Below are positions 1 to 53,336 of a DNA stretch of 53,336 nt, piece after piece. The DNA is from Desulfovibrio sp. (lineage in GTDB: Bacteria; Desulfobacterota; Desulfovibrionia; Desulfovibrionales; Desulfovibrionaceae). Numbering within the stretch: position 1 is the stretch's first letter; each line of letters starts with the position of its first letter. Position numbers and translations under genes: made by a program. The stretch spans positions 1-53,336 of the forward strand of contig JAFQNG010000050.1 in the NCBI GenBank assembly GCA_017396005.1, in the 5' to 3' direction. The notes under the pieces were generated by a model. It was not told where the DNA came from, did not search any database, and saw only the letters and a list, made by a program, of their open reading frames with translations.

Positions 1-2947
1 CACCAGAACCCATGCCAATGGCGATGGGCAGGGCACCCATAAGGGCGGCCATGGTGGTCATCATGATGGGACGGAAGCGCACATGACAACCCTCGGTGAT
101 GGCGGTCAGCGGATCTGTGGAGGGGTCACGCCTCTGTGCTTCCAGGGCAAAGTCCAGCATCATGATGGCGTTCTTTTTGACAATGCCCAGCAACATGATG
201 ATACCCACAAAACCGTAGAGATCCAGCTCCACACCAAACAGCCAGAGCGTGGCAAGAGCACCGAAACCGGCCGAAGGCAGGCCGGACAGGATGGTCAGTG
301 GGTGAATGAAGCTTTCGTAAAGCACGCCCAGCACCAGATAGATGACCACGATGGCCAGAATCAGCAGCCAGCCCATACCTTGAAGGGACGATTGGAAGGC
401 CTGGGCAGTACCCTGGGATTCGGCCGAGATGCTGTCAGGCAGCAGAGGGCGCGCTGTGGCCTCCACAGCGGCTACGGCCTCACTCAGAGCTACGCCGGGC
501 CGCAGATTGTAGGAAATGGTCACAGCCGGGAACTGCCCGTTGTGGTTGACGGCAATGGGGCCCACGCCTGGCGTCAGGCTGGCCAGTGTGCTCAGAGGTA
601 CCAGCTCGCCGCGGGACGAGCGCACATAAAGACGTGAAAGTGCTGTACTGTCCTGCTGAAAGTGTTTCTGCAGCTCTACAAAGACAGTATAGTCATTGCT
701 GGGTGCATAGATGGTGGAGATTTCGCGTGAGCCATAGGCCGACTGCAGGGCCAGCTCAATCTGTTGCGGACTGACGCCCAGGGCTGCTGCCCTGTTGCGG
801 TCGATGGTCACGCGCAGCTCGGGATTACGTATCTGCAGGTCGCTGTTGACATCCTGCAGCTGTGGCAGGGCGCGCAGGGCTTCTTCCACTTTCTGTGCGC
901 TGTCGTACAGGGCCTCCATATCAGGGCCGAACATGGTATACTGGTAAAGAGCCTTGGAAGAGCGCCCCCCCACGTTGATGGCTGGTGGTACACGCACAAA
1001 AACGCGTAGAGCCGGGGAAGTATTCAGCTCCCTTCTGAGGCGCTCGGCCACACTGTTGATGCCGGGGCGCTCCCCATGGGGTTTGGCATACAGCAGAAGA
1101 ATACCATTATTCATACTCTGGCTGGAGCCCACGATCCCGACAATGGAGTTGAAACGGTCAATGTGCGGGTCATTACGCAGCGTGTCGTCCAGACTGTGTT
1201 GCGCCTCCTGCATGCCCTGGAAGGAAATGCCCTGTTCAGCCTCGGTGGTAGCTATGAGAAAGCCCATATCTTCACTGGGCAGAAAACCTTTGGGCATGAT
1301 CACGCCCAGCCAGCCCGTGGCTACGATAAGAGCCAGTGAGGCCATCAGCGTGGAAAAGCGTCGACGCAATACCCAGGCCAGCGAGCGGGCATAGAGGGAG
1401 GCCATTCTGTCGAACATGCGCTCCAGAGCCCCGTACAGGCCCTCATAGCCTGCCTTGTGTTTTTGCCCGGCCTTGAGAAAATAGGCACAGAGCATGGGTG
1501 TCAGCGTCAGGGAGACTACGCCGGAACAGAGGATGGCCGTGATAATGACCACCGCGAATTCATTGAAAAGCCGCCCCACAATGCCACCCATGAAGAGCAC
1601 AGGGATGAAGACCGCCGCCAGCGAGATGGTCATGGAGATAATGGTGAAGCCAATCTCGCGAGAGCCGTCAAAGGCCGCTGTGAGAGGGTCTTTGCCCATT
1701 TCCTGATGGCGGACAATATTTTCAAGCATGACGATGGCGTCGTCCACAACAAAGCCCACAGCCAGGGTCAGTGCCATGAGAGAAAGATTGTTCAGGCTGT
1801 AGCCACATATGGCCATGACAGCAAAGGTGGAAATGACCGACATGGGTAAGGCCAGGCTGGGGATGACCGTGGCCGGAAGATTACGCAGAAAGAGAAAGAT
1901 GACCAGAACCACCAGAAAGACTGTCAGAATGAGGGTGAACTGCACTTCTGCCACGGATTCGCGTATGGTCTCTGAGCGGTCGTACTGTACCTCCACATTG
2001 ACCGAGGGCGGCAACTGTTGCTGCAGTCCAGGCAGAAGGGCACGGATGGCATCCACCACTTCCACTGTGTTGCTGCCGGGCTGGCGCTCCACGGCCAAGG
2101 TAATGCAGGGGGCACCACTGGTGCTCCATGATATCTGTTTGTCCTGCTCCACACTGTCCACCACTTCGCCCAGATCACGCAGGCGTACGGGTGCGCCGTT
2201 GCGGTAGGCCACTACAGTGTCGCTGAAGGTGCGGGCATCAAACATTTGCCCCGAGGCCTTGATGGAATGCGAGCGCTGCGCCCCTTCCAGCGAACCTGTG
2301 GGCAGCATGGAGTTGGCCGCAGCCACGGCATCGGCCACCTCATCAATGCCCAGGCCGCGTGAGGCCAGTTCGTCAGGGTTCAGCTGTACGCGCACAGCAT
2401 ATTTTTTCTGCCCGTAGATGATGACCTGAGCTACGCCCGCCACCATGGAAAGGCGCTGGCCGATGAGCGTATCGGCGTATTCGTTCAGCCGGTAGAGCGG
2501 CAGGGTGTCAGATGAGACGCGCAGGTAAAAAATGGGCATGTCTGCCGGGTTGACCTTACGGAAGCTGGGGGGGGTAGTCATGCTGGTGGGCAGCCGGCGC
2601 TGGGCCAGCCCGATGGCTGACTGCACGTCCAGGGCTGCCGCATCAATGTCACGGTCCAGCGCGAACTGTATGGTAATACGTGTGCGCCCCACGGCATTGA
2701 CTGATGAGATGGAGTCAATGCCCGCAATGGTGAAAAGCTCTTTTTCCAGTGGTGTAGCCACTGAGGCAGCCATGGTTTCCGGGTCTGCCCCGGCCAGATC
2801 GGCCCTGACCTGTATGGTGGGAAAATCCACATTAGGCAGTTGATTGACGGGCAGACTCCTGTAACCGGCAGCGCCGAAGAAGAGCATGCCGAGCATAATC
2901 AACACCGTGGCCACAGGACGGCGGATAAAGAGAGCGGCAATGTTCAT
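1..2947 (-). CDS. RND-family multidrug efflux permease (HAE1/AcrB-MdtB type), 3' part beyond window
   Basis: Inner-membrane proton-driven efflux pump subunit. The protein begins MNIAALFIRRPVATVLIMLG, the usual HAE1 start with a first membrane helix. About residue 400 it has the paired aspartates of helix 4 (GFVVDDAIVMLENI) that carry protons. Near the window edge it has the late RND motif RFRPIMMTTMAALMGALPIA. About 982 residues are visible of the roughly 1030 usual for the family, so only the last helix or so is missing. It is the last visible gene of the minus-strand series, 85 bp after trmL with a terminator-like hairpin between them. No periplasmic adaptor gene lies upstream, so the partner may be downstream, outside the window, or elsewhere. 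Substrate cannot be told from sequence. Confidence 0.9.
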   Translation of the reverse strand, partial: MNIAALFIRRPVATVLIMLGMLFFGAAGYRSLPVNQLPNVDFPTIQVRADLAGADPETMAASVATPLEKELFTIAGIDSISSVNAVGRTRITIQFALDRDIDAAALDVQSAIGLAQRRLPTSMTTPPSFRKVNPADMPIFYLRVSSDTLPLYRLNEYADTLIGQRLSMVAGVAQVIIYGQKKYAVRVQLNPDELASRGLGIDEVADAVAAANSMLPTGSLEGAQRSHSIKASGQMFDARTFSDTVVAYRNGAPVRLRDLGEVVDSVEQDKQISWSTSGAPCITLAVERQPGSNTVEVVDAIRALLPGLQQQLPPSVNVEVQYDRSETIRESVAEVQFTLILTVFLVVLVIFLFLRNLPATVIPSLALPMSVISTFAVMAICGYSLNNLSLMALTLAVGFVVDDAIVMLENIVRHQEMGKDPLTAAFDGSREIGFTIISMTISLAAVFIPVLFMGGIVGRLFNEFAVVIITAILCSGVVSLTLTPMLCAYFLKAGQKHKAGYEGLYGALERMFDRMASLYARSLAWVLRRRFSTLMASLALIVATGWLGVIMPKGFLPSEDMGFLIATTEAEQGISFQGMQEAQHSLDDTLRNDPHIDRFNSIVGIVGSSQSMNNGILLLYAKPHGERPGINSVAERLRRELNTSPALRVFVRVPPAINVGGRSSKALYQYTMFGPDMEALYDSAQKVEEALRALPQLQDVNSDLQIRNPELRVTIDRNRAAALGVSPQQIELALQSAYGSREISTIYAPSNDYTVFVELQKHFQQDSTALSRLYVRSSRGELVPLSTLASLTPGVGPIAVNHNGQFPAVTISYNLRPGVALSEAVAAVEATARPLLPDSISAESQGTAQAFQSSLQGMGWLLILAIVVIYLVLGVLYESFIHPLTILSGLPSAGFGALATLWLFGVELDLYGFVGIIMLLGIVKKNAIMMLDFALEAQRRDPSTDPLTAITEGCHVRFRPIMMTTMAALMGALPIAIGMGSG

Positions 2948-3004
2948 GACCTGATTATGCGGTCTGAAAAGCCGTCACACAAGAAAAAAAGTGGGAAAGC
3001 TCAG

Positions 3005-3028
3005 AAAAAACTGTCAGCCAGCTGGCTG
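3005..3028 (-). terminator. Terminator-like hairpin between trmL and the RND gene
   Basis: On the minus strand the palindrome CAGCCAGCTGGCTG is followed by ACAG and a run of six T. It lies just after the trmL stop, so it probably ends or attenuates transcription entering the RND gene. The stem is short (5-6 bp once a loop is allowed). Confidence 0.45.
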
Positions 3029-3032
3029 CCCA

Positions 3033-3512
3033 TCAGTTCCAGGCATCCAGCAGACCGGTACGGGCCAAGGCTGCATAGAGCACGATGCCCGCAGCTGTAG
3101 AGAGGTTGATGCTGCGCACCCCGCCTTCACGCATGGGAATGCGTATGTGATAAGGTGAGGCGCTCAGAACCTCTGACGGCAGACCACGTGTTTCCGGCCC
3201 GAAGATCAGACAGTCTTCGGGCTGGAAGGTAAAGTGCTGCAGAGGCACCGGTGCATGGTGTACTTTTGCCGAGGTCATGATCCAGCGTTCTGCTGCCGGT
3301 CTGTCAGGGCGTTTGGCAAAGGCGTGCCAGCATGGCCAGGTGAAAAGCCGTACATGGGGCCAGTAGTCCAGCCCGGCCCGTTTAAGATAGCGGTTTTCCA
3401 GCTTGAAGCCCAGGGGTTCCACAAGGTGCAGCTCTGTGCCTGTCGCTGCACAGAGGCGGGCCACATTTCCTGTATTGGGCGGGATCTCCGGTTCGAACAA
3501 AACAATGCGCAT
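3033..3512 (-). CDS. trmL: tRNA (cytidine(34)-2'-O)-methyltransferase TrmL (SPOUT family)
   Basis: Methylates the ribose of the wobble nucleotide of tRNA-Leu, using S-adenosylmethionine. At 159 residues it has the normal length of a minimal SPOUT enzyme. Visible motifs are NTGNVARLCAATG near the start, FGPETRGLP in the middle, and the C-terminal knot IPMREGGVRSINLSTAAG, all typical of TrmL/YibK. It starts with ATG three bases after the stop of the hydantoinase-family gene, so the two are probably translated from one message. The paralogue TrmH is longer and lacks this compact form. Confidence 0.92.
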   Translation of the reverse strand: MRIVLFEPEIPPNTGNVARLCAATGTELHLVEPLGFKLENRYLKRAGLDYWPHVRLFTWPCWHAFAKRPDRPAAERWIMTSAKVHHAPVPLQHFTFQPEDCLIFGPETRGLPSEVLSASPYHIRIPMREGGVRSINLSTAAGIVLYAALARTGLLDAWN

Positions 3513-3515
3513 GGC

Positions 3516-5267
3516 CTATTCTGCCTTCAGATCTGTCAGAGCCAGCTGACCGGCAATACCCGGCCTGGCCTGGCAGACTACGCGCATATCTTTGGAGCCG
3601 CGTCCGCGTTCGTCCAGCGTGGCAAAAATGTCAGCCTCCACCACTTCTACGGCAGCGTCATCTCCACCTGCCTGCGCCAGATGTTCTGTCAGCAGAGTCA
3701 CGGCGCGGGCTTTTACGTTTTCAAGTGTGCAGCTGCGGCTGATGCTTTCTTCCAGATCCAGAGCTGGCACGCGCAAAAGGGCGCGACCGGTATCGGCATA
3801 GATTTCAAGACTGTGGCTGGGCAGGGCCAGAGCCGCGCCCACAGCATTGGCCACAGCGCTGTGCGGTGGGCAGAATACTGGTATCTGCAGGGCTGCCGAC
3901 AGCCGTTCGCGGATGCAGTGGGCCGGGCCGCCCACCAGCCAGATGCATTCAGGGCGTACCTCGCGCACAGCCCGCAGGGCGGCCAGAGTATAGATGGGCC
4001 TTGCATTGATGCGTGTCACCAGTTCCTGTACAGCCTGGCTGATCTGGGTCAGGGCATCATCCACAGCCTGGCGGGCCAGCTCATTTGGAGCCAGACCGGA
4101 TTTATGAGCCAGCGCCGTCACGCCTTGCAGAGAGGCTGCAACATTGCCGCGTGTTCCTGTCATATCACCGGCTGGGCAGTCCAGCAGATTGAGGGCGTCC
4201 AGCAGAGTGGGGGATTGCCCTCCAAAGGCCATGGCAGGCCCCAGTCGTTCCGGCCCTACGCTGACCAGAGCTGACAGACTGTGCCCACTTACATGCAACT
4301 GCGAGTCTCCCCCAACGCCAATGGAGACACAGGCCAGGGAGCGCACCAGTGTGCGGCGGCCCTGCAGAAGCATACCTTCACGCTCCATGACGGGAGAGCC
4401 ATCTGCAAAAAGGGCCAGGTCAGAAGTGGTACCGCCCATATCCAGCAGCAGGGAGCAGCCCTTAGCGGCTTGTGGGCACAGGGCCATGACGCCCATGACG
4501 CTGGCCGCCGGACCGGAAAGGATGGACTGCACGGGTTCCTGTTTGGCCAGAGAGAAGGGGGCTGCGCCGCCGTCAGCCTTGAGCAGGCGCGGGGCCGCAG
4601 TGATGCCAAGATCTCGCAGAGCCGCCTCCACAGCGTTCAGAAAGTCGTTCTGCAGGCGGGCGACCGCGGCGTTGAAATAGGCTGTAGCTATACGCCGGGG
4701 AAAGTTAAGCTGCCCGGAAAGCGTATGCCCCATGGTCACGGGCAGAGCAGTGCCAGCAGCCCTGGCCATGGCCTGTTCGTGTGCGGGATTGCGTGGCGAG
4801 AACTTGCCTACACAGGCTACGGCAGTCACGCCTGATGTCTGCCATCGGGCAGCCTCGCGCGTCAGTGTCGTACAGTCGAGAGGGCTTACTTCTACCCCGC
4901 GGTGATCCAGACCGCCGGATACAATGCACACATCTTCGCCCAGGGCAAAACGGCGCGGGTCCAGGCCTGGCCCGGCCGAGAGGGCAAGACCCACTCTGTC
5001 GCCCCTGTCCTGAACCAGAGCATTGACCGCCAGTGTCGTACCCAGGCTCACCCGTTCCACCCGACGCAGAGCAAAACCGCAGCCAGTGGCTTCTGCCTCC
5101 TGCATCAGATGCGCCAGGACTCTGCGCACTGTGCCGGGCAGGTCTTCATGACAGGTCTCCACCTTGGCGGCAGCGGTCAGTCGCCAGGCGCCGTCATGCT
5201 GTGTCAGTAGTACCGCATCAGTGTGCGTACCGCCGGCATCAATGCCCAAAAGGCCCTTACAGTCCAT
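3516..5267 (-). CDS. Hydantoinase/oxoprolinase family protein (HyuA-like)
   Basis: Member of the ASKHA-fold hydantoinase A/oxoprolinase family, whose enzymes open cyclic amides such as 5-oxoproline or hydantoins using ATP. Motifs seen: GIDAGGTHTDAVLL at residues 8-21, SLGTTLAVNALV at 74-85, ILSGPAASVMG at 249-259, and the second phosphate loop LLLDMGGTTSDLALF at 273-287. At 583 residues it is a stand-alone HyuA-type protein; no HyuB partner is adjacent. It starts 14 bp after the Hsp70-like gene and ends 3 bp before trmL, so it is probably co-transcribed with both. The substrate is unknown. A role linked to the neighbouring chaperone pair is possible but not shown. Confidence 0.85.
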   Translation of the reverse strand: MDCKGLLGIDAGGTHTDAVLLTQHDGAWRLTAAAKVETCHEDLPGTVRRVLAHLMQEAEATGCGFALRRVERVSLGTTLAVNALVQDRGDRVGLALSAGPGLDPRRFALGEDVCIVSGGLDHRGVEVSPLDCTTLTREAARWQTSGVTAVACVGKFSPRNPAHEQAMARAAGTALPVTMGHTLSGQLNFPRRIATAYFNAAVARLQNDFLNAVEAALRDLGITAAPRLLKADGGAAPFSLAKQEPVQSILSGPAASVMGVMALCPQAAKGCSLLLDMGGTTSDLALFADGSPVMEREGMLLQGRRTLVRSLACVSIGVGGDSQLHVSGHSLSALVSVGPERLGPAMAFGGQSPTLLDALNLLDCPAGDMTGTRGNVAASLQGVTALAHKSGLAPNELARQAVDDALTQISQAVQELVTRINARPIYTLAALRAVREVRPECIWLVGGPAHCIRERLSAALQIPVFCPPHSAVANAVGAALALPSHSLEIYADTGRALLRVPALDLEESISRSCTLENVKARAVTLLTEHLAQAGGDDAAVEVVEADIFATLDERGRGSKDMRVVCQARPGIAGQLALTDLKAE

Positions 5268-5281
5268 GATCCCCCCGTATG

Positions 5282-7255
5282 TCAGCCTGTGCAGCGTACC
5301 TGATTGAGCACTGTCAGCCTGGCCATCATGGAGTGCAGGGCCTGTCTGAGCTTGCGCCCGGTCTCATCGGTCATGTCGCTGAGCACTTCGTCAAAAGCCT
5401 TGCCCAGGGCCTTTTCAATATAGGCCTTGTTCTTGGCAATGATCTTCTGGCGATTTTTTTCAGTGAGAAAGAATTTGGGCAGGCGGCGCTTCCATAAAAA
5501 ACCCTTGGCCACTCTGCTCAGGCCCCAGACGCCGGCAAAGGCCATGCCCCCGCCCAGCACGGCAGAGACAGGCTCACCGGTATGGGCAATGGCTCCACCC
5601 ACAGCATAGGCAGCGATTCCCGGCAGAACCGCCGTGACCATGAAATCCATGATGTTGAGAAAAGCCAGGCGCGTCACCTTGACACTGACAGCATCAAGAA
5701 AGTCCTGTGTCAGGGCGCGGGCTGAGAAGGTGAAGCGCGGGGTGAGAAAGACGCCGTTTTCCTTGAGCCAGACGCGGAAGCGTTGCTGCAGTTCGTATTC
5801 CATCTCAGCGCGCAGCGCTTCAGTTTTTTCTCTTATGACAGTCAGCAGGCCTGTATCGTTTTTGATGTTTTCAGTAAAGGCTTTTTCCAGCTCTTCTACG
5901 GTCTTGCTGTCTTTTTGCGCGGCCTCCAGAACAGGCATGATGTCGCGTTCCACAATACGCTCAGTACACAGGCGTACAGTCTGCGCGGCCTGACGTGAAA
6001 AGAGGCTGCGCACTATCTGGCAGGCCTCCTGCGCAAAGCCCTCAACCTTCTGTTCCAGCAGAGCACGTACCCGCTCATGTGAGGCGGCCAGTATGGAATA
6101 CAGAGCCAGGCCACAGGCTATGTCTTCATAGGTGCGGCGGCTTATGGCGCAGGTTGCGGCGGGAAATATCTCGCGGGCCATCTGACTGACAAAAAACCAG
6201 CGGCTGCTGCCCCCGGTGAGGATGACCTTGTGGATGTCGCGGCTGTCGCCTGCTGCGCGTAGTATGCTGCGAAACCAGGATAGAAGCCCGATACGCCTAC
6301 CATCCAGCAGATCACGGGCCTCGGGGCTCATGCCACCCTGCCCCAGATAGGGAGAGAGCATCTCCAGCATGCCTGGGCTGGCAGCATAGTTTTCTGCATC
6401 GCGGATGAAGTCTTCCCTGCTGTAACCGTGCACATAGCTTTCACGCGTCTGCCCGTGGGCATCGCGCCAGACGGCCCTCAGGCCGGAACCCTGTTCGTCT
6501 TCACGGGCTACCGCCTCGGAAAAACGCTCCTTTTCTGCCTTGCACTGTATCCAGTGAATGAAATATTCGCTGTCCGTGCCGGGGACCTGCCGGGCAAAAT
6601 CCGCATCGCGTGCACAGAAGACCTGAAAAAGCAGGTCATCGAACAGGCGGCCACCAAAGAGCGCATCGCCATTGCTCTGCAGGACTTCCATGCGTTCAAG
6701 GGTAGTGAAGTCACAGGTACCGCCGCCGAAGTCCAGAATCAGAGCCTTGCTTTCAATATCTTCAATATCCAGAGCTCCGGTTTGCAGGCAGGAAATCATG
6801 GCTGCGTCGGATTCGCGCACGAAGGCAGGCCGGGGCCAGCCTGCATCCAGGAAGCAGCGGGCCAGGTTAAGGCTGAAGTCCTCCCGTGTGCGTGAGGGCA
6901 TGCCCACATGAACCAGGGTGTCGGGTTCCAGTGTTCCTGCAGGCAGGGCCTCGCGCAGGCAGCGCAAAAAATCCGTCATCCAGCGCATGGCCTCGGAGTG
7001 ACCGTGGGCTATCTCGGGTTTGAACTGACATCGCAGGGAGCGCCGCACCTGCATGGCACGGTTGGTATGGTATTCGCTTTCAGCGATATTCCCTGCCAGC
7101 AGGGGTTTGTCATCTTCATACAGGACTACAGTGGCAATGCCTCCGGCATCGTCGCTGACGCGTGGCAAGACAAGAGGCTCCGGGGCATGACCTTCTCCGT
7201 CCGAGCCATAAATATAGGTATTGGTGGTACCCATGTCCATGCCAAGGATTTTCAT
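5282..7255 (-). CDS. Membrane-anchored Hsp70-like (DnaK-like) ATPase
   Basis: The first 400 residues have the actin/Hsp70 ATPase signatures: MKILGMDMGTTNTYIYG at the start, ALILDFGGGTCDFTTLE at about 171-187 and VILTGGSSRWFF at about 344-355. There is no recognisable DnaK substrate-binding beta domain. The rest is helical, with two hydrophobic stretches at about 531-557 and 563-583, suggesting a hairpin in the membrane, and a basic amphipathic tail. The ATG at 7255 was chosen because AGGAGG sits just upstream; an upstream in-frame extension to 7315 has no support. The start overlaps the stop of the preceding GrpE-like gene (ATGA), so the two are translationally coupled. Probably a dedicated chaperone pair; clients unknown. 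Confidence 0.8.
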   Translation of the reverse strand: MKILGMDMGTTNTYIYGSDGEGHAPEPLVLPRVSDDAGGIATVVLYEDDKPLLAGNIAESEYHTNRAMQVRRSLRCQFKPEIAHGHSEAMRWMTDFLRCLREALPAGTLEPDTLVHVGMPSRTREDFSLNLARCFLDAGWPRPAFVRESDAAMISCLQTGALDIEDIESKALILDFGGGTCDFTTLERMEVLQSNGDALFGGRLFDDLLFQVFCARDADFARQVPGTDSEYFIHWIQCKAEKERFSEAVAREDEQGSGLRAVWRDAHGQTRESYVHGYSREDFIRDAENYAASPGMLEMLSPYLGQGGMSPEARDLLDGRRIGLLSWFRSILRAAGDSRDIHKVILTGGSSRWFFVSQMAREIFPAATCAISRRTYEDIACGLALYSILAASHERVRALLEQKVEGFAQEACQIVRSLFSRQAAQTVRLCTERIVERDIMPVLEAAQKDSKTVEELEKAFTENIKNDTGLLTVIREKTEALRAEMEYELQQRFRVWLKENGVFLTPRFTFSARALTQDFLDAVSVKVTRLAFLNIMDFMVTAVLPGIAAYAVGGAIAHTGEPVSAVLGGGMAFAGVWGLSRVAKGFLWKRRLPKFFLTEKNRQKIIAKNKAYIEKALGKAFDEVLSDMTDETGRKLRQALHSMMARLTVLNQVRCTG

Positions 7256-8373
7256 CGGGCACCTCCTGTGTCGCGCTGTACATAACCCTTGATGATTTTG
7301 TCTTCGGACATGCACCAGGGCTTGAGAATATGGCAGGTGTCACCATCGCGCACCAGACCTACCATATCGTAGAGTCTGTCGTGCTCGGCGCTGTTCCAGA
7401 TCAGGATATCTGTATCTTCACCCTTGGCCAGAGCTGTGTCGTAGCCAACCAACGCCAGCTTTTCAGCTAGGAATCTGCGGGCGTCAGGGGCCAGTGTCTC
7501 CAGCATGTCAATGAGGTCCAGAGCCAGCAGACAATCGTTACGTGGGCATTTGACCGGGTCACGCTTGGCAGTGTCTGTGCCCTCCAGGCGGGCAAGGCGG
7601 TCTTCAAGTGTGGCCAGTCGCTCAAAAAAGTTCTGCAGCAGTTGTATACGGGCCTGCAGCTGCTTTTCCAAGTCATCTCGAAAGGCGGCGGCGTCCACAG
7701 ATGTGACCTTTTTGGAAAGCAGTACGAAAAGTACAGCAGCGCCCAGCAGAAGATAGAGACGTTTGAAGGGATTAAAGGCTGAAAGCCCACCGAAGATGGC
7801 GCCACGAATACTTGTCCAGGAACTGAGGCTGAGCATGCCGCCCAGCAGATCCAGTGAAAATTTGCCAAGCGCACCTAGACCCAGCAGACCCAGGATGCGG
7901 GTGCGCGCCCTAGGATGGGAGGCCAGGTATTCCGACAGCCAGCACATACCCCAGATGGTAGCAACGCGGATGATCTCTCCCCCCAGTGAGAGCCAGTCCA
8001 GTACGGCGGCCAAGGCTCCGCCCAGCAGATAGCCCGTCAGAATGACCCCGCCCAGAGAAAACCAGGAAGAACGCTTCTGATACAGGCTTTCGGTGGAAAA
8101 GGCTGGCATGTGCCGGGCCAGATCCCATCGCAGATCATCATTTTTGATGCCCCTGTAGCCGTAGGGGGCAGCACAGTAGTCTACCAGATTTTTTTTCAGG
8201 TCGTAAAGGACCTGAGCATGGCGGGCATAGTCAGAGGGGGCATCGGCGATGGCCTGGGCTGTTTCTGCAGCCCAGAGAGCCGCCTGTGTCTGTGGTTCTG
8301 GTGGCTGTGCCTCCTGCTGCAGGGAGAGTTCAGGCAGTTGTTTTTTGATATACTGTTCTGTTTGGGGCGTCAT
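7252..8373 (-). CDS. Membrane protein with coiled coil and GrpE-like C-terminal part
   Basis: A 373-residue protein with no clear family name. Residues 1-95 look soluble. About 104-215 contain several glycine-rich hydrophobic segments (for example SLGGVILTGYLLGGALAAVL and RLYLLLGAAVLFVLL). Residues 228-265 form a probable coiled coil (EKQLQARIQLLQNFFERLAT). The tail (about 280-373) contains HDRLYDMVG followed by CHILKPW and IIKGYV, a pattern reminiscent of the GrpE head domain, which also follows a long helix. Because the next gene encodes an Hsp70-like ATPase and overlaps it by 4 bp, I infer a membrane-bound nucleotide exchange factor. The start at 8373 has GGGAG upstream; an extension to 8646 is possible but unsupported. 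Confidence 0.65.
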   Translation of the reverse strand: MTPQTEQYIKKQLPELSLQQEAQPPEPQTQAALWAAETAQAIADAPSDYARHAQVLYDLKKNLVDYCAAPYGYRGIKNDDLRWDLARHMPAFSTESLYQKRSSWFSLGGVILTGYLLGGALAAVLDWLSLGGEIIRVATIWGMCWLSEYLASHPRARTRILGLLGLGALGKFSLDLLGGMLSLSSWTSIRGAIFGGLSAFNPFKRLYLLLGAAVLFVLLSKKVTSVDAAAFRDDLEKQLQARIQLLQNFFERLATLEDRLARLEGTDTAKRDPVKCPRNDCLLALDLIDMLETLAPDARRFLAEKLALVGYDTALAKGEDTDILIWNSAEHDRLYDMVGLVRDGDTCHILKPWCMSEDKIIKGYVQRDTGGAR

Positions 8374-8669
8374 GAGGGCTCCCGTAACGGCTGAAGAAGA
8401 CGGCTGTAATGCTTGCCGGTGCAGAACCGGGCATCTCTTTATGTAACGATGACTGACCGGGGATGCAAGAGCGGGCAGGGCAGGGTACTTGGGAAAAGGT
8501 CGAGTTGGGACAATGCTTTTCTTAAATTCGGCACTTCGCGCTGTCCCTGCCTCCTGAACTTCATGCCCTGGCTTTTCAGTGCACAAACCTTGACAATGCC
8601 CGTGCAACACAGGCACACTCATGCAAAACTGACGACTGTCTTTCATGCTGCTGCGATAAAGGAGAGCGC
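8374..8669. other. Divergent intergenic region
   Basis: Holds the start regions of the minus-strand chaperone series and of the plus-strand nuclease/exonuclease pair. A perfect -35-like TTGACA occurs at 8590-8595 on the plus strand, but no good -10 follows at normal spacing. No RNA gene or repeat was seen. Confidence 0.4.
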
Positions 8670-9155
8670 ATGGTGCGGGCTGTTTTGAAAATATTTTTGA
8701 TTCTGGTCATTCTTTGTTATGCTCAAATATCGTACGCATGGCAGGGTTATGTAGCCCGTGTGGAAGATGCCAATACCATCCTGGTTGGCAATACGCCGCA
8801 AGCACAGGATAATTTGACTGTAGTGCGCCTCTACGGCATTGATGCCCCAGTGTTGCAGCAGCCCTACGCCAAAGAAGCCCATGCCTTTTTGCAGAAGCTC
8901 TTACCTCAGGGCACGGAAGTCAATGTGGAGAATACGGGTGAAGCCAGTGATGGCACTCTGACGGCTCTGGTGCAGGTCAAGGCTACATCGGTTAATTATC
9001 AACTGATCATGGAAGGGCTGGCCTGGGTTAACCGTTCCACCTGTAAGGCGCTATTCTGTCGGCGCTGGTACATACAGGAGCACCGTGCCGTAGAGCAGGG
9101 CAGAGGCCTATGGGGTCTCAAACTGTCTACGCCGCCCTGGCAGTGGGGCCGCTGA
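8670..9155 (+). CDS. Secreted SNase-like (thermonuclease family) protein
   Basis: A 161-residue exported protein of the staphylococcal nuclease (OB-fold) family. Residues 1-23 form a signal peptide (hydrophobic core IFLILVILCYAQIS, cleavage probably after SYA). The family motif VVRLYGIDAP (51-60) supplies one catalytic Arg and an Asp, and KEAHAFL (68-74) supplies the general-base Glu. The stretch that normally reads D-R-Y-G-R is here ASDGT (92-96), so the second catalytic Arg appears to be absent. It may have weak or no nuclease activity and act as a binding protein. GGAG precedes the ATG. The next gene follows after 18 bp. Confidence 0.78.
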   Translation: MVRAVLKIFLILVILCYAQISYAWQGYVARVEDANTILVGNTPQAQDNLTVVRLYGIDAPVLQQPYAKEAHAFLQKLLPQGTEVNVENTGEASDGTLTALVQVKATSVNYQLIMEGLAWVNRSTCKALFCRRWYIQEHRAVEQGRGLWGLKLSTPPWQWGR

Positions 9156-9173
9156 AATGCTGAAGGAGCAGGC

Positions 9174-9713
9174 ATGACACCCGTATCTGCTTCGGAAACA
9201 ACCATCTATGTGGCCATAGATTTCGAGACCTGTGGCTATGCTGCCCATGCGGCCTGCTCCGTAGGGCTCGCGCGTATTGAAGGCGAGCGTATCACTGCCA
9301 CCTTCTACAGTCTGATACGGCCGCCCTCGTCCCGTATACTTTTCAGTGATATCCACGGTCTGACCTGGCCCATGCTCAGGGAGGCCCCCTTTTTCGTGCA
9401 GGTCTGGCAGCAGGCCCTGCCACTGCTGGCTGATGCTCATTTTTTTCTGGCGCATAACGCTGCCTTTGACAGGCGTGTACTGCACGCTGCCTGTCGTGCT
9501 GCCGGACTCACACCGCCTTCCACACCTTTTCTCTGTACTCTCAAAGGGGCACGCCGCTGTCTGCCTCTGCCCTCCAAAAAGCTCGACATGGTCTGTTCGC
9601 ACTTCGGTATAGATCTTGAGCATCATCACGCTGCTTCTGATGCCCGTGCCTGCGCTGAGGTATATCTGCGGTTACGTGACCTTGGCGTTGCTGACAGGCA
9701 GATGGCCCTGTGA
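9174..9713 (+). CDS. DEDDh-family 3'-5' exonuclease (DNA polymerase III epsilon-like)
   Basis: A 179-residue single-domain exonuclease. The four metal-binding acidic residues and the histidine are visible: D16 and E18 in AIDFET, D99 in AHNAAFD, and H151/D156 in HHAASDA. The order and spacing match the DnaQ/DinG exonuclease group. It lacks extensions that would identify it as the true replicative epsilon subunit, so a repair or nucleic-acid turnover role is more likely. GGAG lies upstream of the ATG at 9174. It is probably co-transcribed with the SNase-like gene before it. The flagellar operon that follows has its own promoter. Confidence 0.85.
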   Translation: MTPVSASETTIYVAIDFETCGYAAHAACSVGLARIEGERITATFYSLIRPPSSRILFSDIHGLTWPMLREAPFFVQVWQQALPLLADAHFFLAHNAAFDRRVLHAACRAAGLTPPSTPFLCTLKGARRCLPLPSKKLDMVCSHFGIDLEHHHAASDARACAEVYLRLRDLGVADRQMAL

Positions 9714-9776
9714 CAGATTTTTGGCAGCGCTCCCATTATTTTTACACAGTATGTTGTAATCATTAAATAAATATAT

Positions 9777-9794
9777 TTGGAACGCTTTTTGCTT
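9777..9794 (+). promoter_or_regulatory. Sigma-54 type promoter for flgB-flgC-fliE
   Basis: TTGG-AAC-GCTTTTTGC matches the -24/-12 consensus TTGGCACG-N4-TTGC, with exactly ten bases between the invariant GG (9779-9780) and GC (9791-9792). Transcription would start near 9804, some 30 bp before flgB. Sigma-54 control with an activator of the FlrC/FleQ type is common for flagellar genes. Confidence 0.8.
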
Positions 9795-9834
9795 GCTGCT
9801 TTCCATCGTTTCTTTTGTGAATGCTGGAGGCGCT

Positions 9835-10248
9835 ATGAAAAGTTTGTTCAACAGCCAGATCGGCCTTGTCGGCAAGGTGCTCGACATGCAGTTGCAGCGG
9901 CAGAATGTCATTGCCAGCAACCTCGCCAATATCGACACCCCCAATTACAGGCCGCGTGAGCTGGAGTTTGAAAAAGAGTTGCAGAGTGCTCTGGGTCTGG
10001 ACATGCGCGGCCGCATGAGCACTACCAGTCAGGGGCATATGCCTTCAGCATTCAATCCCGAGAACTTTGGTCCTGAATGGGACAAGCAGTTTAAGCCCCG
10101 TCAGATTCATGGCGAAGACCGCGTCAATCTGGATAAGGAAATGGCGAAGCATGCCAGAAACCAGCTTCAGTATTCGGCACTAACGCAGGTCATGGCCAAG
10201 AATTTTGAAGGCATGTCCACCCTGATACAGGATGCCAAGCAGGCATAG
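9835..10248 (+). CDS. flgB: Flagellar basal-body rod protein FlgB
   Basis: Proximal rod subunit of the flagellar basal body, exported through the flagellar type III apparatus. The 137-residue protein has the rod/hook family motif NVIASNLANIDTPNYRPREL near the N-terminus and a helical C-terminus (LIQDAKQA at the very end). The ATG at 9835 has GGAGG six bases upstream and the sigma-54 promoter 40 bp before it; a start further upstream at 9793 would begin inside the promoter region. It is followed by flgC after 11 bp, the usual gene order in flagellar operons. Confidence 0.95.
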   Translation: MKSLFNSQIGLVGKVLDMQLQRQNVIASNLANIDTPNYRPRELEFEKELQSALGLDMRGRMSTTSQGHMPSAFNPENFGPEWDKQFKPRQIHGEDRVNLDKEMAKHARNQLQYSALTQVMAKNFEGMSTLIQDAKQA

Positions 10249-10259
10249 CTGGGGGCGTT

Positions 10260-10697
10260 ATGGATTTTTTGACCGCACTGGATATCAGCGCATCGGGCCT
10301 CAGTGCCGACCGTACGCGTATCAACACCATCTCCATGAACCTGGCCAATGCCAAGACAACACGTACGCCAGATGGTGGCCCGTACCGTCGCAAGACAGTG
10401 GTACAGGTTGCTACAGAGGTGGATGATCCTTTCTCGGTACATATGCGTTCAGCTCTTGACCGTGAATTGCGTGGTACGCGTATCCTCGGTGTCACGCAGG
10501 ATACCCGCCCTCTCAAGCAGGTCTATGAACCGGGCCATCCTGATGCGAATGCTGAAGGTTATGTATTCTATCCTGACATCAATGTAGTTGAAGAGATGGC
10601 CAATCTCATGAGTGCACAGCGCAATTATGAAGCCAACGTCACTACAGTGGAAGCCATCAAAGGTATGTATCTCAAGGCTCTGGAAATAGGTAAGTAA
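10260..10697 (+). CDS. flgC: Flagellar basal-body rod protein FlgC
   Basis: Second proximal rod subunit. The 145-residue protein has the N-terminal motif LDISASGLSADRTRINTISM followed by NLANAKTT, and the conserved C-terminal helix NLMSAQRNYEANVTTVEA, both diagnostic of FlgC. Length is normal. It lies between flgB and fliE in the usual order and is transcribed from the sigma-54 promoter before flgB. Confidence 0.96.
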   Translation: MDFLTALDISASGLSADRTRINTISMNLANAKTTRTPDGGPYRRKTVVQVATEVDDPFSVHMRSALDRELRGTRILGVTQDTRPLKQVYEPGHPDANAEGYVFYPDINVVEEMANLMSAQRNYEANVTTVEAIKGMYLKALEIGK

Positions 10698-10725
10698 CAG
10701 GCTTTGCAGTCTTCAGGAGTACAGT

Positions 10726-11172
10726 ATGAGTATGCAGTCAGTGGGCATGCGGGCCTATAGCGAAGCGTTGCAGCATTTCAATATGGTGGAGGGGGCTCTG
10801 AAGCAGGGTATGCCCGTGAACAAGAATACGCTTTTTTCGCGTACTCTTGACCAGAACCTGTTGCGTGATCGTGTGGACCGCGGTGAAAATTCTGGTGCAC
10901 AGGCAGATTTCATCAGCTATGCTGATCGGGAATATACGCCTGTCATGCCTGATAACAGTTTTACTAAGACCATCACGAAATCGTTAAATCGCGTCAACGA
11001 GCTGCAGAGTGCCAAACAGCGTGCCGTGGAGGATTTTGCCTCTGGTCGCACACAGAATGTTCATGAGCTGATGATAACCATGCAGAAGTCCAGCCTGGCC
11101 ATGAAGATGACCACTGCCGTGCGTGGTAAGGTGTTGGAAGCCTATAAGGAGCTTTCCAAGATACAGTTCTAG
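10726..11172 (+). CDS. fliE: Flagellar hook-basal body complex protein FliE
   Basis: FliE joins the MS ring to the rod. The C-terminal half is typical: QNVHELMITMQKSSLAMKM and then RGKVLEAYKELSKIQF. At 148 residues it is longer than the usual 100-110; the extra sequence is in the N-terminal half, which is variable in this family. An AGGAG sequence lies just before the ATG (cttcAGGAGtacagt). It is the last gene of the flgB-flgC-fliE unit. No other flagellar gene follows in the window. Confidence 0.93.
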   Translation: MSMQSVGMRAYSEALQHFNMVEGALKQGMPVNKNTLFSRTLDQNLLRDRVDRGENSGAQADFISYADREYTPVMPDNSFTKTITKSLNRVNELQSAKQRAVEDFASGRTQNVHELMITMQKSSLAMKMTTAVRGKVLEAYKELSKIQF

Positions 11173-11258
11173 AAATACCTGCGGAAGACGCGTCACCCCT
11201 TGGTTTTTTCTTGCTGGTTGGGATGTTTTAAAAAATTTTCAAAAGTGGTAAAAATTTC

Positions 11259-11287
11259 TTGACGCAGCAGGCAACTACGGCTAAATA
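11259..11287 (+). promoter_or_regulatory. Sigma-70 type promoter for tRNA-Val
   Basis: TTGACG (-35, 11259-11264), a 17-bp spacer and TAAATA (-10, 11282-11287) lie directly in front of the tRNA. The expected start, near 11294, is about 10 bp before the mature 5' end. Confidence 0.7.
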
Positions 11288-11303
11288 AACATCTGCCTCT
11301 TGT

Positions 11304-11380
11304 AGGAGCGTAGCTCAGGTGGCTAGAGCACTTCCTTGACACGGAAGGGGTCAGCAGTTCAAGTCTGCTCGTTCCTACCA
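11304..11380 (+). tRNA. tRNA-Val (anticodon GAC)
   Basis: A complete cloverleaf of 77 nt with encoded CCA. The acceptor stem is AGGAGCG/CGTTCCT with discriminator A. The D arm is GCTC/GAGC. The anticodon stem is CTTCC/GGAAG with loop TTGACAC (anticodon GAC), and the T arm is AGCAG-TTCAAGT-CTGCT. It stands alone between fliE and the thrS leader. Confidence 0.95.
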
Positions 11381-11392
11381 AATTACAACTCC

Positions 11393-11490
11393 GGGGATAA
11401 TCCCCTTAGTATAGAGGCGCACTGCGATAATGGCAGTTCGCGCCAGGCTTTTGACAGAAATGGGGAGGTTAGCCTCCCCTTTGTTTTTTT
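11393..11490 (+). promoter_or_regulatory. Structured leader with terminator hairpin in front of thrS
   Basis: Three hairpins follow each other: GGGG-ATAAT-CCCC (11393-11405), an 10-bp interrupted stem GGCGCACTGC with GCAGT/GCGCC (11416-11444), and GGGGAGG-TTAG-CCTCCCC (11462-11479) followed by TTTGTTTTTTT. The last is a convincing intrinsic terminator 25 bp before the thrS start codon. It may simply end tRNA-Val transcription or act as an attenuator of the long thrS operon. No T-box sequence or leader peptide was recognised. Confidence 0.65.
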
Positions 11491-11515
11491 CTGAAAGCCG
11501 ATATAAGGAGTAAGC

Positions 11516-13456
11516 ATGAACGTCCGTGTGGAAGGGCAGACAGTGGCAGTAGCGGCAGGAGCTGATGCAGCCGTTGTCCTGCGTGAGGCCCTGAGCGGTA
11601 AGAAGTTCAAGTCAGTGCTGGCAGCCCGTGTACTGCCTGAGGGTTATCTGACAGATTTGGCCACTCCCCTGACAGATGCTTGCCAGGAGCTGGTGCCCGT
11701 ATATGCCGACTCTCCCGAAGGGCTGGCCATGATCCGCCACTCTACTGCCCATGTTATGGCTGCAGCGGTCAAGCGTCTTTTTCCCAATGCCAGGGTGACC
11801 ATCGGCCCTGCCATCGACAACGGCTTCTATTATGATTTTGATGTGGAGCGGCCATTCTCCAGTGAAGACTTCCCGGCCATTGAAGCCGAAATGCAGAAGA
11901 TCGCATCTGAGTGTCTGCCCTTTACCTGTCAGCGTATCAGTAAGGCTGAGGCAATAGCCCGTTTTAAGGCCGAGGATGAACCGTATAAGGTGGAATTGGC
12001 TGAGGCTGTTGAAGACGATACTGTCACCCTCTATACTTGCGGAGAATTTACAGATCTCTGTCGTGGCCCTCATGTACCGCATACGGGTTTTGCTGCTGCT
12101 TCCAAGCTCATGTCCGTGGCTGGGGCGTACTGGCGCGGTGATGAGAAAAACCGTATGCTTTCCCGTATCTACGGCACAGCCTTTGCCGACACCAAGGCCC
12201 TTGCCGCCTACCTGAAACAGCTGGAAGAAGCTAAGCGGCGTGACCACCGTAAGCTGGGGCGCGAGCTCTCGCTGTTCACCTTTCAGGAGGATGTTGCACC
12301 TGGCATGGTCTTCTGGCTGCCCAAGGGCATGCTCATGCGGGCCATTCTGGAAGACTTCTGGCGTAAGGAACACCTTAAGCGCGGCTATGACATGGTGCAG
12401 GGGCCTCAGTTGCTGCGGGTAGAAACCTGGAAGCGCTCCGGTCATTACGATAATTACCGTGAAAATATGTATTTCACGCAGATCGAGGAAGACGCCTACG
12501 GCGTCAAACCCATGAACTGCATTGCGCATATGCTCATCTATAAGAATGAGCTGCGCAGCTACCGCGATTTGCCACAGCGCTATTTTGAACTGGGCGTAGT
12601 GCATCGTCACGAAAAGAGTGGCGTACTGCATGGTCTCTTGCGTGTGCGTCAGGTCACCCAGGATGATGCGCACATCCTCTGTGCTCCTGAACAGCTGGAG
12701 GATGAGATTCTTGGTGTCATCCATCTCATTCGTGATCTGATGCATCTTTTCGACTTTCAGTACAAGGTGGCCATCTCTACCCGTCCTGAAAAGAGTATCG
12801 GTACCGACGAAGCTTGGGAGCAGGCCACCAGTGCTCTGGTACAGGCCGTGGAAAAAGCCGGTCTGCCGTATGAAGTCAATGAAGGTGATGGAGCCTTTTA
12901 CGGGCCCAAGATTGATGTACGTCTGCTGGACTGCATTGGTCGCGAATGGCAATGCTCCACCATACAGGTAGACTTTACCTTGCCTGAGCGTTTTGACCTG
13001 ACCTATGTGGGGCAGGATGGTGAGCGTCACCGTCCGGTCATGGTACACAGAGCCATCATGGGGTCACTGGAGCGTTTTATCGGCGTTTTGATAGAGCAGT
13101 TTGCCGGGGCCATGCCTGCCTGGCTTGCGCCAGAACAGGCCCGCCTGCTGACTGTTACAGACGCTGGCGATGAAACAGTTGCGCGCATGTGTGCCGAGCT
13201 GTGCGCTATGGGTATCCGTGCTACGGCCGATACGCGCAATGAAAAGCTGGGCTTCAAGGTGCGTGAGGCTCAGGTGGCCAAGGTGCCGTATATTCTGGTA
13301 GTAGGAGAAAAGGAAGTGCAGGCCGATGGGGTGAACGTGCGGCTGCGCAACGGGGAGAATCTGGGGCTGAAGTCCGTCAGAGAAGTGGCCGAGCTGATCC
13401 GGGCCGACGCGGCTGAGCCTTTTAAACAGGGAGGTATGTGCTATAGCTTCGCCTAA
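11516..13456 (+). CDS. thrS: Threonine--tRNA ligase
   Basis: Class II synthetase charging tRNA-Thr. Order of domains: a small N-terminal TGS-like domain (1-65), the editing domain with HSTAH (H75, H79) and a later Cys-His pair, the catalytic core with [13 protein letters not shown] (zinc-binding Cys), motif 2 ([20 protein letters not shown]), and a C-terminal anticodon-binding domain ending [10 protein letters not shown]. Length 646 is normal. AAGGAG lies six bases before the ATG at 11516, right after the leader terminator. It heads a run of translation genes; infC begins at its stop codon. Confidence 0.97.
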
Positions 13457-13457
13457 T

Positions 13458-13988
13458 ATGAGACCGCGGCGCGAGATGCCGCAGGACGGTGTGCGCCGTA
13501 ATGAGATGATCCGTGCGCGTGAGCTGCGCGTTATCGGAGCGGACGGAGAGCAACTGGGTATTCTGCCACGTAATGAGGCCCTTACTCTGGCCAAGGAAGT
13601 CGGGCTTGACCTGGTAGAAGTGGCTGCCACGTCGGAGCCGCCTGTCTGTCGTATCATGGACTACGGCAAGTTCAAGTACGAACAGCAGAAAAAGAAGCAG
13701 GAAGCCAAAAAGCGCCAGACAGTAGTGCAAATCAAGGAAATCAAGGTCCGACCCAAGACTGATGACCATGATTACGAAACTAAGCTGCGCCACATCCGTC
13801 GTTTTTTGGAAGATGGCGACCGCTGTAAGATAACGGTGTTTTTCCGGGGGCGCGAGATCGTCCATAAGGACCGTGGTCTGGCCATTCTGGAGCGCGTTGT
13901 GCAAGACTTGGCTGAAGTTGCCAAGGTGGAACAGGAGCCGCGCGCCGAAGGTCGTACGCTGCAGATGCTTCTGGTACCCAAGAAATAA
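13458..13988 (+). CDS. infC: Translation initiation factor IF-3
   Basis: IF-3 checks start-codon pairing on the 30S subunit and keeps subunits apart. Family motifs are clear: RARELRVIGADGEQLGIL, PPVCRIMDYGKFKYEQQKKK, then the C-domain KIKVRPKT-like stretch and RHIRRFLEDGDRCKITVFFR. The first ATG in frame is at 13458, but it has no ribosome-binding site. An ideal site (GGGAGG, 13429-13434) sits eight bases before an in-frame ATA at 13443, which would add five residues and overlap the thrS end. infC uses rare start codons in several bacteria so that IF-3 represses itself, so 13443 may be the true start. Confidence 0.95.
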   Translation: MRPRREMPQDGVRRNEMIRARELRVIGADGEQLGILPRNEALTLAKEVGLDLVEVAATSEPPVCRIMDYGKFKYEQQKKKQEAKKRQTVVQIKEIKVRPKTDDHDYETKLRHIRRFLEDGDRCKITVFFRGREIVHKDRGLAILERVVQDLAEVAKVEQEPRAEGRTLQMLLVPKK

Positions 13989-14025
13989 TCTGCTTGCGGC
14001 AAAGTTTTTTTTGAGGCACTATGCC

Positions 14026-14102
14026 TTCCCCGGTGCTCGTGAGAGCGGCGGGGAATCTGTATTGTGCGGGGCGATTGCCCCGAAGCCCTGGGGCCTGCCC
14101 CG
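14026..14102 (+). promoter_or_regulatory. Structured leader of rpmI-rplT (candidate L20 autoregulatory element)
   Basis: The infC-rpmI gap folds into a strong hairpin, TTCCCCG/CGGGGAA with inner GCTC/GAGC (14026-14055). Next come CGGGGC (14067-14072) and two separate GCCCCG copies (14077-14082 and 14097-14102) that could each pair with it. Such exclusive pairing just before the L35 ribosome-binding site resembles known L20 leaders. This is inference only. Confidence 0.5.
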
Positions 14103-14118
14103 AAATGAGGAGTGTATC

Positions 14119-14316
14119 ATGCCCAAGATCAAAACCCGGCGGGCTGCGGCCAAGCGTTTTCAGATGACCGGCAGTGGCAAGTACAAGCGCCGTCGTCAGA
14201 ACCTTCGCCATATCCTGACCAAAAAGGCTGCTGGCCGCAAGATGCGTCTGGGCCAGTCTACTCTGGTGGACAGCGCCAACGAAAAGGCTGTTCGCCGCAT
14301 GCTGCCCAACGGCTAG
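14119..14316 (+). CDS. rpmI: 50S ribosomal protein L35
   Basis: A 65-residue basic protein beginning MPKIKTRRAAAKRFQMTGSG and ending EKAVRRMLPNG, typical of L35. ATGAGGAG precedes the ATG at 14119. It lies between infC and rplT, the conserved bacterial order, and follows a structured leader that may control it together with L20. Confidence 0.97.
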   Translation: MPKIKTRRAAAKRFQMTGSGKYKRRRQNLRHILTKKAAGRKMRLGQSTLVDSANEKAVRRMLPNG

Positions 14317-14381
14317 CATGAATTCATTCAGCTCACCCGGCGGGCTTTCCTCCGCCTTGTCGGTGTGAAGGAGGTTACACC

Positions 14382-14735
14382 ATGCGTGTCAAGAGAGGTC
14401 TTGCCAGTCATCGCCGTCACAAAAAATATTTGAACGCCGCCAAAGGCTTTCGCGGTGGCCGCAGCCGTTTGTACCGTACTGCCCGTGAGGCTGTGGAGCG
14501 CGCGCTGCAATACTCTTTTATAGGTCGCAAGCATCGCAAGCGCGACTTCCGTACCCTTTGGATTCTGCGCATCAACGCTGGCGCACGTCTGAACGGTCTT
14601 TCCTACAGCCGTTTCATGCACGGCCTCAAGCAGGCCGGTATTGATTTGAACCGTAAGGTGCTGGCCGATCTGGCTGTCTATCAGAAAGACGACTTTGCCA
14701 GGGTGGTGGAGCTGGCCAAGGCAGCCCTGAAGTAA
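14382..14735 (+). CDS. rplT: 50S ribosomal protein L20
   Basis: A 117-residue protein beginning [20 protein letters not shown], with [20 protein letters not shown] and [18 protein letters not shown], all diagnostic of L20. L20 binds 23S rRNA early in 50S assembly and, in other bacteria, represses the infC-rpmI-rplT message by binding a leader that mimics its rRNA site. AAGGAGG lies upstream of the ATG. Confidence 0.98.
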
Positions 14736-14761
14736 GGCTGCCACAGCATTGCCGCATTTCA

Positions 14762-14787
14762 GCGGGCGGCGGAATACCATCGCCCGC
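14762..14787 (+). terminator. Hairpin between rplT and pheS
   Basis: GCGGGCG and CGCCCGC form a 7-bp GC stem with a 12-base loop, followed only by TTTG. It could reduce read-through or stabilise the message end; it is not a strong terminator. Confidence 0.45.
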
Positions 14788-14827
14788 TTTGTCAAACAGT
14801 GCCGCGCAGGCGGCTTCGGGAATCTGC

Positions 14828-15862
14828 ATGGACCTGATCACAACTCTGGAAGGCCTGGTACCGGAACTTGAAAAAGGGCTGGACCAGGCTTCTTCATTGG
14901 AAGAGCTGGAAAATCTGCGGGTGGACTTTCTTGGTCGCAAGGGTCGTCTCGCCCAGGTTATGGGGCGACTGCCGCAACTGCCCCCACAGGAGCGCCCTGC
15001 CGTAGGACAGGCCGCCAACAGTGTTAAAGAACGTTGCAACGCCCTGTTCGAGGCACGTAAGCATGTTCTTGAGGCAGGCCGTGAGGCAGCAGCTCTGGCC
15101 CGCTTTGACGCATCCCTGCCTGGACGTGCGCCCTGGCAGGGTTCCCTTCATCCTACGACTCTCATCACAGAAGAGATCTGTGATATCTTCAAAAGACTGG
15201 GCTTTGATGTGGCCTCCGGGCCTGAAGTAGAAATTGATCACTATAATTTCGAGGCCCTGAACATGCCGCCAGAGCATCCTGCCCGGGATATGCAGGATAC
15301 GCTTTATATCACCGATACTGTTCTTATGCGCACACATACTTCGCCAGTGCAGGTGCGCACCATGCTTGCCCGCAGGCCCCCTGTGGCCGTCGTGGTACCC
15401 GGTAAGGTCTATCGCAGGGATTCTGACCTCACTCATACGCCCATGTTTCATCAGATAGAAGGTCTGCTGGTGGATCAGGACGTGAGCATGGCTCATTTGC
15501 GCGGCACACTAACTGCCTTTGTGCGGGCTGTTTTCGGCGGGGACACGCAGGTGCGTTTTCGCCCCAGTTTCTTCCCCTTCACGGAGCCCTCGGCCGAGGT
15601 CGACATTTCCTGTTGTATATGCGGTGGTAAGGGGCATGTGAACGGTGAGCCCTGCCGTGTCTGCAAGACTACGGGCTGGGTAGAAATCCTGGGCTGCGGT
15701 ATGGTGGATCCGGCAGTCTTTGCTGCTGTGGGCTATCCCGAAGATGTGAGCGGCTTTGCCTTTGGTCTGGGTGTAGAACGAGTGGCCATGCTCAAGTACG
15801 GCATCGGTGATCTGCGCATGTTTTTTGAGAACGACGTACGCTTCCTGGGGCAATTTGCCTGA
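14828..15862 (+). CDS. pheS: Phenylalanine--tRNA ligase alpha subunit
   Basis: Catalytic subunit of the alpha2beta2 class II synthetase. It has an N-terminal coiled coil (1-85), motif 2 ([20 protein letters not shown]) and motif 3 ([18 protein letters not shown]). Before LGCGMV there is an extra loop with two Cys-x2-Cys pairs (CCICGGKG and CRVCKTTG), probably a zinc site found in some lineages but not in E. coli PheS. The ATG at 14828 begins [10 protein letters not shown]; a TTG-initiated longer form from 14789 has no ribosome-binding site. Length 344 is normal. Confidence 0.96.
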
Positions 15863-15863
15863 T

Positions 15864-16235
15864 ATGGGCAATGCATTATACCATCTGTTGGTTCATTGCA
15901 TGCTGGGGGTACTGATCCTTTATGCGTTGCAGGGGGGCGGTACAGCCTGGGCGGCATCGGCGCTCAGTGCCCCACGCACTGGCCTGGAAGCCCCAGGGGG
16001 GCCTCGCCCGCTGGACAGGTTGCCTGCAGCAGGCCGATCATCGGGTACTGTATACGGTAACCCGGGATATACAGATGCCTACGGCAATAGTGTTGACGAT
16101 GTATCGCCGCCAGAAAAAGCGCCGCGCAAGCGCCTTAGCCCCGGTGCGTACGGGGCCTACGGCAACAGACCTGATCCCCGCCCGCTGCCTGACCCGCACA
16201 ATGGGTCCAGGCTACCGGCCTGGTCGTTTCAATAA
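15864..16235 (+). CDS. Small exported Pro/Gly/Tyr-rich protein, unknown function
   Basis: A 123-residue protein starting two bases after the pheS stop. The N-terminus is a signal peptide or anchor (hydrophobic core CMLGVLILYALQGG, cleavage probably near TAWAASA). The mature part is rich in Pro, Gly, Arg and Tyr, with repeated short units such as VYGNPGY, AYGNS and AYGAYGNRPDP, and looks disordered. I do not recognise a family. It lies between pheS and pheT, ends 42 bp before pheT, and shares their message, which is odd for an exported protein. Confidence 0.65.
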   Translation: MGNALYHLLVHCMLGVLILYALQGGGTAWAASALSAPRTGLEAPGGPRPLDRLPAAGRSSGTVYGNPGYTDAYGNSVDDVSPPEKAPRKRLSPGAYGAYGNRPDPRPLPDPHNGSRLPAWSFQ

Positions 16236-16277
16236 GTGTTAACCGGCTCTGACCCGGCAAAGAAACAGGAAGAAAAT

Positions 16278-18677
16278 ATGCTGCTTTCCCTTTCGTGGTT
16301 GCGTGAATTTACGCCTTATGAGGGTTCTGCTCAGGAGCTGGGCGACCGCCTGACCATGCTCGGGCTGGAGTTGGAAGACATACGGCATCCCTATGAGGCC
16401 ATCAGTGCCATCGTAGTGGGGCATGTGGTGGAATGTACTGATCATCCCGACTCTGACCATTTGCACTGCTGCAAGGTAGACGCGGGTCAGGGGGAGCTGC
16501 TGCACATCGTTTGCGGCGCGCCCAATGTGGCTGTCGGCCAGAAGGTGCCTGTGGCTCTGGTCGGTTCGCGCCTGCCTGATGGTACCGTCATCAAGAAGGC
16601 CAAGCTGCGTGGGCAGCCCTCCTTCGGTATGATCTGCTCTGAGCGGGAACTGGGGCTTACTGAAGATCACAGCGGTATCATGGTGCTGCCGGAAGGTACA
16701 CCCGTGGGGGCGCGTCTCATAGATGTGCTGGAGCTGGACAGGGAAGTGCTGGATATCTCCATCACGCCCAACCGTGCTGACTGTCTTTCTGTACTGGGTC
16801 TGGCACGTGAAGCGGCCCTGGCTTTCGATCTGCCCCTGAATATCCCCGAACTGCCTCTGCAGACGGATGACAGCGGGCCAGAATGTCTTGTGCCCATTGA
16901 GATTGCCGACCCTGAGCTTTGTCGCCTCTATGCAGGCCGTGTTATCGCGGGTATCGCCGTGGGGCCATCGCCCATGCGCATCCGTCATCGTCTGCATGCT
17001 GTAGGTGTGCGCTCTATCTCCAATATCGTGGACGTAACCAACTATATTCTTTTTGAATGCGGCCAGCCCCTGCATTCATTTGACCTGGACAAGCTGTACG
17101 GTGGGCGTATCGTGGTCAAGGCTGCACGTCAGGGTGAAACCTTTGTCACACTGGACGGGCAGGAGCGCAGGCTGGGCCCGCAGGATCTCTGCATCTGTGA
17201 TAGTGAGCGTATTGTGGGGCTGGCTGGTGTCATGGGCGGTCTCAACAGTGAAATCACAGCTGAAAGCCGTAATGTTTTTCTTGAAAGTGCGGTCTTCAGG
17301 CCTGGTACCATCCGCAAGACCTCGCGGCGTCTGGGGCTTTCTTCTGAGGCATCCTACCGTTTTGAGCGCGGCATAGATCAGTGCCGTACTGTCTGGGCAC
17401 TGGACAGGGCCTGCGCCATGATGGCTGCCATGGGTGGCACCGGCTGTGTGGTGCGGCGTGGGCTCTCCCTTGCTGAGCCCAGACCCTTTGTGCCTGCCCG
17501 TATACCCTTCCGCCCCACACGTGCCAATGCCTTGCTGGGTGTGAAGCTCACACCGGAATTTGACGAGCGTGTGCTTACAGGTATGGGGTGCAGGGTAGAG
17601 GCTCACGGCGAAACCTGGCAGGTGGAGCAGCCCTCCTGGCGGCCTGACCTGACCCGTGAGGCTGATCTTATTGAAGAGGTTGGTCGTGTGCATGGCCTGG
17701 ATACTATTGAGCCTGTGCTGCCGCCTGTCAGTCGCAGTTTGGAGCGGGCTGCCGAGCCTGAATCCCGCTATGATTTCTGGTTGCGTCTCAAGCGCTGGGG
17801 GGCCGGCCTCGGCATGAATGAGGCTGTCAACTACAGTTTTGTAGGCCATAAGGATCTGGATCATCTGGCTTTGCCTGCTGACGGGCGCATCTCCATCATG
17901 AATCCTCTGTCAGCAGAGCAGGATGTCTTGCGCACGGTGCTGGCTCCCGGCTTGCTGCACAGCCTGCGTAATAATCTGGCCCAGGGAGCGCAGGGGCTGC
18001 GTATCTTCGAATTGGCCCATGTCTTTGCCGCTGATGCAGCAGCTGAGACCACAGCCCGTGAAACAGGTATGCTGGGGCTGCTTTTTTATGGAGCGCGTTT
18101 TGATACGGCCTGGCCGCAGCCCGAAGGAGATGCAGATTACTGCGACATCAAGGGTGTGACCGAGCATTTGCTGCGTTTTCTGCATCTGCCTGCGCCTGTC
18201 TGCCATCAAGTGGCGGAGCATCCTTACCTTGCCCCCTGTGTGGAAGTGCAGCTTGGTGAAAACGTGATCGGCGTTATGGGGCGGGTCAAGCCATCGCTGG
18301 CCGAGGCCTTCCATGCACGCAAGGCTGTCTGGCTGGCCGAATTTGATCTGGAGATCTTGCGTACTCTTCATGATGCGGCCAGAGTGGGCTTCACTCCACT
18401 GCCTGTGTATCCGCCTGTCAGACGAGATATTACGGTCATGGCTGCCCACGGGCTGCGTGTGGCCCAGATTCTTGAGCATATACGGGGACTCAGACTGCCC
18501 ATACTGGAAGAAGTCACCCTGGTAGACTGCTTCGAACCCGAGGGTGGTCATGAGCGCAACCTGACTTTTCGCCTGACTTTCCGTCACGCTCAGCGTACCC
18601 TCAAGGATACGGAAGTGGACAAGGAGAGGGAAAAAGTGGCACACTCTCTGGTGCAAACACTGGGGGTGCGCGTTTAG
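16278..18677 (+). CDS. pheT: Phenylalanine--tRNA ligase beta subunit
   Basis: Structural and editing subunit of PheRS. Domain order: the B1/B2 tRNA-binding EMAP-like domain near the start (IVVGHVVECTDHPDSDHLHC), B5 with LEVQ-type core, the catalytic-like fold, and the C-terminal FDX-ACB domain (PPVRRDITVMAAHGLRV to the end). 799 residues is normal. AGGAAGAA lies before the ATG at 16278 (MLLSLSWLREF); an earlier in-frame start at 16236 is unsupported. Confidence 0.97.
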   Translation: MLLSLSWLREFTPYEGSAQELGDRLTMLGLELEDIRHPYEAISAIVVGHVVECTDHPDSDHLHCCKVDAGQGELLHIVCGAPNVAVGQKVPVALVGSRLPDGTVIKKAKLRGQPSFGMICSERELGLTEDHSGIMVLPEGTPVGARLIDVLELDREVLDISITPNRADCLSVLGLAREAALAFDLPLNIPELPLQTDDSGPECLVPIEIADPELCRLYAGRVIAGIAVGPSPMRIRHRLHAVGVRSISNIVDVTNYILFECGQPLHSFDLDKLYGGRIVVKAARQGETFVTLDGQERRLGPQDLCICDSERIVGLAGVMGGLNSEITAESRNVFLESAVFRPGTIRKTSRRLGLSSEASYRFERGIDQCRTVWALDRACAMMAAMGGTGCVVRRGLSLAEPRPFVPARIPFRPTRANALLGVKLTPEFDERVLTGMGCRVEAHGETWQVEQPSWRPDLTREADLIEEVGRVHGLDTIEPVLPPVSRSLERAAEPESRYDFWLRLKRWGAGLGMNEAVNYSFVGHKDLDHLALPADGRISIMNPLSAEQDVLRTVLAPGLLHSLRNNLAQGAQGLRIFELAHVFAADAAAETTARETGMLGLLFYGARFDTAWPQPEGDADYCDIKGVTEHLLRFLHLPAPVCHQVAEHPYLAPCVEVQLGENVIGVMGRVKPSLAEAFHARKAVWLAEFDLEILRTLHDAARVGFTPLPVYPPVRRDITVMAAHGLRVAQILEHIRGLRLPILEEVTLVDCFEPEGGHERNLTFRLTFRHAQRTLKDTEVDKEREKVAHSLVQTLGVRV

Positions 18678-18710
18678 CGCCCCTGCATGCAGAAGGCTTC
18701 AGGGGGCCGT

Positions 18711-19052
18711 ATGGCAGACAAGACCTACCGTATCGGCGAAGCTGCGGAAATCCTTGATCTCAAAACCTATGTATTGCGCTTTTGGGAGACGGAGTTTCCG
18801 CAGCTGGCCCCCCTGCGTACAGAAAAAGGGCAACGCCTTTATACCGAAGCCCATCTTGCTCTGTTGCGGCGTATACAGCACCTGCTCCATGAGCAGGGTA
18901 TGACTATAGAGGGGGCGCGCCGTGTGCTGGAAGGTAATAATGCCTTGCCTGACACGGCCCCACTGCAATGCAGGCCAGGCTCTGATCCGGACTTCGTACA
19001 GACGTTCAGAAACGAATTGCTTTCTCTGCGTCGTCTGCTGGCCGGGCAATGA
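18711..19052 (+). CDS. MerR-family transcriptional regulator
   Basis: A 113-residue DNA-binding protein. The N-terminal winged helix-turn-helix is clear (YRIGEAAEILDLKTYVLRFW, then RLYTEAHLALLRRI), followed by the dimerisation helix. There is no cysteine-rich metal-binding tail, and the C-terminus is short, so it is one of the small MerR-like proteins often found after pheT. Its targets are unknown. AGGGGG stands before the ATG at 18711; an earlier ATG at 18687 would add eight residues. Confidence 0.88.
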   Translation: MADKTYRIGEAAEILDLKTYVLRFWETEFPQLAPLRTEKGQRLYTEAHLALLRRIQHLLHEQGMTIEGARRVLEGNNALPDTAPLQCRPGSDPDFVQTFRNELLSLRRLLAGQ

Positions 19053-19072
19053 GGCCTTGAAGGTGAGAACAG

Positions 19073-19792
19073 ATGATACTTTCCCCATCCCTGCTGTCTG
19101 CTGATTTCTCCTGTCTGGGGCAGGAGCTGGCCCAGCTGGAAGCTGCCGGATTGCACTGGCTTCATCTGGACGTGATGGATGGCGCTTTTGTGCCCAACAT
19201 CACCTTCGGTCCCCCGCTGATCAGGGCCCTCAGGCCCGGCAGCGGGCTTTTTTTTGACGTGCACCTGATGATAGAAGAGCCGGCCCGTTACCTTGAAGCA
19301 TTCAGGGCTGCCGGAGCTGATCTGCTGGTCATACACGCCGAGACCGACCGACACCCGCAGCGTACCCTGAGCGAGATCCGCAGGATGGGTCTCAAGGCTG
19401 GTCTGGCCCTCAACCCCGGTACAGATCTGGAGATGCTGCGCTGGCTTGCGCCTGATCTGGATCTTCTGCTCCTGATGAGCGTCAACCCCGGTTTTTCAGG
19501 CCAGGCCTTCATCCCGCAAAGTCTCTCAAAGATCCGTTCTACCCGTGCCCTGCTGGATATGGTCGGGGCAGACCATGTGCCCATTCAGGTAGATGGTGGA
19601 GCCTGCCCGGAAAATGCAGCCACTCTCATGGATGCTGGTGCGGATATTCTTGTGTCAGGTTCGGCCTTTTTCAAATACAGGCCCTATGATGCCAGGCTGA
19701 CCGCCTTCATGGCCGCCGTTCAGGGGTGTACAGAGCGTCCGTCCCTTGTTAATGCCCGCGCCTGGCGGCACGGTGTGTCTCAGTCAGTTTGA
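19073..19792 (+). CDS. rpe: Ribulose-phosphate 3-epimerase
   Basis: Interconverts ribulose 5-phosphate and xylulose 5-phosphate in the pentose phosphate pathway. TIM-barrel motifs are present: ILSPSLLSADF at the start, HLDVMDGAFVPNITFGP with the metal-binding His/Asp, VHLMIEEP, LLMSVNPGFSGQAFIP and IQVDGGACPENA. Length 239, slightly longer than E. coli Rpe because of a C-terminal tail. It is followed after 30 bp by transketolase, which uses its product. Confidence 0.96.
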   Translation: MILSPSLLSADFSCLGQELAQLEAAGLHWLHLDVMDGAFVPNITFGPPLIRALRPGSGLFFDVHLMIEEPARYLEAFRAAGADLLVIHAETDRHPQRTLSEIRRMGLKAGLALNPGTDLEMLRWLAPDLDLLLLMSVNPGFSGQAFIPQSLSKIRSTRALLDMVGADHVPIQVDGGACPENAATLMDAGADILVSGSAFFKYRPYDARLTAFMAAVQGCTERPSLVNARAWRHGVSQSV

Positions 19793-19822
19793 TTTTTAAC
19801 AGTTACAGCCAAGGGAGAATAC

Positions 19823-21820
19823 ATGCCCACCCGCAGACAGTGCGCCAACGCCATCCGTGCCCTTTCCATTGATGCCATCGAACAGGCCCGCTCCGGCCAT
19901 CCGGGTGCGCCACTGGGCATGGCCGACATGGCCGAGGCCCTCTGGAGGCACGGCTTCAAGCACAATCCCACCAATCCCGCATGGGCTGACCGTGACCGTT
20001 TTGTTCTGTCCAACGGCCATGGATCCATGCTGCTCTATGCCCTGCTGCATCTTACGGGCTATGATCTGCCCATGGATGAAATCCGTAATTTTCGCCAGTG
20101 GGGCTCCAAAACACCGGGGCATCCTGAAAGCGCCCTGACTCCAGGCGTAGAAATGACCACCGGCCCTCTGGGGCAGGGGATTTCTTCGGCCGTTGGTATG
20201 GCTCTGGCCGAACGCCTGCTGGCTTCGCGTTTCAATACTGCAGAGCATACAGTGGTGGATCATCACACCTATGCCTTCTGTGGCGATGGCTGTCTGATGG
20301 AAGGGGTTTCGCATGAGGCCTGTTCTCTGGCAGGTACCTGGGGTCTGGGTAAACTCATTGTTTTCTACGACTCCAACGGTATTTCCATTGATGGCAAGAT
20401 CGATCCCTGGTTCAGCGAAGATGTGGGCGCGCGTTATGCTGCCTATGGCTGGCAGGTAATCGGCCCGGTGGACGGGCACGACAGTGACGCTCTGGACAGG
20501 GCCCTGCGCGAAGCCAGGGCAGATACAGCCCGGCCCAGTCTTATCATCTGCACTACCCATATAGGCTTTGCTTCGCCCAAGGAAGATTCGGCCGCCTCAC
20601 ACGGCGCTCCGCTGGGTGAAAGTGCGGCTCAGGCGACTCGTGCGGCTCTGGGCTGGCAGGAAGAACCCTTCAGCATACCGGCTGATATCTATGCCGCCTG
20701 GGATGCCCGTCCGGCAGGGCAGAAGGCTGAAGCAGCATGGAACGATGTTTTTGCCGCATACGCCAGTGCCAACCCCGAACTGGCCGCTGAATTCACGCGC
20801 CGTATGGCCGGAGACCTGCCGGAGGACTGGCCACAGATAGCCCGTGCTGCGCTGGACGATATGGTCAGCAGGGGCGAGAGTCTGGCTACCCGCGTTGCCT
20901 CGCAGCGCGTACTGGATCATCTTGTGGCGGTTCTGCCTGAGATGCTGGGCGGTTCTGCCGATCTGTCCGGTTCTGTAGGCACGCTGGCCAAAACCTCGCA
21001 GCAGCTGGACGCGCAGACTTTCACAGGCAACTATGTCTCTTACGGCGTACGTGAGTTCGGTATGGGAGCCATCATGAATGGTCTGGCTGCACACGGCGGC
21101 TTTATTCCCTATGCGGGTACCTTCATGGCCTTTTCTGATCAGGCCAAGAATGCCGTACGCCTCGCTGCCATCATGGGTATTCGTGTGGTTTGGGTCTTGA
21201 CGCATGACTCCATCGGTGTGGGTGAGGATGGCCCCACACATCAGCCGGTGGAACAGCTGTCTGCGTTGCGTATGACACCCGGTCTGCATCTCTGGCGGCC
21301 ATGTGACAGTGCCGAATGTGCCGCAGCCTGGCAGAGTGCCCTGGAGTGCCGCAGTATGCCCACCTGTCTTTCCCTCTCCCGCCAGAAGCTGCCCTTCTTC
21401 AGCCGCGACGCCGCCCAGCTGGAAGGCATGGCCCGTGGTGGCTATGTACTGCGTGATTGCGAGGGTACCCCCGAGATCATTCTCCTGTCCACCGGCTCTG
21501 AGGTCTCGCTGGCTGTGGCAGCAGGCGAACAGCTGCAGGCTGCCGGTCGTCGGGTGCGCGTGGTCTCCATGCCCTGTGCCGAGATCTTTGATGCCCAGGA
21601 TGACGCATGGAAAGAAAGTGTACTTCCCGGCGCTGTGCGTTGTCGCCTGGCCATAGAGGCAGCCTCGTCCGATTACTGGTATAAATATGTGGGCCTTGAC
21701 GGAGCCGTGCTTGGACTGAAGCGTTTTGGCGAGTCTGCGCCTGGTGGCGTAGTGTTTGAGCGTCTGGGCTTTACGGTAGAGCATGTACTGGAAATGGCAC
21801 AGGCTCTTTTGAAAAAATAG
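19823..21820 (+). CDS. tkt: Transketolase
   Basis: Thiamine-diphosphate enzyme moving two-carbon units between sugar phosphates. Seen: [17 protein letters not shown] near the start, the TPP/Mg motif [13 protein letters not shown], and the pyrimidine-domain stretch with [19 protein letters not shown]. Length 665 is normal for a full-length enzyme. Located between rpe and pgk, so pentose phosphate and lower glycolytic steps are encoded together. Confidence 0.97.
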
Positions 21821-21845
21821 CATCAGAAAAATTCAGGGAGGCGCC

Positions 21846-23024
21846 ATGCCTATCAAATTGCTGGCAGATATGGATTGCAGCGGCAAGACTGTGGTCATCC
21901 GCGAAGACCTCAATGTGCCCATGAAGGAAGGGTGCATCACCAATGATAAACGTATCCGTGCTGCTCTGCCCACCATCAGGATGGCGCTGGACAAGGGCGC
22001 GGCGGTACTGCTTCTGGCCCATCTGGGACGCCCCACTGAAGGGCAGTATGAAGAGCAGTTTTCTCTCAAGCCTGTGGCCGCCCATCTGGGCAGGCTGCTG
22101 GGCCTGGAGATCACTGTCTACAAAGATCTGGAAGAAGCCGGAGCTGCGAAGCTGGTGCCCGGGCAGTGTGCTTTGCTGGAAAATATCCGCTTTTTCAAAG
22201 GTGAAAAAAAGAATGATGCAGCCCTTGCTGCCCAGCTGGCAGCATTGGGCGATATCTACGTAATGGACGCCTTTGGTGCGGCGCATCGGGCACATGCCTC
22301 CACAGAAGGGGCTGTACGTGCGGCCAAAGCAGCCTGTGCCGGGCCGTTGATGGCAGCCGAGCTGGCTGCCTTTGACAAGGTGCTGGACGCACCGGCCCGC
22401 CCTCTGGCAGCGGTCATTGGCGGTTCCAAGGTTTCTACCAAGCTGGGCCTGCTGGACAATCTGCTGCACAAGGTAGACAGTCTTATTGTGGGCGGCGGCA
22501 TTGCCAATACCTTTTTGGCGGCAGCCGGTTACAGCGTGGGCAGATCCCTTTGTGAGGAAGACCTCATCCCGGAAGCCAGAAAGATTATGGAGGCTGCCAC
22601 TGCGCAGGGCAAGGAGCTGCCCTTGCCCGTAGATGTGGTGACAGCCAAAGCGCTGGCCCCCGGCCAGACAGCAACTGTATATGATGTGGATAAGGTGCCT
22701 GCCGATGAGATGATACTGGATATCGGCCCCAGGACTGTTGCCCTCTATGCCCAGTTGCTGGGCAAGGCCGCTACTGTGGTCTGGAACGGCCCTGTGGGCG
22801 CTTTTGAGACCGAGCCGTTCGGTGCTGGCACCAAAGCCCTGGCTGAAGCCCTGGCTGATTCTGATGCCTTTGTGGTCGTAGGTGGTGGAGACTCTGTGGC
22901 TGCAGTGGAAGGCTATGGCCTGGCAGACAAAATGGGCTATATCTCTACCGGTGGCGGCGCGTCACTGGAGCTGCTTGAGGGCAAGGTACTGCCTTCGGTA
23001 GCTGCACTGGCCGACTGCGGCTAG
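21846..23024 (+). CDS. pgk: Phosphoglycerate kinase
   Basis: Transfers phosphate between 1,3-bisphosphoglycerate and ADP. Motifs: VVIREDLNVPMKEG at the N-domain start, LLAHLGRPTEG, NGPVGAFE and the nucleotide-site end GGGDSVAAVEGYGL followed by STGGGASLELLEG. Length 392 is normal. GGGAGG lies before the ATG. It ends the long plus-strand block and is followed by a strong hairpin. Confidence 0.97.
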   Translation: MPIKLLADMDCSGKTVVIREDLNVPMKEGCITNDKRIRAALPTIRMALDKGAAVLLLAHLGRPTEGQYEEQFSLKPVAAHLGRLLGLEITVYKDLEEAGAAKLVPGQCALLENIRFFKGEKKNDAALAAQLAALGDIYVMDAFGAAHRAHASTEGAVRAAKAACAGPLMAAELAAFDKVLDAPARPLAAVIGGSKVSTKLGLLDNLLHKVDSLIVGGGIANTFLAAAGYSVGRSLCEEDLIPEARKIMEAATAQGKELPLPVDVVTAKALAPGQTATVYDVDKVPADEMILDIGPRTVALYAQLLGKAATVVWNGPVGAFETEPFGAGTKALAEALADSDAFVVVGGGDSVAAVEGYGLADKMGYISTGGGASLELLEGKVLPSVAALADCG

Positions 23025-23041
23025 GCAGGATATCAGATCAG

Positions 23042-23077
23042 AGACAGAGAGCCCCTTGTAAGGGCGGCTCTCTGTCT
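23042..23077. terminator. Hairpin terminator between convergent pgk and pnp genes
   Basis: AGACAGAGAGCC and GGCTCTCTGTCT form a perfect 12-bp stem with a 12-base loop. Lying between two genes that end facing each other, it can serve both, although the T-runs on either side are short. Confidence 0.75.
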
Positions 23078-23101
23078 TGGTCAGGCGTATAATACTGCGC
23101 T

Positions 23102-23980
23102 TCACGCGGCCTTCATATCTGTGATTACAGCTTCCAGCAGTCGGGCCAGATCATGCCCGGCCCGAGCTGCCACTGCCAGTATCTCTTCCAGTGGGGCAGG
23201 GGTCATGCAGTCAGGCAGGTTTTTATTGGTCAGGCAGGAGATTCCCAGTACGCGCAGGCCTAGATGGCGGGCGGCAATGACCTCCAGCACCGTGCTCATG
23301 CCCACGGCATCGGCTCCCCACTGGCGATACATGCGCGTTTCAGCCGGGCTTTCCATCTCCGGCCCACGCAGCCCGATGTAGACACCGCGTTCCAGCCGGA
23401 TGTCAAGCCGTCCGGCGGTCTGCAGGGCCAGCTCTTGCAGAGTGGCATCGTAGATCCGGCTCATGTCGGGAAAGCGCTCTCCCCAGGCTGCATGGTTGGG
23501 GCCTGCCAGGGGCGAACAGCCGGTATGGTTGATCTGGTCGCTGATGCACATCAGGGTTCCGGCTGTAAACTGCGGGTTAAGTGCGCCGGCGGCATTGGTG
23601 ATGATAAGACGTTCAGCGCCAAAACCTGCCATAACGCGTACGCCCATGCAGACCTCGGCCGGGTTTCTGCCTTCATAAAGATGGCAGCGCCCCTGCTGGG
23701 CAATGACGGGCACACCCCCCAGACATCCCAGTACAAAGGCCCCCTGATGCGAATCTATCCCCGGCAGTGGCATGCCTGTGATATTGCTGAAGGGAATACG
23801 TACGCCCGGGCAGCCTTCCTGCCCGGCCAGCAGGCTGTCGGCAAGAGGGGAGAGACCCGTACCCAGCACCACAGCTACCGGGGGCGTGTCAGCACCGTCA
23901 GTAAAGATTTTGTTCATGTTTTTGGGCAGCGCGGCACGCAGGGCCCTTACTGCAAGCTGGACTTCTTGAGGATTTTGCAT
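23102..23980 (-). CDS. Purine nucleoside phosphorylase (class I, trimeric type)
   Basis: Splits inosine/guanosine-type nucleosides with phosphate, feeding purine salvage. Motifs: VVLGTGLSPLADSL (phosphate site), NAAGALNPQFTAGTLM, GVYIGLRGPEMESPAETRMY with the base-binding Glu, and LGISCLTNKNLP with the Asn that contacts the purine. Length 292 fits PunA/XapA-type enzymes. The start at 23980 has AGGAG eight bases upstream; a longer reading to 24091 would run into the divergent promoter region. It is transcribed away from the carboxylase cluster. Confidence 0.93.
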   Translation of the reverse strand: MQNPQEVQLAVRALRAALPKNMNKIFTDGADTPPVAVVLGTGLSPLADSLLAGQEGCPGVRIPFSNITGMPLPGIDSHQGAFVLGCLGGVPVIAQQGRCHLYEGRNPAEVCMGVRVMAGFGAERLIITNAAGALNPQFTAGTLMCISDQINHTGCSPLAGPNHAAWGERFPDMSRIYDATLQELALQTAGRLDIRLERGVYIGLRGPEMESPAETRMYRQWGADAVGMSTVLEVIAARHLGLRVLGISCLTNKNLPDCMTPAPLEEILAVAARAGHDLARLLEAVITDMKAA

Positions 23981-24083
23981 AACACTGGCTCCTGCAACTG
24001 AGCATTTTTTGGGCACAGCCCATGTATCATAGCTTGTGCCCCGCCGGGCCACAAGAGGCGGCAGGGCTTTTCGGGAGATATCG

Positions 24084-25559
24084 TTGAGCAAGCTTCAGGA
24101 CTGGAAAAAAGACAGGGGCGAAGCCCCGGGCGTAACGCCTGTGGCGTTGCACGAGCATAGAATACTGGTAGCCAACCGGGGCGAGATCGCCATGCGCATC
24201 ATGCGCTCCTGTATCAAGCTGGGGGTAGCCTTTACCGCCGTCTATACAGCAGAAGATGCGGCTTCGGGTCATGTGCGTCTGGCGCGGGAAAAAGGGGGAG
24301 AAAAAGGACTTTTTCGTGTTTCTTCCTACCATGACGCCAATGAGCTCATGGCCGTAGCCGATGAGGCTGGCTGTACTGCTGTGCACCCGGGCTACGGCTT
24401 TTTTGCCGAAGACTTTCGTTTTGCCCGCCGTGTGACCAAGCGTGACCGCAAGATGATCTTTATCGGCCCTTCGTGGAAGATCATTCGAGAGCTGGGTGAC
24501 AAGATCAACACCAAGCGTCTGGCCCGCAGTCTCGGCGTACCTACGGTCCCTGGTTCTGACAGGCCCATTTATGATGAGCTGGAGGCCGAGCGCATCGCCA
24601 AGAGTGTCTTTGACTTTCAGGAGCAGCAGGGCATACAGCGCCCGCTGGTGCTGGTCAAGGCCTCGGCGGGTGGAGGCGGCATGGGTATTGAGGAGGTGTA
24701 TGATCCAGACCAGTTTCGTTCGGTCTATCGTCGTATCCGCAATTATGCCATGCGCCAGTTCAAGGACGAAGGCGTACTCATAGAGCAGCGCATCACGGAT
24801 TTCAACCATCTGGAAGTACAGGTGATTTCTGACCGCAGTGGGCGTAATCCTGTGCATTTTGGTACGCGCAACTGTTCCATTCAGTCCACAGGTCTGCAGA
24901 AGCGTGTGGAGATCGCGCCCGGCTTTGCGCCAGAGACCCTGGAATACAGCTTCAATGCAGAGCGTGTACTTACCGATATCGTGGACTACAGCCTGACCAT
25001 GGCCCGCAAGGTAGGCTATGACAATGTGGGTACCTGGGAGTGGATAGTCACCCGTAAGGGTGAACCCTTTCTTATGGAGGTCAATACGCGCATTCAGGTA
25101 GAGAACGGTGTTTCTGCCTGCATCTCGCGTGTGCACGGCAGGGAAGGGGTGGATCTGATCGCTGAGCAGATACGTACCGGCCTTGGGCAGCCCCTGGGTT
25201 ATACCCAGGAGGATATTGCTACAGAAGGTGTGGGCATAGAATACCGCCTCATTGCCGAAGACCCTGACAACAATTTTACCCCCTGGGTGGGTCGTATAGA
25301 GCGTTTTGCATGGGAGGAGGCCCCCTGGCTGACCATGCTGACCCATGTGCCCTGCGATGCCCCCTATGAAATCCCCACAGAATTCGACCCCAACCTAGCT
25401 CTGGCCATTATCTGGGGAAGAGATCTGCATGAGGCTCAGGCCCGCGGCCTGACCTTTCTGAATTCCCTGCGGCTGGAAGGCAGCAATAACGCGGGTGAGG
25501 CGCTCAAGTCCAATGTAGGTTTTCTGAAAGCCAATACTGGGCGTATCCTGCATTTTTAA
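24084..25559 (+). CDS. Biotin carboxylase (ATP-grasp subunit of a biotin-dependent carboxylase)
   Basis: Carboxylates biotin on its carrier protein using ATP and bicarbonate. Seen: ILVANRGEIAMRIMRSC near the N-terminus, HPGYGFFAED, the ATP-grasp glycine loop KASAGGGGMGIEE, HFGTRNCSIQSTGLQKRVE, and the metal-binding FLMEVNTRIQVENGVS. Length 491 is slightly above the 450 of E. coli AccC. I chose TTG at 24084 as start because GGGAG lies six bases before it; the earlier GTG at 24036 has no such site. It is followed by the fused carboxyltransferase and a carrier, making a full carboxylase set. Confidence 0.9.
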   Translation: MSKLQDWKKDRGEAPGVTPVALHEHRILVANRGEIAMRIMRSCIKLGVAFTAVYTAEDAASGHVRLAREKGGEKGLFRVSSYHDANELMAVADEAGCTAVHPGYGFFAEDFRFARRVTKRDRKMIFIGPSWKIIRELGDKINTKRLARSLGVPTVPGSDRPIYDELEAERIAKSVFDFQEQQGIQRPLVLVKASAGGGGMGIEEVYDPDQFRSVYRRIRNYAMRQFKDEGVLIEQRITDFNHLEVQVISDRSGRNPVHFGTRNCSIQSTGLQKRVEIAPGFAPETLEYSFNAERVLTDIVDYSLTMARKVGYDNVGTWEWIVTRKGEPFLMEVNTRIQVENGVSACISRVHGREGVDLIAEQIRTGLGQPLGYTQEDIATEGVGIEYRLIAEDPDNNFTPWVGRIERFAWEEAPWLTMLTHVPCDAPYEIPTEFDPNLALAIIWGRDLHEAQARGLTFLNSLRLEGSNNAGEALKSNVGFLKANTGRILHF

Positions 25560-25595
25560 CATCCCATCCGTCGTTTCGGGTGGTTTAGAGTCAGT

Positions 25596-27851
25596 ATGGA
25601 CAACAACATCGCAAAACGCATACAGAGCCTGCGGGACAGGCTGACGTATCTGCAGGATATCTTTGCGGGCAAACATGCCGACAACGCCAACCTGCTGGAA
25701 GAGCGCCTGGCTGCCTTTACCGAGCGTGCCCGCTGGGCACAGCTGGATGATCCCTATGCAGATATAGCCTCTCTGGAAGATCTCTTTGCCTATGTGGAGC
25801 GACGCCTGGAAGACTGCATCACTCCCATGGACAAGGTGCGTATCGTACGGCACCCGCAGCGCGTCTGCCTGCGTGACATCCTTGAAAATGTCTATGACAA
25901 CTTCACCGAGGTGGGCGGCCAGGACGAGCACAGCCTTGACCCGGGCATGCTCATTGCACGGGCGGTGATAACCCGTCGCAGTGGCAAGAAAAGCCATACA
26001 CAGTCTGTCATGGTCATCGGGCAGGAGAAGGGGCATGGCGCCGAATTTCGCAACGGCGGGTCCGTCAAGCCCTGGGGCAATGCCAAGGCGCTGCAGTATA
26101 TGCGTGTGGCCGAGACCGAGGGCATCCCCATCCATGCCTATATTTTCACGCCCGGGTCCTATCCCATTGAGGATTATCCCGGCGCGGCACAGCAGATAGC
26201 CCGTAATATCTACGGCATGGCGGGGCTGCGTGTGCCTGTGGTGGCCGTCATATCAGAAGGTGGTTCGGGCGGGGCAGAGGCTATCGGCCTGGCTGATAAA
26301 AGACTGATGCTCTCGCATGGCTACTATTCGGTCATCTCGCCAGAAGGGGCTGCAGCCATCGAAGGGCGCATCAAAGAGGGAGAGCGCGCTACGCCGGAGC
26401 TTATTGAGCATTGTGCCGAGCATCTGCGTATCACAGCACAGGATAATCTGGCCTTTGGCTATATTGACCGCATCGTACAGGAGCCGCCCCTGGGGGCCCG
26501 CCCCTGGCATTTCGATTTCTTCCGCCATCTGCGGCAGGAGGTCATCCGGGCTACGGACGAGGTCATCATTTCCACGCGGCGCATGCCTCTGCTCAAGAGC
26601 ATTGCGCTGTCGCGCCGGCGCAAGGCTGATGCCAATCTGGACGAGATGCATATGGGCTGGGGGCTGTCGGCCTCAGCCAAAGAGCGCCTGCGCGAACGCC
26701 GTCAGCAGAAATTTCTGCGTCTGTCGCGCCAGGCCGCCTGTGACCGTCGTCCGTTCTGGACCAAGACAGCCACAGCCTTCTGTGACTGGCTGGCCAAGCC
26801 CTGGCGGACATTCAAATACGACTTCTACCGCAAGCACCAGCGCCAGATGCGCAGCATGATGGAAGAAGTGAGCAATGAGTGGGATCTGTTCAGGAATCGC
26901 CTGCTCTCTCCCTGGCGGAGGCTCTCACACAAACTGCCCGGGCGCGCCGAGAACGCACAGGCCCAGCTGGAGCTGACGGCTCTTTCAGCCTGGAGCGGCG
27001 ATGGCCGTAAGAGTAAGTGGAACTATATTTCACCGCGTTTCAAGATAGATCGCACTCTGACATGCCCCAACAGTGCATCCTACGGCTGTCTGGACCTCTG
27101 GGGGCCAGATCTCTTTGCCGAGTTTGCCGGGGTGTGCAGTCACTGCGGTTACCATTTTCCCATGGAGCCGGAATGGTATGTGAAGAACGTCTTTGATGTG
27201 GGCTCGGTCTTTGAATTCAACAGCGAGATAGAGGCGGGCAATCCTTTGGACTTTCCCGACTTTTCCGCGCGTGTGGCCGAGGCCCAGCAGAAGACCGGCT
27301 CCAAGAGCGGCTGTATGACATTTGAGGCCCGCATTGACGGTATCAAGATGGTGGTAGCCATGCTTATGGGCACCTTCCGTGGAGGCAGTGTCGGTGCGGC
27401 TGAGGGCTACAAGTTTGTGGAGGCTGCCCAGCGCGCTGCCAAGAAACGTTACCCCTTCCTGGCCTATGTACACGGCACAGCAGGCATACGCATTCAGGAG
27501 GGGACGCACGGCGTCATACAGATGCCGCGCTGCACAGTGGCCGTACGCCGTTATATTGAGTCCGGCGGGCTCTATATGGTGCTGTACGATACCAATTCCT
27601 TTGCCGGGCCGCTGGCCAGCTTTCTGGGCTGCTCACCCTATCAGTTCGCTGTGCGTTCTTCCAATATCGGCTTTGCCGGACCAGGCGTCATCAAGGAAAC
27701 TACGGGTATGGACATCCCGCCCAAGTATCACCGCTCCTACCGTGCCCTGTCGCGCGGGCATATACAGGGCATCTGGGATCGCCGGCAGATACGTGCCAAT
27801 CTGAAACAGGCATTGCTGACCATTGGCGGCAGAAATCTGTACTATCGCTAA
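25596..27851 (+). CDS. Fused carboxyltransferase, alpha (AccA-like) then beta (AccD-like)
   Basis: A 751-residue single chain carrying both halves of a carboxyltransferase, alpha half first. The N-terminal half has ISEGGSGGAEAIGLADKRLM and YYSVISPEGAAAIEG, as in AccA. A basic helical linker (about 350-465) follows. The C-terminal half resembles AccD, with FAGPGVIKETTGMDIPP near the end. The AccD zinc ribbon is altered: CPNSASYGC then CSHC, rather than two Cys-x2-Cys pairs. It likely transfers carboxyl from biotin to an acyl-CoA, probably acetyl-CoA, but the substrate is not provable here. Confidence 0.88.
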   Translation: MDNNIAKRIQSLRDRLTYLQDIFAGKHADNANLLEERLAAFTERARWAQLDDPYADIASLEDLFAYVERRLEDCITPMDKVRIVRHPQRVCLRDILENVYDNFTEVGGQDEHSLDPGMLIARAVITRRSGKKSHTQSVMVIGQEKGHGAEFRNGGSVKPWGNAKALQYMRVAETEGIPIHAYIFTPGSYPIEDYPGAAQQIARNIYGMAGLRVPVVAVISEGGSGGAEAIGLADKRLMLSHGYYSVISPEGAAAIEGRIKEGERATPELIEHCAEHLRITAQDNLAFGYIDRIVQEPPLGARPWHFDFFRHLRQEVIRATDEVIISTRRMPLLKSIALSRRRKADANLDEMHMGWGLSASAKERLRERRQQKFLRLSRQAACDRRPFWTKTATAFCDWLAKPWRTFKYDFYRKHQRQMRSMMEEVSNEWDLFRNRLLSPWRRLSHKLPGRAENAQAQLELTALSAWSGDGRKSKWNYISPRFKIDRTLTCPNSASYGCLDLWGPDLFAEFAGVCSHCGYHFPMEPEWYVKNVFDVGSVFEFNSEIEAGNPLDFPDFSARVAEAQQKTGSKSGCMTFEARIDGIKMVVAMLMGTFRGGSVGAAEGYKFVEAAQRAAKKRYPFLAYVHGTAGIRIQEGTHGVIQMPRCTVAVRRYIESGGLYMVLYDTNSFAGPLASFLGCSPYQFAVRSSNIGFAGPGVIKETTGMDIPPKYHRSYRALSRGHIQGIWDRRQIRANLKQALLTIGGRNLYYR

Positions 27852-27864
27852 CAACGGATACATC

Positions 27865-28515
27865 ATGATAGATATTTCCGCCTTGCTGGATGAGATCAAG
27901 GCATCCCCTTACCGCGAAATCGTTATCGCCACGCCACATACCGGGCGGCTGACCTTTGCCGGGCTCAGGACTGGCGATACGGTGCTGGGGCCACAGGGCC
28001 AGTGGAAGGAAAAGCCCGGTACGCAGCTGGCTACACTGGAGCGGGAGCGTAATCCCAAGCCCATCTGTGCGCCTGAAAAGGGTGAGATCAGCAATCTGTA
28101 CAGTGAACTGGAAGGGCAGTTCGTAGAGGCGGGAACACCGCTGGCAGTGTTGCGGCATATGCTCACCCGCGAGGAAGTGCTGCGTCTTATCCTGCAGAAG
28201 GCCCTGCATCTTTTTTGTGCGCCTGAACGTGCCAAATACTATTTCACACCCGAAGTAGACAAGAAGATACGTGCTTCTGATGCACACTCTGTGGCTGTAC
28301 GCGATGGCATGGAAATCTTGATCATGTCGCGCATGAAGCGTGAGGTGCCGCTGCACTACAGAGGGCCTGACGGTGTCATTTATGAAGTCTATTTCAAGTA
28401 CAATGAAAATGTGGATGCAGGCGCGCCCCTTATCGGCGTCTGCCCGCGCGATCAGCTGTCGGCTATTCAGGAAGTGATCATGCGGGTGCAGACTGAGTGG
28501 AAGGACAGGGGGTAA
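27865..28515 (+). CDS. Biotin carboxyl carrier-like protein with two lipoyl-like domains
   Basis: A 216-residue protein placed where a biotin carrier would be expected. Two stretches look like biotinyl/lipoyl hammerheads: residues about 64-96 (PICAPEKGEISNLY, FVEAGTPLAVL) and about 145-192 (GPDGVIYEVYFKYNENVDAG). Neither has the standard A-M-K-M site. The second has SRMKREVPL, placing K158 close to the position of the biotinyl lysine; the first has none. It starts 13 bp after the carboxyltransferase stop. Either an atypical carrier modified at K158 or a structural paralogue; the first reading is favoured by context. Confidence 0.7.
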   Translation: MIDISALLDEIKASPYREIVIATPHTGRLTFAGLRTGDTVLGPQGQWKEKPGTQLATLERERNPKPICAPEKGEISNLYSELEGQFVEAGTPLAVLRHMLTREEVLRLILQKALHLFCAPERAKYYFTPEVDKKIRASDAHSVAVRDGMEILIMSRMKREVPLHYRGPDGVIYEVYFKYNENVDAGAPLIGVCPRDQLSAIQEVIMRVQTEWKDRG

Positions 28516-28518
28516 GCC

Positions 28519-28857
28519 ATGGGAAAGGCTCTGCAGATACGGGTCAGTGCGGTCACCTGGAATGAAGACCTGCTTGAGGAGCTCTGGCCCAGGCTTACGG
28601 AGCTGGCCTTCAGTGTGCCCATCAGGCATGAAAAGCGCGGCGTACTGGAGATGGTGCGCGCCCTGGACGAAGGCCTGACATTTCTTGACTGGTCACAGGC
28701 CAGGCAGGAGAATATGGGGCCCGGTATCCGTAAGGCGGCACGCATCAGGGCAGACATCGAGGAGGCCCTGGCCACATGGGACCCGCGTACTGCTAATCGT
28801 CTCAGCGATGAACTGGAAGACGTGCTGGACGAACTGGAAAAGAGTTTTACGGCCTGA
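28519..28857 (+). CDS. Conserved-looking hypothetical protein, all helical
   Basis: A 112-residue acidic protein starting three bases after the carrier stop, with the last part strongly helical (IRADIEEALATW, LSDELEDVLDELEKSF). No motif, signal peptide or membrane segment is seen and I do not recognise the family. The tight spacing suggests co-translation with the carboxylase set, perhaps as an accessory or assembly protein. ssb follows after 21 bp. Confidence 0.7.
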   Translation: MGKALQIRVSAVTWNEDLLEELWPRLTELAFSVPIRHEKRGVLEMVRALDEGLTFLDWSQARQENMGPGIRKAARIRADIEEALATWDPRTANRLSDELEDVLDELEKSFTA

Positions 28858-28878
28858 GGCCGTCACAGAGGAGAGAAT

Positions 28879-29409
28879 ATGCTGAATAAAGTGATGATCA
28901 TCGGGCGTCTGGGGCGCGACCCTGAGCTGCGTTACACTCAGAGCGGTGCCCCCATCGCCAGCCTGAACATCGCCACCGACGAATCGTATATCGATCGTGA
29001 CGGCAATAAGGTAGAGCGCACCGAGTGGCACAGGGTTTCTGTTTTTCAGCGTCAGGCTGAAAATTGTGCCAATTATCTCACCAAGGGCAGCCTGGTCTAT
29101 GTGGAGGGCAGCCTGCAGACCCGTAAATGGCAGGATCAGCAGGGGCAGGACCGTTATACCACAGAGATCAAGGCCCAGCGGGTACAGTTTTTGGATCGCA
29201 GAGGTGATGCTCAGCGGGGTCAGGGTGGTTTTGAAGAAGATTACGGCGCATCCAGGCAGGCCCCGCGCGGCCAGGGTGGCCCACGTGGGCAGGGCGGCAT
29301 GGGAGCGCCGCAGGGCAATGCGGGCGGGCAGCCCCATCGCAGGCAGGAGGAGGAAATGGGCCCAGCCTTCCCTTCTGAGGCTGCCAGCATGGATGAGGTG
29401 CCCTTCTAA
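28879..29409 (+). CDS. ssb: Single-stranded DNA-binding protein
   Basis: Tetrameric OB-fold protein coating single-stranded DNA. The N-terminus is typical (MLNKVMIIGRLGRDPELRYT, RTEWHRVSVFQRQAE). It is followed by a Gly/Gln-rich disordered linker (about 115-160) and the acidic partner-binding tip SMDEVPF, which replaces the usual DDIPF. Length 176 is normal. GAGGAGAG precedes the ATG. Confidence 0.97.
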   Translation: MLNKVMIIGRLGRDPELRYTQSGAPIASLNIATDESYIDRDGNKVERTEWHRVSVFQRQAENCANYLTKGSLVYVEGSLQTRKWQDQQGQDRYTTEIKAQRVQFLDRRGDAQRGQGGFEEDYGASRQAPRGQGGPRGQGGMGAPQGNAGGQPHRRQEEEMGPAFPSEAASMDEVPF

Positions 29410-29443
29410 GATTTTTTGCCTTGCCTGAAAATAAAATGCCATG

Positions 29444-29470
29444 TCTGTCGGCATGTTGTGACACGACAGA
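29444..29470. promoter_or_regulatory. Dyad upstream of the sat promoter
   Basis: TCTGTCG and CGACAGA, 13 bp apart, form an inverted repeat about 57-83 bp before the predicted sat transcription start, where an activator could bind. It could equally be the ssb message end, though no T-run follows. Confidence 0.35.
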
Positions 29471-29491
29471 GCAAAAAAATCGTTCAGATGG

Positions 29492-29520
29492 TTGACTTTT
29501 TGTTAGATTATTCACAAGAT
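29492..29520 (+). promoter_or_regulatory. Candidate sat promoter
   Basis: TTGACT (-35) at 29492-29497, a 17-bp spacer, then CAAGAT (-10, weak) at 29515-29520. This would give a 5' leader of about 80 bases before sat. A Rex-like operator lies across the spacer and the first three bases of the -10. Confidence 0.5.
29500..29517. promoter_or_regulatory. Rex-type operator in the sat promoter
   Basis: TTGTTAGATTATTCACAA matches the Rex consensus TTGTGAAATTTTTCACAA at 15 of 18 positions. Rex is a repressor that leaves DNA when NADH rises. In Desulfovibrio vulgaris it is known to repress sat. The position between -35 and -10 fits simple blocking of RNA polymerase. Confidence 0.7.
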
Positions 29521-29609
29521 AGCTGCATGCACAATTCCGCGTCGCCCCGTGCGTATCGGCGTGCTGGCGTTGATGCGGTTTCTTAACTTAAATTATGGAG
29601 GATCTCGCG

Positions 29610-30881
29610 ATGTCCAAGTTGGTACCCCCGCATGGCGGCAAAGGCCTCGTGTGTTGCTTGCTCGAAGGCCAGGCTCTGGAAGATGAAAAGAAAAAGGCCG
29701 CGGGGCTGAAGCAGATCGAAATTTCTTCCCGTGCCAAGGGCGACCTGATCATGATGGGCATCGGTGGCTTCTCGCCCCTGAATGGCTTCATGGGCAAGGC
29801 CGACTGGAAGGGCGTCTGCGAAAAGATGCTGCTCAGCGACGGCACCTTCTGGCCTGTGCCGGTGACCCTTGACGTTTCCGCTGACGACGCCAAGGCCGTC
29901 AAGGTGGGCGAAGAAGTGGCCCTCGTGCGCAATGGCGAAGTCATGGCTACCATGAAGGTCGAAGAAGTCTATGAAATGACCGAAGCCGACAAGAAGTGGG
30001 AATGCGAGCTGGTCTTCAAGGGTGAAGGCCCTGACTCTGAAAAGTTCTGGGAAGTGGCCCCCAGTGACCATCCCGGCGTGAAGATGGTTATGGCTCAGAA
30101 AGAATACAACATGGCCGGTCCGGTGAAAGTGCTCTCTCAGGGCGACTTCCCCGAAAAGTTCCCCGGCGTGTACATGAGCCCCGCCGAACTGCGCGCCAAG
30201 ATGGACGAACGTGGCTGGCAGAAAGTGGCTGCCCTGCAGCTGCGTAACCCCATGCACCGTTCGCACGAATACCTTGCCAAGATCGGCGTGGAAGTGTGCG
30301 ATGGCGTGGTCATCCACTCTCTGGTGGGTTCCCTCAAGCCCGGTGACATCCCGGCTGACGTGCGCGTGAAGTGCATTGACACCCTGGTGGAAAAGTATTT
30401 CGTGAAGGAAAACGTCATTCAGGCCGGCTATCCTCTGGACATGCGTTATGCTGGTCCTCGTGAAGCCCTGCTGCACGCTACCTTCCGTCAGAACTACGGC
30501 ATCAACAACCTGCTGGTCGGCCGTGACCACGCCGGTGTGGGTGACTTCTACGGCATGTTCGAAGCTCAGGAAATCTTCCGCAAGATGCCTGTGCCCGCCG
30601 AAGAAGGCAAGCGTCTGCTCTGCGAACCGCTGAACATTGACTGGACCTTCTACTGCAAGAAGTGCGATGGCATGGCCTCCATGCGCACCTGCCCGCACGG
30701 CAAGGAAGATCGCGTCATTCTGTCTGGCACCAAGCTGCGCAAGATGCTCTCTGAAGGCGCTGATGTGCCGGATCACTTCGGTCGTGACGAAGTGCTCGCC
30801 ATCCTGCGCGAATACTATGAAGGCCTCACCGAAAAGGTGGAAATCAAGATGCAGCGTGCTGCCTCCGGTTCTACCATGTAA
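29610..30881 (+). CDS. sat: Sulfate adenylyltransferase, dissimilatory type
   Basis: Activates sulfate with ATP to adenosine 5'-phosphosulfate, the first step of sulfate respiration in the cytoplasm. The ATP-sulfurylase motifs are present: [16 protein letters not shown] (QxRNPxHxxHE), [15 protein letters not shown] and [10 protein letters not shown] Cys pair plus Cys-His in [16 protein letters not shown] suggests the zinc site typical of the Desulfovibrio enzyme. Length 423 fits the homo-oligomeric Sat rather than CysND. GGAGG lies before the ATG at 29610. Codon use is much more biased (GAA, AAG, GGC) than in its neighbours, as expected for one of the most abundant proteins of a sulfate reducer. 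Confidence 0.97.
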
Positions 30882-30911
30882 TTTCGGCCTGACAGCCTGA
30901 TCGCATCTGTA

Positions 30912-30940
30912 AGGGCCGCCCTGTGGGGCGGCCCTTTTTT
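30912..30940 (+). terminator. Intrinsic terminator of sat
   Basis: GGGCCGCCC-TGTG-GGGCGGCCC, a perfect 9-bp GC stem, followed by six T. Confidence 0.95.
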
Positions 30941-31001
30941 CGTCGATCGCCAGTCAAGGCGCAGAAAGTTTAGCAGAAAGCCACGCAGGTGTTCTTCACG
31001 C

Positions 31002-32321
31002 TCAGCGCAGGCCCGGATTCTCTCTGCCGATATAATAGAAGAATCTGGCCCTTGCGCCCTGAAATTCCGTCAGGGCCTGGCTGGCATCGGTTTCTGCCTG
31101 TGTCAGCTTGTGCTGTGCGTCCAGAAGCTCGGTAATGGTGCCGGTGTTGGTCATATAGCGTTTATTGGCCATGGCATAGCTTTCGCGGGCTGCTTCCACA
31201 CCTTTGCGCGAGGCAGTGGTCAGCTCGCGTGCTGCCCTGATGTCCAGCAATGCGCGTATGACCTCTGTGCGTGCGCCAGACATGGCGTCTTCATATTCCT
31301 TCTGCAGGGCCTGAGCGCGCTTGCGTTCAGCCAGGGTCTCAAAGGTGGTCCCACCGCCGGAGAAGACCTCCCAGTTGAACTGCAGACCGGCTGCCCAGTA
31401 ATTGCGGGTATAGCCGTCATAGCGCTTGTCATCATAGTCCTTGCTGACGCTCATATTGTCATAGGTGGCGTCCACACTGGGCAGATAGCGGCCCATGGCC
31501 ATGTGCATATCCTTGCGGGCTATTTCCACAGACTTCTGTGCCATGATCAGGTCAGGCCGCTGGCGCAGAGCGATTTTCAGCGCTTCTTCCTCGCTGTAGG
31601 CCACTGTGGAGGCATAGTCGTTCAGCCTGCCTGTATAGCGCACGTCATCCGTGGGCGACAGGCCCAGATAGGCATTGAGCTGTACCTCGGCATTGCGGAT
31701 GTCATTCTGCACACGGATGACCTGCTGCTGTGCGCTGCTGAGTTCTGTCTGATTCTGCAGTACATTGACATACGGCGCCATGCCCACCTTGACAAAGGCC
31801 TCGGCCGCCTGCAGCTGTGTTTCGATGCGTCGTACAGACTCACGCGCGCTTTTGAGGTCTTCACGGTATTTGAGCAGCTGCAGGAACTGCAGCTGTACAT
31901 TGGCGCCCAGTTCCAGCCGGGCCTGCTGATGCCGGGCCTTTTCCGACTCTGCATTGAGGCGTGATTTCTGCAGGTTATTGAGATGGGCAAAACCGGCAAA
32001 GAGCGACAGCGAGGCCCGCCAGCCCTGCGACCAGTTTTTGCTGCTCAGGTTGTCGCTGTTATAGGTCTGTACTTCTGCATAGTTCTTGATTCTGTTGGTC
32101 GTAGCCACCAGCGAGACACGCGGCAGAAAATAACTGGCTGCTACACCCATGTTCATCCTGGCGCTTTCCAGCATGAGCAGCTTGGATTCCACACCAGGAT
32201 TGGCCTTCATGGCCTGGGCCACGGCCTGCTCCATGGTGAACGCTGTGGCAGCGGCACTGGCCGATACAGGGCAGAGCAGCAGGGCAGACAGCAACAGGGC
32301 CTGCAGGCAGAACTTCTTCAT
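31002..32321 (-). CDS. TolC-family outer membrane channel of a type I secretion system
   Basis: Outer membrane tunnel protein. Signal peptide MKKFCLQALLLSALLLCPVS with cleavage near SASAAA, then the repeated TolC helices (QAVAQAMKANPGVESKLLML; LELGANVQLQFLQLLKYRED; a second half starting near EEALKIALRQRPDLIMAQKS). Conserved ending with ITELLDAQHKLTQAETDA. Length 439 is normal. It is the last gene of the secretion operon and overlaps the preceding NlpE-like gene by 4 bp. Confidence 0.92.
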   Translation of the reverse strand: MKKFCLQALLLSALLLCPVSASAAATAFTMEQAVAQAMKANPGVESKLLMLESARMNMGVAASYFLPRVSLVATTNRIKNYAEVQTYNSDNLSSKNWSQGWRASLSLFAGFAHLNNLQKSRLNAESEKARHQQARLELGANVQLQFLQLLKYREDLKSARESVRRIETQLQAAEAFVKVGMAPYVNVLQNQTELSSAQQQVIRVQNDIRNAEVQLNAYLGLSPTDDVRYTGRLNDYASTVAYSEEEALKIALRQRPDLIMAQKSVEIARKDMHMAMGRYLPSVDATYDNMSVSKDYDDKRYDGYTRNYWAAGLQFNWEVFSGGGTTFETLAERKRAQALQKEYEDAMSGARTEVIRALLDIRAARELTTASRKGVEAARESYAMANKRYMTNTGTITELLDAQHKLTQAETDASQALTEFQGARARFFYYIGRENPGLR

Positions 32322-33289
32322 GGGCGTATCCTCCAGATGCGCGGTTCACTGTCCGCACGTTTCAGCATAAACTGTCGTCCGTCTTCCGTATGCAGCACAA
32401 GCGCTGTGCCGCTCAGCCGCCAGCGTTCCACTGCTGGCAGATAGAGCAGCTCCTCAGCGCCCAGGCCCTGCAGCATATCCCTGTCTGCATCCTGAGCTGT
32501 GAGTGTGAGCGCTGTGCCATCCACTCTGTAGGGCAGGCGCAGATGTAGGCCAGGGCCGGACAGTGTCACAATGCCGTGTCTGTCATCCTCAGGCGTAAAG
32601 ATACAGGTGGCTGCCTCGTCCCCTGCCTGCATGAGCCAGACATGCGGGACAGCGTCAGCCGTAAAGTCAGCTGTCTGCGCCTGTGGCAGGCTGCGGGAGC
32701 TGCTGCGCAGGCGCAGCAGGGTACAGCCCGTACTGTCTGGCCTGATAAAGGCATCCACAAAGAGCGGTGTCGCAAGGTCAGCCAGTGCTGCATTTTCCCT
32801 GAGCTGAAATACCCGGCCAGTGGCACTGTCTGTCAGTATAAAACCCTCTCCCTGCTGTTCCAGTCTGCCCATGACGCTGAACTCGGGCATGGTGAAGGCC
32901 CCTTCCCGCAGCAGCACAGTCTGTACTTCCTGCCCTCCAATACCGGGCAGAGGGCAGTAAAGATTGCGTTCTCCACCCACATTGCAGCGCAGACCCAGGC
33001 CGTGGCTGTTATCCATCTGCAGGAGTGCACCATCATTCGTCTGCAGCCAGTGGCCTGTCATATGCCGCGTAAAATTTCTCTCACCCCTGCAAAAATTCTG
33101 GCGCAGCACAAAATAGCCATTATCCAGCAGATGCAATTCTGCCTGCTGACGCAGGCTGTCCTGCTGCACTTCCCCGGTATAGAAGCTGCCCGGCTGCAGG
33201 CGGGCAAAGGGAAATCGCGCGGCAGCCCCCATGCCCACGGGGGCCGCCACGCTCAGGAGGAGACACACGATAACAGCGCGCATGCTCAT
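32318..33289 (-). CDS. Exported NlpE-like protein in the secretion operon
   Basis: A 323-residue secreted protein with a signal peptide (RAVIVCLLLSVAAPVGMGAA). The first half resembles the copper-resistance/NlpE N-terminal fold: LQPGSFYTGEV, AELHLLDNGYFVLRQNF, then HMTGHWLQTNDGALLQM. The lipoprotein cysteine of true NlpE is absent. A second, related beta-rich module may occupy the C-terminal half. It overlaps both neighbours by 4 bp (ATGA), so it is tightly coupled to the HlyD-like and TolC-like genes and is probably a periplasmic accessory of this exporter. Exact role unknown. Confidence 0.65.
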   Translation of the reverse strand: MSMRAVIVCLLLSVAAPVGMGAAARFPFARLQPGSFYTGEVQQDSLRQQAELHLLDNGYFVLRQNFCRGERNFTRHMTGHWLQTNDGALLQMDNSHGLGLRCNVGGERNLYCPLPGIGGQEVQTVLLREGAFTMPEFSVMGRLEQQGEGFILTDSATGRVFQLRENAALADLATPLFVDAFIRPDSTGCTLLRLRSSSRSLPQAQTADFTADAVPHVWLMQAGDEAATCIFTPEDDRHGIVTLSGPGLHLRLPYRVDGTALTLTAQDADRDMLQGLGAEELLYLPAVERWRLSGTALVLHTEDGRQFMLKRADSEPRIWRIRP

Positions 33290-34671
33290 TCACGCAGAGC
33301 GCGGTCCCAGTTCTTGATGAGCGGCTCCATCATATAGTAGAGCACAGTGCTCTTGCCTGTGGTGATGAAGACTGTCACCGGCATGCCCGGTGAAAGATAG
33401 AGTTTTTCATCCTCCAGGGCTCTGGGGTCCACTTCCACATAGCAGAGATAATAGGGCATGGCCCCGGCAGCTGTATTTTCTTCCAGCCGGTCAGCAGAAA
33501 TATAGGTCACCTTGCCGGGCATATGCGGGATGAGGCGTGTATCAAAGGCATCCATCTGTATCAGGGCATCCTGTCCGATATGCACCTCAGTGATCTTGTT
33601 GACCGGCACCTGTGTTTCCACGATAAGCGGGTTATCGTGCGGCACAATATCCAGCAGAGGTTCGCCCGGCCGTACCACACCGCCCTTGGAATGTACCTTG
33701 AGGTCCACCACGCGGCCTGAGACAGGAGCCGTGATCTGCAGACGCTTGCGCGCATCCCTGAGGGGGCGCAGGCGTTCCCGCGTCTGTAATATCTCGTTAT
33801 CCAGTCTGCCCAGATTACTGGTGGCGTCTTCCACAAAGCGCACCTTCACGTCCTGCATGCGCAGGTGCAGTTCGGCAGCACGCTGCCGAGCCTCGGCAAT
33901 GGACTGCTTGAAGCGGCCCCGGTTGCCCTGATGACTGGCCAGGTTGCGCTCCAGTTCCAGTATGTGCGACTTTTCCAGATAGCGCTCTTTATAGAGCTGT
34001 CTCTTGGCCCGCAATTCTTCGTGCAGGGTGGCAATAATGGTTTTTTCAGCCTTGAGCTGATCTTCAAACCCTGCGATCTGCGCGTCCAGCTGGGCCAGCT
34101 GTGTCTCCAGGAGTGAGCGCTGGGCCTGCAGGCTTTCACGACGGGCCAGAAAGATCTTTTCTTCATTGGCCAGTACGTCCAGGCTCTGGCAGGCCTCTGC
34201 CTGCTGTTTCAGCTCTTCCGGCCAGGTCAGTTCTGTTTTGAGGTCCTTTTCTGCCGCATAGCGCAGACGTGCGGCCTCCTGCGCTACCAGCTGCTTCTGC
34301 AGCATGCTGGTATTGGCGTCTATCTGTACAGATTCCAGCACGATGAGGGCCTGACCGGCTTTGACCTCCTCCCCCTCGCGTACCAGAATGGCCTCTACGA
34401 TACCGCCTTCCAGATGCTGTACGGTCTTGCGCTCGGTCTCGATCTTGATCTTGCCCGGCGCTACCACAGCCCCGCTGATATGCCCCAGCACTGACCACAG
34501 GCCCAGGGCCCCGAAAAAGAGGCCAATGACCAGCAGGCCCTGCCGGATGATGCGCTGCGGGTTTTCAATGCCATCACCCTGGGCAGCCTGCTGCTTTTCC
34601 GTGGCCTTGACCACGGGCTTGATGAATTTGGCATCCATGACCGCCAGGGCTTTACCCATTTTTTTACGCAT
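33286..34671 (-). CDS. HlyD-family membrane fusion protein (type I secretion)
   Basis: Periplasmic adaptor linking the ABC transporter to TolC. One membrane helix near residues 43-66 (GLLVIGLFFGALGLWSVLGH), a lipoyl-like half (GGIVEAILVREGEEVKAGQA), a long coiled coil of about 190 residues, the second lipoyl half (TAPVSGRVVDLKVHSKGG), and a beta-barrel end with LSPGMPVTVFITTGKST. Length 461 is typical of the PrtE/LapC-type group. The ATG at 34671 has GGAGG eight bases upstream and overlaps the ABC gene end by 8 bp. Confidence 0.93.
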   Translation of the reverse strand: MRKKMGKALAVMDAKFIKPVVKATEKQQAAQGDGIENPQRIIRQGLLVIGLFFGALGLWSVLGHISGAVVAPGKIKIETERKTVQHLEGGIVEAILVREGEEVKAGQALIVLESVQIDANTSMLQKQLVAQEAARLRYAAEKDLKTELTWPEELKQQAEACQSLDVLANEEKIFLARRESLQAQRSLLETQLAQLDAQIAGFEDQLKAEKTIIATLHEELRAKRQLYKERYLEKSHILELERNLASHQGNRGRFKQSIAEARQRAAELHLRMQDVKVRFVEDATSNLGRLDNEILQTRERLRPLRDARKRLQITAPVSGRVVDLKVHSKGGVVRPGEPLLDIVPHDNPLIVETQVPVNKITEVHIGQDALIQMDAFDTRLIPHMPGKVTYISADRLEENTAAGAMPYYLCYVEVDPRALEDEKLYLSPGMPVTVFITTGKSTVLYYMMEPLIKNWDRALRE

Positions 34672-36382
34672 GGGGCTTGCCCTCCACCTGGTTCTGCTGT
34701 TTTTCAAGGGCCCTGGCAGCCTCTTCGCGCTGCTTCTGCATGAGGGCCAGTTTCTGCAGCACGTCCTGCCGCGAGCCGCTGAGGGCTATCTGTCCGTCCT
34801 GCAAAAGGACGATATTATCCACAATGTTCAGTATCTGCGGTTTGTGTGTCACCAGTATGACCGTGGCTTTCTGTCGCAGGTTGACCACAGCACGGGCCAG
34901 ACAGGCCTCGCCTTCTTCATCCAGATTGGCATTGGGCTCATCCAGCACAATAACGCGCGGGTCACCGTACAGGGCACGGGCCAGGCCCACACGCTGGCGC
35001 TGGCCGCCCGAGAGGGCTGCCCCGGCCTCGCCGATCTGTGTGTCATAGCCCTTGGGCAGGGCCAGTATCATTTCATGCACACCGGCCATGCGTGCGGCCT
35101 TGATGACCTTTTCAGAGTCCACATCGCCCATGCGGGCAATGTTTTCAGCCACACTGCCGGCAAAGAGCTCCACATCCTGCGGCAGGTAGCCCAGAAACGG
35201 CCCCAGTTTTTCGCTGTCCCAGCTGTTCATGTCAGCTCGGTCAATGCGTACTTTGCCGTTGGTAGGCTGCCAGATATTGAGCAGCAGCTTGCACAGAGTA
35301 GACTTGCCTGCCGCACTGGGGCCGATGACAGCCAGAGACTGGCCCGCAGGCATGCGGAAGGAGATACCCTTGATGATAGGTCTGTTACCGGCAGCAAAAA
35401 AGAGATTTTCGGCAGTTATTTCGCCCACCGGGTCCGGCAGGTCCATATGTGGTGGCTGGGGTGGCGCATCCAGCAGTTTTTTCAAACGGCCATAGGCCTC
35501 GCGCGCCTCCAGAGACTGTTTGTAGGTGGCCATGGCCTGGTCGATGGGGGCCAGGGCCCGGCCCATGATGATGGAGGCCGCTATCATGGCCCCGGGTGTG
35601 GATTCCTGTTTTACGGCCAGATAGGCCCCGGCCGCATAGATAAAGACCTGCAGGCCCACGCGCAGGGCCTTGCTGATGGCGTGCAGCAGGCCTGCGCTGC
35701 GGCTGGCCCTGGTCTGCAGGCGGATGACCAGATCATTGACCTTGGCCCAGCGGGCCGTGACACTGCCCACCATACCCATGGAGCGCACAATGGCCGCATT
35801 GCGCAGGGCCGCGCCCGTGAAGCCGGCGGCATGGGCATTGAGCTGATTGGCAGATTCCAGCCGTTTACGCGTCAGCCGCTCTGTGAGCAGGCCCAGTATG
35901 AGCACCAGCACGCCCCCGGCCACAGCCACAGAGCCCAGCATGGGGTGCAGGATGAAGATGAGCAGGAAGTAGATGGGCATCCAGGGCAGGTCAAAAAAGG
36001 CAAAGACCGCATTGCCGCCCAGAAAGTTGCGCAGGCTCTGCACGTCACGCAGGGTACCGTCCTTGCCGGGCGTGGCCCCTGCCGGCCCGCCTGCGCTCTG
36101 CAGGTTGCGCTTGAGCACGTCCCGGCTGAGCATGTGGTCAAACTCAATACCGGCCCGCACCAGCAGGCGTGAGCGTATCCACTCCAGCATGGCCATGACT
36201 GTCAGGGCAATGACTGCAGCCACGGTGATGACAACCAGGGTAGAGAGGTTATAGCTGGTCAGCACCCGGTCATAGACCTGCAGCATATAGATGGGGAAGG
36301 TGAGCTGCAGCAGGTTGACAAAAAGGCTGAAGAAAAAGGCATAACTGAAAAAATAGCGGCAGGCACGCAGAAACTCTTGCAT
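34664..36382 (-). CDS. Type I secretion ABC transporter, permease-ATPase (PrtD/HlyB family)
   Basis: Inner-membrane exporter that powers one-step secretion. A six-helix domain (about 10-290) is followed by the ATPase: Walker A GPSAAGKST (354-362), signature LSGGQRQR (457-464), Walker B VIVLDEP (477-483). There is no N-terminal peptidase domain, so it is the PrtD type that handles RTX substrates without leader cleavage. Length 572 is normal. It heads the operon ABC-HlyD-NlpE-like-TolC. The ATG at 36382 begins MQEFLRACRYFF; a longer reading to 36430 has no support. A good sigma-70 promoter lies about 100 bp upstream. Confidence 0.94.
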   Translation of the reverse strand: MQEFLRACRYFFSYAFFFSLFVNLLQLTFPIYMLQVYDRVLTSYNLSTLVVITVAAVIALTVMAMLEWIRSRLLVRAGIEFDHMLSRDVLKRNLQSAGGPAGATPGKDGTLRDVQSLRNFLGGNAVFAFFDLPWMPIYFLLIFILHPMLGSVAVAGGVLVLILGLLTERLTRKRLESANQLNAHAAGFTGAALRNAAIVRSMGMVGSVTARWAKVNDLVIRLQTRASRSAGLLHAISKALRVGLQVFIYAAGAYLAVKQESTPGAMIAASIIMGRALAPIDQAMATYKQSLEAREAYGRLKKLLDAPPQPPHMDLPDPVGEITAENLFFAAGNRPIIKGISFRMPAGQSLAVIGPSAAGKSTLCKLLLNIWQPTNGKVRIDRADMNSWDSEKLGPFLGYLPQDVELFAGSVAENIARMGDVDSEKVIKAARMAGVHEMILALPKGYDTQIGEAGAALSGGQRQRVGLARALYGDPRVIVLDEPNANLDEEGEACLARAVVNLRQKATVILVTHKPQILNIVDNIVLLQDGQIALSGSRQDVLQKLALMQKQREEAARALEKQQNQVEGKPHA

Positions 36383-36484
36383 GGGCGGCGCATTCCTTGG
36401 TGCTGCCGCCGGGGCAGGGCAGCGCCCCATACGGCAGACGCGGCACGGGAGGCCCCGCGCCGGTAACGGTTCGATACGCCGGGG

Positions 36485-36513
36485 AATATAAGAAGAGGGG
36501 AGGGTTTTGTCCA
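36485..36513 (-). promoter_or_regulatory. Promoter of the type I secretion operon
   Basis: On the minus strand TGGACA (-35), a 17-bp spacer and TATATT (-10), each five of six matches to consensus, about 100 bp before the ABC gene. It lies outside the invertible segment, so the operon may have basal expression in either orientation. Confidence 0.65.
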
Positions 36514-36698
36514 GATATGCGTTTGAACAACGCCAAAGAAGCCATAAAGCTGCTGCTTATGGTCAACTGCTGTTTTGTGCCCGCACACAGAGGTCGTATC
36601 ACGATGCAGACAGGGAAGGTATAAACTTTTTGTATCGAACCGGCCTGCGCCGCACCTTGCCCTGAAGCCTGTATTATCGCCTGTAATCAGGCCTTTTG

Positions 36699-36726
36699 TC
36701 TCATTTGGGTACACCCTAATAAGACA
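36699..36726. repeat. Left inverted repeat (serine-invertase crossover site)
   Basis: 28 bp identical, in inverted orientation, to 39660-39687. The inner 26 bp read TCTCATTTGGGT-AC-ACCCTAATAAGA split as 12-2-12, with the two arms matching at 10 of 12 positions around an asymmetric AC/GT core. This is the architecture of hix/gix sites. Confidence 0.92.
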
Positions 36727-36745
36727 GCATCTTGATACGGGTTCA

Positions 36746-36774
36746 TTTTTAAGCCCAAGGGCTGTGCTTGTCAA
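36746..36774 (-). promoter_or_regulatory. Outward promoter at the left end of the invertible segment
   Basis: On the minus strand a perfect -35 TTGACA (36769-36774), a 17-bp spacer and TAAAAA (36746-36751). It fires left through the left repeat toward the secretion operon. After inversion it would fire right through the other repeat toward the substrate gene. The spacer contains the dyad AGCCC-AA-GGGCT, a possible operator. Confidence 0.7.
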
Positions 36775-36895
36775 CTCCCTGCCTGCAAAAAATCACGGCA
36801 GCGCTGTTCATATCAGGCAGCAGTTTTCGATCTTCGGATAAATTATTTCCGATATCCCACGAAAAATACTGGTTTTCCTTACTGTCCATCGTCTA

Positions 36896-36922
36896 GCGAG
36901 GGATCCTCCTCGCATCTATAAT
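36896..36922 (+). promoter_or_regulatory. Promoter/operator region of the PIN-domain pair
   Basis: A perfect -10 TATAAT (36917-36922) lies about 70 bp before the PIN gene, without a good -35. The dyad GCGAGG-GATCCT-CCTCGC (36896-36913) sits in the -35/spacer position, where toxin-antitoxin pairs often bind their own operator. Confidence 0.45.
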
Positions 36923-36992
36923 CGGTTGCATCCCATCGCAATCTGTATCATCCTTTGGGAGAGCAGCAAACAGATTATGGCAGGGAAACATC

Positions 36993-37439
36993 ATGCTGAG
37001 AATATACTTGGATACCTGTTGCCTCAACAAACCCTATGACGATCAGTCTCTCATGCGAAACTCTCTGGAGGCGCAGGCGAAACTGCATATCCAGTCGCTC
37101 ATCAAAGAGGGGCGTATTCAGTTAGCAACATCATATATTTTATTGTATGAGAACAGTAAAAATCCGTTTATAATGCGAAAAATGGTTATAAGTGATTTTT
37201 TAAAGAAATACAGTTGTCAGTATATCTCCAGTGATAATGCTGCCAAGATACAAGAGTGTGCTGAGACTATCATGAATAGTGGAATTAAAGCTAAGGATGC
37301 TTTGCATGTGGCATGTGCGATTGAGGCCGGATGCCGCTATTTGCTATCCACAGATGATCGTTTGCTGAAATACAAACATGAAAGTATTCTTTTACTGAAC
37401 CCTATAGATTTTATTTGTATGGAGATTGAAAAGCAATGA
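36993..37439 (+). CDS. PIN-domain protein (VapC-like putative toxin)
   Basis: A 148-residue protein beginning MLRIYLDTCCLNKPYDDQSL, the opening of a PIN ribonuclease fold with its first acidic residue (D7). Later acidic residues of the fold are present in KAKDALHVACAIEAGCRYLL and STDDRLL. PIN proteins cleave RNA and are usual toxins of VapBC pairs. Its stop overlaps the start of the next small gene (ATGAG), which is probably its partner, although here the order is toxin first. Base composition is more AT-rich than the chromosome around it. Confidence 0.8.
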   Translation: MLRIYLDTCCLNKPYDDQSLMRNSLEAQAKLHIQSLIKEGRIQLATSYILLYENSKNPFIMRKMVISDFLKKYSCQYISSDNAAKIQECAETIMNSGIKAKDALHVACAIEAGCRYLLSTDDRLLKYKHESILLLNPIDFICMEIEKQ

Positions 37440-37672
37440 GCATAAGTACATCAGAACTGATGAACAGAGGGATGCGTTGTTTGGTGGAAAAGCTGGGTAC
37501 GGTTGAGGCTGAAATGTTCATTGCAGCCATTATGCGGGAACGGTTCGACTATACAAAGTGGCAGCGTGAACATTTCGATGATGTGGAACTGGAAGCATTC
37601 AACGCTGCAGCGGTGGCTTGGGAAAGGCAACAGGGTTTACACCCTCTGAGAAAGCTCCTTGTGTACTCATAG
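37436..37672 (+). CDS. Small partner of the PIN protein (putative antitoxin)
   Basis: A 78-residue protein (MSISTSELMNRGMRCLVEKL at the start, then FDYTKWQREHFDDVELEAF). It starts within the stop of the PIN gene by 4 bp, so the two are translated together. I recall similar small proteins next to PIN genes in other bacteria but no function is established. No DNA-binding motif is evident. Its end overlaps the convergent Fic gene by 6 bp. Confidence 0.65.
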   Translation: MSISTSELMNRGMRCLVEKLGTVEAEMFIAAIMRERFDYTKWQREHFDDVELEAFNAAAVAWERQQGLHPLRKLLVYS

Positions 37673-38674
37673 CTTCTGTATCCGCAATCTGCCCTTTGCT
37701 GTCAGCCGATAGCGTTGTGTGGGGCTGCGTGGTTTATCTGGCAATGTTCGTTCGACAAGCCCGTTTTGCAGTGCCGGGTTCAGGTAATTCTTTCGGAATG
37801 TCGGGGCGTGGCGCAGGGACAAGGACGACATAAGCTCCAGGGCACTTTTGTCATCTTGCAGCAGTACGACCAGAAGACGGCGAACTTGGTCGCTAACTTG
37901 GTCGCTAACTTGATCGCTTTGGAGAATTTCTACGGAATCCTGAAGGGCGGCAAGCATAAAGTCAATAAAGGGGGAGGCCTCTCCCTGCTGGTCGGCAAAC
38001 CCCAAGGCCGCATAGTATTCCTTTTGCCGATGGCGGACAACGGTTTCCACCGGCAGATAGATAAAAAGCGGGTTCCACTTGCTGAGGACCAGTGTTTGCC
38101 ACAGTCTTCCCATACGGCCGTTGCCGTCGTCAAAGGGATGGATGAACTCCAGCTCATAGTGGACAACGCAACCGGCAATCAGGGGATGTTCGTCTGTTTT
38201 TTGCAGCCACTGGAAGAGTTTTTCCAGGTGCCCGTGTATCAGATGTGCGGGCGGGGCCATATGCACAACTCTGTTTCCCTGAAATACGCCGACGCTTCCG
38301 GTACGGAGGGCACCAGGCCGGTCCACAAGGTCATGCATGAGAACGCCGTGAGCTGTAAGCAGATCTTTCAGGCAGTACGGTGACCAGGCAGGCAGTTGTT
38401 CATAGGCAGCCACTGCACCGCGTACTTCCTGTATATCACGGCTCGGCCCTATGACAGGCTTGCCGTCAATGATATCCGTTACCTGTTCCAGGCTGAGGGT
38501 GTTGTTTTCAATGGCGAGAGAGGCATGAATAGTGCGAATACGGTTCTCGCGTCGCAGTTGGGGAGAGAACTTGTCTGCCGACAAGTCGGCAGCGGAAAGC
38601 AATGCAAGCCGTTCGCTGATGGAGGCTACTCGTTTGAGTATCCTGCTGGTAATGGTATATGGTGGATAGCTCAT
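37667..38674 (-). CDS. Fic-domain protein (class II, self-inhibited AMP-transferase)
   Basis: Fic enzymes usually transfer AMP from ATP to Ser/Thr/Tyr side chains. The catalytic motif HPFDDGNGRMGR (H179) is intact. The inhibitory motif S-x-x-x-E-N lies in the N-terminal helix (S52, E56, N57), so the protein can switch itself off as class II Fic proteins do. A winged-helix-like C-terminus (about 265-335) may bind DNA. Between them is a threefold SDQV repeat (253-264) encoded by three 12-bp direct repeats. It lies inside the invertible segment, convergent with the PIN pair. Length 335 is normal. Confidence 0.88.
   Translation of the reverse strand: MSYPPYTITSRILKRVASISERLALLSAADLSADKFSPQLRRENRIRTIHASLAIENNTLSLEQVTDIIDGKPVIGPSRDIQEVRGAVAAYEQLPAWSPYCLKDLLTAHGVLMHDLVDRPGALRTGSVGVFQGNRVVHMAPPAHLIHGHLEKLFQWLQKTDEHPLIAGCVVHYELEFIHPFDDGNGRMGRLWQTLVLSKWNPLFIYLPVETVVRHRQKEYYAALGFADQQGEASPFIDFMLAALQDSVEILQSDQVSDQVSDQVRRLLVVLLQDDKSALELMSSLSLRHAPTFRKNYLNPALQNGLVERTLPDKPRSPTQRYRLTAKGRLRIQKL
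37883..37918. repeat. Three tandem 12-bp repeats in the fic gene
   Basis: AACTTGGTCGCT occurs twice and AACTTGATCGCT once, head to tail, encoding SDQV three times on the minus strand. The unit is in frame, so slippage would change linker length without breaking the gene. Confidence 0.9.
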
Positions 38675-38736
38675 TTGCCTTCCTCATGAATGTTTTGCCA
38701 GTGCCTTTGAGAAAACTCCTTTACCGCACCATGTGT

Positions 38737-38773
38737 CAAGAGTCCGGCAGATTCTTGGTCTGCCGGACTCTTG
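38737..38773. terminator. Long perfect hairpin between the recombinase and fic genes
   Basis: CAAGAGTCCGGCAGA and TCTGCCGGACTCTTG form a 15-bp perfect stem with a 7-base loop. No T-run follows on either strand. It lies after the recombinase gene and before fic; either a factor-independent-like stop, an mRNA-stabilising end, or an operator. A second weaker dyad (GGCACGA/TCGTGCC) is at 38783-38814. Confidence 0.5.
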
Positions 38774-38914
38774 AGAGGTTTAGGCACGAGCTCTTGCTGC
38801 AAGTATTTCGTGCCGTAATATAGTCTTTATTCTCGTGTTTGATAGCCTTGCAATAAGATTGCTACTACACGAAATTCGTTAGGTCAATGATCCTTTAGCA
38901 GGGATCGTTCCCCC

Positions 38915-39484
38915 TTATTCCGCCTTCATGCCACCCCGTTTTGCCGTACTCAGTATACGGTATATACTCTGTCGTGACATGCCGTAGGCTTTTGCGAGGT
39001 GCCGTACTGGCTCTGCAGCACTGCGCTGCACTACTTCCCTGACCTGCTCTGCACTCAGCCTGGGTTTGCGCCCCTTGTATTTGCCCAGTGCCTTGGCAAT
39101 TGCAATACCTTCGCGTTGTCTTTCTCTGATCATGGTGCGTTCAAACTGGGCCACAGCAGCCATGATATGCAGATGCAGTGTTTCAAAGGGGGTGAATTGT
39201 TTGGAAAAGATAAGCCGCTCCTTATGAAAGTATACGCTGACCTCTATTTCCTGCAGATAGGTCAGCAGGATGAGCATATCGTTTAAATTGCGCGACAGCC
39301 GGTCGATGCTGTGCACATGCAGCATATCCCCGCGCTGCAGTTCACTGAGGCATTTTTGCAGCTGCGGGCGCTGCATGTTTTTACCACTGACGGTATCCAC
39401 ATATACTCTGTCCAGTCTGACACCCTCCAGCTGTCGATGTGTGTTCTGTTCCAATGAGCTGACCCTGATATAACCGATGTCCAT
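38915..39484 (-). CDS. Serine recombinase, Hin/Pin-type DNA invertase
   Basis: A 189-residue recombinase, the length of Hin. The catalytic N-terminal domain begins MDIGYIRVSSLEQN, with the nucleophile Ser at 9; the arginines of VHSIDRLSRNLNDM and RTMIRERQREG complete the active site. A 45-residue C-terminal helix-turn-helix (SAEQVREVVQ, HLAKAYGMSRQSIYRIL) binds the crossover site. GGAGG lies upstream of the ATG. The gene lies 176 bp inside the right repeat of the pair it most likely recombines. Resolvases are similar in sequence, but two inverted sites favour inversion. Confidence 0.93.
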   Translation of the reverse strand: MDIGYIRVSSLEQNTHRQLEGVRLDRVYVDTVSGKNMQRPQLQKCLSELQRGDMLHVHSIDRLSRNLNDMLILLTYLQEIEVSVYFHKERLIFSKQFTPFETLHLHIMAAVAQFERTMIRERQREGIAIAKALGKYKGRKPRLSAEQVREVVQRSAAEPVRHLAKAYGMSRQSIYRILSTAKRGGMKAE

Positions 39485-39584
39485 AAACGCCTCCTTTTTT
39501 CACGAATTTGTTAAGAATTACAGAAGTGATTTTACATCTTCATAATGAAAAATATTTTATGTATAGATGCATTTAAATAGTTTT

Positions 39585-39602
39585 AGAATACATGTGTATT
39601 CT
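39585..39602. promoter_or_regulatory. Inverted repeat upstream of the recombinase gene
   Basis: AGAATACA-TG-TGTATTCT, perfect 8-bp arms. It lies about 100 bp before the recombinase start and 58 bp inside the right crossover site; a possible operator or accessory-factor site. Confidence 0.45.
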
Positions 39603-39659
39603 CTGAACTATTCAATGCATGAGATTAAATTTTTTTTCAAGAGCCTTATATCGTGAAAT

Positions 39660-39687
39660 TGTCTTATTAGGGTGTACCCAAATGAGA
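39660..39687. repeat. Right inverted repeat (serine-invertase crossover site)
   Basis: Exact reverse complement of 36699-36726. It lies about 250 bp before the start codon of the repeat-protein gene. Confidence 0.92.
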
Positions 39688-39807
39688 ACGGCAATTTACA
39701 ATTGGATAGAGGAAAGTTTCTGTAATTTCAAGTACTTTTCTCAAGATGCTGTTACATGGGTGTGTGACAGCTAAGTGCTCAACTTTATTGAGGATTGGCC
39801 GCCTGCA

Positions 39808-39882
39808 TATAAGGAAAGGGGCCCTTCCGCTGTAGGGGAGGCTCATCCCTGACCCCCGGCCGGGTGTCGGCTAAAGATGAGC
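39808..39882 (+). promoter_or_regulatory. Leader of the secreted repeat-protein gene
   Basis: A possible -10 (TATAAG, 39808-39813) with poor -35 is followed by a GC-rich leader. It has the dyad around GGGGCCC (39816-39829) and a long stem closed by GCTCATC (39841-39847) and GATGAGC (39876-39882), with the palindrome CCCGGCCGGG inside. Such stems at the 5' end often protect messages of abundant proteins. Confidence 0.45.
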
Positions 39883-39935
39883 ACTGCTTCAACCCGCGGC
39901 ATTGGCCGCACAATTTTTTCCTCCGGAGGAATATC

Positions 39936-41660
39936 ATGGCTGAGCCCAAATGGTTTGATAAGGAACATTACCTGCTAAAGAAAGCTGAACACCTTCAGTC
40001 GTATGCAAAGGAGTATGATGGCTATACTCCTGAACAGGCAGAAGAGCTGATGACTGAAGCCGGCTTCACGCCCTATGAACATTTTGTGGCTTTCGGCAAC
40101 AGTGAAAACGTTTCACCCAACGCCTTTTTTGACGTCAATTACTATGTTGCTGCCAAGGCTGTGCATCTGAGCAATCTGAATCATGAAAACAACAGCAACT
40201 GGACCATGCAGGATGTGCTTGACGAATTTGCCGAGCACGGCTTTACGGCATGGGATCACTTCTGTGCCTTTGGCTGGCAGGAAGGCGTCAATCCTTCTGC
40301 TACCTTCGATATTAATGCCTATCTCCTGGAAAAAACAAAACAGCATAATGAAATCGCCCATGAAGGCCGTTCAGACTGGACTGTGGAACAGACCAAGGCT
40401 GCCATTGCAGATGCAGGGCTGAATCCCATCTCTCATTACGAGCAGTTTGGGGTCAATGAAACGGTCGATGGAGAAGCTCTGGCCCCTGCAGCCGCTGCTG
40501 ACCAGGCTGCTGTTGCTGCAAAACAGAGCGGTGAAGGTAGCGTTGTTATCAATGGTACTGCTGAACTTACTCTGCAGGAAGCGGTTGCTGCGGCCGAAGC
40601 AGGTAACTTGCCCGACGCGTATAACCTGACTGCTGGTACAGCTGAAGATTTGACCGTAGCTCAGGCTGGGCTGGTTGAAGATATCGTGGAAGGCGCTGGT
40701 AATGCTGAAGGCTATAACGCCGACTACACGTTGGCTGACAACATCGCCAATCTTGTCACTGCATCTAAGCAGGTAGCTGATCCTGATGATGATGGTGTGA
40801 ATGTTGCCATGAAAGTTGTCGATAGCTATAGTAACTATGCCGAAGCTTCGACCAAGCCTGAAAAAATCACTGCCTATGAACTGACCGGCACCTCCGGTGA
40901 TGAACGTATCAATGTTAAGGATAATTTCGTCAATGCTGATACTGTTCTGATTGCCGGTGGTCAGGGTGCTGACATGATTAATATCCAGCAAGGTACGAGC
41001 GGTAGCGTTAAGGCTGTCTTTGGTGGTGCTATTTCCGAGTATAATAGTGAGTTAAAGCGTTACGAAGAAAGCGAAGACAGCATCAATGCTACCGGTATCT
41101 GGGCTGACTATAGCTTTGCAAAGTACCTGAGCAATGATGCCCAGGCTCTCATGTCTGGGGCGAATCTCCTTGATGTGCATGGCCAGAGCACCATCATGGT
41201 GGGCTCTACTGCGAAGGATGTGTTCAGACTTCAGGATACAACTGCAGTTGCAGATACGAATATTGTTGCGGAGAACCCTGGGAATGTGACTATCCATAAC
41301 TTCACTCTTGGTGAAGATGCCATTCTGCTGACCAGCAACGCGTTTTATGAAGCAGTCAATGCAGCCCTTGGTATCAGTGATCCTGAGGGTAAGACTACTC
41401 TCAAAAATCAGACAAGTGCAGATCAACTTGATTTGATCGCCGAACATGTGAAGATGCAAGTCAACGACAATGGTAGTGTTACCTTGGGATTTAAGTGGTC
41501 CGAAGTGTACGCCTCTGAAGGTACATACAATGGAGAAGAATGGACCGTAGATGTGAGCAAGGCTCTTGCATACACTGACGACTCGACTATCACTATCCTT
41601 GGCGTTGATGGCTTCGAACTCGGTGTTACCACCGCTGCTGACTTCTTCCAGCTCGCTTAG
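39936..41660 (+). CDS. Large acidic secreted repeat protein, probable type I secretion substrate (S-layer/RTX-like)
   Basis: A 574-residue acidic protein with one cysteine and no signal peptide. Residues 6-64, 65-124 and 124-180 are three copies of a unit reading F-D-x-x-Y-L ... G-F-T-x-x-x-H-F-x-x-F-G-x-x-E, known from RTX and other surface proteins. An alanine-rich linker follows, then YTLADNIANLVTA-like and GTSGDERINVKDN stretches of RTX flavour. The end (GVDGFELGVTTAADFFQLA) fits an uncleaved type I export signal. GGAGGA lies before the ATG at 39936, and codon use suggests high expression. The nearest exporter is the operon at 31002-36382, across the invertible segment. Confidence 0.8.
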   Translation: MAEPKWFDKEHYLLKKAEHLQSYAKEYDGYTPEQAEELMTEAGFTPYEHFVAFGNSENVSPNAFFDVNYYVAAKAVHLSNLNHENNSNWTMQDVLDEFAEHGFTAWDHFCAFGWQEGVNPSATFDINAYLLEKTKQHNEIAHEGRSDWTVEQTKAAIADAGLNPISHYEQFGVNETVDGEALAPAAAADQAAVAAKQSGEGSVVINGTAELTLQEAVAAAEAGNLPDAYNLTAGTAEDLTVAQAGLVEDIVEGAGNAEGYNADYTLADNIANLVTASKQVADPDDDGVNVAMKVVDSYSNYAEASTKPEKITAYELTGTSGDERINVKDNFVNADTVLIAGGQGADMINIQQGTSGSVKAVFGGAISEYNSELKRYEESEDSINATGIWADYSFAKYLSNDAQALMSGANLLDVHGQSTIMVGSTAKDVFRLQDTTAVADTNIVAENPGNVTIHNFTLGEDAILLTSNAFYEAVNAALGISDPEGKTTLKNQTSADQLDLIAEHVKMQVNDNGSVTLGFKWSEVYASEGTYNGEEWTVDVSKALAYTDDSTITILGVDGFELGVTTAADFFQLA

Positions 41661-41676
41661 ATAACGTTAAACGTTT

Positions 41677-41704
41677 GGGCCTCTCCGTATGGGGAGGCCC
41701 TTTT
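41677..41704 (+). terminator. Intrinsic terminator of the repeat-protein gene
   Basis: GGGCCTCTCC-GTAT-GGGGAGGCCC, a 10-bp stem with one G-T wobble, followed by TTTT. Confidence 0.92.
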
Positions 41705-41719
41705 CTCCCCTATTACCTC

Positions 41720-42658
41720 ATGCCAGCACCAGCCGTCAGCATCATCATCCCCAGCTACAACTATGGCCGTTATTTGCCGCTAACGTTGCGTTCTGCTTTG
41801 GGCCAGACTCTTGCGGATGTGGAAGTCATAGCCGTGGATGACGGCTCTACAGATGAATCTTTGCAAATTTTGCGCGAGGTTGCCGAGCAGGACGCGCGGT
41901 TGCGCGTTTTTACACATCCAGACGGGAAAAATCGCGGCCTGCCTGCCACATTGGCGCTGGCCTTAAGTCACGCAAAGGGAGAGTGGCTGGCTGTGCTGGA
42001 GGCTGATGATCTCTGGCTGCCCACCTGTCTGGAAGAGCGTCTGCATGCGGCCTGTCAGACAGGCGCGGACGTGGTGCTCAATGATATTTCCTTGTTGGCC
42101 ATGCCCGGTGCTGCCACAGGCTGGTTTGAAAGCTATGTGCCGCGCGTCATGGACTGGCACAGGGCACAGGCGCAGGGAGAGGACGGGCAGGCAAGGTCAT
42201 ATGCGCCTGGGCCGGCGTTTTTGCTGGAAAATAAAATCCCCACACTCTCCTGTGCCATGGTGCGTACCAGCCTCATGCGCAGTATTTCGCTGCAAAGCCC
42301 GGTCAGACGCTGGTTGGATTGGTGGCTGTGGGCGCAACTTTCCCTCGAAAATACTTTCGCTTTTGTACCGCAGAGGCTCACGCGCTGGCGTCTGCACGCC
42401 TCAAGCCAGCATGCCCGGGAAGAGCCTGGAAAATATTTGGATGACTATGCCCGCATGGGGCAGGGGCTGCGCAAACTCTGGCTGCGCCCTCTCTTGCGTG
42501 GTCGTTGCTGGGGCTGGGCAGCGTTTCTCTGCCTGCCGTCACTATTGCGTGTGGGCCTGCGCCTGGGCCTGGGCTTTTTGACACAGGGGCCATGGCAGCT
42601 TTCTCGTGGCATATGGGGCCGCTTGCGCTTCAGCGGCAGGGGCCTCCGCAAACTGTAA
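41720..42658 (+). CDS. Glycosyltransferase family 2 protein
   Basis: GT-A fold enzyme, probably adding a sugar in a surface polysaccharide. The nucleotide-sugar site is clear: VSIIIPSYNYGRYLPLTLRS, VIAVDDGSTDESL and VLEADDLW (the acidic cluster standing in for DxD). The C-terminal 70 residues are basic and partly hydrophobic, suggesting membrane association without a true helix bundle. Length 312. The ATG at 41720 (MPAPAVSII) lies 15 bp after the terminator of the repeat-protein gene. First gene of the polysaccharide cluster. Confidence 0.9.
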   Translation: MPAPAVSIIIPSYNYGRYLPLTLRSALGQTLADVEVIAVDDGSTDESLQILREVAEQDARLRVFTHPDGKNRGLPATLALALSHAKGEWLAVLEADDLWLPTCLEERLHAACQTGADVVLNDISLLAMPGAATGWFESYVPRVMDWHRAQAQGEDGQARSYAPGPAFLLENKIPTLSCAMVRTSLMRSISLQSPVRRWLDWWLWAQLSLENTFAFVPQRLTRWRLHASSQHAREEPGKYLDDYARMGQGLRKLWLRPLLRGRCWGWAAFLCLPSLLRVGLRLGLGFLTQGPWQLSRGIWGRLRFSGRGLRKL

Positions 42659-42976
42659 ATGGGCTGTGCTATGAGTACAAAAACAAAAATCAGCCTGCTG
42701 CAGGATGCTTTGGCCATCATGCGCAGGGCCTGCAACGGCAGACCATACGGCAATCAGGCAGAGCTTGCCAGAGCTACCGGCGTTTCTGAGGCCAATATTT
42801 CGCGCTGGCTCAGTGGCAAGAGCAGGCCGACCCTGACCAAGCTGGAACCTGTACTGCAGGTTCTGGGAGTGCGACTGGTGCAGGCACACAGACAGCGTGT
42901 CAGCCAGGAGAAAAAGCCCAGACGTATACGCATCTCACGCCGCAGGACTGCACGAAAATGCGTTACAGCCCATTAG
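42659..42976 (+). CDS. Small helix-turn-helix (XRE/HipB-like) DNA-binding protein
   Basis: About 105 residues. The helix-turn-helix is plain: NQAELARATGVSEANISRWL followed by SGKSRPTLTKLEPVLQVLGV. A strongly basic tail follows (KKPRRIRISRRR). The ATG at 42659 touches the glycosyltransferase stop; an alternative start is 42671. The end overlaps the next gene by 19 bp. A regulator in the middle of a polysaccharide operon may control the cluster itself. Target unknown. Confidence 0.8.
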   Translation: MGCAMSTKTKISLLQDALAIMRRACNGRPYGNQAELARATGVSEANISRWLSGKSRPTLTKLEPVLQVLGVRLVQAHRQRVSQEKKPRRIRISRRRTARKCVTAH

Positions 42977-45936
42977 CAGCCCTGTTGTTATTGCCAGCAT
43001 CCAAAGCTGTGTACGGCAGCTGGTCGGCGTGGCGGCAGGCCTGGGGCATGGGTGCACGCGCATTCTTTGCACAGGTGGTCAGGCGAGGCCCCAAAACAGT
43101 ACGCCGTAGTGGATCACTGCTGAGGGATATGTGCGTCTATTATCCCATGCAGATGGGCCTTGAACTTCTGCGCGGTTTGAGCCTGAGGCAGCTGCTGCGC
43201 AAGGGATGGTATATACTGCGTTTGCGCATGAATGGCGGCACGGCAGAGCAGGACAACGCTGATGCTGAACAGGCGGGCTGGGTGGACAACCGCTTGCCCT
43301 TTGTACCTGTGGAGCACATCAGGGCACTGATGGCTGACCCGGATATCAAAGTCGTCAGCTTCGATATTTTCGATACGCTGCTGCTGCGCCCGGTACTTGA
43401 GCCCGCAGACATCTTCTTGTTGCTGGCCCGCAAGCTGGACCCTTTGTATAATGTGGATTTCCAGCGTATGCGTGGTACTGCCGAGGCTGGTCTGGGTATG
43501 CCCAATGCCCGCCTTGACGACATCTATGCCCATATGGCTCGGTGTTATGGCCTTTCTGACGCAACGCGTGACGCCCTCAAGGCAGAGGAGATAGCCTGCG
43601 AGAGAACATTGCTGACGCCGCGCCCGGATGTCATGGCCCTGTATGAGGAGGCAAGACGACTGGGCAAGCGTGTCATTGCCGTGTCAGACATGTATCTGCC
43701 TGCCTCCTTGCTGGCCGACATCCTGCGCGAAAAGGGCCTTCCGGTAGATGCCCTCTATGTTTCCTGCGAGTATGGGGTCCGCAAAAGCGGTGGGGGCCTT
43801 TATGAGCGCATGCTGGCGCAGGAAGGTGTACAGGCCGCCGCAATACTGCATGTGGGCGATAACTTTCAGTCAGACTGTGTGCAGGCCCTCAAAAAGAATA
43901 TCTGTGCAGTATGGCTGCCCTCCATTGTGGAAACAGCGTTGGGCTGCGAAGAAGTGCGGCAGACCTTTGATGCAGCTGTCAGGCAGGAACCCATGCTGTC
44001 GTTCTATCTGGGCCATGCGCTCAACCGCCTCTACGGCAGACAGGATCAGGCCCCTGAGCTGCTGGCCCGTATCAGAGATCTGCGGCATCTGACAGAATTG
44101 TGCATCGCACCGCTTGTTGCAGCTTTCGCTGTATTTCTGAATACCGACAAGGACATACAGAGCCGTTACAGGCATGTCCATTTCGCTTCACGCGATGGCT
44201 GGCTGCCGTATGTGGTCTACGAGGCCCTGCGAACTCGTCTGGGCGGCATACCCGGCAAATACTTTTACGCAGGCCGACGCGCCTACTATCCCTTCCTGCA
44301 TGACGACTTTTTCGCCTTTGCCCGTTCGCTGCACCGTGCGGCAGACGTGCAGGGCTATACCTTGCGCCATTTTATCAGAGCGTGGTTCTGTGGAAGCCCC
44401 TTGCAGACACAACTGGAACAGAACTGTACTGAAGCAGAACTGGCGTTGCCCTTTTTTCTCCACAAGGAGGAATGCCTTTCGATTCTGGAACGTTGTAGGG
44501 AATGTATAGATGCCTTTTTTCAGAGCAAGCGGGACAGAGCTCAAAAGTATTACCGTTCTGTCTTTACAGAGCCGGAAGAGCGACATCTGGTTTTCGATTT
44601 GGGCTATTCCGGCTCAGTGGGCATAGCTCTGAGCAAAGCTCTGAACAAGCCTGTCGATAAGCTTTATTTCTGGCAGAGCGAGGCCAATGCCGCAGCTGAT
44701 AAAAAATATGGCAGTACGACGCGCCTGTTTATGGGAAATACGTCGTATATCCCATATCATCTTGTACTGGAAGAATTGTTTTCTCCCTATACCGGCGGTG
44801 TGAATGATTTTGATGAGCAGGGTACACCCTTGCTGGATTCAGTAGATATGCCTTGTATGGAAAAGCAAAATTTTTCCATCATAGAAAATACTAGTCTGAG
44901 CTTTATTGAAACATTTGTATCATGTCTGAGCGAATATATTCGATTTGCTTCTCTATATCGTCCTTTTGCTATATGTAATATAATGCATGATTTTTTATGG
45001 AAAACGCCATATTGTAACCTTTCTATACTAAAAAATATAAAATTTTCTGATCCAGTATATCATAATAAAGATAGTTCTCTCGAATATAAAATTGAAAAAT
45101 TTTTCTCTGTAAAAAATGTTTTTTCAGGTACGGGTTTTGATAATCCATGGTATGCTGTTAGAGATAAGTTTTTGTACGATAGCACAAGAATGAATATCGG
45201 TATACATGTACACCTCTTTCATACTGAGATGACTGATGAGATCATCCGCTATCTTCAGGATTTTCCTGCCAGATTCGATCTGTATTGTACCATAACCGAT
45301 ATGAGCTTTGCAGCCACGGCAGAAAAAATTTTCAGTACAGCTCTCTTGCCGCAGCTCGACAGGTTGCAGATCGTTCCTGTCCCCAATCGAGGACGTGATG
45401 TGGCCCCCTGGGTTCTGAGCCTGCGCCCCTGGCAGGAAAACTATGACGTGTTTTGCCATATCCATACCAAGGCTTCTGACATGGGCCGCAAGGACGAGTG
45501 GCGGCGCTACCTGTATGACAATCTCATCAGTGCCGATGCTGCGGCTCGAATCCTTGGTATTTTCCAGCAGCATCCAGAAGTCGGCTGTATCTTTCCGGCC
45601 ATCTATCCGCGACTGCGACAGGTCATGATTCGCGTTGGTGTGCCCTTGTACGGCTCTGAGCATGAATACCAGCTCATTACCGACCTGTTGCAACGGATGG
45701 GTTTGGATAGTGAATACTGTCTGTCAGATCAGTTTTTTTCAGGGGGGACCATGCTCTGGTACAGGCCTGAAGCCCTCAGGCAGCTTTTCAGCGTGGATCT
45801 GCACCTGGAAGAATTTGAGCCTGAGCCCATTGGGGTAGGCGGTACACTGGCCCACGCCATTGAGCGCCTGCCCGCTGTCATTGCCATGCGTAATGGCTAT
45901 GATGTGAAAACCCTTACCATAAGGCCAGCCTCATGA
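42958..45936 (+). CDS. HAD-like hydrolase fused to RgpF (rhamnan synthesis F) domain
   Basis: A 992-residue two-part protein. About residues 130-330 form a HAD fold (VVSFDIFDTLLLRP with D136/D139, AVSDMYLPASLL, HVGDNFQSD), followed by a long region also seen in COG5610-type proteins. From about 745 to the end is an RgpF-like domain (IHVHLFHTEMTDEIIRYL, PVPNRGRDVAPWVL, FFSGGTMLWYRPEAL). RgpF is linked to polysaccharide side-chain assembly in streptococci. The bases about 44870-45180, between the parts, are markedly AT-rich, suggesting a recombined patch. It overlaps both neighbours. Confidence 0.85.
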   Translation: MRYSPLAALLLLPASKAVYGSWSAWRQAWGMGARAFFAQVVRRGPKTVRRSGSLLRDMCVYYPMQMGLELLRGLSLRQLLRKGWYILRLRMNGGTAEQDNADAEQAGWVDNRLPFVPVEHIRALMADPDIKVVSFDIFDTLLLRPVLEPADIFLLLARKLDPLYNVDFQRMRGTAEAGLGMPNARLDDIYAHMARCYGLSDATRDALKAEEIACERTLLTPRPDVMALYEEARRLGKRVIAVSDMYLPASLLADILREKGLPVDALYVSCEYGVRKSGGGLYERMLAQEGVQAAAILHVGDNFQSDCVQALKKNICAVWLPSIVETALGCEEVRQTFDAAVRQEPMLSFYLGHALNRLYGRQDQAPELLARIRDLRHLTELCIAPLVAAFAVFLNTDKDIQSRYRHVHFASRDGWLPYVVYEALRTRLGGIPGKYFYAGRRAYYPFLHDDFFAFARSLHRAADVQGYTLRHFIRAWFCGSPLQTQLEQNCTEAELALPFFLHKEECLSILERCRECIDAFFQSKRDRAQKYYRSVFTEPEERHLVFDLGYSGSVGIALSKALNKPVDKLYFWQSEANAAADKKYGSTTRLFMGNTSYIPYHLVLEELFSPYTGGVNDFDEQGTPLLDSVDMPCMEKQNFSIIENTSLSFIETFVSCLSEYIRFASLYRPFAICNIMHDFLWKTPYCNLSILKNIKFSDPVYHNKDSSLEYKIEKFFSVKNVFSGTGFDNPWYAVRDKFLYDSTRMNIGIHVHLFHTEMTDEIIRYLQDFPARFDLYCTITDMSFAATAEKIFSTALLPQLDRLQIVPVPNRGRDVAPWVLSLRPWQENYDVFCHIHTKASDMGRKDEWRRYLYDNLISADAAARILGIFQQHPEVGCIFPAIYPRLRQVMIRVGVPLYGSEHEYQLITDLLQRMGLDSEYCLSDQFFSGGTMLWYRPEALRQLFSVDLHLEEFEPEPIGVGGTLAHAIERLPAVIAMRNGYDVKTLTIRPAS

Positions 45937-46886
45937 TGCCGGACAAAACGAGCATAGTGCATGACATTCTGAAACATACTGCCCACATGCAACAGCCTGA
46001 TCGTCTTGCAGGGGGCTCCTGGGCTGCGCATATCCCTTTTGCTTTCTGGCTTGTGGAAGCGACAAGGCCCCGTTTGCTGGTAGAGCTGGGCACTTTTACC
46101 GGCACATCGTTCTGTGCGTTCTGTCAGCAGGTCAGACGGCTTGGCTTGGACTGCATGTGCTATGCTGTGGACAGCTGGGAAGGTGACAGCCAGGCAACGT
46201 TTTATGACGCTTCTGTATATGATGATCTGCAGGCGTACGTCGCAGAGCACTACTCCTATTTTGCCCATCTTATCAGAGAGCAGTTTGATAACGCCCTGGG
46301 TCTGTTCAGGGACGGCAGCATAGATCTGCTGCATATCGACGGCTATCACAGCTGTGAAGCAATGCTGCATGACTTTGAAACATGGCTGCCCAAAATGTCG
46401 AGTCAGGGCGTGGTGCTGATGCACGATATCAATGCCAGAATACCTGGCTATGGTGGGGTACGCGCCTGGGAGGAGATCTCAGCGCGTTTTCCACATTTTA
46501 CCTTTGAGCATGGTTATGGGCTTGGCGTGTTGCTGACTGGTACAGATATCCCACAAGAACTGCAATATCTTGTACAGTGTCAGGGAAAACAGCCTGCAGG
46601 CGAGGAAGTACGTCAGCATTTCATGTTCCTCGGCACATGGCATGAGGCCATGCAACGTGTACTTCTGGAAAGGGATGATTTACGGCGACAGCTTGCAGAA
46701 GAACAGCAGCGGCATACTGAAAGCCGTGAAGCAGCGACACGCTGTATACAGGATGCCCAATGCCGCATGAATGAACTTACAAAGGCTACTGAGGTCATGT
46801 TGTCCCGATATGAAAAGAGCCTTTCATGGCGAGTGACAAAACCCTTGAGGTCGATCGCCAATTGGGTACGAAAATTGAGATATTGA
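45933..46886 (+). CDS. SAM-dependent methyltransferase with C-terminal coiled coil
   Basis: A 317-residue class I methyltransferase of the Methyltransf_24 kind. SAM site LLVELGTFTGTSFCAF, then CYAVDSWEGD and IDLLHIDGYHSCEA, with GVVLMHDIN closing the fold. Residues about 245-290 are a coiled coil (RDDLRRQLAEEQQRHTESRE). The tail SLSWRVTKPLRSIANW is shared by many glycan-cluster proteins. It probably methylates a sugar of the exported polysaccharide, perhaps as a chain-terminating cap, given the ABC-type exporter next door. It overlaps the HAD-RgpF stop by 4 bp. Confidence 0.85.
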   Translation: MMPDKTSIVHDILKHTAHMQQPDRLAGGSWAAHIPFAFWLVEATRPRLLVELGTFTGTSFCAFCQQVRRLGLDCMCYAVDSWEGDSQATFYDASVYDDLQAYVAEHYSYFAHLIREQFDNALGLFRDGSIDLLHIDGYHSCEAMLHDFETWLPKMSSQGVVLMHDINARIPGYGGVRAWEEISARFPHFTFEHGYGLGVLLTGTDIPQELQYLVQCQGKQPAGEEVRQHFMFLGTWHEAMQRVLLERDDLRRQLAEEQQRHTESREAATRCIQDAQCRMNELTKATEVMLSRYEKSLSWRVTKPLRSIANWVRKLRY

Positions 46887-46901
46887 AAAAATGTATTTAA
46901 T

Positions 46902-47702
46902 ATGCTGCAATTATTAAATATTTTTGTATCAAACCGTCAGCTGATACGACAGCTTACCCTCAGGCAGATGGCCGCCCGTTACCGAGGCTCTGCCCTGGGC
47001 TATATCTGGACGCTCTCGCACCCTCTGCTCATGCTGGCAGTCTATACCCTTGTTTTTGGTGTCATCTTCAAGGCGCGCTGGGGTGTGGAGATGGATGACG
47101 GCACAGGCGCCTTTGCTGTCATCATGTTCTGCGGCATGGCGGTGTTCAATATTTTTTCGGAAACCGTCAATGGCTGTGCTCACTGCATTATCGGCAATGC
47201 CAATCTGGTCAAGAAGGTCATTTTTCCCCTTGAGATTCTGCCTGTGGTGCAGCTGCTTTCCACCACCATTCTGGGCATGGTCTGGTTTGCGCTGGTGCTG
47301 CTGGGGGCTCTGGCCCTGGGCATGCAGCCAGGCTGGACTGTTCTCTTTCTGCCCGTTCTTCTGCTCCCGCTCATGCTCATTGCCCTTGGTCTAGGCTATT
47401 TTGTAGCCGCTACGACGGTCTTTCTGCGTGATATCCCGCATCTGACCGGCATTGCCACGCACATTCTCTTTTTCATGACGCCCATCTTTTACCCTGAAAG
47501 TCTGGTGCCGGAACGCCTGCGCCTCATTCTGCAGTGTGACCCCCTCACGCCTCTGGTGGCGCAGACAAGAGAGATATTGCTCTTTGGGCGCCCCCCGGAC
47601 TGGCATATCTGCGTACTGCTCTGGCTCATTGGTCTGTGCCTCTGTCAGCTGGGCCTCATGTGGTTTATGAAGACAAGAAAGGGTTTTGCCGATGTGCTCT
47701 GA
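46902..47702 (+). CDS. Polysaccharide ABC transporter permease (Wzm-like)
   Basis: Membrane half of an O-antigen/capsule exporter. Six hydrophobic helices; conserved start IRQLTLRQMAARYRGSALGY and the ABC-2 signature region GIATHILFFMTPIFYPESLV. Length 266 is typical. It overlaps the Wzt-like gene by 11 bp. Together they move lipid-linked polysaccharide across the inner membrane. Confidence 0.93.
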   Translation: MLQLLNIFVSNRQLIRQLTLRQMAARYRGSALGYIWTLSHPLLMLAVYTLVFGVIFKARWGVEMDDGTGAFAVIMFCGMAVFNIFSETVNGCAHCIIGNANLVKKVIFPLEILPVVQLLSTTILGMVWFALVLLGALALGMQPGWTVLFLPVLLLPLMLIALGLGYFVAATTVFLRDIPHLTGIATHILFFMTPIFYPESLVPERLRLILQCDPLTPLVAQTREILLFGRPPDWHICVLLWLIGLCLCQLGLMWFMKTRKGFADVL

Positions 47703-49026
47703 GCCTGTGGTGCACGTGCAGGGTGTGGCCAAGTATTTTGAGATATACGACAAGCCCCTGCACCGCCTTCTACAGATGCTCTGGCGGGGCAGACGCAGCT
47801 ATTATCGGCAATACTGGGCTTTGCGACACATCGACCTTACGGTAGAGCGCGGCGAATGCCTGGGTATCATTGGCCGTAATGGCGCAGGCAAAAGCACGTT
47901 ACTGCAGATTCTGGCAGGTACGCTGACGCCCTCCAGCGGGTCTGTGGAAGTTTCAGGCAGGGTAGCGGCCCTGCTGGAACTGGGCAGCGGCTTTAACCCG
48001 GAATTTACAGGTCGTGAAAACGTCAGGCTCAATGCTGCCATCCTTGGGCTCAGCCCGGCAGACATAGAAGAACGATTTGAGGCCATTGCCGCTTTTGCCG
48101 ATATAGGCGACTTCATGGATCAGCCGGTCAAAAGCTATTCCAGCGGTATGGCATTGCGGCTGGCCTTTGCCGTCATGGCCCATGTGGATGCGGATATCCT
48201 CATCATTGATGAGGCACTGGCCGTGGGTGATGCCTTTTTTACCCAGAAGTGCATGCGTTTTCTGCGTGAGTTCATGCGCCATAAAACAGTCATCTTTGTC
48301 AGCCATGACACTGCAGCTGTATGCAGTCTGTGCAGTCGTGCCGTTCTGCTGCACAATGGGGAAATAGCCCTTTCCGGCAGCCCCAGAGAAGTTTCACAGC
48401 GCTATCTGGAAGAGCTGTATGCAGAGCAGCAGGGGGAAAGCTGCCTGCAGGGGCAGAGCACAGCAGCACAGGCAGCTGATGTGGAGGTCGAGTATCGCGA
48501 CATGCGGGCAGACCTTTTCAATGGCAGTACACTGCGCAATGACATAGAAGTTTTTCGTTTTGACCCTCAGGCCGCTTCTTTCGGTAAGGGCGGGGCCAGC
48601 ATAGAACGCGTCTGGCTGTCTGATATACAGGAGCGCCCTCTGCAGTGGATAGTGGGGGGAGAGCGCGTCAATCTGCATGCCCTGTGCCGGGCACAACAGA
48701 CCATACACAGGCCCATAGTAGGCTTTTTCATCAGCAATGCCTATGGGCAGCACCTTTTTGGGGATAATACCTTCCTGACCTATGCGCACAACCCCCTGAC
48801 GCTGGAGGCAGGCCAGAGCTTTGAGGCCGTGTTTTCCTTTCGTATGCCCGTTCTGGCAGCAGGGCAATACTTTGTCAGCCTGGCCATTGCCGAGGGTACA
48901 CAGGGCAGCCACGTGCAGCATCAGTGGGCGCATGAGGCCCTGAGCTTTGTTTCGCATTCCACCAGCTGCACGGCTGGCCTTATGGGTATACCCATGCTGG
49001 ATATACGCCTGGAGAGGCAGGGCTGA
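47692..49026 (+). CDS. Polysaccharide ABC transporter ATPase with glycan-binding tail (Wzt-like)
   Basis: ATPase half of the exporter. Walker A GIIGRNGAGKST, signature YSSGMALRLAF, Walker B ILIIDEALAVGDAFF, switch FVSHDT. Residues about 290-444 form the extra beta-rich domain of Wzt proteins that reads the chain end (VGFFISNAYGQHLFGDNTFL, GQYFVSLAIAEG), so the chain is probably finished by a cap such as a methyl group before export. Start at ATG 47692 with AAAGGG upstream; a TTG two codons earlier is less likely. Confidence 0.93.
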   Translation: MCSEPVVHVQGVAKYFEIYDKPLHRLLQMLWRGRRSYYRQYWALRHIDLTVERGECLGIIGRNGAGKSTLLQILAGTLTPSSGSVEVSGRVAALLELGSGFNPEFTGRENVRLNAAILGLSPADIEERFEAIAAFADIGDFMDQPVKSYSSGMALRLAFAVMAHVDADILIIDEALAVGDAFFTQKCMRFLREFMRHKTVIFVSHDTAAVCSLCSRAVLLHNGEIALSGSPREVSQRYLEELYAEQQGESCLQGQSTAAQAADVEVEYRDMRADLFNGSTLRNDIEVFRFDPQAASFGKGGASIERVWLSDIQERPLQWIVGGERVNLHALCRAQQTIHRPIVGFFISNAYGQHLFGDNTFLTYAHNPLTLEAGQSFEAVFSFRMPVLAAGQYFVSLAIAEGTQGSHVQHQWAHEALSFVSHSTSCTAGLMGIPMLDIRLERQG

Positions 49027-49047
49027 TGAGCTCGGCAGGGGCATGAT

Positions 49048-50907
49048 ATGGATCTGCAGGCTGCCTTGCTGATTCGGGATCTGCGGCGTTTTCTGGCTGT
49101 ACTGCCTGCCTGGGTGGGGCGGCGGGTCTGCATCCTGCTGGTCCTTATGCTGGTGCTGGCAGGGGTGGAAGTGCTGGCCATCTTTTCCATGTCGCTCATG
49201 GCCATGAGCATAGCTGCCCCGCAGACAGTGCTCAATCATCCCATGGTGCAGGCGCTCCTGCACCATATGCCATGGCTGGCTGCAATATGTGCAGAACCGC
49301 GCCTTTTCAGCCTCTGTACGGGCCTTCTGGTGGTGGGCTGCACAGTGCTCAAAAGCGGCCTGGCCGCGCTTACGGCCTGGCAAAGCGCCATACTGGGCGA
49401 AGATATTGCCATCAGCGCAGGCAGCCGCATGCTGCATCATTACCTCTATGCCGACTATGTGCAGCACCTCACAGGTGACAGTAAGGCCATGTTTCAGGCC
49501 CTGAGCTGGAAAGACAGCATAGCCGAATACATGGTCAATATCCTCAGCGTCTATACCTACGGCATCACCGCGGCAGCGCTCTTCGTGGCCCTTGTCAGCG
49601 CCACACCGGCAGTCATTTTGGTCTGCCTGTGCTGTGTGGCTGGCATCACCTTTGCCATCTACCGGGCCATGAGGGCTGCCATCGACAGGGCAGGGGCCAG
49701 GGCAGCGCAAAGCAGCCTCGAGGTCAACAGCACTGTCATGACCGCCATGAACGGCATACGCGAGGTGCTCATCTATCAGCAGCAGCCGGTATTCTGGCAA
49801 AAATATGTGGCGGCCTGCGGCAAGGGCCGTACTGCCAGAGCTTTTCTGACTGTAGCCCCGCCCATCCCCACCTGGATACTGGAAATATTCGGCTTTCTGA
49901 CCATACCGGCCACCATTGCCATGATGATGGTCGTCAGTGACGCTCAAATGCCGGCCATCACGGCTGTTATCACCATTATCATGCTGGCGGCCTGGCGGGT
50001 ACTGCCCCTGCTGAACCGCTCTGTGGGCTGCCTTGTCACGCTGCGTGGGCAGCGGCCCATGGCCATGAGCGGTCTGGAGCGGCTGGAAGCCATGGGAAAA
50101 GCAGAAGAGCCATTGCCGCCGGAGCCGACTTCGGGCTTTCGCTTTAAACGTGAGATCAGCCTGCAGGACGCGACATTTACCTGGCCAGGCAGTGGGCAGT
50201 CTGCCCTGTCAGATATCAGCCTGACCATAGCCAGAGGGGAGCAGATTGGCATTATCGGGCCGTCAGGCTCTGGCAAATCCACCCTTGTGGGCCTGCTCTG
50301 CGGTCTGCTGCCTCTGAGTGGCGGGCAGATGCTGGTGGACGGCAGAGAACTGTCACAGGAAGAAAAGGCCGCTTTTGCCCGACGTATAGGCTATGTGCCG
50401 CAAAATGCCTGCCTTTTCGAGGGCAGTGTGGCTGCCAATGTGGCCTTCTGTGAATGGGGCAGACCGCCCGACAGGGCCAGAGCTGCCAGGGCCTGTCGTA
50501 TGGCAGCACTTGACCTGGTGGAGCAGGATGCGCGTGGTCTGGATTATCCTGTGGGTGAGCAGGGGGCAGGGCTGTCCGGCGGGCAGGCACAGCGCCTGGT
50601 GCTGGCGCGCGCCCTCTATGCCGAGCCGGACCTGCTGGTACTGGACGAATCCACCAGCGCGCTGGACATGGGCACAGAAAAGGCCATCATGCAGACCATA
50701 GAGGGTCTCAGAGGCCAGCTGACCATGGTCATGGTGGCCCACCGCCTGAGCACGGTAGCAAGCTGCGATCGGCTCGTATGGATGGAAAAGGGCCGCATAC
50801 GCGCCGCTGGCCAACCGGAAACAATATTGCCGCTGTACAGACAATCCTTGGAACAAATCGAAATTCACCCGAAATCTGCTTCGACGAGAGCTGCAGACCG
50901 TTGTTGA
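49048..50907 (+). CDS. ABC exporter, fused membrane and ATPase domains (MsbA/PglK-like)
   Basis: A 619-residue half-transporter with six helices in the first 330 residues and an ATPase: Walker A GPSGSGKST, signature LSGGQAQR, Walker B LLVLDESTSALD, switch MVAHRLST. The type fits flippases for lipid-linked sugars or small lipids, and its place after wzm-wzt suggests a glycan precursor. The last 20 or so residues read QIEIHPKSASTRAADRC, unlike the rest, and the border with the degraded region follows at once, so the 3' end may have been altered by recombination. Confidence 0.88.
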   Translation: MDLQAALLIRDLRRFLAVLPAWVGRRVCILLVLMLVLAGVEVLAIFSMSLMAMSIAAPQTVLNHPMVQALLHHMPWLAAICAEPRLFSLCTGLLVVGCTVLKSGLAALTAWQSAILGEDIAISAGSRMLHHYLYADYVQHLTGDSKAMFQALSWKDSIAEYMVNILSVYTYGITAAALFVALVSATPAVILVCLCCVAGITFAIYRAMRAAIDRAGARAAQSSLEVNSTVMTAMNGIREVLIYQQQPVFWQKYVAACGKGRTARAFLTVAPPIPTWILEIFGFLTIPATIAMMMVVSDAQMPAITAVITIIMLAAWRVLPLLNRSVGCLVTLRGQRPMAMSGLERLEAMGKAEEPLPPEPTSGFRFKREISLQDATFTWPGSGQSALSDISLTIARGEQIGIIGPSGSGKSTLVGLLCGLLPLSGGQMLVDGRELSQEEKAAFARRIGYVPQNACLFEGSVAANVAFCEWGRPPDRARAARACRMAALDLVEQDARGLDYPVGEQGAGLSGGQAQRLVLARALYAEPDLLVLDESTSALDMGTEKAIMQTIEGLRGQLTMVMVAHRLSTVASCDRLVWMEKGRIRAAGQPETILPLYRQSLEQIEIHPKSASTRAADRC

Positions 50908-51174
50908 GCGGCTTTGCCTTGCGGCAGGTTTCGCGCCCTGGTCGAAACGCCGTCCAAGCGCGGAGGGATTCCATCCCCCGTCTCTCCCCCTGTTCCACTC
51001 ACGAACGACAGGAGCAACCTGACAAGACACAAGTGACGGGTTCTTCGAGGCTGATTGTCAATGAGCACGTATTCAATTTGAAGTAAGTTTTTTCGTTAGT
51101 CAATGAAAAAAGTTTCTGCAATTTCTCTACGAAGAAAGTTTATGCTACAAAAGGAGGAAAAAGGAGTGGAACTC
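50908..51174. other. Intergenic stretch at the border of the accessory region
   Basis: No gene, tRNA or strong repeat was recognised. Composition changes from GC-rich to AT-rich around 51060. No convincing terminator follows the ABC exporter. Confidence 0.4.
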
Positions 51175-51456
51175 ATGCTATCCAAGCAAGATATGGACGC
51201 CTTGCACGAGGCGATCCGGGTCTCTCTTGTAGCAAGGCAAGAGGAATTGAAGCTTTCTGATGAAAAGCTTGGCAAACAGGCATTCGGCTTCATGGCTGCC
51301 CCTAGAATGAAGATTCAAGCCTTGTTTGTAGCCCAGGGGAAGGGTGAGCGGCGACGTCCACAAGTCATAAATATAGCTGAGCTGATGAATCTTTGTGAGG
51401 CGATGGGCCTTTCATGGCAGGATGAAATCAGGAAAGCCTTAAAGGCCATATCCTAG
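51175..51456 (+). CDS. Small regulator-like protein, unknown family
   Basis: A 93-residue protein starting MLSKQDMDALHEAIRVSL. The ATG at 51175 has GGAGTGG upstream; an earlier ATG at 51103 adds 24 residues without a ribosome-binding site. The middle (EKLGKQAFGFMAAPRMKIQAL, INIAELMNLCEAMGL) resembles phage or plasmid helix-turn-helix proteins in pattern, but I do not recognise a family. It lies alone in a degraded region and has its own terminator. Confidence 0.6.
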   Translation: MLSKQDMDALHEAIRVSLVARQEELKLSDEKLGKQAFGFMAAPRMKIQALFVAQGKGERRRPQVINIAELMNLCEAMGLSWQDEIRKALKAIS

Positions 51457-51483
51457 TGGTAGCGAGATTTCACGGAGACAGAA

Positions 51484-51506
51484 GGGGCTAGATGCCCCCT
51501 TTTTTT
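51484..51506 (+). terminator. Intrinsic terminator
   Basis: GGGGC-TAGAT-GCCCC followed by C and seven T, 27 bp after the small regulator-like gene. Confidence 0.8.
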
Positions 51507-51571
51507 GAAAAAATAAAGGAACTTTTTTCAAAAAAATACATTAATTATGAAAGAATTTTCTTCTATTCTAA

Positions 51572-51707
51572 CCTTGCCAGTGAGGGCAAACCCTCCAGTG
51601 CCCATTGGCAAGGTGCTGTCGTGTAGTGACCCTGTGTGAAGCACAGAGCGAGTGAAGCTGCGGAGAAGACGACAGGGATGCAAGGTTTGACGGAGGGCGT
51701 CTGCTTG
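51572..51707. ncRNA. Candidate structured RNA or repeat remnant
   Basis: Three stem-loops follow one another: CCTTGCCA/TGGCAAGG (51572-51613, inner AGGG/CCCT), CTGTCGT/ACGACAG (51616-51675, inner CTGTG/CACAG), and CAAG..GACG/CGTC..CTTG (51681-51707). No reading frame fits. It could be an RNA gene, the leader of the following antitoxin remnant, or an end of a lost mobile element. Strand is undetermined. Confidence 0.4.
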
Positions 51708-51735
51708 GTAGATTATTTTTGACAAGGAGGACATA

Positions 51736-51840
51736 ATGTCCATGACGCAAGTTGCTTTGGATCAGGAGAACCAATGATGAGGCAAAGCTATGAGCTGCTG
51801 CGAGACGTAAACGCATTTTAGCCTCAATGGAACTGGTATA
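51736..51840 (+). pseudogene. Broken antitoxin gene
   Basis: AAGGAGG precedes an ATG giving only 13 codons (MSMTQVALDQENQ) before a stop. In the next frame EAKL, a stop, then AAARRKRILASMELV follows and ends in a TAATG overlap with the toxin start. A frameshift and an internal stop therefore separate the two ends of what was one antitoxin gene. Confidence 0.55.
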
Positions 51841-52026
51841 ATGATTCTTATCTGGTCTATACCTGCTGAAGAGCATCTTGCCAGTATTATTGATTATATC
51901 GCATTAGATAACCCACAGGCTGCACTACGGATAGATGAAATGATCCAAGATAGTGCAGATTCTCTTATGACTTTCCCTTACAAGGGAAAGTCAGGCAGAG
52001 TCATAGGTACGAGAGAACTCTGGTGA
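51841..52026 (+). pseudogene. Truncated ParE/RelE-type toxin gene
   Basis: Sixty-one residues: WSIPAEEHLASIIDYIALDN and then FPYKGKSGRVIGTRELW before a stop. ParE toxins continue after G-T-R-E-L with a beta strand (usually V-V-x-x-x-Y-x-V-x-Y-R) that is missing here. Together with the broken antitoxin this is a dead toxin-antitoxin pair. Confidence 0.65.
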
Positions 52027-52036
52027 TACTATCAGG

Positions 52037-52654
52037 TCAACCTAAACAAGCAGTGACTCTATTACTGGATTCTGTTCTGGAAAGTCCATAATCCTCGGAT
52101 ATGATTCCTACTATATCTTCTTTGGATATGCCAAGTATATTAAGCCTATTGATTGCCTTCTGAATAGACAAATTGCTGGCTTCTTGCCTGCCTTGTTCTA
52201 TACCTTCTTCTCTTCCTCTAGTTTCTGCTTCATATATCTTAGTATTAAGGAAATTGTTAAAAACAGTTTCCTGATCAAATAAACATTCAAGCATCGTTAT
52301 GACCTCCTTCTCATGCTGCTGAAGGTAATCTTTCAGTATATCTCGTTCAATGCAGATACGAATTGTTTCCTTGATAGTTTTTAATGTTCTTTTGTGTTTT
52401 GTGAACTGTTCTGCATAAATATCAGTAAACTGACAGTATTCTGTTACGATATTCTTGTCTTTTCCAACTTGCAGAACACGAACATGGACATCTATAGCAG
52501 ATGTATCTCCAGCGTAATAAATATCAGCTGTAGTATCTTCAGGATGTAAAACCTTGTAGAGTTGCAGAAGATACTTTTTGTTACTGAAAAGACTGGTAAA
52601 AACGCTGTCCCGGATGGTGCGTTTGACCTGCACTTCCTGGCTGATCGTGTCCAT
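52037..52654 (-). pseudogene. PD-(D/E)XK-family putative nuclease/transposase, core deleted
   Basis: A 205-residue frame starting MDTISQEVQVKRTIRDSVFT. Its beginning (SVFTSLFSNKKYLLQLYKVL, HPEDTTA) and its second half (YCQFTDIYAEQFTKHKRTLK, TIRICIERDILKDYL) match a common Rpn/PDDEXK family of gut bacteria. As I recall it, full-length members have about 100 more residues between these parts, including the L-E-N-V and V-E-A-Q nuclease strands. The reading frame is kept across the join. Probably non-functional; it may still be expressed. Confidence 0.6.
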
Positions 52655-52784
52655 ACATGCGCTCCAAGCTTATATTTATGGTAAATCCAGCCCATACAAA
52701 TGACAAGCATCTGCTTCTTGCTTGCTACGCTGGATTTGGCACGTTGTGTGAACGGCCACATAAGGTCACTGAGCTTCACTGAAA

Positions 52785-52806
52785 AATCTGGCACAAATCT
52801 GGCACA
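52785..52806. repeat. Tandem 11-bp direct repeat beside the attachment site
   Basis: AATCTGGCACA occurs twice in succession, 70 bp from the tRNA-Pro fragment. Short direct repeats near attachment sites can be integrase arm sites. Confidence 0.5.
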
Positions 52807-52826
52807 ACAGATGGTACATAATAGAG

Positions 52827-52858
52827 AAAGGGGTTACGGCCTTCACCGTAACCCCTTT
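52827..52858 (-). terminator. Hairpin following the tRNA-Pro fragment
   Basis: AAAGGGGTTACGG and CCGTAACCCCTTT form a 13-bp perfect stem with a 6-base loop, 18 bp beyond the CCA end of the tRNA fragment on the minus strand. Probably the original terminator of the tRNA-Pro gene. Confidence 0.7.
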
Positions 52859-52875
52859 CAATTTCTGGCTTTTTC

Positions 52876-52920
52876 TGGTCGGGATGAAAGGATTTGAACC
52901 TTCGACCCCTTGAACCCCAT
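52876..52920 (-). other. 3' 45-nt copy of tRNA-Pro(GGG): element attachment site
   Basis: On the minus strand it starts at the anticodon loop (ATGGGGT), continues with the 3' anticodon strand TCAAG, a T arm GAAGG-TTCAAAT-CCTTT, the acceptor 3' strand CATCCCG, discriminator A and CCA. Sequence before it does not fold into the missing 5' half. Integrases commonly use the 3' half of tRNA genes as attachment site, leaving such a copy at the far end of the element. Confidence 0.75.
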
Positions 52921-53025
52921 AAAAATGCTCCTTCAGCCAGACCATTGCCAGCCAATGGCCCGGCAACCTAGCCCGTATATCCCACATCCGTTGCTATACA
53001 TTATAATACTATCCGTATATCCCGC

Positions 53026-53336
53026 CTATATCTCATGGTTCAGAATAGCAAGCACCTCCTTGTCCTCAATGCCCAGGTATCGCATGGTGATACTGGGTGA
53101 TGGATGGTTGAAGCGTTTGCAGATCAGCTCAAACCCCACGCCGTAATGAGTCCGCTGGATGTAGCCAAAGGTCTTCCGCAGGGTATGCGCCCCATAATTA
53201 CCGGACAGGTTGATGGCCTTACACCATGATTTAATCATACGATTGACAGTCATGATGGTCAGAGGTTTCTGGTGACCATATCTGGACTGGAATAGGTAAT
53301 CATCATCCTTGTTGTTTGAAGCCTCCAGATGACCTC
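53026..53336 (-). CDS. Tyrosine recombinase (phage/ICE-type integrase), C-terminal part
   Basis: The last 103 residues of an integrase that continues beyond the window. Visible: the catalytic H-x-x-R in GAHTLRKTFG, the second histidine in FNHPSPSIT, and the nucleophile tyrosine in MRYLGIED. The frame is open to the window edge. Its 3' end lies 105 bp from the tRNA-Pro fragment, as expected for the integrase of an element inserted at that tRNA. The element body must lie to the right. Confidence 0.9.
   Translation of the reverse strand, partial: GHLEASNNKDDDYLFQSRYGHQKPLTIMTVNRMIKSWCKAINLSGNYGAHTLRKTFGYIQRTHYGVGFELICKRFNHPSPSITMRYLGIEDKEVLAILNHEI

Follow-up and report, generated by a model that had tools for sequence, protein, structure and literature searches.

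A predicted Hin-type promoter-inversion switch beside the probable cargo gene of a type I secretion system in Desulfovibrio and Mailhella

Introduction

In the hin/fljBA flagellar switch of Salmonella the inverting segment encodes its own recombinase, and Hin, Gin, Cin and Pin are all small serine invertases encoded in this way. Hin-type sites are about 26-30 bp long, near-palindromic and inverted with a 2-bp centre, a promoter in the segment reads into one neighbouring gene, and inversion of the Hin/Gin type requires a Fis-bound enhancer. Resolvases have a site upstream of their own gene. In the sap system of Campylobacter fetus the transporter is of type I, the exporter genes are part of the region that inverts, and recombination depends on RecA. 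The available parts of two sap papers describe a varied S-layer protein, a locus that adjoins transporter and glycosylation/LPS genes, and several alternative cargo genes of which one is transcribed from a conserved promoter (PMC3887049, PMC4943207). In Caulobacter the RTX S-layer protein gene rsaA adjoins the type I exporter genes rsaDE and RsaA is constitutive; the available portion of the same source describes S-layer proteins as acidic and cysteine-free and cites a paper whose title states that S-layer attachment needs O-antigen genes (PMC3034196). Gut-bacterial invertons, according to the available text of one paper, invert promoters near surface genes and are often heavily skewed, with a minor orientation of 0-0.01 in 1011 of 1837 read-called invertons, and Desulfovibrio, Bilophila, type I secretion and RTX are absent from that text (PMC11892184).

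Results

Organization of the locus

The window, the whole 53,336-nt stretch of Desulfovibrio DNA analysed here, contains the following features.

31002..32321, minus strand: TolC-like outer membrane protein (Pfam OEP 200.9 bits; TIGR01844 130.6 bits, cut-off 225.15)
32318..33289, minus strand: operon protein of no known family; its relatives' counterparts are 30-42% identical
33286..34707, minus strand: HlyD-type adaptor (TIGR01843 368.5 bits, cut-off 208.65)
34664..36382, minus strand: type I secretion ABC transporter, PrtD subfamily, from its conserved start (TIGR01842 674.1 bits, cut-off 510.15)
36485..36513, minus strand: promoter-like site of the exporter operon itself, TGGACA-17-TATATT, outside the segment (1 of 300 shuffles as high)
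36697..36726, plus strand: exporter-side recombination site, 30-bp near-palindrome TGTCTCATTTGGGTACACCCTAATAAGACA, core common to five relatives
36746..36774, minus strand: outward-directed promoter-like element TTGACA-17-TAAAAA, within the exporter-side end (5 of 300 shuffles as high)
36993..37439, plus strand: passenger gene, PIN-domain protein (Pfam match)
37436..37672, plus strand: passenger ORF of 78 aa overlapping the PIN gene, no family
37667..38674, minus strand: passenger gene, Fic-domain protein (Pfam)
38915..39484, minus strand: serine recombinase (invertase) gene, 189 aa (Pfam Resolvase 116.4 bits, HTH_7 26.8 bits)
39660..39689, minus strand: cargo-side recombination site, an inverted copy of the exporter-side site that is identical to it over 28 bp (39660-39687)
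39936..41660, plus strand: probable secreted cargo, 574 aa, acidic and Cys-poor, with an N-terminal helical triple repeat and a C-terminal ADFFQLA tail
41675..49026, plus strand: surface-polysaccharide genes (GT2, RgpF-type, methyltransferase, ABC-2 permease, Wzt) 3' of the cargo gene, with partial synteny in relatives
42659-42976: HTH gene among the polysaccharide genes

The initial annotation had described two identical 28-bp inverted repeats (36699-36726 and 39660-39687), and the match proved exact over all 28 bp. As it had also reported, the repeats bracket a serine invertase gene and passenger genes, with the exporter operon running leftward and the S-layer/RTX-like gene rightward; the passengers are Fic, PIN and the small ORF. 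Its distances hold as well: the cargo ATG, at 39936, lies 249 bp beyond the right repeat, and the exporter start is 317 bp outside the left repeat when the conserved ATPase start at 36382 is used (MQEFL..., kept in G006; the ORF list has an alternative longer start at 36430). With up to 3 mismatches allowed, the window had no further repeat matches (mean 0.00 in 100 dinucleotide shuffles), the 24-bp core pattern at the same tolerance matched only at the two sites genome-wide (85.6% complete, 100 contigs), and no second copy of 36727-38914 was found in the genome. The left 30-bp site pairs at 12 of 15 dyad positions and the right site at 10 of 15, and both are centred on a non-palindromic AC/GT.

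The type I gene set is complete, with ABC transporter, HlyD adaptor and TolC above cut-off for TIGR01842, TIGR01843 and Pfam OEP and below it for TIGR01844. The original description of the cargo as a large RTX/S-layer-like protein fits loosely because the protein has 574 aa, matches no Pfam family at E 0.001 and carries just one GGxGxDx-type motif. Nine cargoes carried 1 to 5 RTX motifs each and were acidic with 0-4 Cys, and the Pfam RTX model was below cut-off in two of the four cargoes scanned and absent in the other two. The searches found no sequence or fold match for the cargo, and the window's genome had one A2-type cargo match. From its adjacency we infer that the cargo is exported by the adjoining type I system.

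The recombinase matched a PHROG DNA invertase (1.6e-54) and no NCBIfam model at its cut-off. Residues R7, S9, D61, R62 and R65, which we take to be the catalytic residues of a serine recombinase, were invariant across the four sequences aligned. Its best solved relatives were 2r0q, presumably Sin resolvase, and 4m6f, named DNA-invertase, both at 112 bits, and sequence does not tell invertase from resolvase here.

Conservation in related genomes

Recombinase places numbered 72 in 288 family genomes, and the flanks of 57 were searched for the window's proteins; the other 15, all at 53% identity or less, lay outside this search, and many flanks end at contig ends. The layout of exporter, site, recombinase, site and divergent cargo was found in six genomes of two genera, that of the window and five others (Desulfovibrio G006, G094 and G067, Mailhella Mexc and Mmer; recombinase identity 54-63%). 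As first annotated, the segment is built like a recombinase-driven invertible switch and lies between exporter and cargo, and this placement is kept in all six. Near-palindromic inverted sites with an AC centre and an identical 8-bp core, GGGTACAC, flank the segment at every locus (in Mmer on two contigs), with fewer paired positions in the Mailhella sites (5-8 of 15), and the exporter operon is outside both sites throughout. The recombinase frame is intact at five loci and split across two contigs at the sixth. A quick tree of 67 of the 96 distinct recombinases, with most distant taxa omitted, placed the type I-linked enzymes in one clade (SH-aLRT 98). Of 90 other recombinases scanned, 7 had a single exact core of the same type 110-212 bp 5' of the gene. 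The Fic and PIN genes occur as passengers in the window's genome only, and Fic had no match within the other five segments.

Among 22 exporter loci in 79 genomes of the genus, 4 had the recombinase, 2 had a cargo gene and no recombinase (G028 and G093) and 16 had neither, several of the 16 ending at contig ends near the exporter. Inverted repeats were scanned in the first 56 of 76 loci.

The comparison of orientations in relatives that the initial annotation proposed gave the outcome it had named as evidence against inversion, with all six assemblies in the same, predicted OFF, orientation and no flipped copy among them; each assembly displays a single state. Such uniformity has a two-sided chance of 0.03 if both orientations are equally common. 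It counts against flipping, yet more than half of the read-called invertons in the available inverton text are equally skewed (PMC11892184).

Promoter-like elements in and around the segment

In the 150 bp of the segment next to the exporter-side site the only block common to all six loci was TTGTCAA, 60-61 bp from the core, and 0 of 3000 shuffles yielded even a shared 5-mer. We read this block as the -35 hexamer TTGACA directed outward from the segment. The cargo-side ends had no shared 4-mer among the six loci. Outward promoter scores exceeded those of shuffles in five loci at the exporter-side end (1-10 of 300 as high; in Mexc, 61 of 300) and in none at the cargo-side end (119-297 of 300). 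Downstream of TTGACA, five of six loci have a TA at 17-18 bp and G006 has GATAAT at 16 bp, with -10 hexamers matching 3-4 of 6 consensus bases in five loci. The element at 36746..36774 faces the exporter as assembled and the cargo after inversion. The cargo-side end of the window's segment is AT-rich, with a 9.3-bit promoter-like site that 119 of 300 shuffles equalled. In G094 and G067 the gap between the cargo-side site and the cargo ATG is only about 65 bp, and the best promoter-like match within it implies a transcript start within the gene. As for the loci lacking the recombinase, G028 carries a cargo-facing TTGACA-17-TCAAAT (2 of 300 shuffles as high) and also TTGACA toward the exporter, and G093 showed no cargo-directed promoter (112 of 300). 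The conserved outward element is best read as a predicted cargo promoter, seen in the OFF orientation.

Upstream of the exporter, TGGACA-N17/18-TATAnT was found in the window, G006, G067, G028 and G093 (1-7 of 300 shuffles as high). A sigma70-like exporter promoter outside the segment is clear in three of the four Desulfovibrio switch loci and in the two recombinase-less loci, and was not above chance in G094, Mexc and Mmer by the shuffle test. Leftward terminator-like hairpins lie between segment promoter and exporter in G006, G094 and G028. Across the six switch loci 7, 4, 3, 13, 11 and 4 of 60 shuffles were as low, and in G028 0 of 60. These predicted terminators are only suggestive, and transcription may read through into the exporter.

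A third site in Mailhella

Both Mailhella genomes have a third site ahead of a second, tail-to-tail cargo gene. This layout of alternative cargo genes with a shared leader is absent from the window's genome. The cargoes of one species are 547 versus 1409 aa. In one Mailhella the two cargo leaders are 98.9% identical over 360 bp and identity is lost exactly at the core, with a step from 5/20 to 19/20 at that point, and this break suggests that cargo genes may have been swapped there.

Discussion

Anatomy, conservation, spacing and phylogeny lead us to infer a Hin-type promoter-inversion switch that probably acts on the type I cargo only. The serine recombinase encoded in the segment would exchange strands at the AC centre of the two inverted 30-bp sites and so flip the segment, carrying with it the promoter (TTGACA) that lies some 60 bp from the exporter-side core. 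In the assembled orientation this promoter would face away from the cargo, leaving it OFF, and after inversion it would read over the other site into the cargo leader, turning it ON. The exporter, with a predicted promoter of its own outside the segment, would be unaffected or little affected. In Mailhella the recombinase could also act on the third site, giving a choice of the cargo placed beside the promoter.

The initial annotation proposed that the switch couples or alternates exporter and cargo; its switch anatomy stands, and coupling or alternation is less likely since the exporter promoter lies outside the segment in three of four Desulfovibrio loci. In such a scheme the segment promoter would boost the exporter in one orientation and drive the cargo in the other. 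The conserved promoter does face the exporter as assembled, with the start codon about 360 bp off in the window, the intervening hairpins are not clearly beyond chance in the six switch loci, and G094 and both Mailhella have no above-chance exporter promoter outside the segment. However, the window, G006, G067 and the two recombinase-less loci do have one, hairpins intervene in G006, G094 and G028, and cargo made without its exporter would be waste; we consider the scheme unlikely. It is improbable that the segment no longer flips, the recombinase being a relic, resolvase-like or locked, the sites its operators and the cargo controlled otherwise. The single orientation, the resolvase-like single upstream cores in 7 of 90 other recombinases and the tie between 2r0q and 4m6f would fit this, but the frame has stayed open in five loci at only 54-63% identity, the sites stay inverted with identical cores, and the identity break in one Mailhella falls exactly at the core.

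The ON/OFF assignment would be wrong if TTGTCAA were an accessory site, a recombination enhancer or host-factor site, and not a promoter. Its distance from the core varies by no more than 1 bp and conservation of the -10 is poor, which would fit such a site, but TTGTCAA was on that side of the core in none of the six readable single-site relatives, the TA at 17-18 bp recurs in five of six (G006 having GATAAT at 16) and promoter scores exceed shuffles in five, and we doubt this explanation strongly. That a mobile element with terminal repeats, carrying resolvase, Fic and PIN, inserted here by chance is very improbable: the Fic and PIN passengers, confined to the window's genome, would fit it, but the location is identical in two genera, the sites are kept despite differing content, the recombinases are a single clade, and the genome has no other copy of the sites or of 36727-38914.

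The cargo-only switch resembles Hin and Gin in its segment-encoded recombinase, near-palindromic inverted sites with a 2-bp centre and outward promoter-like element at one end. Unlike Hin, its target is a type I secretion cargo, its divergent neighbour is an exporter that in most Desulfovibrio loci has a promoter of its own, and the same core occurs as a single upstream site in some related recombinases. The initial claim that such a switch is not described in this form needs the qualifier that C. fetus sap varies an S-layer protein beside transporter genes. As far as the available sap text goes, an S-layer-like cargo beside exporter and polysaccharide genes is common to both, with alternative cargoes comparable to those of Mailhella, whereas here the exporter lies outside the segment in six of six and the locus has a recombinase with short sites. 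Judged by the available rsaA text, the cargo is likewise acidic, Cys-poor and next to a type I exporter, here with polysaccharide genes adjacent, but unlike constitutive RsaA it sits beside a predicted switch.

If the switch operates as proposed, gut Desulfovibrio and Mailhella use DNA inversion, with a dedicated enzyme and defined sites, to vary a secreted surface protein, and the ON/OFF orientation is directly testable. Hin-type switches would extend to type I secretion cargo, and sulfate-reducing gut bacteria would have a surface-variation mechanism that is an enzyme-driven counterpart to C. fetus sap. More tentatively, and as a possibility we would not yet favor outright, this recombinase clade may be dedicated to type I secretion cargo, with promoter inversion gating a surface protein and Mailhella also swapping whole cargo genes while the exporter stays constant. 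Gating and swapping together, if true, would amount to enzyme-driven antigenic variation of type I-secreted surface proteins in sulfate-reducing gut bacteria.

A conserved segment lies between exporter and cargo

The inverted repeats described in the initial annotation were confirmed. With up to 3 mismatches allowed, a pattern search found them nowhere else in the window's draft genome (the window is its contig C15). Both copies are near-palindromic around an AC/GT centre which, judged by sequence, is how serine-recombinase crossover sites are built.

Features of the locus in the window
left of the segment, leftward: type I secretion operon (exporter) encoding ABC (PrtD subfamily), HlyD, a protein without a family and TolC
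36697-36726: exporter-side site
36993-37439, + strand: PIN gene, inside the segment
78-aa ORF, inside the segment
37667-38674, - strand: Fic gene, inside the segment
38915-39484, - strand: recombinase gene, inside the segment
39660-39689: cargo-side site
39936-41660, + strand: acidic 574-aa protein (cargo), right of the segment and followed by surface-polysaccharide genes

A conserved gene of the exporter operon (32318-33289, 323 aa) matched no Pfam or NCBIfam family. The region 39741-39765, some 50 bp beyond the cargo-side site, has features resembling a degenerate third site: an inverted match of 12 bp and a GGGTGTGTGACA stretch.

Of 79 genus genomes, four were matched in a pattern search: the window's own, G006, G067 and G094. 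The last three have the same gene order as the window (TolC-DUF-HlyD-ABC / recombinase / cargo / glycosyltransferase). A genome-collection scan returned 76 loci, with relatives including Ca. Desulfovibrio intestinavium and two Ca. Mailhella species, and a family search detected the recombinase at E<=1e-45 in 63/288 family genomes. Through these, two Mailhella genomes (G200 and G202) joined the set, giving six recombinases linked to this exporter among the 57/72 recombinase places searched with flanks. Because the arrangement is conserved, the placement of the segment between exporter and cargo was borne out more strongly than originally claimed. The locus in G202 (Ca. Mailhella merdavium) is divided between two contigs with the break inside the recombinase gene; at this break (C6 start, C17 end) the contig end past a 17-bp overlap had no match. 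In two further genomes, G028 and G093, the cargo adjoins the exporter and the recombinase is absent. The cargo N-terminal family was found in 20/288 family genomes, multiple copies being frequent and most occurrences lying at a distance from this recombinase.

Fic and PIN were present only in the window's segment, and with the 78-aa ORF (36993-38674) they are passengers in 1/6 segments, of toxin-like families. The palindrome CCTCCGGAGG (39920-39929) contains the cargo's Shine-Dalgarno; it is also found ahead of the cargo start codon in both Mailhella genomes and G006, not in G094 or G067.

The six exporter-linked recombinases formed one clade (SH-aLRT 98) in a quick-method tree of 67 recombinases taken from 96 distinct ones. 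In an exporter tree of 24 rows the recombinase-bearing loci were scattered over several branches with three changes on the best tree, a pattern that fits one gain followed by losses.

Recombination sites and recombinase type

The core (central part) of the site, GGGTACAC, was present at the exporter side and inverted at the cargo side in 6/6 loci. In 7/90 other recombinases scanned (e.g. L181, L176) one exact copy of such a core precedes the gene by 110-212 bp, which is independent evidence that the core serves this recombinase family as a recombination site. These single-core relatives suggest that the switch may have descended from a resolvase-like ancestor. The best solved relatives of the recombinase, 2r0q (Sin) and the DNA-invertase 4m6f, tied at 112 bits, so sequence alone does not separate resolvase from invertase; the inverted geometry of the sites argues for a probable invertase.

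Elsewhere in the family, a lone GGGTACAC-type site precedes the recombinase gene at L181, L176, L167, L184, L187 and L083, and in 4/6 readable cases a TTGACA lying 67-78 bp from the core faces that gene. Recombinases within 24/24 inverted repeats of unrelated sequence were seen in Methylovulum psychrotolerans (L109, 2422-6305, 3.9 kb apart) and Tatlockia (L134, 22-5463, 5.4 kb apart). A second family recombinase, 56% identical, lies on contig C9 of genome G000 (L035, 14820-15362), with a flagellin gene (15761 onward) about 400 bp downstream and reading the same way; within 4 kb of it no pair of inverted repeats was detected, the contig ending 1.7 kb beyond.

The segment carries a putative promoter that would serve the cargo

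Comparison of the 150 bp next to the exporter-side core, on the segment's inner side, gave one block common to 6/6 loci, TTGTCAA (outward, TTGACAA) at offset 60-61. A shared 5-mer at one offset arose in 0/3000 mononucleotide shuffles, with the same result using one locus from each of four lineages. The cargo-side ends of the six segments had no 4-mer in common.

Outward sigma70 signals at the segment ends: exporter-side score in bits; shuffles as high of 300, exporter side; shuffles as high of 300, cargo side
window: 10.5; 5; 119
G006: 12.3; 1; 199
G094: 8.6; 9; 281
G067: 8.6; 9; 254
Ca. M. excrementigallinarum: 7.7; 61; 121
Ca. M. merdavium: 9.9; 10; 297

Only about 65 bp separate the cargo-side site from the cargo ATG in G094 and G067, leaving the cargo without a recognisable promoter as assembled in those genomes. 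Inversion would supply the segment promoter to the cargo. Where the recombinase is absent, G028 has a cargo-directed TTGACA-17-TCAAAT (2/300 shuffles as high) and another TTGACA facing the exporter, and G093 had no cargo-directed promoter above chance (112/300).

A promoter-like TGGACA-17/18-TATAnT for the exporter lies outside the segment in the window, G006, G067, G093 and G028 (1, 3, 7, 2 and 4 of 300 shuffles as high, respectively); no exporter promoter above chance was found there in G094 (76), Ca. M. excrementigallinarum (115) or Ca. M. merdavium (227). Between the segment and the exporter, terminator-like hairpins in the leftward direction were suggestive, in three loci only. The initial proposal that the segment couples exporter and cargo expression is best replaced by switching of the cargo alone.

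Orientation of the segment

The recombinase reads toward the exporter in 6/6 assemblies, the predicted OFF state with the promoter pointing away from the cargo. If the two states were equal, the two-sided chance of this would be 0.03. The initial annotation had held that only one orientation in deep read sets and in all relatives would refute the switch, and at assembly level a single orientation is what was seen. This uniformity is the main evidence against active flipping. Invertons are often strongly biased, with a minor orientation frequency of 0-0.01 in 1011/1837 according to PMC11892184.

Precedents and a possible cargo exchange in Mailhella

Hin is a known inversion system, and the Campylobacter fetus sap locus has a RecA-dependent invertible segment. 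Judged by title and start of abstract, none of the open-access matches listed described an invertase-controlled type I secretion cargo (subscription literature was mostly outside the scope), and no open-access paper was found to combine DNA inversion with type I secretion and RTX; this weakly suggests that such control is new. The C. fetus sap locus (PMC3887049 and PMC4943207) and RTX S-layers (PMC3034196) served as comparison systems.

In each Mailhella genome the cargo gene is followed, tail-to-tail, by a second one. About 354-363 bp ahead of the ATG of this second gene lies a third core, in the opposite orientation to the cargo-side site. Recombination between these two sites would invert the DNA between them and bring the other cargo beside the promoter. 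The two cargo leaders of Ca. M. excrementigallinarum show 98.9% identity over 360 bp, with 4 differences, and only 4-8/20 left of the core, with identity rising from 5/20 to 19/20 exactly at GTGTACCC; the two proteins are 56% identical. Two points make exchange less certain: a duplication ending at the core would give the same picture, and in this genome the half-site on the far side of the third core is degenerate. The leaders of Ca. M. merdavium are more diverged, with cargoes of 547 and 1409 aa. Ca. M. excrementigallinarum also has a third cargo gene (L213, 4709-9217, 1502 aa) with no exact core ahead of it.

The interpretation of the locus should change to that of a switch that would act on the cargo alone through a predicted DNA inversion, and cargo exchange in Mailhella may be a bolder extension of it.
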